Assembly: GCF_007904085.1 (NCBI RefSeq)
Contig: NZ_CP042329.1
Coordinates: 1-44,260 of the forward strand
From: Euhalothece natronophila Z-M001
GTDB taxonomy: Bacteria; Cyanobacteriota; Cyanobacteriia; Cyanobacteriales; Rubidibacteraceae
Direction of reading: 5' to 3'
Length of the DNA stretch: 44,260 bases
The notes beneath the pieces were generated by a model. It did no database searches. It was not told where the DNA came from and worked only from the letters and a program-made list of their open reading frames with translations. Positions within the stretch are counted from its first letter, which is position 1. Each line of letters starts with the position of its first letter. Shown here one piece after another: positions 1 to 44,260 of the stretch. A program made the position numbers and the translations under genes.

Positions 1-553
1 GCGTTCAATAACGGAAGTTCCTGGACTGATGCCACTTTCATCGGATCCTTTGAGGAGATCATAACCGCGAACCCCTCCAATTTGATAGGCAATTTCTCCC
101 CAAAGCGTATAAGTGGTGATTCCTGTGTCTTTGTGATAAATGCCATTAATAGGGTCTAAATCTCGTCCATCAATCGCTGCCACTTGGGTCGCATAATCAG
201 GGGATGATTTTCAGATGATCGGTGAAGCGGTCTAATTCAGGAATGTTCCGCCCTTGCTGACAAATGTGCCAAAGCGCGATCGCGTCGTGAGTTTTTCCCC
301 CACCGAAGCTAGTTTCTAAGCGAATAACCGATGAGCCTTCCTCATTTCCCGTTAACCGTGCAAATACTTCTCGAATTAGGGTTTAATTCCATCTGTGGGG
401 AAGGTATTAGCAAAGAACTGATTGGCATCTTGATAAACGGAAGGGGCAGTTCCTTCCACAACAGGGCGAATTTAGCAGCAAAGATAGTTTCTGTGAGTTC
501 TCCACTTTGAATTTCACGTCTGGGACTACAAGTCTCAAAAATGAGCGCAACAT
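1..553 (-). pseudogene. 5' part of DUF499 ATPase gene (copy 1, frameshifted, cut by window start)
   Basis: Same sequence as the first part of the gene at 29221-32445. Relative to that copy there is an extra G near 210 and single-base losses near 382, 471 and 541, so the frame is lost. The start codon corresponds to 551-553. The damage is most likely sequencing error at a contig end and not real decay, because the other copy is fully open. Confidence 0.85.
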
Positions 554-631
554 TATTTTTTCTAGAGAGCGGCTTATTCCCTCTAGTTTAAGGAATTTTC
601 CTGAGTTCCTTGGTCTATTTATCTATTGAGT

Positions 632-693
632 TAATTATACAATTAGCTCAATGTATCTTTGTATAATTATGTCAATATACCTTTACTTCCTGA
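632..693. repeat. 61-bp AT-rich dyad repeat A (copy 1)
   Basis: Matches 3037-3098 upstream of parA with about three mismatches. It contains inverted arms AATTATACAA and TTGTATAATT separated by 16 bases. It lies about 80 bp upstream of the DUF499 ATPase start and upstream of psbA. The better copy is at 32527-32588. Confidence 0.85.
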
Positions 694-1007
694 GTTAAAG
701 GAACTGTCGCGATCGCCGATTGGATTTTTTTCTTATTCCCTGTGTTCAAAATAAGCCTAAAAAAAGGTAATTCCTTGCCAGCTGTACTTCCACAAGGTTG
801 AGGAACTATCTTTTTGGTGGTAATAAGTACCAGTAAATTGTTAACTTAGCAACAGAAGCTAAACGTGACAAAATGTAACATAAAATTAAATGATCTCATC
901 AATGTCTAATCTGATATTTGAAGTCGTAATGCACTAATTTGTTTGAGGATATGGCAATTAGTCTTACTCTATTTTGGAGTTTTCAGATTAAAAGATTAGA
1001 GATTGCC

Positions 1008-1036
1008 TTTACAAAATGACATTTTCCATTTATACT
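1008..1036 (+). promoter_or_regulatory. psbA promoter (copy 1)
   Basis: A -35 TTTACA (1008-1013) and a -10 TATACT (1031-1036) are spaced by exactly 17 bp, a good sigma-70 match typical of cyanobacterial psbA promoters. The predicted transcript starts near 1043, giving a leader of about 100 nt. Same as 32906-32934. Confidence 0.75.
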
Positions 1037-1064
1037 TAGTAAATTAAGGCAAGTGAATTGCCTC

Positions 1065-1104
1065 AAGATCATCGGTATTAATACTAATGATGTCTTTTTT
1101 TTTT
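1065..1104 (+). terminator. Hairpin with T-tract in psbA leader (copy 1)
   Basis: An imperfect stem (AAGA.CATC pairing with GATG.TCTT) is followed by about ten T residues, some 40 nt before the psbA start and downstream of the promoter. See the copy at 32963-33001. Confidence 0.5.
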
Positions 1105-1144
1105 AGCGTTCATGACTGTTTAGCGTTCAAGGACTGATCGGACT

Positions 1145-2223
<1,079 letters not shown>

Positions 2224-2243
2224 TCCCATCGATTGCTAGAACT

Positions 2244-2270
2244 TCCTCCTCCTCGACCGCAGGAGGGGGG
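2244..2270 (+). terminator. psbA terminator hairpin (copy 1)
   Basis: CCTCCT and AGGAGG arms lie around CGACCGC about 25 bp after the psbA stop, followed by a T/A-rich stretch. Same as 34147-34173. Confidence 0.65.
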
Positions 2271-2671
2271 TTAATATAGTTAAATTGTTGAATCCAGCAC
2301 TAACATGTAGGTTGGGCTATAACCATGGTACTCACTCTCACAGCGTCTTTTAACCTGAAACGCCCGTAATATCCTTTATTCTCAACACTTTTACACGATT
2401 CAATGTTGTAAAGATTTTAGCGACCAAAACGGTTAATTACATCTAATTGCTATTTAAGGATGTAAGATAGCGCGAAATAGCTCCGCCATTTCTACGCAAT
2501 CGCTAACTAGTACCTATGATTTTTCTTTGAGTACAAGGGAATTGCGAGGAAGTAGGGAAATAGTGGTAACCCTGAGACTTCACAGAAAAGGAGTTGCACT
2601 AACTAATTATCAATTGAGCTTATTCTACTCGCTCTCAGGTCTAAGGTTAACCCCCAGATCATCCAACATAT

Positions 2672-2726
2672 ACACCAACCCCGCTTATACGGCTAAATAG
2701 GTGGAACCGGATAGGCGGGGTGGTGT
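2672..2726. repeat. Long hairpin repeat downstream of psbA (copy 1)
   Basis: ACACCAACCCCGC pairs with GCGGGGTGGTGT, with one bulge, around an inner CGG/CCG stem. See 34575-34629. Confidence 0.6.
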
Positions 2727-2863
2727 TAGCGTTCGTTCGTAGGACTGATCGGCTATCCTCTATCAAGGTATAACCTAGTCTAATAATAACAAGTCAAAAC
2801 CAAAGAAGCAGGTTGAATTTTTGGATGACTGGAGACAGCCTAGTACGATTGCGTCACTATCGT

Positions 2864-3014
2864 TTAGCGAATACCGAATTTGAGTTCTCCACGCTTTGAA
2901 AAGTGAGGATTCCAAATGTGGTTACGAAACGGGATGGGGCGTTCAGGGGCGGAATCTGATGTTTAAGTTCAATGATCCGATTGGTTTACCGTCTTCATCC
3001 AATTCCCAGTGCTT
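2864..3014 (-). pseudogene. Coding remnant (copy 1)
   Basis: Counterpart of the 50-codon remnant at 34766-34918, here carrying single-base indels. Function not recognised. Confidence 0.35.
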
Positions 3015-3036
3015 TAGAGGAGTAGTAGTAAGGACA

Positions 3037-3098
3037 TAATTATACAATTAGCTCAATGTATCTTTGTATAATTATATCAATATACCTTTATTTCATGA
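3037..3098. promoter_or_regulatory. 61-bp dyad repeat B upstream of parA (copy 1)
   Basis: Twelve-base inverted arms ATAATTATACAA (3036-3047) and TTGTATAATTAT (3064-3075) lie about 70 bp upstream of the parA start. Candidate partition operator/centromere; see 34940-35001. Confidence 0.55.
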
Positions 3099-3144
3099 TT
3101 TAATGACTTTAATTATAATTAATTCTTTATATCTTTAACTCATT

Positions 3145-3927
3145 ATGCTAACCATTGCTTGTCTTAGTTTATCGGGGGGACAGGGGAAAACTACCACCGC
3201 CGTGCTTTTAGCTAAATCCTTAGCCCAGAAAGGATACACAGTGTTAGCCGTTGATGCCGATCCCCCAAAGCAATCTCTCCACCTTCCTAGAAAGTGATGT
3301 GGGAGAGGAGATGCCAACACTACTAGAAGTATTTAAGGGAACCGTCGCGATCGCCGATGGAATTATGCCACAGGAATAGATCACTTATTCCTCATTCCCT
3401 CTGATGATGCCCTAGATACCGTTCAAGATTATCTCAGTAGTAGTGGCGTAGGGGCGATGCTACTGGGGGAAACGGTTAGAAGCAATGAAAACAGTGTTTG
3501 ACATTTGTTTAATTGATAGTCCTCCCCAGCGCAGTCAAATTTGTAAATCCATCATTGGCGCAGCCCACCAAATTCTAATTCCCTGTGAAGCCACAGTAAA
3601 AGGCTATGGTTCTCTAGTTCGCACCCTTGATGCCATCAAAGAATTAACAGAAATTGGAGTATCGCAAGCACAACTCTTAGGTGTCATTCCCTTCGCGATC
3701 GCTGGGTTGGGAATAATCAGACTCATGAAAGTCGAATGTGTATCCAAGAAATGATCACAGAAGTCGGGAAAGAGTTAGTTTTTCCTTCTATACGGGAATC
3801 AGAGCGTTATAAACAAGCCATTAGCCAAGGGAAAACCTTATCAGCTTTAGGCGCTCCCGAATTGGAATCCCCCTTTGAAACTCTAGTCCAACATCTTACA
3901 GCCATAATAGAAGATAACCATGAATAA
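3145..3927 (+). pseudogene. parA: parA partition ATPase (copy 1, apparent frameshifts)
   Basis: Identical to the intact gene at 35049-35831 except for single-base indels, for example an extra C near 3266, a missing T near 3365, an extra G near 3470 and a missing T near 3692. The open pieces 3485-3754 and 3736-3927 are its fragments. Probably sequencing error. Confidence 0.88.
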
Positions 3928-4336
3928 TGAAATGCTCAATCGGTTTAAAAATCGAAGTCAACGTCCTACCGTGCGCCGTAACTCTTCTTTAGAAGACAAT
4001 GAGACACCATTGGCCTCTTCCTCCAAGGAAACACAAAACAGCGAAAGCTCTAAAACTAAAGCCGAACAAATAAAACAGCGACTTGAAACCTATCCCAAAA
4101 TTGCTCCTCGTCGTAATATCCGATTAGAAGAATCCTTAAATGAAAAAATCCAACAATTTTGCCAAGAGCAAGACATCACCATAGAAACATTTGTAGAAGC
4201 CTGTTTTTTAGCGTGTGAACAGGATAGTGACCTAAAAAATCATATTACCCAAGAAGCTCAACAACGGGTCGCACAACGTAAAGAAGCTGGGAAGTTACGA
4301 CGACTATATAGTCAACTAGAAAAATTGAGCCAGTGA
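3920..4336 (+). CDS. RHH-type partition partner of ParA (copy 1)
   Basis: Same 138-residue protein as 35824-36240, fully open here too. The N-terminal ~65 residues are polar and probably disordered. A ribbon-helix-helix-like segment (RRNIRLEESLNEKIQQF, about residues 67-83, and the following helix) is followed by a basic helical tail. It overlaps the end of parA by 8 bp. Confidence 0.75.
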   Translation: MNNEMLNRFKNRSQRPTVRRNSSLEDNETPLASSSKETQNSESSKTKAEQIKQRLETYPKIAPRRNIRLEESLNEKIQQFCQEQDITIETFVEACFLACEQDSDLKNHITQEAQQRVAQRKEAGKLRRLYSQLEKLSQ

Positions 4337-4342
4337 GCGGTT

Positions 4343-4539
4343 GACACTCCGCACGGCTACGCTTCGCTAAAGCCGTGGGATTCTTCATTCTGCGACGTGA
4401 CTTGCTCAGACAAGACTTCTCCAGCCTGAGTAGCGGTCTCATCTCCTGAAGCGTTTAGGGAGTGCGGAAAGCGGAGGTCTAGCCCCCAAGTTCCGACGTG
4501 CCCCGTCGTACTTAGTCTTTTCTTCAAGATGTTGATCGC
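4343..4539 (-). pseudogene. tnpB C-terminal remnant with element end (copy 1)
   Basis: Minus-strand tail reading AINILKK...STTGHVGTW...NASGD...NEESHGF, the typical C-terminus of cyanobacterial TnpB, followed by the element-end hairpin near 4345-4382. Same as 36247-36443. Confidence 0.65.
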
Positions 4540-4729
4540 GGTGGGAAGGGTGACTTTGGAAAATTGCTGTGTCATCGTGGTGATTGTTCTCTCCTTTATA
4601 TGGCTATTCCTACCTCTAGTCCTTAAATTTCTACTGAGGTATGTGCTAGAGTTGAATTGATCAGATGTTGATTTTCTCTTTCAAAAAGAAACAACGTTTA
4701 AATAATATTTTAACTGCTGTTAAATATCA

Positions 4730-5059
4730 ATGCGATTTCACGAAGCCTTTGACGAAACCCTAAAAGAGTGCGGAATTTCAGCTAAGTGGCTAGCTCAAAA
4801 AGCGGGGTTAACCCCAACTACCATTAGTGAATTTCGTCGTGGGAAGAAGAGCTTAGGTGTGGAAAATTTCGAGAAGTTGCTCTATGCCCTGCCGAAAGAA
4901 GTGCAAGAGCATTTTCAACAGAAGGTATTTATCAATTCAATTAAGGGAGAAGGGGACATTCGGACAAAAATTGACTCAATGAGTACCGAGGAATTGTCCC
5001 AGTTGATTATCGCGATCGGTCAGCGGATACCTGAAGTGAATAAATTGCAGAAGGTTTAA
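4730..5059 (+). CDS. XRE-family helix-turn-helix regulator
   Basis: A 109-residue protein with an N-terminal Cro/C1-type HTH (about residues 8-55; the segment SAKWLAQKAGLTPTTISEFR carries the recognition helix) and a C-terminal half without a recognised domain. This copy is intact. The one at 36634-36962 has lost one A in a run of four (GGAAAATTTC against GGAAATTTC) and is out of frame, so this reading is preferred. It is followed 10 bp later by the small acidic hypothetical gene, suggesting a two-gene operon. It may repress its own promoter in the gap at 4576-4729. The partner and target are unknown. Confidence 0.85.
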   Translation: MRFHEAFDETLKECGISAKWLAQKAGLTPTTISEFRRGKKSLGVENFEKLLYALPKEVQEHFQQKVFINSIKGEGDIRTKIDSMSTEELSQLIIAIGQRIPEVNKLQKV

Positions 5060-5069
5060 GTTAATCATT

Positions 5070-5410
5070 ATGAGTGTTCAAGCTAATCATCCCTTTATTG
5101 GCACATGGCACATTTATAAGATGTCAGAGTGGGATGAAGACTATTTCAACATGGAAACGCAAGCCTATGTTGAAATCCAAACCAATAATTTAGGGAGTTT
5201 CCAATTCGGCTTAGTGAGCGGTTCTCTGGACGGGTATCTTGATGAGGCAAACGGTCAACAACGGTTTGCTTTTACTTGGGAAGGACAAGATGAGATGGAT
5301 GAAGCAATGGGAAGCGGTTGGCTTCAACTAAAAGTGATGATGAAGTCGAAGGGTTTATCAAATTCCATTTAGGGGATGATTCTACCTTCCGAGCCACCAA
5401 AGCCAGTTAA
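5070..5410 (+). pseudogene. Small acidic hypothetical protein (copy 1, frameshifted)
   Basis: Same gene as 36973-37314. One A is missing near 5331 (CTAAAAGTG against CTAAAAAGTG), which changes the last ~25 residues. Probably a read error. Confidence 0.8.
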
Positions 5411-5457
5411 GTTTTTTCTCAAGATTCTTCCTTTCAGGAGGCAAGCATAAAAAATTT

Positions 5458-5481
5458 CCCCCTTCCAGAGCAGGAAGGGGG
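5458..5481. terminator. Bidirectional terminator (copy 1)
   Basis: CCCCCTTCC and GGAAGGGGG form a perfect 9-bp stem around AGAGCA, with A-rich sequence before and T-rich after. It sits between the converging hypothetical gene and hsp20. Confidence 0.85.
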
Positions 5482-5506
5482 TTGTAGTTTTAGGAGGTGT
5501 TATCGG

Positions 5507-5971
5507 TTAGGACTGTCCGCTGGAACCCGCAATGGCTTGTTGGTCACCGAAGTTAATTTTTACTTTCTTATTCGCCGCTTCTTCCACTTTCGGTAAGTGT
5601 AGCGTCAGAATGCCGTTGTTGTAGTCCGCCTGTACTTGGTCTTGTTGGATGCCAACGGGTAAACCAATGGTACGGCTGAACTTGCCATATTGGAACTCAG
5701 AGCCGTAGCTGTTTTGTGCTTCGTTTTCGCGACGATATTCACCGCTGATGGTTACAGAGTCACGGTTTACCGTAACATCTAGGTCATCAGGATTGATGCC
5801 AGGGACTTGGGCTTTCAGTTCTAAATTATTACCAGCATCGTTTAGTTCAAGGGGAAGTTGACCCCATTGCGGCGTTAGAGCGCGATCACCTGTCATTTCA
5901 TCAAATAGGCGATCCATTTGACGACGGAAAGCATCGATTTCAGTAGCAGGATTCCAACGTACTAATGCCAT
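5507..5971 (-). CDS. Hsp20/alpha-crystallin small heat-shock protein
   Basis: A 154-residue cytoplasmic small heat-shock chaperone of the HspA/Hsp17 class, which holds unfolding proteins and can associate with membranes. The alpha-crystallin domain spans about residues 45-140: LELKAQVPGINPDDLDV, a strand pair ending in GILTLHLPK, and the IxI-like VKINF motif at the C-terminus. The start has a strong ribosome site (AGGAGGTGA, 7 bp before ATG). It is convergent with the hypothetical gene upstream and separated from it by a terminator. No CIRCE operator is visible. Identical to 37411-37875; both copies intact. Confidence 0.95.
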   Translation of the reverse strand: MALVRWNPATEIDAFRRQMDRLFDEMTGDRALTPQWGQLPLELNDAGNNLELKAQVPGINPDDLDVTVNRDSVTISGEYRRENEAQNSYGSEFQYGKFSRTIGLPVGIQQDQVQADYNNGILTLHLPKVEEAANKKVKINFGDQQAIAGSSGQS

Positions 5972-6121
5972 AACGCTGTCACCTCCTATTTTTGGGTTTC
6001 AACTGCACGCGCTGCATCAACCTCTTATTTCACTTATTAATGATGGGATATAAGGGGGAAAGTGATCAGTGGGATTACCCGAACCTTCCATCTCGTCTGT
6101 ACCGTAAAGGATTGGAGTGGA

Positions 6122-6163
6122 GCGCGATCAGCCTTTCGGCTTAGTGTCGAAGGCACATCGCGC
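6122..6163. repeat. Three-way-junction palindrome (copy 1)
   Basis: Outer arms GCGCGAT and ATCGCGC enclose two small hairpins (AGCC/GGCT and GTG/CAC). The same fold class occurs at 7317-7351. The 5972-6346 gap otherwise shows nothing recognisable. See 38026-38067. Confidence 0.55.
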
Positions 6164-6346
6164 CCTTCATTAATGGGCAAATTTAACTTTGCGACTTAAG
6201 GTTACTAGATTCCAGAAGCCATCCTCAGAGAAGTCCAGTTGATACGGGTTTGAAATTGAAGAGAATGGTAGTCTTGCTAGCTGTAAAAACCTTTATTATT
6301 ACCTTCAATCAAATTATAATCAGACATAGAAAAATTATGACTTCTT

Positions 6347-7156
6347 ATGATCAATATCTATGCTGATGAAACTTGTACTCATCCCTCACAAGGGAAATAT
6401 TTAATAATTTCAGCAATCACTCTTGAATCAGAAGTTGCTAAACCAATCCGAAAAAGAATTAACTCCTTAAAAGCTAACCTCCCACAGAGTGAGTTTCACT
6501 TTACTAAACTTACTAAGAATACAGTTCATCAGTATAAACAGCTTATTGATTTGTTGTTTGAATACTATCATCAAAAAGAGAGTTATAAACGGGGTATATT
6601 TAAACCAAGAGCTTATCGGAAAATTACGTTTGATGCCCTTTTCGTAGAACATCAAAAAATTGATAATGTCACCTTCAATAATGGAGACGCGAAACTGGGA
6701 TTCTTGAGATTTTATAAAACGCTTCTAGAATTTCTAGTTAGAAAATACTATTTGCAGGGGCAAAAGTTTGACATCGTTCCTGATGACATTAACCTCAAAA
6801 AAGGACTATTAACAGTCAACGAACATGAGATTCAGCTTGAGGGGTTTGACTCGGTTAAACATCTAATTAACCAAGACTTTGAACTAAAAAACGGTATTCC
6901 TAATGTCATTCATCGAATTCAGAAACACCAATCCCACGCTGAACCGCTTTTACAACTAACCGATGTGATCCTTGGACTTTTAAAGTGCAAATTTAACGAT
7001 TCTAATCTCACCGGTTCTAAACGAGAAAAAGCGAGGCGAGAAGTTCTCTCTTATTTTGAACAAAGATGCGAGGAAGCTGGGATTAAACTTGACCTTGGAA
7101 ATATGTATCCCTATAGAAGTTTCAATCTCTGGGAATTTAACTCAGTAGAATTTTAG
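6347..7156 (+). CDS. DUF3800 family protein
   Basis: A 269-residue protein with the DUF3800 signature: an N-terminal acidic strand IYADET (residues 4-9, with Asp7 and Glu8) and a C-terminal PLLQLTDVILG helix (about residues 199-209, including the conserved Asp). The family is predicted to have an RNase H-like fold and possible nuclease activity and is common in defence islands and on plasmids; its substrate is unknown. It stands alone on the plus strand and is followed by a large inverted repeat that may terminate it. Neighbours are a DUF4238 gene and a recombinase, suggesting a mobile cargo block. Both copies (also 38252-39061) are intact. Confidence 0.85.
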   Translation: MINIYADETCTHPSQGKYLIISAITLESEVAKPIRKRINSLKANLPQSEFHFTKLTKNTVHQYKQLIDLLFEYYHQKESYKRGIFKPRAYRKITFDALFVEHQKIDNVTFNNGDAKLGFLRFYKTLLEFLVRKYYLQGQKFDIVPDDINLKKGLLTVNEHEIQLEGFDSVKHLINQDFELKNGIPNVIHRIQKHQSHAEPLLQLTDVILGLLKCKFNDSNLTGSKREKARREVLSYFEQRCEEAGIKLDLGNMYPYRSFNLWEFNSVEF

Positions 7157-7227
7157 GGGCACATTAAGCCTAGACTGAAAAGCCGTAGCGTCGCATCGCG
7201 ACGTTGTTCGGTTCTTAATGTGCCTCT
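7155..7227. terminator. Large inverted repeat after DUF3800 gene (copy 1)
   Basis: AGGGGCACATTAAG pairs with CTTAATGTGCCTCT (14 bp, one G-T pair) across about 45 bases that hold an inner GTCGC/GCGAC hairpin. It begins at the DUF3800 stop codon. It may be a terminator or structured RNA; there is no long T-tract. Confidence 0.5.
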
Positions 7228-7316
7228 ACTTAAAACTATAGACCTTGCCGGTATCCTTGTCAATTTTTGGAACTGAAGCCATAGCCTGCGTGGTTGACTC
7301 TGGCAATGTATATAGC

Positions 7317-7351
7317 GCGATGTGGCGATGCCACTTGCCTTCGGCAATCGC
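7317..7351. repeat. Three-way-junction palindrome (second site, copy 1)
   Basis: GCGAT and ATCGC outer arms enclose GTGGC-gat-GCCAC and TTGCC-ttc-GGCAA hairpins. Same architecture as 6122-6163. Confidence 0.6.
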
Positions 7352-7422
7352 ACTGAAAGGGAACTAATTTAAACGTTTAATTGCATTTCATCAAGCGCTC
7401 TAGAACTTGGCTATATTTCACC

Positions 7423-8517
7423 TTATTCAGAAGTTAATCCGTATTCACTCAGAGCTTGAGACAAAATCTGATCGGGTTCCATTTCCTCAATGTAGCGATG
7501 GTATTTACCAATTTCCAATCTGCTAGCATCAAGAAATTCTTCTTGTCTTTCTGCTATGAAGCAACTGGAACTACATTTGATAATAGCAGTGTTCAACGTA
7601 GCAGAATTGATGGTAGGTATTACAGTTTCTTGAGTTCCCACTATTAAATGATGACTAGAAATAGGTAAGTACACTGCCCATAGAGGTTCTAAATCACAAG
7701 GAAAAGGTCTATATTGATTATCAGTTCCTCCTTGACAGATAACTGGTGTATCTCCTAAAACAAAATAACCTTCTTTTTCTACTACTAGATACCAATTTAG
7801 TTCTTGTAATTTAGAATTTTCAAATGTTGATCCTAAAAGTGCCTTATTATGAGCCGTTTTGGTTTCTTTTTTAAGATTAATGCTCTCTAGTATCGAAAGG
7901 AATGTTCCTTGTAACTCTGAGGGAATAGAATCGATATAATTACTAATTAAATTCGGGTTATTTCTCAACACTGAGTTAAGATATTGTTTTTCTTCAGTGG
8001 TCATTTCACGCCCCAAACACTTGTAAAATTCTTCTGTTAGCAAATTGAGTCTATTCTTGATTTCTGATTCCATTAACTTAATGATATTCTGATGATTTGA
8101 TAAACATTTACTTATACCTTCAATAGTAAAATTAGCCATTTTGGTAGAAAACTGACGCAAAGCGCGGGAACGCATAGCTAAATGACACAAAAATTCAGAA
8201 AAAATTGGGTCTTTAATAGGAATAGATTTAGATTCATTTCTTAGTTCATCAATTGCGCGAGAATATGTTTTTTCTTGCTCTGTAATTTTATTATCACAGT
8301 TAGCTTCTGCCTTTTCACCGTAAAAAAGTTTTTCCACGAATACATTTTTTATATTGTTTTGGTAACTCTTGTTATATTCATAGACTACTGTATAAACCTG
8401 CTGGTTCTTTTTTTTCTTTTTATTCGAGGATTGAGAGAAACCTTGGCCAGTTTTTTTCTCAGTTGCAAAGCCTTTAAGAAGAAATCTAGGAATAACGTGG
8501 TGTCTAGAACCAGACAT
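7423..8517 (-). CDS. DUF4238 domain protein
   Basis: A 364-residue protein opening with RHHVIPRFLLKGFA (residues 5-18), the hallmark of DUF4238, a family found around mobile and defence loci with no settled biochemical role. A lysine-rich stretch (KKKKK near residue 37) follows, then a long helical middle and a C-terminal part with GDTPVI and YLPISS strands. It is AT-rich relative to its neighbours. It is divergent from the recombinase gene, 119 bp away, and convergent with the DUF3800 gene. A stand-alone defence function is possible but only inferred. Intact in both copies. Confidence 0.8.
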   Translation of the reverse strand: MSGSRHHVIPRFLLKGFATEKKTGQGFSQSSNKKKKKNQQVYTVVYEYNKSYQNNIKNVFVEKLFYGEKAEANCDNKITEQEKTYSRAIDELRNESKSIPIKDPIFSEFLCHLAMRSRALRQFSTKMANFTIEGISKCLSNHQNIIKLMESEIKNRLNLLTEEFYKCLGREMTTEEKQYLNSVLRNNPNLISNYIDSIPSELQGTFLSILESINLKKETKTAHNKALLGSTFENSKLQELNWYLVVEKEGYFVLGDTPVICQGGTDNQYRPFPCDLEPLWAVYLPISSHHLIVGTQETVIPTINSATLNTAIIKCSSSCFIAERQEEFLDASRLEIGKYHRYIEEMEPDQILSQALSEYGLTSE

Positions 8518-8636
8518 ATTTTCTTCTATAAATAATTTTCACTAACTTTAGTTTAAATGAAAATCAAAGTATAACGCCTCAACTTCCCCAAAACATTGTA
8601 CCCTTGACCTAATCACTCGTTTCCACTGCATCGAGT

Positions 8637-9314
8637 ATGAAGATAGATCGGCACGGGCAAGCGAAAATCCTCACTCCCGAAGAAATCCAATTACTCTTTA
8701 CTCAAGGGTTTACTAACTCACGCGATCGCGCTTTATTCGGCATCTGTCTTTATGGCGCGTGTCGAATCAGAGAAGCCTGTAGCCTAAGAACCGCAGATGT
8801 TTACACCCGTAAAGGCGCTCCCCGAGAGCAACTTATTATCCGTAAAGGAAATACTAAAGGGAAACTTTCTACTCGTACCGTTCCCGTTATAGAAGAACTG
8901 CGCTCTCTTTTAATTGACTATTACCCCAACCCCCGAACTTGGTTTCTTTTCCCTGGTCGCCACAATAAAGGACATCTTCACCCTGACAGTGCCGCCAAAA
9001 TTTTGAGAGAGGTTTGTAAAAAACTCGACATCGAAGGAGTTTCTACACACTCATTCCGCCGAACCGCTTTAACCCACATGAGTAACGCTGGGATTCCGTT
9101 GCGAGTCATTCAAGAAATCTCAGGGCATCGTTCCTTAAGTGTTCTACAAGGCTATTTGGAAGTCACCCCAGAGCAAGTGCGGGGTGCAGCGTCTTCTCTG
9201 TCGATGTTGGGCTACTCAGATCATAAGGTTAATGATCCCCCCAGTTCGTTGGAATGGGAGCAAGGGTTGAAAAATGAAGAACGAGAGAGCAAACAAGACA
9301 TTGATTGGGAATAA
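8637..9314 (+). CDS. Tyrosine recombinase, catalytic-domain only
   Basis: A 225-residue site-specific recombinase of the XerC/phage-integrase family that lacks the N-terminal core-binding domain, as in many cyanobacterial plasmid integrases. Catalytic residues are visible: Arg43 (ACRIRE), a Lys in RKGNTKGK (about 69-76), His138-x-x-Arg141 (HSFRR), His164 (GHRS) and the nucleophile Tyr173 (LQGYLEV). It could resolve plasmid dimers or move the adjacent cargo. The second copy (40542-41218) lacks one C in a C-run and is shortened. A duplicate of its 3' end lies at 10006-10160. Confidence 0.93.
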   Translation: MKIDRHGQAKILTPEEIQLLFTQGFTNSRDRALFGICLYGACRIREACSLRTADVYTRKGAPREQLIIRKGNTKGKLSTRTVPVIEELRSLLIDYYPNPRTWFLFPGRHNKGHLHPDSAAKILREVCKKLDIEGVSTHSFRRTALTHMSNAGIPLRVIQEISGHRSLSVLQGYLEVTPEQVRGAASSLSMLGYSDHKVNDPPSSLEWEQGLKNEERESKQDIDWE

Positions 9315-9444
9315 AGCAATATTTCCCGCTCTAGAGTTAAGAGAGCGCGATTGACGCGAAGCGTCAGCAAGCGGGAGAAAATGTTCTTATTTACTGGGAA
9401 GACATATCCTAATTATCTTTACAGCACATGAGGAAAACGGGAAG

Positions 9445-9705
9445 TTAATCGCTCGTTCCATTCGCTAACTCTTCCCGCAGAACTCGACGAAGGTCACTTT
9501 CGGTAAGAGGTTGCTCTGGTGAATTTTTAAGATGAGCTTTCAAAGCCTCATTAATTAATGTCTGATAACCTAACCCTCTAGCTTCCGCACGTTCTCGGAA
9601 ACTCTCCAAAATCTCGTCATCCAAATAGATCGTAATGCGTGTTTTTCCTTTTGATGGAATGGCAGGACCACGCTTCCCTTTCGAGAAATCATATTCATCC
9701 CTCAT
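9445..9705 (-). CDS. Antitoxin, BrnA/CopG-like RHH protein
   Basis: An 86-residue DNA-binding antitoxin. The YDFSKGKRGPAI stretch (residues 5-16) and RHH core TRITIYLDDEILESFRERA (about 22-40) followed by GYQTLINEALKAHL match BrnA-type antitoxins. It should bind and neutralise the BrnT toxin encoded just upstream and repress the pair. Its start overlaps the toxin stop by 11 bp, so the genes are translationally coupled. This copy is intact; 41349-41609 has two compensating indels. Confidence 0.9.
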   Translation of the reverse strand: MRDEYDFSKGKRGPAIPSKGKTRITIYLDDEILESFRERAEARGLGYQTLINEALKAHLKNSPEQPLTESDLRRVLREELANGTSD

Positions 9706-9961
9706 AAGCCTTAGCCTCCTGACGTGTGGCGCGACGAGCAGAAATTAGCCGAAATGCATCACCGCGGATCGTGTAAACAATAACTAACAGCAACCCTGAG
9801 CTACTCATCCCCAGTGCTATAAAACGCTCTTCCTCTGATGCATCTGGATCAATGTCATGGACAGCAAGGGGATCATAAAACACAAATTCAGCTTCGGCAA
9901 AAGAAACACCATGTTTTTGCCAATTAATTTGTGCTTTTTTGGGATCGTACTCAACGTCCAT
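9695..9961 (-). CDS. brnT: BrnT-family ribonuclease toxin
   Basis: An 88-residue type II toxin with a RelE-like RNase fold that arrests translation. It opens with VEYDPKKAQINWQKHGVSFAEA, has the central ERFIALG strand and ends FRLISARRATRQEAKAYE, all diagnostic of BrnT. It is first in the operon with its antitoxin. A perfect 9-bp palindrome overlaps its start codon and is the likely operator. The pair sits between the recombinase gene and a duplicated recombinase tail, suggesting insertion or rearrangement there. Confidence 0.93.
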   Translation of the reverse strand: MDVEYDPKKAQINWQKHGVSFAEAEFVFYDPLAVHDIDPDASEEERFIALGMSSSGLLLVIVYTIRGDAFRLISARRATRQEAKAYEG

Positions 9962-9978
9962 ACATATATTATATGTAT
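9960..9978. promoter_or_regulatory. Palindromic operator of brnTA
   Basis: ATACATATA and TATATGTAT are perfect inverted arms around one base, overlapping the toxin start codon (9959-9961) and a TATAAT-like -10 on the minus strand. This is the expected binding site for antitoxin autorepression. The transcript may be almost leaderless. Confidence 0.65.
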
Positions 9979-10005
9979 AATTGGCAGTTTAGACAAGACT
10001 AAGCA

Positions 10006-10160
10006 AGCAAGTGCGGGGTGCAGCGTCTTCTCTGTCGATGTTGGGCTATTCAGATCACAAGGTGAATGATCCCCCCAGTTCACTAGAATGGGAGCAAGGG
10101 TTGAACAATGAAGAACGAGAGAGCCAATTAGATATTGATTGGGAAACAGAGGAAGATTAA
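10006..10160 (+). pseudogene. Duplicated 3' end of tyrosine recombinase
   Basis: From AGCAAGTGCGG on, the sequence repeats the end of the recombinase gene (9174 onward) with few changes. It would encode QVRGAASSLSMLGYSDHKV...EEREsQLDIDWETEED, five residues longer than the intact gene's tail. The upstream catalytic part is absent. It is the relic of a second recombinase gene, or of the original tail displaced when brnTA entered. Confidence 0.8.
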
Positions 10161-10408
10161 CGGGATTTACGGTTCGGGATACTAGCATTTAACGATGTAA
10201 GGTTAGGGGAGGGAAATTGAGTCGGTTCCCAACAAAAATATAATTGCTTGTTGATCCCAACAATTAGTGTTATGCTTAAGTAACGAGAACAAAGATCGGT
10301 GACTACGTTTGATTTCAGTATTAATAGTTTTTTTCAGCTTCGTATTGACAGACTCCCTCCGAAATCTTGCCTCACTACACAATTCCTGATTGAGGAGAAT
10401 TTACGTCA

Positions 10409-10696
10409 ATGTCAATTTATATCGGTAATCTAAACTATTCAGCAACCCAAGAAGACTTGAGCGAAGTTTTTGCTGAATATGGAACAGTTAAGCGAGTTCA
10501 TTTGCCTGCTGACCGAGAAACAGGTCGGATGAGAGGATTTGGCTTCGTTGAAATGTCATCTGAAAGTGAAGAATCCAATGCGATTTCTGAGCTTGATGGT
10601 GCAGAATGGATGGGGCGCGAATTAAAGGTTAACCCCGCACGTCCTCGTGAAAATAAAAATTCATTTGGTGGCGGTCGCAAAAACCAACGTTTCTAA
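10409..10696 (+). CDS. RRM-domain RNA-binding protein (Rbp type)
   Basis: A 95-residue single-RRM protein. RNP2 is IYIGNL (residues 3-8) and RNP1 is RGFGFVEM (about residues 42-49). A short Gly-rich basic tail (FGGGRKNQRF) follows. These cyanobacterial Rbp proteins bind mRNA and are often cold-induced or linked to thylakoid mRNA localisation, including photosystem transcripts. The start is preceded by GAGGAGAATT 11 bp upstream. Upstream sequence 10161-10408 has a TTGACA at 10346 but no clear -10. This copy is intact; 42306-42586 is broken by several indels. Confidence 0.93.
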   Translation: MSIYIGNLNYSATQEDLSEVFAEYGTVKRVHLPADRETGRMRGFGFVEMSSESEESNAISELDGAEWMGRELKVNPARPRENKNSFGGGRKNQRF

Positions 10697-10868
10697 GTCC
10701 TGAAAGTCTCTAGTATCAATCACAATCAACGCTTTGGGAGAGTAAATCAGTTTTGAGTAGGCTTTCCGAAAGCGTTTTTTAAATTTTCTTCAAAAGTCTG
10801 TAACTCTGTTCATCTGATCGTGTAATGTATATTGATGATATTGAAGATTATTTCGAGTTTGGATTTTC

Positions 10869-10918
10869 CTTAACACCCCCTTCAGATCAGGCTTCTAGAA
10901 AATTGTGGAGGTGTTAAG
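10869..10918. terminator. Inverted repeat between RRM gene and secreted-protein gene
   Basis: CTTAACACC and GGTGTTAAG are perfect 9-bp arms with a 32-base loop between two converging genes. A terminator or structured 3' end is likely, although the loop is long. Confidence 0.5.
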
Positions 10919-10933
10919 TATTTACCGCAAGGA

Positions 10934-11179
10934 TTAATAAAACCACTTTTTGGGAGGGCGACGACGGAAACGACGACCACCACGGCGGCGAGGAGAATGG
11001 TAAGCCTGTTTGTCACTTTCCTCCTCTACCTTGACATTGGTATCAGTCTCAATAGCGTCACGTACCTGAGAGGAAGTAGCAGCTTCAGCACTCATGGCAC
11101 TGACTGACAAGGTTAAGGGAGTAGCTAATAGAACTAAGCCGAGAAGATGTTTGAATTGGCGTTGGTTTAAGAATTTCAT
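10934..11179 (-). CDS. Small secreted arginine-rich hypothetical protein
   Basis: An 81-residue protein with a classical Sec signal peptide: basic start (MKFLNQRQFKH), hydrophobic LLGLVLLATPLTLSVSA, and a likely cleavage after SAEA at about residue 33. The mature part is short, acidic first (DTNVKVEEESDK) and then strongly basic (HSPRRRGGRRFRRRPPKKWFY). No family is recognised. It may bind polyanions or membranes outside the plasma membrane, which is inference only. It converges with the RRM gene. The second copy (42818-43061) is broken by indels. Confidence 0.7.
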   Translation of the reverse strand: MKFLNQRQFKHLLGLVLLATPLTLSVSAMSAEAATSSQVRDAIETDTNVKVEEESDKQAYHSPRRRGGRRFRRRPPKKWFY

Positions 11180-11350
11180 GATGTTTTTCTACCTTTTTAC
11201 CTTCACTTCTCCCATAGGTAGAAAATTCATGTTTTATGCAACCGAATCGAAGAAAAATCTTAGTTCTCGCTACTTACTCTCCTGTAACCCCCTTTAAATG
11301 GTTTTTTTGAGCGATCTGCTAAAATCTATTGGGAGATTTAGTTTAATTTT

Positions 11351-14300
11351 CTAACGATTAATTCTGGTTAAAAATTCCTCAAATAAGGGATCACCAAAAT
11401 TCATGAAACGTAAGGAAGAATCTTCAGCAAACACTTCTGGATAGAAGGTCACTTGATAAGTATTATTAGAGTCTTTGACTTGCCAAGTCTTGTCTCCGCG
11501 GTCTATCCACTCCACTCCCTGTGAAGCGAGAACCTGCGAGGTTGTCATTAATTGTTCAATTCCTTTTGGGGAAATAGGCGAGGTAGGAAGCGGTTTTTGG
11601 ACTTCTGCTAAATCTGCATCTACATCTCTTGTTATTAGATCATCGACATCCATTTCCATCTGGACATTTTTGAAATTTTGCTCAAATTCTGCCATTAAGA
11701 CATCTTCTTCTTGGGGATCTGCACTCATGACCGCTTTTTCAATGAAGGTGGGAACTTCTGCGAGAATCGGTTGAACATGACCGACAACATTCTGAAATAA
11801 ATTAATGCGATCGCGCAGCCGCCGATAAACTTTTGCTTCTACTGTTCCATCATAGTAAAGGTTATGAATCCTAACTGTAGAATATTGTTGTCCAATGCGA
11901 TCCAATCGTCCGATTCGTTGTTCTACTCGCATCGGGTTCCAAGGTAAATCATAATTGATTAAAACCCCACAGGTTTGTAAGTTTAACCCCTCACTGGCTG
12001 ATTCGGTACAAATTAACAGTTTGATTTCTCTATCCCGAAAACTACGTTTAATCTCTTCTTTGGGAACAATCCGCCATTTTTGATCTTCGTAAATTTCCCC
12101 ACCTCGTCCTGAATAACACCCTAATTGTGTTCCATAGAGTTGCTGTAAGGATTCTCGCAAATAGTCCATTGTGTCGGTGTATTGGGTGAAGATAAGAATG
12201 CTTTCGCGGTTTAGAAATTCTTGACTGAGGAGACTGATGAGAAATGATAGTTTGCTGTCTTCTCCTGTATTCTCAAACTGACGCAGTAACTCTTCTAAAT
12301 ACTCGATTTCTTTCGGGTCAACGGGTTCGGCTAAATATGATTCTAATCCAGAGATGACGGCATCATCTACTTCATCTAGTTCCAGTAAATCATCTTCGGT
12401 GACGCTAATTCCCTCTAAACGGCGTTGGAGAGACTGGCGAATGGCATAAAAGGAACTGGTGAGGCGTTTTCGATATAGGGTCATTAAAAATCCTAATGCT
12501 TTCCGTTCCTGCTTTTGTGCGAGGCGATAAAAATCTCGAACATAATCACTGACAGCACGATATAGGGGGATTTCACGACTTGGTTCCAGGTTAATGGCGT
12601 GATCTTGAACTTCTCGCGTGGGAACTTCTTGTTCTAGCATTCCCCGTTGATAATACTCTCGCAGGGTATCTCGGGTGTGGCGAAACATATAGTCTTTGAG
12701 GGGAGTGTTAATTGTTAGATATTGGCGAGAGGTGTTGAGGAAGGGTTTGTTGGTAAGGGTTGATTTATGGTTGGCAATCTTTTTCCCTTTTTCCCATGTA
12801 TCTTGGAGTTGATACGCTAAAACGCGATCTTTCTCTTTTAAATATTGTTGAAAACGCGGACAAGGAGTTCCCCCATAACGAAAATAGTCATAGCACATTT
12901 GTTGCCAAAAATCAAGGAGATTGGCATTGGGTTCATCTCCTAGAGATGCAAAATAATTACAGAAATTATCTCCATATTGCCAATGTCCTTTTAAACCGAA
13001 TAAATGGAGGAGATCAAAGACTTCTATGGGGTCAATTTGCATGGGAGTTGCTGATAATAAAATTAATGATTTCGCTTTCCCTGTCTCCCGTAACTGTTGC
13101 ATTAAAGTTAATAACCGATTGGGATTATCTTTTCTTGCTTGCGGCGTTTTTCGTCTGGCGTGATGGGCTTCATCTAAAATGACTAAATCCCAGGGAGTGG
13201 CTGCTAATAATTCCTCCATCCTTTCTTGACGGCGGATTAAATGACTGGAGGCTAGCACTAAATTTTTACTATCCCAAGGATTGGTAAAAGTTTCGTGATT
13301 TTCGGTTTTGCCATAACAGTCTTGAAACCTACTTTTACTATAATTCCAAAAATGTAAGTTAAATTTTTCTCGTAGTTCTTCTTGCCATTGAGTTTGGACA
13401 CTGGCTGGAGAAAGCACTAAGACTCGTTTGACTTTTTGGGTAATAAGAAGATACCGTAAAATTAATCCTGTTTCAATGGTTTTTCCTAATCCGACTTCAT
13501 CAGCAATGAGAAAACTATGGGGAAATTTGTTAGCGACGTGGCGAAGAATTTTAATTTGATGTAACCAAGGGGTAATAGGAATGGTTTTCAGGCAAAAATC
13601 TAGGCTTCCTTCATGGTTAGGAAGATTAAGTAAAATGTCCCATTGTTGTTTTTCTTCGTTGGTTATTTGTTGTTGGTTGGCGGTTTGAGTGTTAGGTAAA
13701 GGGCGAGTATCAAATTCTATTTTCTGATTCCAAGTGGGTTTGGTATTAGGGGTGTAGCGTAAGATTTTTTGACGCACTGCTTCGGGAACATCAAAAGTTT
13801 GGACATTTGGTGCAAAGTTATTCCAAAGTTGTTCAAAGCGAAATACTTCTTCTGAAACTCTTTCTAAGTCTCTTCCTTCTTCCCATGAACAGTAAACATG
13901 AAAGGATTCAACGTTTTGTTCCCAGCCACTTAGGGATTCATTATTTGATCCTAAAAATACTAACTGATTATTGTCAGCATCGGTAAAGATTCCTACTTTT
14001 TCATGAAAAATTTGTTGTGGATTAATTTGGGTGGGGGAGAACTCAGGAACGCCGTTTTTCTGGAGGGGAATTGCAATTTTAATGTCTAAGTATTCATTCT
14101 GAATTAACCAACTGAGAATTTCAAAATGTTTGAGTTCGACAAAGGTTTCAGGAGAGGTTAATTCTGCATCTAGGCGATTGGTTAAAGCGTCTCGTAATTT
14201 ATAGCCTTGTTTGATGGCTTCTAAGTCTTGTTGGCTAAATTGACAGCCCATAATGAGACGCATTTTTCCATTATTATCTAACATCGCGCCTAATCCTTGA

Positions 14301-14452
14301 GCTACTTTACTAAGGATGCGACTGTTAAAAAATCCTGATTTGCGGTCATATTGAACTGATCTTTCTAAGGCGGGAATGTAAAAGTCAAGGATGGGGTTAT
14401 GTTCGTTACTGGAATAGCCAATGCGCCAATGATAGTCAGGTAAGGTTTGCAT
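11351..14452 (-). CDS. PLD-like nuclease / SNF2-type helicase (defence)
   Basis: A 1033-residue fusion. The N-terminal ~200 residues form a phospholipase-D-like domain with His150-x-Lys152 (FHEK) and GSNNES at 168-173. Two RecA-like helicase lobes follow: motif I ADEVGLGKT (317-325), DEAH (427-430), SAT (467-469), then ESASEGLNLQ and RIGRLDRIGQ of the second lobe. Such helicases with DUF1156 methylases and DUF499 ATPases form Hma-type (helicase-methylase-ATPase) anti-phage systems; its role would be recognition or degradation of unmodified DNA. The start is preceded by (AATAACC)n repeats and no clear Shine-Dalgarno. The 3' part recurs at 43232-44260. Confidence 0.9.
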   Translation of the reverse strand: MQTLPDYHWRIGYSSNEHNPILDFYIPALERSVQYDRKSGFFNSRILSKVAQGLGAMLDNNGKMRLIMGCQFSQQDLEAIKQGYKLRDALTNRLDAELTSPETFVELKHFEILSWLIQNEYLDIKIAIPLQKNGVPEFSPTQINPQQIFHEKVGIFTDADNNQLVFLGSNNESLSGWEQNVESFHVYCSWEEGRDLERVSEEVFRFEQLWNNFAPNVQTFDVPEAVRQKILRYTPNTKPTWNQKIEFDTRPLPNTQTANQQQITNEEKQQWDILLNLPNHEGSLDFCLKTIPITPWLHQIKILRHVANKFPHSFLIADEVGLGKTIETGLILRYLLITQKVKRVLVLSPASVQTQWQEELREKFNLHFWNYSKSRFQDCYGKTENHETFTNPWDSKNLVLASSHLIRRQERMEELLAATPWDLVILDEAHHARRKTPQARKDNPNRLLTLMQQLRETGKAKSLILLSATPMQIDPIEVFDLLHLFGLKGHWQYGDNFCNYFASLGDEPNANLLDFWQQMCYDYFRYGGTPCPRFQQYLKEKDRVLAYQLQDTWEKGKKIANHKSTLTNKPFLNTSRQYLTINTPLKDYMFRHTRDTLREYYQRGMLEQEVPTREVQDHAINLEPSREIPLYRAVSDYVRDFYRLAQKQERKALGFLMTLYRKRLTSSFYAIRQSLQRRLEGISVTEDDLLELDEVDDAVISGLESYLAEPVDPKEIEYLEELLRQFENTGEDSKLSFLISLLSQEFLNRESILIFTQYTDTMDYLRESLQQLYGTQLGCYSGRGGEIYEDQKWRIVPKEEIKRSFRDREIKLLICTESASEGLNLQTCGVLINYDLPWNPMRVEQRIGRLDRIGQQYSTVRIHNLYYDGTVEAKVYRRLRDRINLFQNVVGHVQPILAEVPTFIEKAVMSADPQEEDVLMAEFEQNFKNVQMEMDVDDLITRDVDADLAEVQKPLPTSPISPKGIEQLMTTSQVLASQGVEWIDRGDKTWQVKDSNNTYQVTFYPEVFAEDSSLRFMNFGDPLFEEFLTRINR

Positions 14453-14491
14453 GGTTTGTTATTGGTTATTGGTTATTGGTTATTTGTTATC
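14453..14491. repeat. Heptanucleotide tandem repeat before helicase start
   Basis: On the coding strand AATAACC is repeated about four times and ends AATAACAAACC directly before the helicase ATG. It resembles cyanobacterial short tandemly repeated sequences. A nearly identical leader precedes the methylase (19928-19962), and a related one precedes vapB (16561-16588). Confidence 0.85.
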
Positions 14492-14522
14492 AACAAAATC
14501 TCTATTAGTAAGTTGAACCTCA

Positions 14523-15871
14523 TCCCGTTAAATCAGAGATTATAACGGGAGATTCCCATATAGACTCTTATCTAGGCAACCGTAGTTGCCCCCGACAGAC
14601 CGCCGTGACTGGGCTGTTTCACCACGGGCGCACCGACCGCAGTTAATCCTCGCTTTAATACCACTTCTGCTGCTGCTACATCCCTATCTTGTTGATATCC
14701 ACACTCTGGACAAACATGGAGACGTTGGTTTAAGTCCTTTTTCCCAGTATGAACTCCACAATTAGGACAAACTTGAGAAGTGTAATCCTTATCCACTTTG
14801 GCAAAATAGGTATCTGTTTGAGAACAGATATATTCCAAAATAGTTATGAATTGACCTAAGCCCATGTCTAGGGATTGTTTAGAGAACATTCCCTTACTCC
14901 AAGCTGTAAAGTTGATGTCTTCAACGAAGAGCATTCCAGTATCAGCGCAGAGTTGATGAGCAAGTTTGAAGTGGTAATCTTTGCGTTGATTAGCTACTTT
15001 TTCATGTAACTTAGCAATCCTCTTTTGTAACTTGAGATACTTTTCAGACCCTTTCTTCTTGTTGCGTAGTTTTCTTTGCAGTAATCCAATCTTGCGCAGA
15101 ACGCGATCAAGAAACTGTGGTCTTTTTATGGTTAAACCATCAGAGGTAGCTAGCATACTTTTAATTCCAATATCTATTCCCACTGCATGACCGTGAGGTG
15201 GTGGTGTTGGGACATCAACATCTAATTCCAAGGCTAAGTTAACGTAGTAGCCAGACGCTTTCTTAATGACTTGGACTTGTTTAATTTGAAATCCTTTTGG
15301 AATTTCCCGTGATTTAATGAACCTTACTTGTTTAAGTAAGGGCATTTTAATCTGATTACCTTCGACTTTAATCTTGTTACTAACGAGATTAAAAGACTTC
15401 ATCTTCTTCTTAAACCGAGGAAAGCCACAGCCTTTAGACTTCATGTCGTTAAAGGCTCGGTCAAGTTTCCTCAAAGTTTGTTGCATAGCCTGAGCATTCC
15501 CAGACTTAAGAAAGGGATAAGTTTTTTTAGCTTTGGTTAGGTTAGAGGATTGAATGTGGTAATTGGGGTATTCAAAAGGAGGAACAATATATTCCGAGGT
15601 GATCGAGCATGAATTAATCGGACAACTACGAGAGTTATACCAGAGCTTTCTTTCAGCCAAGGCATAATTCCAAACCGAACGACAAACATTGAGATTGTGT
15701 TCAATCTTTTCAATTTGTTCTTTCGTTGGTTTAATTTTGTAGTTGTACGTTAAATTCAACATCGACCAGATTTCTCAACATTAATCTGAGTTTAGCACCT
15801 ATCTTACATAATGGGTAAACTTATTGTAACTGTCCTGATTCATCTACCCGTTAACCTAACGGTATAACGGG
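14523..15871 (-). mobile_element. Solo-TnpB IS200/IS605-type element
   Basis: An intact tnpB is flanked by subterminal hairpins of the same sequence. Past the 3' end are TCCCGTTA (14523-14530) and TAACGGGA (14543-14550); past the 5' end are CCCGTTA (15847-15853) and TAACGGG (15865-15871). No Y1 transposase (tnpA) is present, so mobility would need TnpA in trans. The exact cleavage ends cannot be fixed by eye. It sits between the helicase gene and vapC. Confidence 0.7.
14572..15762 (-). CDS. tnpB: TnpB RNA-guided nuclease
   Basis: A 396-residue TnpB with an apparently complete catalytic set: RuvC-I Asp197 (VGIDIG), RuvC-II Glu281 (FVEDIN), a zinc ribbon with Cys332/335/351/354 and RuvC-III Asp361 (QDRDVAAA). 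TnpB proteins cut DNA guided by an omega/reRNA transcribed from the element's 3' end, favouring element retention. The tail LTAVGAPVVKQPSHGGLSG overlaps where that RNA would start, so a guide would derive from the flank just beyond 14523. No tnpA partner is present. It lies within the defence/toxin-antitoxin cluster on the same strand. Confidence 0.93.
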   Translation of the reverse strand: MLNLTYNYKIKPTKEQIEKIEHNLNVCRSVWNYALAERKLWYNSRSCPINSCSITSEYIVPPFEYPNYHIQSSNLTKAKKTYPFLKSGNAQAMQQTLRKLDRAFNDMKSKGCGFPRFKKKMKSFNLVSNKIKVEGNQIKMPLLKQVRFIKSREIPKGFQIKQVQVIKKASGYYVNLALELDVDVPTPPPHGHAVGIDIGIKSMLATSDGLTIKRPQFLDRVLRKIGLLQRKLRNKKKGSEKYLKLQKRIAKLHEKVANQRKDYHFKLAHQLCADTGMLFVEDINFTAWSKGMFSKQSLDMGLGQFITILEYICSQTDTYFAKVDKDYTSQVCPNCGVHTGKKDLNQRLHVCPECGYQQDRDVAAAEVVLKRGLTAVGAPVVKQPSHGGLSGATTVA

Positions 15872-15901
15872 AGTCTTCTCAGGAGGTTAAGATAAAATAT
15901 C

Positions 15902-16303
15902 TTACCTGCTATTATGTAACCAATTTTCTAGCTGTATATTGGGGATATTGATAAAGTGGCGAGTATTATCAGTAACAAGAATATCTTGGCGCGATCGCGC
16001 AACAGCAGCAATCAAAGCATCTAAATTTCCAGTTGGTTTTCCCATACGCCTAAGTTCTCCCTGAATCTTACCAAATTCATTAGCTGCTGGTGCATCAAAC
16101 CCAACTTTAGGTAAATTAATCTCAAACTTTCTTAGGGTTGCTAAATTTTTTTCAACGCGACTTGAACAGTAAACGCCTTTGTATAACTCCCCTAAAACTA
16201 AAGTTGAAAGATAGCATTCTTGATATTTCAAGCGAAATTGAGCAATCACATCAAAATTTTCCTTGATGATAGCAATGCAAATATTGGTATCTAGCAAATA
16301 CAT
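15902..16303 (-). CDS. vapC: VapC-type PIN-domain toxin
   Basis: A 133-residue PIN endoribonuclease. The four acidic active-site residues are visible: Asp5 (LLDTN), Glu39 (LGELYKG), Asp95 (NLDALIAA) and Asp112 (VTDN). It probably cleaves tRNA or rRNA when free of its antitoxin. The antitoxin gene lies 2 bp upstream on the same strand. Solo TnpB lies downstream. Apparently intact. Confidence 0.93.
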   Translation of the reverse strand: MYLLDTNICIAIIKENFDVIAQFRLKYQECYLSTLVLGELYKGVYCSSRVEKNLATLRKFEINLPKVGFDAPAANEFGKIQGELRRMGKPTGNLDALIAAVARSRQDILVTDNTRHFINIPNIQLENWLHNSR

Positions 16304-16305
16304 AA

Positions 16306-16554
16306 TTAAAAGTGATCATCAAAATTAACAGGTCTCCCAATATCTGCATGACGTTCTTGATCAATTTGTGCAAAAATATCTGTAATTTCTTGATCGTCTT
16401 TCCACTCACCAATCACTTCCTGTAATTTTTCCCATTGTTCGGTTTTATCACTAACTGTATCCACAAATTCAACGGAGACTTCTACACCGTCTTCAATGGC
16501 AATATCTTCCAAGAGTTCGATAAATTTTCCGCGTTTTATTCCTTTTACTTTCAT
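16306..16554 (-). CDS. vapB: VapB-type antitoxin
   Basis: An 82-residue partner of the PIN toxin. The N-terminal MKVKGIKRGKFIELLEDIAI is a strand-rich DNA-binding segment, and the acidic C-terminal half would occupy the toxin. An ORF remnant at 19960-20061 begins with a clearly related N-terminus. The upstream leader carries AATAACG heptad repeats (16561-16588). Confidence 0.85.
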   Translation of the reverse strand: MKVKGIKRGKFIELLEDIAIEDGVEVSVEFVDTVSDKTEQWEKLQEVIGEWKDDQEITDIFAQIDQERHADIGRPVNFDDHF

Positions 16555-16560
16555 TTTTTT

Positions 16561-16588
16561 ATTCTTCGTTATTCGTTATTCGTTATTT
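16561..16588. repeat. Heptanucleotide repeat before vapB
   Basis: About three units of CGTTATT on the plus strand (AATAACG on the coding strand), ending a few bases before the vapB start. Related to repeats before the helicase and methylase genes. Confidence 0.75.
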
Positions 16589-16608
16589 GAAGTTAGTCAA
16601 GAAAATAA

Positions 16609-16893
16609 CTACATATTATTAATTTTGACAGGACGGGCTTGATTATCTAACTCGGAACGATAGTTGTTTTCTAAATTTATCCACACCTCAGCCGATGTTT
16701 CTAAACTTTTACCTAGATCATTTGCAATCTCAGTTGTAATTTGTTGATCTCCTTTTAGAATTGCTTCAATTATTTCTACAGAATATCCCATTCTTTCTGC
16801 TAGATCATTTTTTGTCCAGTCCCGTGCTTCTAACTCCCGATTTACAATTTTTCCTGGTGCAACTTTTCTAGCTGGGGTTAATTTTCTACTCAT
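16609..16893 (-). CDS. higA: HigA-family antitoxin
   Basis: A 94-residue XRE-type antitoxin: HTH at about residues 25-60 (WTKNDLAERMGYSVEIIEAILKG continuing to TEIANDLGKSLET) followed by the HigA tail SAEVWINLENNYR. It has a good ribosome site (AGGAGGAC) and follows the truncated higB by 20 bp, the usual toxin-first higBA order. With its toxin broken it is probably an orphan antitoxin or autoregulator. Confidence 0.9.
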   Translation of the reverse strand: MSRKLTPARKVAPGKIVNRELEARDWTKNDLAERMGYSVEIIEAILKGDQQITTEIANDLGKSLETSAEVWINLENNYRSELDNQARPVKINNM

Positions 16894-16913
16894 TGTTCTA
16901 GTCCTCCTAATTT

Positions 16914-17113
16914 TTACTTGTGATAGTCTTCAATATCTATAATTAAAATATATTTACCATTGAAGTCTTTTTCTAAGGTTATAATTAAGCGCCATTGTTT
17001 ATTCAAACGAAGGGAATATTGTCCTTCTTTTCCTCGTTTTCCTTTTAACTTCTCAAATCGCAAACTTTTGAAGTTATAAAGCTCTCTTTCATTTCTTCTA
17101 TATTTTAAAGCGT
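16914..17113 (-). pseudogene. higB: higB toxin, 5'-truncated
   Basis: The frame ending at 16914 reads LKYRRNERELYNFKSLRFEK, then LKGKRGKEGQYSLRLNKQWR, then LIITLEKDFNGKYILIIDIEDYHK, the C-terminal two thirds of HigB. The usual N-terminal third is absent and replaced by repeat-like sequence at 17118-17164. No good start codon remains, so active toxin is unlikely. Confidence 0.8.
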
Positions 17114-17117
17114 AACA

Positions 17118-17164
17118 CCATGGACAATACTAGGTGGTGTTGGGGTTCGTTCCCTTCACCCAAC
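17118..17164. repeat. Degenerate interspersed repeat between higB remnant and methylase
   Basis: Contains GTTGGG (17139-17144) and CCCAAC (17159-17164) as inverted arms, resembling widespread cyanobacterial repeat ends. The motif GGTGGTGTTgggGTTCGTTC is shared, with changes, with the hairpin repeat at 34623-34641. It abuts the methylase stop codon and may be what truncated higB. Confidence 0.5.
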
Positions 17165-19927
17165 TTACAATTCTAAGTTCATCTGTCCATCGTCTAAGTT
17201 CATTTCCATTTGTTCATAAACCACCTTAGATTTAATTTCATCCATTGCTAACCATAAGTCTAATAAGGCTTGATGTTCGGGAACATTTTTGGGAATCACC
17301 TTAAATGCTACTTCCATGGTTTTACTAAACATATCATTACTAACTAACCCTGTATCCTGCATAAACCGCCGCACCATTTGGATGTTTTCTTCTTCTTGAT
17401 AAATAGCAATCATCCCATGAAGTCCATTCACTAAATGTTGGGCGGAAAATTCTTGGGGGTTGATGGAAAAGGCGCGTTTCTTTAGCCGTTGGAGAGGGGT
17501 TAAGAGTTTACAGCTTCCACTGGCGGAGTCGAGGAGTTTATGGACTTTTGCTAAGTCACCAACGTTAAAACCGCCTATGGCTAGGGCTAACTGTCGCGCT
17601 TCATCAAAGGGGAACTCTCGCGCTTTGAACGCATCCCAAGCGAGGAGATACCATTGTGTTAAGGTGTCAAACCCTGCGGTGTCGCTTTGGACGAGTTTTT
17701 GGAAGCGGTAGTTGGCGATGGCGGTTCTCGCTTCGGCGAAGGCTTTTTCGGGACGGACTTCTTCTCCTGTACTGTCGAGGATGGGGTAGGAACGGGAAAA
17801 GACGTTGAGGGCGGGGCCAAATGCGCTAAGATAAAGGTCGATTCCTGTGATGTCGTTGGCTTCAAAGTCAGGGGCGCGAGATTCTACAAGATTGGCGACT
17901 TCGGGGCGCAAATCATCCCACCAGGCTTGTTCGGCGTTGGGGTCACGTTTACGACAGACTAATAAAACGGTGCTGGAAACGCTATTTTTTTTGGCTTGGT
18001 GAAGGTTTTGGGGGTTTTCGGTACTTACAGCCCAAGATGCTGTAATCTCGAAGCCTGAATCAATTAATGATTTGGTTAGAACATCCCACGCGCCAGACTC
18101 TTTATGATTAAACTGAACGGTCATTACGCCATCATCCCGTAAGACGCGATAATGTTCGGCGAATGCCATTTGCATTTTCCCTTCGTAGTCTTGGCTGGCG
18201 AGTGCGTCGGGAGATTCTCCCATGTTACGGAAACGGGAGGGGTTAGCAACGGCTTCTCTGTCTTTGTCGGTGAGTTCGGTGAGGAAAAGTTCGGGGAAAA
18301 TGTCGTCTAAAACTCTTTTTTGCCAGACGTAGAAGAAGTCGGAAAGTTCTGCATATTGAATGGTAGCGTAATAAGGAGGGTCAGTGACGATGGTATCAAC
18401 GGAGTTATCAGGAAGATGGAATAAGCTATCAGCAGATGTAGCGTCGATTTGGATTGATTTAGAGTCGTATTTTTCTAGTTCTTTAAACTGAATAGAGTTA
18501 TTTTCTGTTCCTAGATATTGGCAGAGTTTACTATAATCAGAAACGAAAGCATCAGCACACCAATGCCATAATTCTCCATTTCCACTAATTTCTGGATAAT
18601 TCCAAAATAAGTTAAGTGAATGTTGTCCTGATGCTGCTTGAGAAAATGCTCTTGATGCTTGCCAATGAGATAATCTAGAGTTTTTATCAACACATCGATC
18701 TAAAACTAAGGCTAAATAAGTTATAATCGCGATCGCTGTTTCAGGTTCATATTCAGCTTGAATTTTTGCTTTTGCTTCATTGATAATTTCTACATAAGCG
18801 ACAAGCGTTAAAAGTTGACGAGGGTTAAAATAATCAGAGTTTCTAGTTAATCCATAAGCAAAACATCGATCAGCATAACCATCATATCTATCTTCATTAG
18901 GTATGATTTGATTCCAAAACGTATCTTCTAATTTTTCTGCTAAATACTGTTCAGCTTTTTCAATTCCTTCAAAATCAATTTGACTGGGAACTCGAAACTG
19001 TAAACTACTCTTTCCTTCCTTATAAGCAACTGCATAAAGTTGATGACCTAAACCTTCTTTTTGCGCTTGAGATTTAACTGCTTCTTCTTCGATTACATTG
19101 CTACAATTCGGACATTTCCCAACACTACGGCTAACGGTATCGTAATTTTTTGGATCAAATTCTCCCTCTTCTGTTTGTATGGTTGTTCCCTTTCCTTTCT
19201 TCCCCTTAATCAACTCAAAATCAACCCGTTTTTCTTCAGGGTTAGGAATGGGTTTAACCGCACACCATTTATGTAAATTTTGCTTTTCTGGACGCTTGTA
19301 TAACCACCAGTTGGGAGATAAAGGAACAACCGATTCACAACTGGGACAAACTACGGTATGCGCCCATAAATAATTCTGTACCGTTTCCCCTTCCTGCGAT
19401 GGGAAAAACTCAGCGAGGCGTTTCTCTGCTTCATCCCCTACCCATTTCACCCATTTATCAATGTCTTCCTGTAACTCTGCGCCAAATTTCAGGGGATATT
19501 CCATCGCTGCTTTCATCGTTACTACCGCCACTGGGTTTAAGTCATAAGCTAAGACATTCAACCCATAGCGCACGGCTTCAAAAGGGATACTTCCCCCACC
19601 CGCAAACGCATCTAAGACAGTTGGCGTTTTCGTTCCCCATACCGTCTCACAATAGTTTTGCACTTTCTCAATGAGATGAGGGGGGGGAGGTGTTTTGTAG
19701 AGGCGAATATCTTTCCCGTTTTGTAAGCCCAATAATTGTTCAAATTCTTCTGGAGTAATGTCGGCGGGTAAAATTGAGGCTAAAACGGAGGCGCGAGAGA
19801 AGGATAATGGTTTACGAGAATACCAGCGATGCAAGCCCTTAAACGGGTTTCCCCCACTTTCATAACTCACCTGTTCATTGAGGAGGTTAACAGGCATTAT
19901 TTTCTCGATGAAGACTTGGGGGCGCAT
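17165..19927 (-). CDS. DUF1156 DNA methyltransferase (defence)
   Basis: A 920-residue adenine-type DNA methylase. The DUF1156 N-terminus contains HRWYSRKPLSFSRA (about 33-46). The SAM-binding motif DAFAGGGSIPFE is at 106-117 with DLNP at 129-132; the catalytic DPPY is at 516-519. Two CxxC pairs (CPSC near 194-197 and CPNC near 273) suggest a zinc-binding insert. In Hma-like systems this enzyme marks host DNA so that helicase and ATPase act only on unmodified invaders. The leader is (AATAACG/C)n followed by AATAACAAAACC before ATG, almost the same as before the helicase. Specificity cannot be read from sequence. Confidence 0.92.
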   Translation of the reverse strand: MRPQVFIEKIMPVNLLNEQVSYESGGNPFKGLHRWYSRKPLSFSRASVLASILPADITPEEFEQLLGLQNGKDIRLYKTPPPPHLIEKVQNYCETVWGTKTPTVLDAFAGGGSIPFEAVRYGLNVLAYDLNPVAVVTMKAAMEYPLKFGAELQEDIDKWVKWVGDEAEKRLAEFFPSQEGETVQNYLWAHTVVCPSCESVVPLSPNWWLYKRPEKQNLHKWCAVKPIPNPEEKRVDFELIKGKKGKGTTIQTEEGEFDPKNYDTVSRSVGKCPNCSNVIEEEAVKSQAQKEGLGHQLYAVAYKEGKSSLQFRVPSQIDFEGIEKAEQYLAEKLEDTFWNQIIPNEDRYDGYADRCFAYGLTRNSDYFNPRQLLTLVAYVEIINEAKAKIQAEYEPETAIAIITYLALVLDRCVDKNSRLSHWQASRAFSQAASGQHSLNLFWNYPEISGNGELWHWCADAFVSDYSKLCQYLGTENNSIQFKELEKYDSKSIQIDATSADSLFHLPDNSVDTIVTDPPYYATIQYAELSDFFYVWQKRVLDDIFPELFLTELTDKDREAVANPSRFRNMGESPDALASQDYEGKMQMAFAEHYRVLRDDGVMTVQFNHKESGAWDVLTKSLIDSGFEITASWAVSTENPQNLHQAKKNSVSSTVLLVCRKRDPNAEQAWWDDLRPEVANLVESRAPDFEANDITGIDLYLSAFGPALNVFSRSYPILDSTGEEVRPEKAFAEARTAIANYRFQKLVQSDTAGFDTLTQWYLLAWDAFKAREFPFDEARQLALAIGGFNVGDLAKVHKLLDSASGSCKLLTPLQRLKKRAFSINPQEFSAQHLVNGLHGMIAIYQEEENIQMVRRFMQDTGLVSNDMFSKTMEVAFKVIPKNVPEHQALLDLWLAMDEIKSKVVYEQMEMNLDDGQMNLEL

Positions 19928-19962
19928 GGTTTTGTTATTCGTTATTGGTTACTTGTTATTTA
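19928..19962. repeat. Heptanucleotide repeat before methylase start
   Basis: The coding-strand leader carries AATAACAAGTAACC, AATAACG and AATAACAAAACC units directly before the ATG, with no Shine-Dalgarno. Nearly the same as the helicase leader. Confidence 0.8.
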
Positions 19963-20061
19963 GTGATCGTATCTTAATTTGGCTGTATTTTTATTGTCTG
20001 GAAAATCAATCTCTTCTAACAACTCAATCGTTTTGCCTTTTTTGATTCCTTTGATTAACAT
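19960..20061 (-). pseudogene. VapB-like antitoxin N-terminal remnant
   Basis: A 33-codon frame starting MLIKGIKKGKTIELLEEI, clearly related to the VapB start MKVKGIKRGKFIELLEDI, then diverging and ending in the heptad repeat. No toxin gene remains. It is a relic of a second vapBC-like module just upstream of the methylase. Confidence 0.65.
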
Positions 20062-20229
20062 AACTTGAACTAAGATGAAATAGTAAATGGTTGCTACAAA
20101 TGAATGGTTAAAGGCTCTCCCCAATCCTCACTTCGTCTTGATTAAGGGGCAAAGGGGAGCTAAGGTAGCAGTTTTTAAGGATTTCAGATAAATTTATTCT
20201 AACCATTCCTGCTCCCCAATAACAAGGAA

Positions 20230-20658
20230 CTAATCTCCTAATAAAATTCGCATCGCTTTCAGTGCTGAATTTCGATTCCCATTATTAATATTGGCAAACC
20301 AATAGTGGGTTTCTTCATTACTCATTTCCTTAACTTTTGCTGTAATATTAATAATTCTTTCTTCTTTTCTAAGCGGTTGCAGGGCTTGAAAAAGAATGGC
20401 TAAATTAACCCCTGTTTCTTCATCTAAAATATAGGGATTCCGTCTTTTATAAGAAAGGGTTTTCGGATCATAATTATTGGCTTTGAGGGCTTGGTAAATA
20501 TTGTGTCGTGCTAAAACTAAGTTTCTTCCTTTGAGTTGTCCAATTCGTTTAGCTGTGGGACGCTTTTTCTCTCCTGCTTTTTTATAGGCACATTGATAGA
20601 GTTCAAGGCTAAATTCGTTATTATTAAGAGGCTTGACTCGTAGTTGAAATTCTTGCAT
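20230..20658 (-). CDS. DUF7680-like small protein
   Basis: A 142-residue protein of a family I tentatively match to DUF7680: a strand-rich start (QLRVKPLNNNEFSLELYQ), a central EETGVNLAILFQALQPLRKEERI (about 82-104), then MSNEETHYWFANINNGNRNSA and a final LKAMRILLGD. Small proteins of this kind are, to my memory, found beside DUF1156 methylases and DUF499 ATPases. It is upstream of the methylase on the same strand, separated by about 170 bp and an antitoxin remnant, so it may be an accessory component of the defence system. Biochemical role unknown. Confidence 0.65.
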   Translation of the reverse strand: MQEFQLRVKPLNNNEFSLELYQCAYKKAGEKKRPTAKRIGQLKGRNLVLARHNIYQALKANNYDPKTLSYKRRNPYILDEETGVNLAILFQALQPLRKEERIINITAKVKEMSNEETHYWFANINNGNRNSALKAMRILLGD

Positions 20659-21137
20659 TTACTGTTTTGGTAATGCTGTATTTTGATTTTTTAGTTTTGA
20701 GATGTGATCTAATAGCTACTGCTAATTTTACTATAGTTTGGCTTATCTTCTCTCACTTGGTTGTTTTGAGAGTTATCATTACCCTCTTAATTGTGTTTTT
20801 GGTCGATTATTTTCACTTATTTTATCATTAGAAAAAGATTTTCTCATGCGCGGTTTGCTAGTGATTTCATTTAATTAATCTCGTTATAATCAGGTATAAC
20901 TTCTAAAACACTGATTTAGAAAGATGTTTAATGATTTTTGTGCTGAGGCAAATGAGAAAAATCACAATGTCTTTTATATTTTCTTAAGGTGGGGCGCGAT
21001 CGCGTTGAACTTTTAAATTCACCCCCCTTTTTGTTGTCATACTTTTTGCCTTGCTTGCGGGATCAAGTAGAAAAAAGAGGAGGCATGGGGGGGAAGAGAA
21101 GAGATAGGCAAGCAAAAAGAGAATCCTGAAAAAATAG

Positions 21138-21154
21138 TCACAATACAATTGTGA
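21138..21154. promoter_or_regulatory. Operator-like dyad
   Basis: TCACAAT and ATTGTGA are perfect 7-bp inverted arms around ACA. The bound protein is unknown. Confidence 0.4.
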
Positions 21155-21166
21155 TTGATATAAAAA

Positions 21167-21229
21167 TTAAATAATTATTTAAATAACAAACGTGATTTAA
21201 ATAAGATAAAAAATGTAAATAAGATAAAA
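21167..21229. repeat. AT palindrome and direct repeats
   Basis: TTAAATAATTATTTAA (21167-21182) is a perfect palindrome. TAAATAAGATAAAA occurs at 21198-21211 and 21216-21229. Could be an unwinding element or operator. Confidence 0.45.
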
Positions 21230-21351
21230 CCCCAGAAAATTGGGTATTGGGAGGGGTTGATTAAAATGTTCTAGGTTATTATAGCGATCGCTGATTAGCT
21301 CATATTGAAATTAAAGGTTTCTCCTTCTTTGATTTGGGGGATATGGCTAGA

Positions 21352-21639
21352 TCAAACTGTTGCTAGACCTTTTTCAGTGGGATGTGTGGTTGCAACCCAT
21401 AGGGCAGGTTCGCAAAGCTCTATTAGGTTATTTAGTACAGTGTTGTCATTGCCTGAGATAATAACGCCCATAGAAAAATTGACGTTTAATTGGTGGAATT
21501 TCTCTAAGAGGGGAATAGAATTTGTTAGAGAGGGGTCTGAATCCTCAGAAAATTCAATAACTTGATAATTTACCTCTGCTTTTTTTGCAGTATTATTGTT
21601 ATAAACATAAAACTTATAAAGTAACTTATGTATCTTTAG
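21352..21639 (-). pseudogene. Degenerate reading frame, function unknown
   Basis: A minus-strand frame is open for 95 codons but has no start codon at its upstream end. It contains natural-looking protein sequence such as VNYQVIEFSEDSDP, PLLEKFHQLNVNF, GVIISGNDNTVLNNLIEL and LWVATTHPTEKGLATV before the stop. The family is not recognised. The opposite-strand frame over the same bases looks like a shadow. Probably the C-terminal relic of a larger lost gene. Confidence 0.45.
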
Positions 21640-21863
21640 CTAGCTATATCCTTTGCTATATAGGGAATATAGATATTATTTTTATTAATTGATTTTATTT
21701 TTATCTTAAATTTATACGAATAGCTTGATTAAATCATAATATAAATCAGTTTGGTAGCAGTAGGGAGTAAAAAGGGGAGTTGACGTGAATCCTCCATATT
21801 TTGGAGTTTTTTGCAGTTTGCTTAGGATTTTTCTCAAATTTTGGTGTGTGATTTTAATCATTT

Positions 21864-22046
21864 ATGGTAATTCCTTAATGACAATGGTAGATGAAGATAG
21901 ATCAGGGTAGATCAGGGAGTATCATGGTAGATAAGGAATCGCCAATCTTATTGAGTCGTTCAAATACCATTGATAAAAGAAGGTTATTTTTGGTCATATC
22001 ATGGTGAATAATGGTAACTTATGGTATTAAAAGGAAAATAATGGTA
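21864..22046 (+). repeat. Phased ATGGTA array (iteron/centromere-like)
   Basis: ATGGTA or one-base variants occur at 21864, 21884, 21904 (AGGGTA) and 21924, exactly 20 bp apart; the middle units share ATC-A-T/G-GGTAGAT. They recur at 22001 (ATGGTG), 22011, 22021 and 22041, spaced 10 or 20 bp. One inverted copy is at 21965. Helical phasing implies cooperative protein binding on one face of the DNA. The array ends about 65 bp before an RHH-like protein gene. Confidence 0.75.
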
Positions 22047-22114
22047 TCGCTTGTTTGTCGTAAATCACATAATTATAAGATTTTTGTTATAAAAAAGAAA
22101 GGATGGAATCACTT

Positions 22115-22639
22115 ATGAGTAATACCACAATATATATTAACTATAAATCACAAGCAAAAGTAAATAGTAAGCGAGGAAAGTTGTTTAAGTACCTTAATCA
22201 AATAGAATCTGGGGAAAGAAATGCAATGATTTGCCATGCGATCGAAAAGTATTATTATCCTGAACTTATATCAGAATTTGAAGATATTTCAGAGCAAGAA
22301 TTAAAAGTGATGGCAAGGCGTTCTATAAGTGACTTATGGGGTCAAATACATAGTTTGGCAATTCTAGCAGGGTTGGATGTGGAAGAGATGCTAGGGAGAA
22401 GGGTGAACTCGGTTGGAGAAGCAAAAGCCCCATCAACTGTAGAATTGAGCCAAGAGTCAAGTGAAGAGTCAAGTGAAGAGTCAAGTAAGGAAGGGGAAAA
22501 GGAGAAAAAAAGAGAAAAAACAAAAATAGAGTTAATTATGGAAGCGAGAAAGAAAGATACAGAAAGCAATTTTCCGATAGATGATGATAGAAAGCCAGAT
22601 GGGGAAGAGGCATTAAATAGTATGATAGAATCTTTTTAG
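22115..22639 (+). CDS. RHH-like DNA-binding protein with acidic repeat tail
   Basis: A 174-residue protein from ATG 22115 (AAGGA about 10 bp upstream); an in-frame ATG at 22103 has its purine tract with no spacing and is less likely. The N-terminal ~60 residues (TIYINYKSQAKVNSKRG, then GERNAMICHAIEKYYYPELI) look like a ribbon-helix-helix or ParR-like fold. The C-terminal half is charged and probably disordered, with three SSEE/SSKE repeats encoded by 12-bp units. Its position next to phased ATGGTA repeats resembles parR/parC or omega-type partition loci, although no ParM-like gene is seen. The family assignment is tentative. Confidence 0.65.
   Translation: MSNTTIYINYKSQAKVNSKRGKLFKYLNQIESGERNAMICHAIEKYYYPELISEFEDISEQELKVMARRSISDLWGQIHSLAILAGLDVEEMLGRRVNSVGEAKAPSTVELSQESSEESSEESSKEGEKEKKREKTKIELIMEARKKDTESNFPIDDDRKPDGEEALNSMIESF
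22454..22489 (+). repeat. 12-bp in-frame tandem repeat
   Basis: Three units of GAGTCAAGTGAA (the last one varied) encode repeated ESSE. Likely length-variable. Confidence 0.8.
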
Positions 22640-22768
22640 ATAAAACATGAAAAAATGTTGAAGATAGAAAGAGATTAAGCAAGAAAACAGTTAAAAAAGT
22701 AAGTAAAAATTAGATAATAACATAGCTACAGAAACAGGGACTCAATTATTAGGACTGTAAAAAAAAAT

Positions 22769-22791
22769 CCCCCTAAGTAATAATAAGGGGG
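22769..22791. terminator. Bidirectional terminator
   Basis: CCCCCT and AGGGGG arms around an 11/12-base loop, preceded by a run of A's (T's on the other strand), lie between the RHH gene and the converging winged-helix gene. Confidence 0.8.
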
Positions 22792-22824
22792 AGTCTGACT
22801 AAATTTAAGATTGAACTAAACCAT

Positions 22825-23154
22825 CTAGGCGTTTCTGTCTGTTAGAATCAAAATGATCGCCTCTTTATGCTCTAAATTATCTAATGAAAAGACTTTGGTA
22901 TAAATCTTTTCATCTGGGAAACTCGAAAACTTACTTTTGATTTTCTTTGGTGTTTCTTTTGAATTATTTTTGAGGTAATAAGTATCAGGCTTAGAGCCTT
23001 TTCCTTGTTCGCGATCTACTTGGTTTTCTTCGAGTAGTTCCATCAATCCATTGTAGGTAGCAGATTCGGAATACTCAATTGCCTTAGCAATTTCTTGGCG
23101 TGTACCGGTCGGGTTATGTTTTAAATAATTCAATATTTTTTCTTTTTTATTCAT
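22825..23154 (-). CDS. Winged-helix DNA-binding protein
   Basis: A 109-residue protein with an N-terminal winged helix: KKEKILNYLKHNPTGTRQEI (helix 1 to turn), AKAIEYSESATYNGLMELLE (recognition helix), then the wing ENQVDREQGKGSKPDTYYL up to residue 61. The C-terminal part, with the strand EAIILILTD, is unassigned. It has a strong AGGAGGAAAA ribosome site. It lies downstream of rep on the same strand, past a long inverted repeat, so it may control replication; that is inference. Confidence 0.75.
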   Translation of the reverse strand: MNKKEKILNYLKHNPTGTRQEIAKAIEYSESATYNGLMELLEENQVDREQGKGSKPDTYYLKNNSKETPKKIKSKFSSFPDEKIYTKVFSLDNLEHKEAIILILTDRNA

Positions 23155-23253
23155 ATATTTTTCCTCCTATTAATTTATTATTTTTCATGAGGTTATTCGG
23201 TCTTTACAGAAATTGAATGCTGTTGAGATTTTAATGACTAAAAATGTCTGTTG

Positions 23254-23321
23254 TTTAGCTCAGAAAATCTTAATTTCTTCTCAATCATTTTGAGTTTTTA
23301 TATCATATTTTCCGAGCTAAA
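23254..23321. repeat. Long inverted repeat between rep operon and winged-helix gene
   Basis: TTTAGCTCaGAAAAT and ATTTTCcGAGCTAAA are 15-base arms (14 pairing) around a 38-base loop that holds a CTCAA/TTGAG hairpin. It may be a structured RNA, a terminator or a single-strand initiation site. The rest of 23155-23515 is AT-rich with nothing else recognised. Confidence 0.55.
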
Positions 23322-23515
23322 TTTAACGATTTTTTATTTATTTTTTTAAGACAGAATCAAGTCATTAATGGTCACCGATTCTTTTTAAACCCCTTAATTC
23401 AATTATTTTTTATTTATTTTTAATCTGTAATTGCAAGCTAATTCCTAATACCATCTTGAACAAGATAGGAGAATCATTCAAGCTAATTTCTCATCGGTGG
23501 ATGCACTTGACCTGA

Positions 23516-23681
23516 TCATTTTTTGATGATTCCAACATCCACTAAGCTATCTAAGATTAATCCAGCAAACTTATCTAAATCGCCACGACAATGTTCATAA
23601 GTTAAAAGCGCAAGGTCGCTATAGTACAAGGCGTTTGGAGAAGGCTTCGCGTTTACTAGAGTCACTTTGATTGATTCCCAT
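23516..23681 (-). pseudogene. Small ORF downstream of rep, one frameshift
   Basis: From ATG 23681 the frame reads MGINQSDSSKREAFSKRLVL and stops at TAG; the neighbouring frame continues YYSDLALLTYEHCRGDLDKF, then AGLILDSLVDVGIIKK to a stop at 23516. The 166-nt length is one base over a multiple of three, so a single extra base near 23623 would explain the break. The join may be a sequencing error (this region is single-copy) or real. Joined, it would be a ~54-residue conserved-looking protein 27 bp after rep. Family unknown. Confidence 0.5.
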
Positions 23682-23708
23682 ATATTATTAATAATCTCGC
23701 GTGACCCC

Positions 23709-26700
23709 TTAAGCTACCTCCTCATAGGATTCTATTAATTCATTAATTAAACTGCTCGCCAATTCATTCGTGACATGGGGATGAATTGCTCTTAAATCAT
23801 CTACCGATTCTTGCACGTCATCTTTAGCTAACAGGTTAAAGAGAGTCCTATCCTTGTTGCCGTAGAATGGGATAGAATCATCATTGATATAATTAATTAA
23901 TGATGTAAGGCGTTTAGGGAAGTTAACCACATTCCGAGACTTAAGGTCGTCATTAACCTTCTGTAGCCAGTGGGAGAAGATAACATCTTGCTTATTGGTT
24001 ATCCGTTCGACTGTGTAAACTCGTTCTCGTCCCTCATTTTTCCCTTTCTGGTAAGAGAAGGCTAACTCATACCCAACGCGGTTAAGTATCTTCCCTAGAT
24101 TCCTGATTGGTGTTTCCTTATCGGATATCGTTAAATTCAGGAACTGCTTAACGGTGGTCTTGGCATTTTTGTTTTCACAAATGTCTTGAATATGTTGCCA
24201 CCACCAATCAATCGAGCTATTAGTTACCTCCTCTCCTTCCATCGCTAGAATTTCAGGGATTCTTAGAGCTTCTAGCACTTGCACTTTAGCTTGGTTCTGA
24301 GTGCGGTTAAAATCGGGTGAGTAGCCTTTGCCTCCTGTCGTATCAGCGTATTTTTTCGCTTTTTGGTGGTCAGCTTCCTCTACCTGATCGCGTCCTACTG
24401 TAAGCCAAAATAGGAGGGATAACTGAGGATAAAGCCCGTCGTCGTCTTGTTCAACTAATTCCTTGTCAGCTTCCACACCATAGCGCTTTTCCATTTTCCC
24501 TTTTCTTAATTGGTAGCGTTGGGAATCGGTTAACTCATGTTTGGATTCCAGCTTGGTAAGTTCCTCATCGGAAGGGGTTTCAATTTGCGCGATCGCGCTG
24601 GTTTCCTTGTCGTAGTTGATGTCTCTTGTGGTGGTAACTGTTTTCCCTAGAGGTTTCTTATCATCTTCCTCGATATCCTGCATTTGGATAATTTCATATC
24701 CTTCCCTTTTCAACCCCTCTAGGACAATTTCACGATACGCTGACAAGCCTAAATTATGGTTGGCAACATAGCTACAGTAAGCATTAACATGGTTTCCAAA
24801 GGAATCAAACTCTAAAGCCTCATTGTCTAGCTTGGTCAGGTTGCAAATGTTCCGTTTGGTAACTGATTTATTAGAGCGTTTGACGGCTCGGGGTTCGGTT
24901 TCGCCGCCACTCATAAAGCCAACGCCAATGGGCTTAAAGTAACAGTGGCGAGGGATATCATCTCTTAATCGTGCCAAGAATTGACGGGTGCTGTTTTCTG
25001 ATTGCGTTCCCTGATTGAAACTGTAAACGGCGGTGAAATGATTTTCAACGTCAATGCTTATGCCAGTTCCTAGCACGGGGGTGTAAATTACCACATCATA
25101 ATCTTTAATTGCCTGATTGATCAGGTTGGCAATCCCAAAAGCCTCATGTTCGGGATTAGCAACGGTTTCCGAGTCAATTCGTAAAACCTTCAGATGGGGA
25201 TATCTTGTCTTGATGTAGGTTTCTACTGTCTGGCTTCCCCACTTGGAACTTGCTCTTTGGGCATCTATGGGAATTAGCACTTTAGAATCTGGATCATCTA
25301 ATTCTAAAAGAAGGTCATGTAATAGAGCTTCTGGGGAGGGGTAATTATAAAGTTTTCTCCCTTTAGCTGGTTGAAAGTCGTTAACAATTACTTTCTGTTG
25401 ACAGTGACCAGTGAGGGAAGAGATATAATTGAGACCGCGATCGCTGAGGTCAGCATCGGATAAAATAATCTGTTTGGCATTCTGGCAAAGGGTAGAAAGG
25501 TTGGCTAATACTTCCGTGCGGTGGTTAGCTACATCCGTCCCTGTGCTGGTGAGGGTGTGGGGAATCATTTGTTCTACCTCATCAATGATGAGGACAAAAT
25601 CATCCCAGTTATGAGGATTGAAGTTAACCTGACTATTGCTGTGGAGGGAATCAGAACATAACGCTAACCCTAAAACTCCCCTGGTATCAGATACACGGAA
25701 GTTATAAGCGTTATCAATGCCAAACCGTTCCGATAAGGCTTCTACTAATTGGCGGCGGTGGGATAAGAGGAGAACAGGGATTCCAGCGTTGATATACTCT
25801 TGGACATAATCGCCAATTGCTTCTGTTTTGCCAGTGCCTTTGGGTGATTTAATTCCAAGGATTTTGGCAATACTATCAATATCATCCTTGGTTAGGAATT
25901 GTTTGTTTAGTCGCTGGTCAACATGGTTTAATTTTTGATTCCAGTAAAGCCACGCTGATAATGATAGCCGTTGTTCATAAACCTTCTTAAACCAATTAGC
26001 ACCATTAAGCGCGATCGCGTCGTCAATGCCTTTTCCATCTTCGGGTTTCCAATAAAGGATGCTAACCTTGCCACCATTTTTGCTTAGAACCTTCCCTAAT
26101 ACCTCTTGGGCGAGTTCAACATTGCGACGGGTGCTGGCTTTCTCATCCTCATCAAAGGCAAGGAAAAATTCTCTTTTAACCTTGCACAGGGGTGTTAAGT
26201 GTCGGGTTAGTTCCTTACGGCGTTTCTCTTCTCCCTTAAAGTTAATAAACTTCTCAGCATCCTGATCGATCCAATTCCAGATCCCAGGAACGGCGACGCA
26301 AGGATATCCTTGGGTTAGAATGGACGCTGCTTTTTTGTATCCTTCTGTTACTCCTACAGAAACAGGATGAGTCTTAACTGATTCCCAGAAGCCCTCATCT
26401 AGTCTGATTAGAACGTTCAGGAGAGTTTTAGAGTCTTCACATTTTAGGTACTCAAAACCATCTTTCTTATTTCGTAGTTTCTGGGAAGTCTGATAAACAT
26501 CCTCAATTGCTCCATTCTTACAATTTTCTCTAGTGATGGCTAATAGGCTATTGCTATCCTTAATTTCTTCCTTGTCTATTTCATCCTGTAGCCGTTTGAG
26601 AAAATCTTTCTGAAACTCATCATTCTTGCTCTTTGCGACAATTTTGGCACTATCAGCAAAGGACACAAGAGGGGCAAAAATTTCTGTGGCTCTCCCTCTG

Positions 26701-27038
26701 GGATGCTCGTATTTGATATGCTTCTGCTTCTGGCTATCCCAGCGTGGGTTTTCTGGTTTCAGGGTAATGAAGTCAGAATAACCTCCATTCTGTAAATCAG
26801 CACCCCGAGCACGCCAGCCACCATCATTAAGAAAATCATATTTCTTTAACTCGGAACGGCTAATCCGACCCGTGTTATCACGTTTGATGTTGTCTAGGTC
26901 AGCTAATAGCTCGATCGCCTCGTCCCGTGCGCCGTAGGGTTCAACCTTGAGGCTTCTTAAATTAAGCTCGATGATTTCATCTGAAATCCTGCTTCCTTTC
27001 CATTCATTCCGATGGTGAGGGTAGATAAAATTAGCCAT
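23709..27038 (-). CDS. CyRepA1-like primase-helicase replication protein
   Basis: The plasmid initiator, 1109 residues from ATG 27038. That ATG is chosen over an upstream in-frame GTG at 27047 because GGGAGGT lies 7 bp before it. The N-terminal half is a DUF3854/TOPRIM-like primase module with Glu232 (GVTEGYKKA), the acidic FLAFDED near 292-298 and GKGIDD near 335-340. The C-terminal half is a superfamily helicase with Walker A PKGTGKT (399-405) and Walker B LIIDE (483-487). This layout matches cyanobacterial CyRepA1 proteins such as that of Synechocystis plasmid pSYSA. A 57-codon leader ORF overlaps its start by 8 bp, suggesting coupled translation and copy control. Confidence 0.88.
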   Translation of the reverse strand: MANFIYPHHRNEWKGSRISDEIIELNLRSLKVEPYGARDEAIELLADLDNIKRDNTGRISRSELKKYDFLNDGGWRARGADLQNGGYSDFITLKPENPRWDSQKQKHIKYEHPRGRATEIFAPLVSFADSAKIVAKSKNDEFQKDFLKRLQDEIDKEEIKDSNSLLAITRENCKNGAIEDVYQTSQKLRNKKDGFEYLKCEDSKTLLNVLIRLDEGFWESVKTHPVSVGVTEGYKKAASILTQGYPCVAVPGIWNWIDQDAEKFINFKGEEKRRKELTRHLTPLCKVKREFFLAFDEDEKASTRRNVELAQEVLGKVLSKNGGKVSILYWKPEDGKGIDDAIALNGANWFKKVYEQRLSLSAWLYWNQKLNHVDQRLNKQFLTKDDIDSIAKILGIKSPKGTGKTEAIGDYVQEYINAGIPVLLLSHRRQLVEALSERFGIDNAYNFRVSDTRGVLGLALCSDSLHSNSQVNFNPHNWDDFVLIIDEVEQMIPHTLTSTGTDVANHRTEVLANLSTLCQNAKQIILSDADLSDRGLNYISSLTGHCQQKVIVNDFQPAKGRKLYNYPSPEALLHDLLLELDDPDSKVLIPIDAQRASSKWGSQTVETYIKTRYPHLKVLRIDSETVANPEHEAFGIANLINQAIKDYDVVIYTPVLGTGISIDVENHFTAVYSFNQGTQSENSTRQFLARLRDDIPRHCYFKPIGVGFMSGGETEPRAVKRSNKSVTKRNICNLTKLDNEALEFDSFGNHVNAYCSYVANHNLGLSAYREIVLEGLKREGYEIIQMQDIEEDDKKPLGKTVTTTRDINYDKETSAIAQIETPSDEELTKLESKHELTDSQRYQLRKGKMEKRYGVEADKELVEQDDDGLYPQLSLLFWLTVGRDQVEEADHQKAKKYADTTGGKGYSPDFNRTQNQAKVQVLEALRIPEILAMEGEEVTNSSIDWWWQHIQDICENKNAKTTVKQFLNLTISDKETPIRNLGKILNRVGYELAFSYQKGKNEGRERVYTVERITNKQDVIFSHWLQKVNDDLKSRNVVNFPKRLTSLINYINDDSIPFYGNKDRTLFNLLAKDDVQESVDDLRAIHPHVTNELASSLINELIESYEEVA

Positions 27039-27204
27039 TTGCCTCACCTCCCATCATTTGCGATTGGATGAGAGGGAAAGAATTATGGCAGGTTAGACCA
27101 AAATTCTGATTCCATGCTGGAATGGAGCTAAAATTGCTTCTGGTTTCCTTGGCTTGATGTTTGTTAACCGATACGTTATGATTGGTGTAGAGTAAAAGGT
27201 GCAT
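27031..27204 (-). CDS. Leader ORF translationally coupled to rep
   Basis: A 57-residue frame, MHLLLYTNHNVSVNKHQAKE...SQMMGGEANG, with AAGGA about 9 bp before its ATG. Its TAA stop (27031-27033) overlaps the rep start ATG (27036-27038), and the rep ribosome site lies inside its last codons. No family is recognised. Such short ORFs control Rep translation in other plasmids (tap/repB-type coupling). It could alternatively be fortuitous, but the start, spacing and exact overlap favour a working leader. Confidence 0.6.
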   Translation of the reverse strand: MHLLLYTNHNVSVNKHQAKETRSNFSSIPAWNQNFGLTCHNSFPLIQSQMMGGEANG

Positions 27205-27230
27205 ATCTTAAATCCTTTTATTTTCGGTAG

Positions 27231-27269
27231 GGATAAGGGGGCGAATCGGCAAAAATTAGCCCTTTATCC
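27231..27269 (-). promoter_or_regulatory. Stem-loop in rep 5' leader
   Basis: GGATAAGGGG(GCGAA) pairs with (TTA)GCCCTTTATCC, 27 bp upstream of the leader ORF start. Possible antisense-RNA target or copy-control structure for rep. Confidence 0.5.
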
Positions 27270-27385
27270 TGCATCTATCCTAACAACTGAATATTTATTT
27301 TTCTCTCTTGGTAGAAGTAAAAAATCCATACATAAGTAATCCTAATTGCGCTTCAGAAAACAGTAAAGGAATGCTTATAATTCAA

Positions 27386-27405
27386 AAGGGGATTGCTTCC
27401 CCCTT
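27386..27405 (-). terminator. Terminator of the PQQ-repeat gene
   Basis: Read on the minus strand, AAGGGG and CCCCTT form a stem followed by a short T-run. It lies about 95 bp past the propeller gene's stop. The rest of 27270-27499 shows only a small ATAGATT/AATCTAT hairpin. Confidence 0.6.
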
Positions 27406-27499
27406 AGCTCGTGGGAGGTTTGCTTATCTTTCTATCCTTTTCGATAGATTTCTAATCTATAGGTTGCTACCCCAGATTCACTTAGATAGGTTAAACTGT

Positions 27500-28636
27500 T
27501 TACCTCACCGCCCGTAACCGACCATCACTGCTACCAAAATAAACTACTCCCTCTGATACTGCTGGCGATAAGAGTTCCGGATAATCAGTTTGAAAGTTCC
27601 AAAGTTCTTGTCCCATCTCTATATCTAGGGCATAAAGGTGATTGTCATAGCTACTAAAATAAACCACTCCCTCTGATACAGCAGGGGATGATTCTACCAA
27701 AGACTCAGTTTGAAAATTCCAAAGTTCCTCTCCAGTATCCACATCTAGGGCATAAAGGTGATTATCAGCGCTACCAAAATAAACCACTCCCTCTGATACT
27801 GCTGGCGATGAGGATACCCAAGCATCAGTTTGAAAGTTCCAAAGTTCCTCTCCAGTATCCACATCTAGGGCATAAAGGTGATTATCAGCGCTACCAAAAT
27901 AAACCACTCCCTCTGACACCGCCGGCGATGAGCCTACAAAAGCATCAGTTTGAAAGTTCCAAAGTTCTTGTCCCGTCTCTACATCTACGGCATAAAGACC
28001 ATCAGCGCCAAAATAAGCTACTCCCTCTGATACAGCAGGGGATGAGGCTACCCGATCATCAGTTTGAAAATTCCAAAGTTCTTCTCCCGTCTCCACATCT
28101 ACGGCATAAAGACCATCAGCGCCAAAATAAGCTACTCCCTCTGATACAGCAGGGGATGAGGCTACCCGATCATCAGTTTGAAAATTCCAAAGTTCTTCTC
28201 CCGTCTCCACATCTACGGCATAAAGGTGATTATCATGGCTACCAAAATAAACCACTCCCTCTGATACTGCTGGCGATGACCATACCGAAGCCTCAGTTTG
28301 AAAATTCCAAAGTTCTTCTCCCGTCTCTACATCTACGGCATAAAGACCATCAGCGCCAAAATAAGCTACTCCCTCTGACACCGTAGGCGATGACGATATC
28401 ATCTGATCATCAGTCGGAAATTCCCAGAGAAGTTCATTAAATTCGGTGGGCCCTCCCCCTGGATATTCTCCTGTGCGTTGTAAGTTTCCTCTAAACATCG
28501 CAGTATTGGAGTCATCTCCAGGATGGGCTACTCCTTTGCCCCCTGAAGAGATGAATTGGGTATCAATCGTGACTCCACCTACAATTAACGCGATTGCGCT
28601 TACTGCAGTAATTAAACCAAATTGCCACTGTTTCAT
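27500..28636 (-). CDS. PQQ-like beta-propeller repeat protein, exported or membrane-anchored
   Basis: A 378-residue protein. A hydrophobic segment (about residues 7-24, LITAVSAIALIVGG) acts as a signal or anchor. Eight blade repeats of about 37-41 residues follow with the consensus LWNFQTD..V.SSPAVSEGVVYFGS..NHLYAVDVETGEE, the aromatic/Gly pattern of PQQ/BamB-type propellers. Enzyme residues for PQQ-dependent dehydrogenases are not visible, so a binding or scaffold role outside the cytoplasm is more likely. Adjacent repeats are almost identical in DNA (units 3 and 4 differ by one residue), showing recent duplication or gene conversion. No link to the defence genes is evident. Confidence 0.85.
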   Translation of the reverse strand: MKQWQFGLITAVSAIALIVGGVTIDTQFISSGGKGVAHPGDDSNTAMFRGNLQRTGEYPGGGPTEFNELLWEFPTDDQMISSSPTVSEGVAYFGADGLYAVDVETGEELWNFQTEASVWSSPAVSEGVVYFGSHDNHLYAVDVETGEELWNFQTDDRVASSPAVSEGVAYFGADGLYAVDVETGEELWNFQTDDRVASSPAVSEGVAYFGADGLYAVDVETGQELWNFQTDAFVGSSPAVSEGVVYFGSADNHLYALDVDTGEELWNFQTDAWVSSSPAVSEGVVYFGSADNHLYALDVDTGEELWNFQTESLVESSPAVSEGVVYFSSYDNHLYALDIEMGQELWNFQTDYPELLSPAVSEGVVYFGSSDGRLRAVR

Positions 28637-28720
28637 AACTGTTTGCTCTTATTTTGATCATTTATAGCAATTCAAAAAATATTGATAATTCGGCTAATCT
28701 GTACCTTTTACGCAATCGCG

Positions 28721-29128
28721 CTACTGGCTGTTGTCGAGAAATGTCAAAGGAGGGCAAGCAACAGCATTCTCTAGGGATGTCTCATCAGTATCTACAGCGT
28801 CAGGGTCATCAGCAATCGCCGCCTTAATATCTTGATCACTCAAAGCTCTTACCTGTTCCCAATCAGTTTGCCCTTGCGTTTCCCAAATGTCTTTAGCGGA
28901 GACTCGGGTATGTTGATTGGTATTTTCTGCGCTCATATAAACGACGGTTATCATATCATCTCCTATCTTACCAGTGGCTAGGATTCTTTCCTCGCTATCC
29001 CTATACTCTTGCTCACTTCTCCATTGGACGGTATTTCCCCAGAAAATTTTGGCGGCCTCGAAAAAATCAATTTTATGTTTTTTTAGATTCTTTTGTCGTT
29101 TTGCTTCATCCCAATCAAATTCGAGCAT
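28721..29128 (-). CDS. BrnT toxin-antitoxin fusion
   Basis: A 135-residue frame. Residues 1-66 match the BrnT toxin N-terminus (LEFDWDEAKRQKNLKKHKIDFFEA...ERILATG...ITVVY), but the usual C-terminal IISARRATxxE strand/helix is missing or reduced to RVSAKD. From about residue 80 on the sequence is antitoxin-like (QTDWEQVRALSDQDIKAAIADDPDA). An internal Met67 (MSAENTNQ) could be the original antitoxin start. A deletion probably joined the two genes, leaving a silenced toxin or a bifunctional regulator. It lies between the propeller gene and the DUF499 ATPase, 92 bp after the ATPase on the same strand. Confidence 0.75.
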   Translation of the reverse strand: MLEFDWDEAKRQKNLKKHKIDFFEAAKIFWGNTVQWRSEQEYRDSEERILATGKIGDDMITVVYMSAENTNQHTRVSAKDIWETQGQTDWEQVRALSDQDIKAAIADDPDAVDTDETSLENAVACPPLTFLDNSQ

Positions 29129-29220
29129 TAGTTTCTTATAATTGATTTTTCCTGCGTTTCAGGAATTATAATTTTTAAGGTCAACTCAGTTAATCCCTAT
29201 CTGGGGCTGGAGGTATTTTG

Positions 29221-32200
29221 TCAATATTCGACATTAACTCCCAAATCTAATCGTTCAACTGGGTTACGAGTTAAATTCTGTTCAATGGTATGAAAATCAT
29301 TTCCTTTCGGGATAATCCCTTGTTCAAATTCTAGAATGACTTTTAAGTTAACATCGGCAGTGGCGTTAGGTTGATTAAGTAAGGTGTTGATATTGTTAAC
29401 AAAGCCTTGAAAGCCTTTATACTCTCCTTGATATTCTAAACGGAGAAATTGTCCCCCAGCTTGAATCGTAACAGTTTGCTCAATTTCGGGATTGAATCGA
29501 CTTAGCAAGCCAATTCCTGTTACTAATTTTCGATAGTCCATGAGTTGGGAAACAGATAATTCAAATCGTTTAATCAATTGAATCTTCTCATCATCAGCGC
29601 GATCGCGCAATTGATTAAATACAGCTTTTGGTGTTCCTTGAAACTCTAGAAAAGTCGGCTTTTGAACATCAAAAATCGTCTGATTTGTCCCAACAGTTGG
29701 GGAAGAAGAAGTCGTTTTAGTGCTATAAAGCGTCACCGTTTCTTCTTTTTCTAAAGTTTCCCCTTCTCCATAGTCAGCAACCACCCGAAAGCGAGTAGTT
29801 TCTTGGACTTCTGCTTCGTATTCATCAGAAGGGCGAAAATCATCACGAATTAATTGTTCACCTTGATATAAACTAACTCTTAAAGCTCCCTTAGCCTTCC
29901 AACGCACCCGTACTGGTTTTTGCGGTGTCGAAGCAGGCATTAATTGTAAATTTAAATCAATTTCTTTGGGCTGTGGCGGTTCTAAAATTCCCCGACGATA
30001 TAAGACCATGCGCTCAGAAAATTCAATATTCTCTGGAGGAGAAATGGCAGCATTATTAGTTTTAATATAAACCTTTTCTCCCACTTTTAAATCCCATTGT
30101 CCTTCCATAATTCCCCGTCTTATGGTAGTTCGGAGTTTTGGAACTTCTGCTTCTATCAGCAAATTCAGGGCAATATTTTTAGCAAATTGTTCTTTTAGAT
30201 TTTTGGTACTCCAATGCTCTATCCCTTTTGGCCAAACTTTTTGTAAAATATAAGCAGGAGCGAAAGGTTTGGCATCATTTTCTAATTCAGCACGGATTTT
30301 TCCACAGTCTCGGAGTGCTTTTAAGATCACTTCTTGCTGATTACTTTTTCCCTTAACGGTACTAGAATCATTTGCAGGTAAAGTGTAGTGCATTAACCCT
30401 TGAGGGGCTTTCACCTCATCTTTTGTCGGATAAAATAAATGACGATAAGTATTAGTTAAAGCAATCCGAACATCTAAATCTAATTTCCCATTCTTTTCCT
30501 TTAATTGCTTTTTTTGATTTTCCGAGATATCCTCTAAACGATTAGGACTATTAAGAATATTTTGGATAGCAATATGTTCTCGATTGAGATTAATGGCTTG
30601 TTCTAATTGTTGTTTATTAGCCACTAAAAATAGGAGACGATTTCGATAAGTCCGAAAACTTCCCGATTCTCCTGTTTTATTAAAGATATTTTCCACAAGG
30701 AGAGGGGGGCTATCTTGGGAAGAAGTAATGCTTTCTTCGTCAAAGTCGATGATACAAAGGGCGATGGGAGTTGCGACATCATCAACATCGGCAGGGGAAT
30801 CTGGAGAGGAGATAAGTTGAAACTGTTTAGAAGCGAAAATGCTATCACGGCGGGATCGTAAATTCTCTTTAGCTTCAACTTTTCCCACTTGTTCTTTCTC
30901 TTCTGTAATAATTTTATTAATAGAGGGTTCTTCTTTAAATCGCGCAATCGTGGTAACAGGATCCACTTCTAAATACCAAGCGACTGAGGCTAAACGGGTC
31001 AAGGCTTCATCAACAAAACTAATTTCCACATGAGGAGTCAGCAGAGATAAATTGAGTTCTGCACGCCGTATTCCTGAAGAAATGCCTTGAGTGAGAGAAT
31101 GGAGAAAAATTGATCGCGCTACCCAAGTCGTAAAAGGAGGTTTATCTGCAATGCGCCACTGTTCATCTTGAATTTGGGCATAGGCTTGTCTTCCACTAGG
31201 GTTATAAATATCAGCTTGTACAGGATTCCGCATTAATGGACGTTGCAAGCGCGAGGTTAATTCATTGGTCACTTTCGGATTCAACCCAACGGGGAGATGA
31301 TGGGTATGGATGAGAGGAACCCATTGTGCAGTATCCTGCCATAAGTGTTGGACAACGAGAGCAAATAAACGCAGTGCGCCCCTAGTGCGTTGAAATTCAG
31401 GGATAGAGGCAATTTTTTGTGTTAGCAGTCGGAATAGTTCAGGATGGAAGGGATAACTATTTTCAATCGCTTCTGCGTAACTGGCTTCTTTACAGCCATC
31501 AGGAAGATCAATCCGTGCGCCACGATAACAATTCAGATAGGCTTTGGCTGCTTCTTGGGCTGCCTCAGTAGAGACAGTTTCAAAAACCCGCTGTTTGACA
31601 ATATTATAAATTTCAATATCCGTAGAAGGGCTTAAGACTCTCTCTTGTCTAGCAGAAGCACGAACGAGTTCATTCAGTTCACTGGTTTCTTCGCTGAAGG
31701 TATCGGAAGCAGATGCAAGGGAATAGACAAAGATTACTTGATTTGAGGCAGCCGCTAAGTCCATGAGTGAGAAAAGAAAGGAAACCACTTGACGGGCGAG
31801 GTCACTATTGCCCACAGTACGGGCTTTTGCTGACCGTAAGTAACGAGCAATTTCATCAAGGATAATCACGGTGGGGTGGTTATCAACGAGGCGTTCAATA
31901 ACGGAAGTTCCTGGACTGATGCCACTTTCATCGGATCCTTTGAGGAGATCATAACCGCGAACCCCTCCAATTTGATAGGCAATTTCTCCCCAAAGCGTAT
32001 AAGTGGTGATTCCTGTGTCTTTGTGATAAATGCCATTAATAGGGTCTAAATCTCGTCCATCAATCGCTGCCACTTGGGTCGCATAATCAGGGATGATTTT
32101 CAGATGATCGGTGAAGCGGTCTAATTCAGGAATGTTCCGCCCTTGCTGACAAATGTGCCAAAGCGCGATCGCGTCGTGAGTTTTTCCCCCACCGAAGCTA

Positions 32201-32445
32201 GTTTCTAAGCGAATAACCGATGAGCCTTCCTCATTTCCCGTTAACCGTGCAAATACTTCTCGAATTAGGGTTTTAATTCCATCTGTGGGGAAGGTATTAG
32301 CAAAGAACTGATTGGCATCTTGATAAACGGAAGGGGCAGTTCCTTCCACAACAGGGCGAATTTTAGCAGCAAAGATAGTTTCTGTGAGTTCTCCACTTTG
32401 AATTTCACGTCTGGGACTACAAGTCTCAAAAATTGAGCGCAACAT
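29221..32445 (-). CDS. DUF499 AAA+-like ATPase (defence)
   Basis: A 1074-residue ATPase of the DUF499 family. Walker A is TSFGGGKTH (82-90) and Walker B VIILDE (193-198), with a conserved arginine-rich segment after it (ARYLRSAKAR). The C-terminal third is strand-rich and may bind partners. DUF499 proteins accompany DUF1156 methylases and SNF2-like helicases in anti-phage systems. It is on the same strand as those genes but about 9 kb away, with the replication region between. The 5' part recurs, broken, at 1-553. The dyad repeat at 32527-32588 lies 80 bp upstream of its start and carries TTGACA on the minus strand. Confidence 0.9.
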   Translation of the reverse strand: MLRSIFETCSPRREIQSGELTETIFAAKIRPVVEGTAPSVYQDANQFFANTFPTDGIKTLIREVFARLTGNEEGSSVIRLETSFGGGKTHDAIALWHICQQGRNIPELDRFTDHLKIIPDYATQVAAIDGRDLDPINGIYHKDTGITTYTLWGEIAYQIGGVRGYDLLKGSDESGISPGTSVIERLVDNHPTVIILDEIARYLRSAKARTVGNSDLARQVVSFLFSLMDLAAASNQVIFVYSLASASDTFSEETSELNELVRASARQERVLSPSTDIEIYNIVKQRVFETVSTEAAQEAAKAYLNCYRGARIDLPDGCKEASYAEAIENSYPFHPELFRLLTQKIASIPEFQRTRGALRLFALVVQHLWQDTAQWVPLIHTHHLPVGLNPKVTNELTSRLQRPLMRNPVQADIYNPSGRQAYAQIQDEQWRIADKPPFTTWVARSIFLHSLTQGISSGIRRAELNLSLLTPHVEISFVDEALTRLASVAWYLEVDPVTTIARFKEEPSINKIITEEKEQVGKVEAKENLRSRRDSIFASKQFQLISSPDSPADVDDVATPIALCIIDFDEESITSSQDSPPLLVENIFNKTGESGSFRTYRNRLLFLVANKQQLEQAINLNREHIAIQNILNSPNRLEDISENQKKQLKEKNGKLDLDVRIALTNTYRHLFYPTKDEVKAPQGLMHYTLPANDSSTVKGKSNQQEVILKALRDCGKIRAELENDAKPFAPAYILQKVWPKGIEHWSTKNLKEQFAKNIALNLLIEAEVPKLRTTIRRGIMEGQWDLKVGEKVYIKTNNAAISPPENIEFSERMVLYRRGILEPPQPKEIDLNLQLMPASTPQKPVRVRWKAKGALRVSLYQGEQLIRDDFRPSDEYEAEVQETTRFRVVADYGEGETLEKEETVTLYSTKTTSSSPTVGTNQTIFDVQKPTFLEFQGTPKAVFNQLRDRADDEKIQLIKRFELSVSQLMDYRKLVTGIGLLSRFNPEIEQTVTIQAGGQFLRLEYQGEYKGFQGFVNNINTLLNQPNATADVNLKVILEFEQGIIPKGNDFHTIEQNLTRNPVERLDLGVNVEY

Positions 32446-32526
32446 TATTTTTTCTAGAGAGCGGCTTATTCCCTCTAGTTTAAGGAATTTTGCTCCTGAG
32501 TTCCTTGGTCTATTTATCTATTGAGT

Positions 32527-32588
32527 TAATTATACAATTAGCTCAATGTATCTTTGTATAATTATGTCAATATACCTTTACTTCCTGA
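32527..32588. repeat. 61-bp AT-rich dyad repeat A
   Basis: About 95% identical to 34940-35001 upstream of parA. Arms AATTATACAA and TTGTATAATT surround 16 bases. It lies between the divergent DUF499 gene and psbA. Together with the parA-like scrap that follows, it looks like a duplicated piece of the partition locus. Confidence 0.85.
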
Positions 32589-32589
32589 G

Positions 32590-32637
32590 TTAAAGGAACT
32601 GTCGCGATCGCCGATTGGATTTTTTTCTTATTCCCTG
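32590..32637 (+). pseudogene. parA fragment
   Basis: TTAAAGGAACTGTCGCGATC and the following CGCCGATTGGATTT match the parA interior at 35236-35268 at nearly every base, and CTTATTCCCTG resembles a stretch about 35 bp further into parA. Only about 50 bp remain. Copy 1 equivalent: 695-742. Confidence 0.55.
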
Positions 32638-32905
32638 TGTTCAAAATAAGCCTAAAAAAAGGTAATTCCTTGCCAGCTGTACTGTTCCACAAGGTTGAGG
32701 AACTATCTTTTTGGTGGTAATAAGTACCAGTAAATTGTTAACTTAGCAACAGAAGCTAAACGTGACAAAATGTAACATAAAATTAAATGATCTCATCAAT
32801 GTCTAATCTGATATTTGAAGTCGTAATGCACTAATTTGTTTGAGGATTATGGCAATTAGTCTTACTCTATTTTGGAGTTTTCAGATTAAAAGATTAGAGA
32901 TTGCC

Positions 32906-32934
32906 TTTACAAAATGACATTTTCCATTTATACT
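32906..32934 (+). promoter_or_regulatory. psbA promoter
   Basis: TTTACA (32906-32911), 17 bp spacing, TATACT (32929-32934). Transcription would begin near 32941, giving a ~100-nt leader with two hairpins (GGCAA/TTGCC at 32946-32960 and the T-tailed one at 32963-33001). Confidence 0.75.
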
Positions 32935-32962
32935 TAGTAAATTAAGGCAAGTGAATTGCCTC

Positions 32963-33001
32963 AAGATCATCGTATTAATACTAATGATGGTCTTTTTTTT
33001 T
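32963..33001 (+). terminator. Terminator-like hairpin inside the psbA leader
   Basis: AAGATCATC pairs imperfectly with GATGGTCTT around an ATTAATAC loop and is directly followed by eight or more T's. It sits between the predicted start site and the psbA start codon, the arrangement of an attenuator. The stem is AU-rich and may be weak. Confidence 0.5.
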
Positions 33002-33042
33002 AGCGTTCAATGACTGTTTAGCGTTCAAGGACTGATCGGACT

Positions 33043-34125
33043 ATGACTACTACTGTCCAACAACAACAAACCGAAAACCTTTGGGAACGGTTTTGTCAGT
33101 GGGTAACTAGTACTAACAACCGCCTTTACATCGGTTGGTTCGGCGTGTTAATGATCCCCACCCTATTAACTGCTACCACCTGCTTTATCATCGCATTCAT
33201 TGCAGCACCACCGGTAGACATGGATGGTATCCGTGAGCCAATTTCTGGCTCCTTACTCTATGGCAATAATATTATCAGTGGTTCTGTTGTTCCCTCCTCC
33301 AATGCCATCGGACTGCACTTTTACCCCATTTGGGAAGCAGCAAACCTAGATGAATGGCTCTACAACGGTGGTCCTTATCAGCTGATTGTGTTCCACTTCC
33401 TAATCGGAATCTACTGCTACTTGGGCCGCGAGTGGGAGCTTTCCTATCGTCTCGGGATGCGTCCATGGATCTGCGTTGCCTTCTCTGCTCCGGTAGCAGC
33501 AGCCACAGCAGTATTCCTCATCTATCCCATTGGCCAAGGTAGCTTCTCTGATGGAATGCCCTTAGGCATCAGTGGAACCTTCAACTTCATGTTCGTGTTC
33601 CAAGGGGAACACAACATCTTAATGCATCCGTTCCACATGCTCGGTGTAGCTGGTGTATTCGGCGGAGCATTATTCTCTGCAATGCACGGCAGCTTAGTCA
33701 CCTCCAGCTTAGTACGTGAAACCACCGAAACCGAAAGCCAAAACAACGGCTACAAATTTGGACAAGAAGAAGAAACCTACAACATCGTTGCTGCACACGG
33801 CTACTTTGGTCGCTTAATCTTCCAATACGCCAGCTTCAACAACAGCCGTAGCCTCCACTTCTTCCTTGCTGCTTGGCCAGTAATCGGAATCTGGTTCACT
33901 GCCTTAGGTATCAGCACCATGGCTTTCAACCTCAACGGTTTCAACTTCAACCATTCCATTCTGGATAGCCAAGGTCGTGTCCTCAAAACTTGGGCAGACG
34001 TACTCACTCGAGCTAACCTGGGAATAGAGGCAATGCACGAGCGTAACGCTCACAACTTTCCCTTAGACTTAGCATCCGGTGAAGTAACGTCGGTAGCAAT
34101 GAAAGCTCCTGAAATCAACGGCTAA
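33043..34125 (+). CDS. psbA: Photosystem II D1 protein
   Basis: Full-length 360-residue D1, the thylakoid reaction-centre subunit that binds P680 chlorophyll, pheophytin, QB and the Mn4CaO5 cluster. Key residues are intact: Tyr161, Asp170, Glu189, His190, His198, His215, Phe255, Ser264, His272, His332, Glu333, His337, Asp342 and Ala344, with a 16-residue C-terminal extension for CtpA cleavage. Residue 130 is Glu, the D1:2 high-light type. Gly80, Phe158 and Thr286 exclude the low-oxygen D1' form. It has its own promoter and terminator. The plasmid location and flanking duplicated partition sequence suggest acquisition as a cassette. The broken copy at 1145-2223 is the same gene read twice. Confidence 0.98.
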
Positions 34126-34146
34126 TCCCATCGATTGCTAGAACTT

Positions 34147-34173
34147 CCTCCCTCCTCGACCGCAGGAGGGGGG
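34147..34173 (+). terminator. psbA terminator hairpin
   Basis: CCTCCT and AGGAGG, extended to about 10 bp with G-T pairs, around CGACCGC, followed by TTAATATAGTT. The T-tract is poor. Confidence 0.65.
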
Positions 34174-34574
34174 TTAATATAGTTAAATTGTTGAATCCAG
34201 CACTAACATGTAGGTTGGGCTATAACCATGGTACTCACTCTCACAGCGTCTTTTAACCTGAAACGCCCGTAATATCCTTTATTCTCAACACTTTTACACG
34301 ATTCAATGTTGTAAAGATTTTAGCGACCAAAACGGTTAATTACATCTAATTGCTATTTAAGGATGTAAGATAGCGCGAAATAGCTCCGCCATTTCTACGC
34401 AATCGCTAACTAGTACCTATGATTTTTCTTTGAGTACAAGGGAATTGCGAGGAAGTAGGGAAATAGTGGTAACCCTGAGACTTCACAGAAAAGGAGTTGC
34501 ACTAACTAATTATCAATTGAGCTTATTCTACTCGCTCTCAGGTCTAAGGTTAACCCCCAGATCATCCAACATAT

Positions 34575-34629
34575 ACACCAACCCCGCTTATACGGCTAAA
34601 TAGGTGGAACCGGATAGGCGGGGTGGTGT
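34575..34629. repeat. Long hairpin repeat downstream of psbA
   Basis: Arms ACACCAACCCCGC and GCGGGGTGGTGT enclose an inner TTATaCGG/CCGgATA stem. It is followed by TTAGCGTTC...GGACTGATCGGCTAT (34629-34659), which closely repeats the sequence just before the psbA start (33018-33044). Part of the motif also occurs at 17133-17151. The remaining 34174-34574 shows no gene. Confidence 0.6.
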
Positions 34630-34765
34630 TAGCGTTCGTTCGTAGGACTGATCGGCTATCCTCTATCAAGGTATAACCTAGTCTAATAATAACAAGTCAA
34701 AACCAAAGAAGCAGGTTGAATTTTGGATGACTGGAGACAGCCTAGTACGATTGCGTCACTATCGT

Positions 34766-34918
34766 TTAGCGAATACCGAATTTTGAGTTCTCCACGCTTT
34801 GAAAAGTGAGGATTCCAAATGTGGTTACGAAACGGGATGGGGCGTTCAGGGGGCGGAATCTGATGTTTAAGTTCAATGATCCGATTGGTTTACCGTCTTC
34901 ATCCAATTCCCAGTGCTT
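34766..34918 (-). pseudogene. Coding remnant, C-terminal 50 codons
   Basis: The minus-strand frame reads SSKHWELDEDGKPIGSLNLN and continues FRPLNAPSRFVTTFGILTFQ to a stop at 34766, with no start codon. HWELDEDGKPIG resembles a motif in type III-like restriction helicases, but the match is from memory and short. A relic of a lost gene between psbA and parA. Confidence 0.4.
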
Positions 34919-34939
34919 AGAGGAGTAGTAGTAAGGACA

Positions 34940-35001
34940 TAATTATACAATTAGCTCAATGTATCTTTGTATAATTATATCAATATACCTTTATTTCATG
35001 A
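34940..35001. promoter_or_regulatory. Dyad repeat B upstream of parA, candidate parS/operator
   Basis: ATAATTATACAA (34939-34950) and TTGTATAATTAT (34967-34978) are perfect 12-bp inverted arms about 70 bp before parA. Type Ib partition loci usually carry their centromere upstream of parA. A TATAAT hexamer lies in the second arm. Repeat A is its near copy. Confidence 0.6.
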
Positions 35002-35048
35002 TTTAATGACTTTAATTTATAATTAATTCTTTATATCTTTAACTCATT

Positions 35049-35831
35049 ATGCTAACCATTGCTTGTCTTAGTTTATCGGGGGGACAGGGGAAAACTACCA
35101 CCGCCGTGCTTTTAGCTAAATCCTTAGCCCAGAAAGGATACACAGTGTTAGCCGTTGATGCCGATCCCCAAAGCAATCTCTCCACCTTCCTAGAAAGTGA
35201 TGTGGGAGAGGAGATGCCAACACTACTAGAAGTATTTAAGGGAACCGTCGCGATCGCCGATGGAATTTATGCCACAGGAATAGATCACTTATTCCTCATT
35301 CCCTCTGATGATGCCCTAGATACCGTTCAAGATTATCTCAGTAGTAGTGGCGTAGGGGCGATGCTACTGGGGAAACGGTTAGAAGCAATGAAAACAGTGT
35401 TTGACATTTGTTTAATTGATAGTCCTCCCCAGCGCAGTCAAATTTGTAAATCCATCATTGGCGCAGCCCACCAAATTCTAATTCCCTGTGAAGCCACAGT
35501 AAAAGGCTATGGTTCTCTAGTTCGCACCCTTGATGCCATCAAAGAATTAACAGAAATTGGAGTATCGCAAGCACAACTCTTAGGTGTCATTCCCTTTCGC
35601 GATCGCTGGGTTGGGAATAATCAGACTCATGAAAGTCGAATGTGTATCCAAGAAATGATCACAGAAGTCGGGAAAGAGTTAGTTTTTCCTTCTATACGGG
35701 AATCAGAGCGTTATAAACAAGCCATTAGCCAAGGGAAAACCTTATCAGCTTTAGGCGCTCCCGAATTGGAATCCCCCTTTGAAACTCTAGTCCAACATCT
35801 TACAGCCATAATAGAAGATAACCATGAATAA
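35049..35831 (+). CDS. parA: ParA partition ATPase
   Basis: A 260-residue ParA/MinD-type ATPase that positions plasmid copies over the nucleoid. Deviant Walker A SGGQGKTTTA (about residues 8-17), DADPQSN (about 38-44) and the Walker B-like DICLIDSPP are visible. It lacks an N-terminal HTH, as in type Ib ParA. The stop overlaps the start of the RHH partner gene by 8 bp. A dyad-bearing repeat lies upstream. This is the intact copy. Confidence 0.95.
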   Translation: MLTIACLSLSGGQGKTTTAVLLAKSLAQKGYTVLAVDADPQSNLSTFLESDVGEEMPTLLEVFKGTVAIADGIYATGIDHLFLIPSDDALDTVQDYLSSSGVGAMLLGKRLEAMKTVFDICLIDSPPQRSQICKSIIGAAHQILIPCEATVKGYGSLVRTLDAIKELTEIGVSQAQLLGVIPFRDRWVGNNQTHESRMCIQEMITEVGKELVFPSIRESERYKQAISQGKTLSALGAPELESPFETLVQHLTAIIEDNHE

Positions 35832-36240
35832 TGAAATGCTCAATCGGTTTAAAAATCGAAGTCAACGTCCTACCGTGCGCCGTAACTCTTCTTTAGAAGA
35901 CAATGAGACACCATTGGCCTCTTCCTCCAAGGAAACACAAAACAGCGAAAGCTCTAAAACTAAAGCCGAACAAATAAAACAGCGACTTGAAACCTATCCC
36001 AAAATTGCTCCTCGTCGTAATATCCGATTAGAAGAATCCTTAAATGAAAAAATCCAACAATTTTGCCAAGAGCAAGACATCACCATAGAAACATTTGTAG
36101 AAGCCTGTTTTTTAGCGTGTGAACAGGATAGTGACCTAAAAAATCATATTACCCAAGAAGCTCAACAACGGGTCGCACAACGTAAAGAAGCTGGGAAGTT
36201 ACGACGACTATATAGTCAACTAGAAAAATTGAGCCAGTGA
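35824..36240 (+). CDS. RHH-type centromere-binding partner of ParA
   Basis: A 138-residue protein. The first ~65 residues are low-complexity polar; type Ib partners use such an N-terminus to stimulate ParA ATPase. The segment APRRNIRLEESLNEKIQQFC and following ITIETFVEACFLAC (about 65-100) fit a ribbon-helix-helix DNA-binding fold, and a basic helix ends the protein. No classical ParB HTH is present. It is co-transcribed with parA and probably binds the dyad repeat upstream, which is inference. Confidence 0.8.
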   Translation: MNNEMLNRFKNRSQRPTVRRNSSLEDNETPLASSSKETQNSESSKTKAEQIKQRLETYPKIAPRRNIRLEESLNEKIQQFCQEQDITIETFVEACFLACEQDSDLKNHITQEAQQRVAQRKEAGKLRRLYSQLEKLSQ

Positions 36241-36246
36241 GCGGTT

Positions 36247-36443
36247 GACACTCCGCACGGCTACGCTTCGCTAAAGCCGTGGGATTCTTCATTCTGCGAC
36301 GTGACTTGCTCAGACAAGACTTCTCCAGCCTGAGTAGCGGTCTCATCTCCTGAAGCGTTTAGGGAGTGCGGAAAGCGGAGGTCTAGCCCCCAAGTTCCGA
36401 CGTGCCCCGTCGTACTTAGTCTTTTCTTCAAGATGTTGATCGC
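36247..36443 (-). pseudogene. tnpB C-terminal remnant with element-end hairpin
   Basis: Reads AINILKKRLSTTGHVGTW, NASGDETATQAGEVLSEQV, then NEESHGF on the minus strand, the usual tail after the TnpB zinc ribbon; catalytic parts are gone. The end hairpin CCCACGGCTTTAGC...GCCGTGCGGAGTGTCAA follows, interrupted by a GAAGCGTA insertion, and abuts the 3' end of the parA partner gene. Upstream bases 36444-36633 show no gene. An omega-RNA promoter may survive, but that is unknown. Confidence 0.7.
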
Positions 36444-36633
36444 GGTGGGAAGGGTGACTTTGGAAAATTGCTGTGTCATCGTGGTGATTGTTCTCTCCTT
36501 TATATGGCTATTCCTACCTCTAGTCCTTAAATTTCTACTGAGGTATGTGCTAGAGTTGAATTGATCAGATGTTGATTTTCTCTTTCAAAAAGAAACAACG
36601 TTTAAATAATATTTTAACTGCTGTTAAATATCA

Positions 36634-36962
36634 ATGCGATTTCACGAAGCCTTTGACGAAACCCTAAAAGAGTGCGGAATTTCAGCTAAGTGGCTAGCTC
36701 AAAAAGCGGGGTTAACCCCAACTACCATTAGTGAATTTCGTCGTGGGAAGAAGAGCTTAGGTGTGGAAATTTCGAGAAGTTGCTCTATGCCCTGCCGAAA
36801 GAAGTGCAAGAGCATTTTCAACAGAAGGTATTTATCAATTCAATTAAGGGAGAAGGGGACATTCGGACAAAAATTGACTCAATGAGTACCGAGGAATTGT
36901 CCCAGTTGATTATCGCGATCGGTCAGCGGATACCTGAAGTGAATAAATTGCAGAAGGTTTAA
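36634..36962 (+). pseudogene. XRE regulator (copy 2, one-base deletion)
   Basis: Same gene as 4730-5059 with one A lost near 36769, breaking the frame after about 46 codons. Probably a sequencing error. Confidence 0.85.
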
Positions 36963-36972
36963 GTTAATCATT

Positions 36973-37314
36973 ATGAGTGTTCAAGCTAATCATCCCTTTA
37001 TTGGCACATGGCACATTTATAAGATGTCAGAGTGGGATGAAGACTATTTCAACATGGAAACGCAAGCCTATGTTGAAATCCAAACCAATAATTTAGGGAG
37101 TTTCCAATTCGGCTTAGTGAGCGGTTCTCTGGACGGGTATCTTGATGAGGCAAACGGTCAACAACGGTTTGCTTTTACTTGGGAAGGACAAGATGAGATG
37201 GATGAAGCAATGGGAAGCGGTTGGCTTCAACTAAAAAGTGATGATGAAGTCGAAGGGTTTATCAAATTCCATTTAGGGGATGATTCTACCTTCCGAGCCA
37301 CCAAAGCCAGTTAA
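36973..37314 (+). CDS. Small acidic hypothetical protein
   Basis: A 113-residue, strongly acidic, strand-rich soluble protein without signal peptide: FIGTWHIYKMSEWDEDYFNM at 9-28, the central LGSFQFGLVSGSLDGYLDE, then FTWEGQDEMDEAMGSGWLQL and a final GDDSTFRA. Similar small proteins are frequent companions of XRE regulators on plasmids and chromosomes, as here (10-bp gap after the XRE gene). Possibly a lipocalin-like fold; function unknown. This copy is intact. Confidence 0.75.
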   Translation: MSVQANHPFIGTWHIYKMSEWDEDYFNMETQAYVEIQTNNLGSFQFGLVSGSLDGYLDEANGQQRFAFTWEGQDEMDEAMGSGWLQLKSDDEVEGFIKFHLGDDSTFRATKAS

Positions 37315-37361
37315 GTTTTTTCTCAAGATTCTTCCTTTCAGGAGGCAAGCATAAAAAATTT

Positions 37362-37385
37362 CCCCCTTCCAGAGCAGGAAGGGGG
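37362..37385. terminator. Bidirectional terminator
   Basis: CCCCCTTCC-AGAGCA-GGAAGGGGG, a perfect 9-bp stem between the hypothetical gene and hsp20. Confidence 0.85.
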
Positions 37386-37410
37386 TTGTAGTTTTAGGAG
37401 GTGTTATCGG

Positions 37411-37875
37411 TTAGGACTGTCCGCTGGAACCCGCAATGGCTTGTTGGTCACCGAAGTTAATTTTTACTTTCTTATTCGCCGCTTCTTCCACTTTCGGTAA
37501 GTGTAGCGTCAGAATGCCGTTGTTGTAGTCCGCCTGTACTTGGTCTTGTTGGATGCCAACGGGTAAACCAATGGTACGGCTGAACTTGCCATATTGGAAC
37601 TCAGAGCCGTAGCTGTTTTGTGCTTCGTTTTCGCGACGATATTCACCGCTGATGGTTACAGAGTCACGGTTTACCGTAACATCTAGGTCATCAGGATTGA
37701 TGCCAGGGACTTGGGCTTTCAGTTCTAAATTATTACCAGCATCGTTTAGTTCAAGGGGAAGTTGACCCCATTGCGGCGTTAGAGCGCGATCACCTGTCAT
37801 TTCATCAAATAGGCGATCCATTTGACGACGGAAAGCATCGATTTCAGTAGCAGGATTCCAACGTACTAATGCCAT
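37411..37875 (-). CDS. Hsp20/alpha-crystallin (copy 2)
   Basis: Identical protein to 5507-5971, also intact; the same gene seen a second time around the circle. Confidence 0.95.
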   Translation of the reverse strand: MALVRWNPATEIDAFRRQMDRLFDEMTGDRALTPQWGQLPLELNDAGNNLELKAQVPGINPDDLDVTVNRDSVTISGEYRRENEAQNSYGSEFQYGKFSRTIGLPVGIQQDQVQADYNNGILTLHLPKVEEAANKKVKINFGDQQAIAGSSGQS

Positions 37876-38025
37876 AACGCTGTCACCTCCTATTTTTGGG
37901 TTTCAACTGCACGCGCTGCATCAACCTCTTATTTCACTTATTAATGATGGGATATAAGGGGGAAAGTGATCAGTGGGATTACCCGAACCTTCCATCTCGT
38001 CTGTACCGTAAAGGATTGGAGTGGA

Positions 38026-38067
38026 GCGCGATCAGCCTTTCGGCTTAGTGTCGAAGGCACATCGCGC
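38026..38067. repeat. Three-way-junction palindrome (copy 2)
   Basis: GCGCGAT and ATCGCGC outer arms with two inner hairpins, in the 376-bp gap between hsp20 and the DUF3800 gene. Nothing else is recognised in that gap. Confidence 0.55.
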
Positions 38068-38251
38068 CCTTCATTAATGGGCAAAATTTAACTTTGCGAC
38101 TTAAGGTTACTAGATTCCAGAAGCCATCCTCAGAGAAGTCCAGTTGATACGGGTTTGAAATTGAAGAGAATGGTAGTCTTGCTAGCTGTAAAAACCTTTA
38201 TTATTACCTTCAATCAAATTATAATCAGACATAGAAAAATTATGACTTCTT

Positions 38252-39061
38252 ATGATCAATATCTATGCTGATGAAACTTGTACTCATCCCTCACAAGGGA
38301 AATATTTAATAATTTCAGCAATCACTCTTGAATCAGAAGTTGCTAAACCAATCCGAAAAAGAATTAACTCCTTAAAAGCTAACCTCCCACAGAGTGAGTT
38401 TCACTTTACTAAACTTACTAAGAATACAGTTCATCAGTATAAACAGCTTATTGATTTGTTGTTTGAATACTATCATCAAAAAGAGAGTTATAAACGGGGT
38501 ATATTTAAACCAAGAGCTTATCGGAAAATTACGTTTGATGCCCTTTTCGTAGAACATCAAAAAATTGATAATGTCACCTTCAATAATGGAGACGCGAAAC
38601 TGGGATTCTTGAGATTTTATAAAACGCTTCTAGAATTTCTAGTTAGAAAATACTATTTGCAGGGGCAAAAGTTTGACATCGTTCCTGATGACATTAACCT
38701 CAAAAAAGGACTATTAACAGTCAACGAACATGAGATTCAGCTTGAGGGGTTTGACTCGGTTAAACATCTAATTAACCAAGACTTTGAACTAAAAAACGGT
38801 ATTCCTAATGTCATTCATCGAATTCAGAAACACCAATCCCACGCTGAACCGCTTTTACAACTAACCGATGTGATCCTTGGACTTTTAAAGTGCAAATTTA
38901 ACGATTCTAATCTCACCGGTTCTAAACGAGAAAAAGCGAGGCGAGAAGTTCTCTCTTATTTTGAACAAAGATGCGAGGAAGCTGGGATTAAACTTGACCT
39001 TGGAAATATGTATCCCTATAGAAGTTTCAATCTCTGGGAATTTAACTCAGTAGAATTTTAG
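38252..39061 (+). CDS. DUF3800 family protein (copy 2)
   Basis: Same 269-residue protein as 6347-7156, intact. Confidence 0.85.
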   Translation: MINIYADETCTHPSQGKYLIISAITLESEVAKPIRKRINSLKANLPQSEFHFTKLTKNTVHQYKQLIDLLFEYYHQKESYKRGIFKPRAYRKITFDALFVEHQKIDNVTFNNGDAKLGFLRFYKTLLEFLVRKYYLQGQKFDIVPDDINLKKGLLTVNEHEIQLEGFDSVKHLINQDFELKNGIPNVIHRIQKHQSHAEPLLQLTDVILGLLKCKFNDSNLTGSKREKARREVLSYFEQRCEEAGIKLDLGNMYPYRSFNLWEFNSVEF

Positions 39062-39132
39062 GGGCACATTAAGCCTAGACTGAAAAGCCGTAGCGTCGCA
39101 TCGCGACGTTGTTCGGTTCTTAATGTGCCTCT
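39060..39132. terminator. Large inverted repeat after DUF3800 gene (copy 2)
   Basis: Same structure as 7155-7227. Confidence 0.5.
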
Positions 39133-39221
39133 ACTTAAAACTATAGACCTTGCCGGTATCCTTGTCAATTTTTGGAACTGAAGCCATAGCCTGCGTGGTT
39201 GACTCTGGCAATGTATATAGC

Positions 39222-39256
39222 GCGATGTGGCGATGCCACTTGCCTTCGGCAATCGC
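39222..39256. repeat. Three-way-junction palindrome (second site, copy 2)
   Basis: Same as 7317-7351. Confidence 0.6.
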
Positions 39257-39327
39257 ACTGAAAGGGAACTAATTTAAACGTTTAATTGCATTTCATCAAG
39301 CGCTCTAGAACTTGGCTATATTTCACC

Positions 39328-40422
39328 TTATTCAGAAGTTAATCCGTATTCACTCAGAGCTTGAGACAAAATCTGATCGGGTTCCATTTCCTCAATGTAG
39401 CGATGGTATTTACCAATTTCCAATCTGCTAGCATCAAGAAATTCTTCTTGTCTTTCTGCTATGAAGCAACTGGAACTACATTTGATAATAGCAGTGTTCA
39501 ACGTAGCAGAATTGATGGTAGGTATTACAGTTTCTTGAGTTCCCACTATTAAATGATGACTAGAAATAGGTAAGTACACTGCCCATAGAGGTTCTAAATC
39601 ACAAGGAAAAGGTCTATATTGATTATCAGTTCCTCCTTGACAGATAACTGGTGTATCTCCTAAAACAAAATAACCTTCTTTTTCTACTACTAGATACCAA
39701 TTTAGTTCTTGTAATTTAGAATTTTCAAATGTTGATCCTAAAAGTGCCTTATTATGAGCCGTTTTGGTTTCTTTTTTAAGATTAATGCTCTCTAGTATCG
39801 AAAGGAATGTTCCTTGTAACTCTGAGGGAATAGAATCGATATAATTACTAATTAAATTCGGGTTATTTCTCAACACTGAGTTAAGATATTGTTTTTCTTC
39901 AGTGGTCATTTCACGCCCCAAACACTTGTAAAATTCTTCTGTTAGCAAATTGAGTCTATTCTTGATTTCTGATTCCATTAACTTAATGATATTCTGATGA
40001 TTTGATAAACATTTACTTATACCTTCAATAGTAAAATTAGCCATTTTGGTAGAAAACTGACGCAAAGCGCGGGAACGCATAGCTAAATGACACAAAAATT
40101 CAGAAAAAATTGGGTCTTTAATAGGAATAGATTTAGATTCATTTCTTAGTTCATCAATTGCGCGAGAATATGTTTTTTCTTGCTCTGTAATTTTATTATC
40201 ACAGTTAGCTTCTGCCTTTTCACCGTAAAAAAGTTTTTCCACGAATACATTTTTTATATTGTTTTGGTAACTCTTGTTATATTCATAGACTACTGTATAA
40301 ACCTGCTGGTTCTTTTTTTTCTTTTTATTCGAGGATTGAGAGAAACCTTGGCCAGTTTTTTTCTCAGTTGCAAAGCCTTTAAGAAGAAATCTAGGAATAA
40401 CGTGGTGTCTAGAACCAGACAT
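39328..40422 (-). CDS. DUF4238 domain protein (copy 2)
   Basis: Same 364-residue protein as 7423-8517, intact. Confidence 0.8.
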   Translation of the reverse strand: MSGSRHHVIPRFLLKGFATEKKTGQGFSQSSNKKKKKNQQVYTVVYEYNKSYQNNIKNVFVEKLFYGEKAEANCDNKITEQEKTYSRAIDELRNESKSIPIKDPIFSEFLCHLAMRSRALRQFSTKMANFTIEGISKCLSNHQNIIKLMESEIKNRLNLLTEEFYKCLGREMTTEEKQYLNSVLRNNPNLISNYIDSIPSELQGTFLSILESINLKKETKTAHNKALLGSTFENSKLQELNWYLVVEKEGYFVLGDTPVICQGGTDNQYRPFPCDLEPLWAVYLPISSHHLIVGTQETVIPTINSATLNTAIIKCSSSCFIAERQEEFLDASRLEIGKYHRYIEEMEPDQILSQALSEYGLTSE

Positions 40423-40541
40423 ATTTTCTTCTATAAATAATTTTCACTAACTTTAGTTTAAATGAAAATCAAAGTATAACGCCTCAACTTCCCCAAAACA
40501 TTGTACCCTTGACCTAATCACTCGTTTCCACTGCATCGAGT

Positions 40542-41218
40542 ATGAAGATAGATCGGCACGGGCAAGCGAAAATCCTCACTCCCGAAGAAATCCAATTACT
40601 CTTTACTCAAGGGTTTACTAACTCACGCGATCGCGCTTTATTCGGCATCTGTCTTTATGGCGCGTGTCGAATCAGAGAAGCCTGTAGCCTAAGAACCGCA
40701 GATGTTTACACCCGTAAAGGCGCTCCCCGAGAGCAACTTATTATCCGTAAAGGAAATACTAAAGGGAAACTTTCTACTCGTACCGTTCCCGTTATAGAAG
40801 AACTGCGCTCTCTTTTAATTGACTATTACCCCAACCCCCGAACTTGGTTTCTTTTCCCTGGTCGCCACAATAAAGGACATCTTCACCCTGACAGTGCCGC
40901 CAAAATTTTGAGAGAGGTTTGTAAAAAACTCGACATCGAAGGAGTTTCTACACACTCATTCCGCCGAACCGCTTTAACCCACATGAGTAACGCTGGGATT
41001 CCGTTGCGAGTCATTCAAGAAATCTCAGGGCATCGTTCCTTAAGTGTTCTACAAGGCTATTTGGAAGTCACCCCAGAGCAAGTGCGGGGTGCAGCGTCTT
41101 CTCTGTCGATGTTGGGCTACTCAGATCATAAGGTTAATGATCCCCCAGTTCGTTGGAATGGGAGCAAGGGTTGAAAAATGAAGAACGAGAGAGCAAACAA
41201 GACATTGATTGGGAATAA
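40542..41218 (+). pseudogene. Tyrosine recombinase (copy 2, frameshift near the end)
   Basis: Same as 8637-9314, but a run of six C's has five here (about 41142), so the frame ends at 41174 and the last ~20 residues are altered. Catalytic residues are unaffected. Probably a homopolymer read error. Confidence 0.88.
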
Positions 41219-41348
41219 AGCAATATTTCCCGCTCTAGAGTTAAGAGAGCGCGATTGACGCGAAGCGTCAGCAAGCGGGAGAAAATGTTCTTATTTACTG
41301 GGAAGACATATCCTAATTATCTTTACAGCACATGAGGAAAACGGGAAG

Positions 41349-41609
41349 TTAATCGCTCGTTCCATTCGCTAACTCTTCCCGCAGAACTCGACGAAGGTCA
41401 CTTTCGGTAAGAGGTTGCTCTGGTGAATTTTTAAGATGAGCTTTCAAAGCCTCATTAATTAATGTCTGATAACCTAACCCTCTAGCTTCCGCACGTTCTC
41501 GGAAACTCTCCAAATCTCGTCATCCAAATAGATCGTAATGCGTGTTTTTTCCTTTTGATGGAATGGCAGGACCACGCTTCCCTTTCGAGAAATCATATTC
41601 ATCCCTCAT
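41349..41609 (-). pseudogene. BrnA-like antitoxin (copy 2, indels)
   Basis: Counterpart of 9445-9705 with one lost A (about 41514) and one gained T (about 41549), which puts a short stretch out of frame. Confidence 0.8.
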
Positions 41610-41862
41610 AAGCCTTAGCCTCCTGACGTGTGGCGCGACGAGCAGAAATTAGCCGAAATGCATCACCGCGGATCGTGTAAACAATAACTAACAGCAACCC
41701 TGAGCTACTCATCCCCAGTGCTATAAAACGCTCTTCCTCTGATGCATCTGGATCAATGTCATGGACAGCAAGGGATCATAAACACAAATTCAGCTTCGGC
41801 AAAAGAACACCATGTTTTTGCCAATTAATTTGTGCTTTTTTGGGATCGTACTCAACGTCCAT
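41599..41862 (-). pseudogene. brnT: BrnT toxin (copy 2, indels)
   Basis: Counterpart of 9695-9961 with three single-base losses near 41774, 41781 and 41805. Operator palindrome at 41861-41879. Confidence 0.8.
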
Positions 41863-41906
41863 ACATATATTATATGTATAATTGGCAGTTTAGACAAGAC
41901 TAAGCA

Positions 41907-42059
41907 AGCAAGTGCGGGGTGCAGCGTCTTCTCTGTCGATGTTGGGCTATTCAGATCACAAGGTGAATGATCCCCCAGTTCACTAGAATGGGAGCAAGGG
42001 TTGAACAATGAAGAACGAGAGAGCCAATTAGATATTGATTGGGAACAGAGGAAGATTAA
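41907..42059 (+). pseudogene. Duplicated recombinase 3' end (copy 2)
   Basis: Counterpart of 10006-10160. Confidence 0.75.
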
Positions 42060-42305
42060 CGGGATTTACGGTTCGGGATACTAGCATTTAACGATGTAAG
42101 GTTAGGGGAGGGAAATTGAGTCGGTTCCCAACAAAATATAATTGCTTGTTGATCCCAACATTAGTGTTATGCTTAAGTAACGAGAACAAAGATCGGTGAC
42201 TACGTTTGATTTCAGTATTAATAGTTTTTTTCAGCTTCGTATTGACAGACTCCCTCCGAAATCTTGCCTCACTACACAATTCCTGATTGAGGGAGAATTT
42301 ACGTC

Positions 42306-42586
42306 ATGTCAATTTATATCGGTAATCTAACTATTCAGCAACCCAAGAAGACTTGAGCGAGTTTTTGCTGATATGGAACAGTTAAGCGAGTTCATTTGCC
42401 TGCTGACCGAGAAACAGGTCGGATGAGAGGATTTGGCTTCGTTGAATGTCATCTGAAGTGAAGAATCCAATGCGATTTCTGAGCTTGATGGTGCAGAATG
42501 GATGGGGCGCGAATTAAAGGTTACCCCGCACGTCCTCGTGAAAATAAAATTCATTTGGTGGCGGTCGCAAAAACCAACGTTTCTAA
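42306..42586 (+). pseudogene. RRM protein (copy 2, several indels)
   Basis: Counterpart of 10409-10696 with about seven missing bases in 280, an error density far above the rest of the window. Confidence 0.85.
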
Positions 42587-42753
42587 GTCCTGAAAGTCTC
42601 TAGTATCATCACAATCACGCTTTGGGAGAGTAAATCAGTTTTGGGTAGGCTTTCCGAAAGCGTTTTTTAATTTTCTTCAAAAGTCTGTACTCTGTTCATC
42701 TGATCGTGTAATGTATATTGATGATATTGAAGTTATTTCGAGTTTGGATTTTC

Positions 42754-42802
42754 CTTAACACCCCCTTCAGATCAGGCTTCTAGAAATTGTGGAGGTGTTA
42801 AG
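42754..42802. terminator. Inverted repeat (copy 2)
   Basis: CTTAACACC and GGTGTTAAG; same as 10869-10918. Confidence 0.5.
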
Positions 42803-42817
42803 TATTTACCGCAAGGA

Positions 42818-43061
42818 TTAATAAAACCACTTTTTGGGAGGGCGACGACGGAAACGCGACCACCACGGCGGCGAGGAGAATGGTAAGCCTGTTTGTCACT
42901 TTCCTCCTCTACCTTGACATTGGTATCAGTCTCATGCGTCACGTACCTGAGAGGAAGTAGCAGCTTCAGCCCACTCATGGCACTGACTGACAAGGTTAAG
43001 GGAGTAGCTAATAGAACTAAGCCGAGAAGATGTTTGATTGGCGTTGGTTTAAGAATTTCAT
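42818..43061 (-). pseudogene. Secreted Arg-rich protein (copy 2, indels)
   Basis: Counterpart of 10934-11179; frames are broken in the signal peptide and in the basic tail. Confidence 0.75.
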
Positions 43062-43231
43062 GATGTTTTTCTACCTTTTTACCTTCACTTCTCCCATAGG
43101 TAGAAATTCATGTTTTATGCAACCGAATCGAAGAAAAATCTTAGTTCTCGCTACTTACTCTCCTGTAACCCCCTTTAAATGGTTTTTTTGAGCGATCTGC
43201 TAAAATCTATTGGGAGATTTAGTTTAATTTT

Positions 43232-44260
43232 CTAACGATTATTCTGGTTAAAAATTCCTCAAATAAGGGATCACCAAAATTCATGAAACGTAAGGAAGAA
43301 TCTTCAGCAAACACTTCTGGATAGAAGGTCACTTGATAAGTATTATTAGAGTCTTTGACTTGCCAAGTCTTGTCTCCGCGGTCTATCCACTCCACTCCCT
43401 GTGAAGCGAGAACCTGCGAGGTTGTCATTAATTGTTCAATTCCTTTTGGGGAAATAGGCGAGGTAGGAAGCGGTTTTGGACTTCTGCTAAATCTGCATCT
43501 ACATCTCTTGTTATTAGATCATCGACATCCATTTCCATCTGGACATTTTTTGAAATTTTGCTCAAATTCTGCCATTAAGACATCTTCTTCTTGGGGATCT
43601 GCACTCATGACCGCTTTTTCAATGAAGGTGGGAACTTCTGCGAGAATCGGTTGAACATGACCGACAACATTCTGAAATAAATTAATGCGATCGCGCAGCC
43701 GCCGATAAACTTTTGCTTCTACTGTTCCATCATAGTAAAGGTTATGAATCCTAACTGTAGAATATTGTTGTCCAATGCGATCCAATCGTCCGATTCGTTG
43801 TTCTACTCGCATCGGGTTCCAAGGTAAATCATAATTGATTAAAACCCCACAGGTTTGTAAGTTTAACCCCTCACTGGCTGATTCGGTACAAATTAACAGT
43901 TTGATTTCTCTATCCCGAAAACTACGTTTAATCTCTTCTTTGGGAACAATCCGCCATTTTTGATCTTCGTAAATTTCCCCACCTCGTCCTGAATAACACC
44001 CTAATTGTGTTCCATAGAGTTGCTGTAAGGATTCTCGCAAATAGTCCATTGTGTCGGTGTATTGGGTGAAGATAAGAATGCTTTCGCGGTTTAGAAATTC
44101 TTGACTGAGGAGACTGATGAGAAATGATAGTTTGCTGTCTTCTCCTGTATTCTCAAACTGACGCAGTAACTCTTCTAAATACTCGATTTCTTTCGGGTCA
44201 ACGGGTTCGGCTAAATATGATTCTAATCCAGAGATGACGGCATCATCTACTTCATCTAGT
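43232..44260 (-). pseudogene. 3' part of PLD-SNF2 helicase (copy 2, cut by window end)
   Basis: Counterpart of 11351-12380. Indels near 43240, 43475 and 43550 break the C-terminal frame; the part above 43550 (residues carrying ESASEGLNLQ and RIGRLDRIGQ) reads correctly. Confidence 0.85.

Follow-up and report, generated by a model that had tools for sequence, protein, structure and literature searches.

A phased repeat array and a parR-like gene without parM on a plasmid of Euhalothece natronophila Z-M001: a candidate motorless partition module

In Euhalothece natronophila Z-M001, a plasmid carries a 10-bp-phased repeat array upstream of a parR-like gene, and we are somewhat inclined to regard this pair as a motorless type II partition module (parC-parR, with parM missing) that helps to keep the plasmid. 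The window, i.e., the whole stretch of DNA that was analysed, is contig NZ_CP042329.1 (C4; 44,260 bases), one of the five contigs of a 3.52-Mb genome. Its ends overlap, with positions 31891-44260 repeating positions 1-12380 at 99.4% (5 mismatches and 66 gaps), and the replicon is therefore probably a circle of ~31.9 kb. The ends of contigs C3, C2 and C5 overlap like those of C4, and these contigs are probably circles of ~31.6, 67.5 and 14.7 kb, respectively; C1 is the chromosome. The first 12 kb of C4 hold indel-damaged gene copies, the intact versions of which are found at the other contig end.

The array (21860-22046) falls into two blocks on the + strand, both recognised by direct reading and by a lag test. 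The first parC-like sub-array (21860..21939) is composed of the 10-bp units ATTTATGGTA, GACAATGGTA, GATGAAGATA, GATCAGGGTA, GATCAGGGAG and TATCATGGTA together with degenerate ones, and the second (21997..22046) of TATCATGGTG, AATAATGGTA, ACTTATGGTA, TTAAAAGGAA and again AATAATGGTA; the unit in both blocks is approximately gATcATGGTA. The spacer between them (21940..21996) carries one minus-strand ATGGTA at 21965-21970. On the + strand, ATGGTA is found at 21864, 21884, 21924, 22011, 22021 and 22041 and ATGGTG at 22001. A preliminary description of this DNA had counted eight phased hexamers of the ATGGTA type; the spacings that it gave hold, but only seven copies are clear, the eighth being a degenerate AGGGTA at 21904, and further degenerate in-phase units appear between the clear copies when the DNA is read in steps of ten. 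Its proposal that the copies lie on one face of the DNA is right only approximately, since a 10-bp spacing drifts against the 10.5 bp of B-DNA and the two sub-arrays are separated by 77 bp (from 21924 to 22001), and the distance of 65 bp that it gave between array and gene has to be replaced by 68 bp to the ATG at 22115 or 56 bp to an alternative ATG at 22103. Directly after the second sub-array, a candidate parR promoter (TTGTTT-17 nt-TATAAG, 22051..22079, + strand) was picked by eye; it is a weak match, was not among the sites of a consensus promoter scan, and promoter-like sites were no commoner in that scan than in shuffles.

The 10-bp-phased array at 21860-22046 was confirmed as real. The lag test was motif-free and compared 7-mers with at most one mismatch, at lags of 7-45, with dinucleotide shuffles. 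In 21753-22102, lag 20 gave 23 pairs, a count reached by 0 of 2000 shuffles, and lags 10, 20, 30 and 40 summed to 71 against a shuffle maximum of 19; the top-scoring windows among the 879 sliding windows of C4 were those over the 21860-22046 stretch. These tests, as well as the recurrence on C2 of an array with another sequence, make it extremely unlikely that the array arose by chance or serves regulation by an unrelated transcription factor. It is the phasing, not the hexamer, that constitutes the signal, since ATGGTA alone is not rare in C4: there are 30 copies on both strands, some of them doubled by the contig-end overlap, against a shuffle mean of 18, and 4 of 100 shuffles were as high. 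Genome-wide, the only pairs of ATGGTA 4-14 bases apart on C3 and C4 are those of the array (and of its overlap copy on C3), and five more places lie on the chromosome, a count without a usable control because ATGGTA reversed is again ATGGTA and gives no expectation. A DNA search of PLSDB plasmids with the array region gave no match.

The gene that follows (22115..22639, + strand) encodes 174 aa (178 aa from 22103), which profile, alignments and models divide into an N-terminal core, an acidic low-confidence linker and a C-tail. The protein is ParR-like, i.e., homologous to proteins encoded next to ParM, and the main evidence is an HMM of 22 proteins whose genes directly follow that of ParM in other cyanobacteria, none of them from this genome; 6 of the 28 downstream ORFs considered for this set were dropped by eye (L017, L028, L031, L034 and L035 as other proteins or unsure, and L043 as a duplicate). 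Among 1163 stop-to-stop ORFs from C2-C5 and a 35-kb stretch of C1, this external HMM matched the C4 ORF at E 8e-15, the C3 and C2 copies each at 5e-15 and the C1 copy at 1e-13; after these ranked a piece of the C3 copy from the overlapping contig ends (2e-6) and an ORF of C5 next to its ParA gene (0.006). These own-genome relatives match the window protein at 95% (C3), 68% (C2) and 79% (chromosome C1), and the last residues, MIESF, are identical in all four copies. A second ParR on C3 (1822-2353) was rejected as a product of the contig-end overlap, in which positions 1-13963 are found again at 31570-45552 with 1 mismatch and 60 gaps.

Searches with general model collections gave little. The window protein had no Pfam match at E 1, no PHROGs match at 0.01 and one chance-level NCBIfam match (E 0.095). 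Pfam matches of 36 family members were scattered, the best being the helicase PWI model (1.4e-4, in 11 members), which was taken as chance, and no partition or RHH model matched the 36 family members in Pfam or the window protein in NCBIfam. Moreover, no match to the window protein was found in a PLSDB protein search, no relatives were found in 8 other genomes of the family (including 5 of the genus), and none in a contig search of genomes with the window protein alone as the query. On the structural models, the RHH label that the preliminary description had attached to the protein is unproven. The core model (pLDDT 84) has helices at residues 19-28, 32-55, 60-85 and 89-97 with no strand assigned in 1-18, and the full-length model has a pLDDT of 66. 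ParR is described as a strand and then helices (PMC5016525, available in part); the order in the core model, an unstructured N-terminal stretch and four helices, fits this order, with the strand unassigned and no solved RHH match. Structure searches with both models gave weak, mostly helical matches, with no ParR or RHH chain among the matches listed, and a single-chain model is incapable of showing the shared ribbon of an RHH protein. A profile search of PDB sequences found nothing relevant.

By comparison, loci of other cyanobacteria place such arrays in a partition context. Among 113 external ParM loci, a ParR-like gene was found after ParM in 65 and before it in 10, and in 38 none was recognised on the same strand within 600 bases. 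The upstream DNA of 4 of the 75 ParM-ParR pairs was too short for the lag test, which left 71 external regions; when the four regions from the Z-M001 genome were included, 26 of 75 upstream regions, 23 of them external, beat all 60 of their own shuffles, and 48 of the 71 external regions had no significant array, a limit to the comparison. The 23 significant external arrays had their best lag most often at 10 (ten arrays), followed by 22 (five) and by 11 and 21 (two each), with single arrays at 7, 12, 33 and 44. Of the 71 upstream windows, 17 scored at least 16, compared with 26 of 1883 control windows taken elsewhere in these loci. In 21 of the 71 loci, the upstream window had the top score (2.9 expected), and this held in 11 of the 20 ParM clusters at 60% identity, where the cluster count allows for the near-duplicates that the locus counts include due to overlap between collections. 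Example arrays from these loci are of the two-block type, as in L070, in which five CCAAATGGAG-like units are followed by inverted ones. A ParMRC system is expected to have a tandem-repeat centromere upstream of the par genes and ParM encoded with parR. The former was found here, as it was, with significance, at 23 of 71 external loci; ParM was found with parR on none of C4, C3, C2 and C5, and the locus is for this reason not filed as a complete ParMRC system.

When the window protein and 25 relatives were used as a profile, 29 of 339 cyanobacterial genomes (own included) gave matches, at 53 places. Loci were at hand for 30 of the 53 matches, and three were set aside (the C3 copy of this genome and two without a clear ParR ORF); ParM was found in 25 of the remaining 27 loci and was absent from two. 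Seven longer stretches, five of them at matches for which no locus was at hand and two at loci read before, were picked because ParM had not been seen near the match: four showed ParR-like genes without ParM (L179-L182, two of them already counted), two showed ParM, and L183 was on a 3-kb contig. In sum, 27 of 32 external matches were read with ParM, four without it in the stretch read, and one, on the 3-kb contig, was unjudgeable. The four matches without ParM are spread over three other genomes. Judging from these loci, a motorless parR recurs in cyanobacteria but is the exception.

Within Z-M001, C2 and C3 carry a parR-like gene and an array without parM, as C4 does, and the arrays before parR are significant on all three plasmids. 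The ATGGTA array is absent upstream of the C2 parR, where the DNA does not align with that of C4; yet of the 1344 windows of C2, those immediately upstream of parR give the strongest 10-bp signal, and the unit there is close to gATaTTAGTA where C4 has gATcATGGTA. The C4 and C2 ParR proteins are identical at 32 of 52 positions in residues 1-52, 6 of 21 in 53-73, 30 of 32 in 74-105 and 28 of 38 in the tail. A centromere and a binding domain that change together would give such a picture; the difference is wider than the presumed DNA-binding part, with residues 53-73 differing most. In the block 74-105, silent changes are few too, so that gene exchange, not selection, may explain the identity of this block. 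Over the whole gene, pN (0.16) is below pS (0.27) between C4 and C2, and parR therefore seems to be under some constraint; within the C-tail (137-174), pN and pS are nearly the same, and the codons of the tail, when tested, gave no clear sign of selection towards ParM binding. C3 and C4, which occur in one strain, have identical arrays, identical ParR residues 1-52 and Rep proteins that are 98.7% identical. Incompatibility between the two would be expected, and their occurrence in one strain with identical arrays and near-identical Rep counter-indicates a centromere that sets compatibility.

The preliminary description had left a choice between a second partition locus and an origin locus. HMM homology and the phased arrays upstream of related operons give good support to the former, of the parC-parR type, and no support was found for the latter; the Rep gene is separate and has its 3' end towards the array. 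This gene (23709..27047, minus strand) encodes a plasmid replication protein with DUF3854 and a helicase-type domain, recognised by Pfam and PHROGs matches (phrog_4913 'replication'), and represents replicon context outside the par module; the protein presumably resembles CyRepA proteins. Replication iterons, i.e., an array that is part of the origin and is bound by Rep, would fit the position of the array in the same conserved ~6-kb block as rep on C3 and C4 and the fact that C2 differs in both the array and the large gene at the rep position. This explanation is nevertheless very improbable, since the array stands ~1.7 kb beyond the rep 3' end, directly upstream of parR, and such arrays precede parM-parR in other cyanobacteria. 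No Rep domain was found in the large gene of C2 that differs from its C4 counterpart, and because of this difference the C4-C2 comparison alone does not separate ParR from Rep as the binder.

Between rep and parR lies a small winged-HTH-like gene (22825..23154, minus strand, 109 aa), convergent with parR and found within the genome on C2, C3 and C4 only. It is kept at 88-90% on C2 and C3 and has weak matches in only 3 of 290 other genomes. The ~6-kb block common to C4 (20971-27075) and C3 (29138-35037) at 96-97% comprises Rep, this small HTH gene, parR and the array, and little else is shared between the two plasmids. A modest lag-11 signal, 14 pairs by raw count, was seen in 23155-23709 between rep and the small HTH gene.

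That no motor gene lies near the array, as previously described, holds more widely: ParM profile and alignment searches found ParM on none of the four plasmid contigs (C2, C3, C4 and C5), and the single ParM that they detected in the genome is on C1. The ParA locus elsewhere on C4 was likewise borne out, as a ParA-type ATPase gene (35049..35831, + strand) followed by its own 138-aa neighbour gene (35824-36240). Type Ib systems have ParA and a ParG/omega-like RHH protein in one operon, and with the nearest intact ParA, that at 35049, 12.4 kb from the array and parR, the locus is not of this type by the ParA criterion. ParA-type matches at E 0.001 were found on C4, C2, C5 and C1 and not on C3, and tubulin-type matches on C1 only. 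On C3 (~31.6 kb), no partition-like genes other than the array-parR pair were thus recognised.

On C1, a parR copy is followed by an actin-like ParM gene (C1:1594474-1595595), which has matches in 100 PLSDB records, many of them from cyanobacterial plasmids with the annotation ParM/StbA family, and also in 24 of 291 genomes (own included). It has a PHROGs partition-protein match (3.5e-11) and a weak PDB match to a ParM (E 0.0086). The C1 parR-parM pair lies 1.2 kb from a replication gene with DUF3854 and D5_N, with a GIY-YIG gene between them, and owing to this nearby plasmid-type replication gene it probably represents an integrated plasmid. DNA with an Hsp20-type gene, shared at ~94%, is found on C4 (5449-5988/37353-37892), on C3 (27130-27669) and in the chromosomal parR-parM remnant region (L057 7961-8548).

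This chromosomal gene raises the possibility, unlikely but to be taken seriously, of a motor in trans, in which the C1 ParM would polymerise and move C2, C3 and C4 through the C-tails of their ParR proteins as one shared motor. Searches of the genome gave no other ParM, and of the 26 positions that do not vary among 12 other ParM-type proteins the C1 ParM retains 22, with the start residue among the four that differ; the C3 tail is nearly identical to the tail of the C1 parR copy (95% over residues 137-174), the MIESF end is common to all four copies, and a role of chromosomal ParM in plasmid segregation is left possible by the available part of PMC12270681. Against a shared motor, the C1 parM frame as assembled lacks a start codon (ATG, GTG or TTG) ahead of its first nucleotide-binding motif, the parR beside it is disrupted close to the start, and neither a clear array upstream of this parR nor any other cognate array stands out at the C1 pair. 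That three plasmids keep only a centromere and an adaptor, with two array sequences, and ride on one ParM from an integrated plasmid in the chromosome is a doubtful idea. Motor-free stabilisation appears somewhat likelier than a borrowed motor, because the sole ParM found sits in a chromosomal plasmid remnant and both genes there, as assembled, lack ordinary starts.

A ParMRC leftover that is an autorepressor only, regulating its own gene while the plasmids persist through their copy number or through ParA (on C2 and C4), is rather improbable. ParM is gone, C4 and C2 have ParA genes, the C-tail is without clear purifying selection and ParM is retained beside most related parR genes (27 of the 32 external matches read), all of which speak for such a leftover. 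Against it, C3 keeps the pair with no ParA (E 0.001), ParM or tubulin-type match, each of the three plasmids has a significant array before parR, and parR-like genes that lack ParM in the stretch read are found four times in three other genomes (L179-L182).

If array and parR form a motorless partition module, ParR dimers would, by analogy with published ParRs, bind successive 10-bp units of both blocks. The published proteins bind repeats as dimers, wrap DNA and repress their promoter (PMC5016525; PMC9426499; both available in part). The ParR-bound DNA may be wrapped into a segrosome-like complex, ParR may repress its own promoter in or beside the array, and the complex would help to keep the plasmid although ParM is not encoded on it. 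Stabilisation of this kind could be motor-free; StbA of R388 has been proposed to act in such a way, by pairing plasmids or attaching them. In R388, StbA on the stbDRs gives stability and the putative motor StbB is not required, according to the available part of PMC3098194.

Among known systems, the locus is like Type II ParMRC (R1, pB171, pSK41 and C. perfringens pCW3) in having a ParR-like protein, by profile to ParM-linked cyanobacterial proteins, and tandem repeats upstream of the gene. The units of C4 are 10 bp, the repeats being 10 bp in pB171 and 11 bp in R1 (PMC9426499, as far as available), and the C4 array is split as is the R1 centromere (PMC5016525, likewise in part). It is unlike these systems in that three plasmids (C2, C3 and C4) have no parM in cis, two plasmids of one strain (C3 and C4) have the same array, and no sequence or fold match of the window protein to solved ParRs was found. 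With StbA of R388 it shares two blocks of short phased repeats upstream of the protein's own gene and a single, here predicted, DNA-binding protein, but the stbDRs consist of 9-bp repeats with 2-bp spacing, in two sets of five (PMC3098194, in the part available), and the window protein is related to ParM-linked proteins, so that the likeness to StbA is one of layout and behaviour only. Chromosomal ParM-type actin genes beside parR-type genes, as on C1, are described in the available parts of PMC12270681 (Dh-cParM, Cb-cParM) and PMC12645912 (FcmB/FcmC of filamentous cyanobacteria). Unlike these, the C1 pair has parR ahead of parM and resembles the remnant of a plasmid, and on the plasmids only the parR-parC part is present; fcmB-fcmC moreover has the opposite gene order and a role in cell shape (PMC12645912).

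If the pair works, it would represent a natural small case of an actin-type partition system without its motor, on three plasmids at once. Stabilisation by ParR-parC alone would then become testable, as would the service of plasmids in trans by a chromosomal ParM, which the available part of PMC12270681 leaves open. Literature searches for ParR without ParM, in which subscription journals were thinly covered, found nothing on point. Should the shared-motor explanation be true, the motorless parR genes of other cyanobacterial genomes would point to a recurrent lifestyle. The profile and the array units provide handles on this ParR-like family.

Further genes of C4 lie around the module. A psbA-type gene (33043-34125, 360 aa, Photo_RC E 1.5e-94), which like the relatives found in the searches points to a cyanobacterial host, is followed at 0.9 kb by parA. 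Genes of the PLD-helicase, DUF1156 methylase, DUF7680 and DUF499 types (11351-14452, 17165-19927, 20230-20658 and 29221-32445) look like parts of one restriction-like defence cluster, and between them are found an IS605-type orfB (14572-15762) and the rep-par block.
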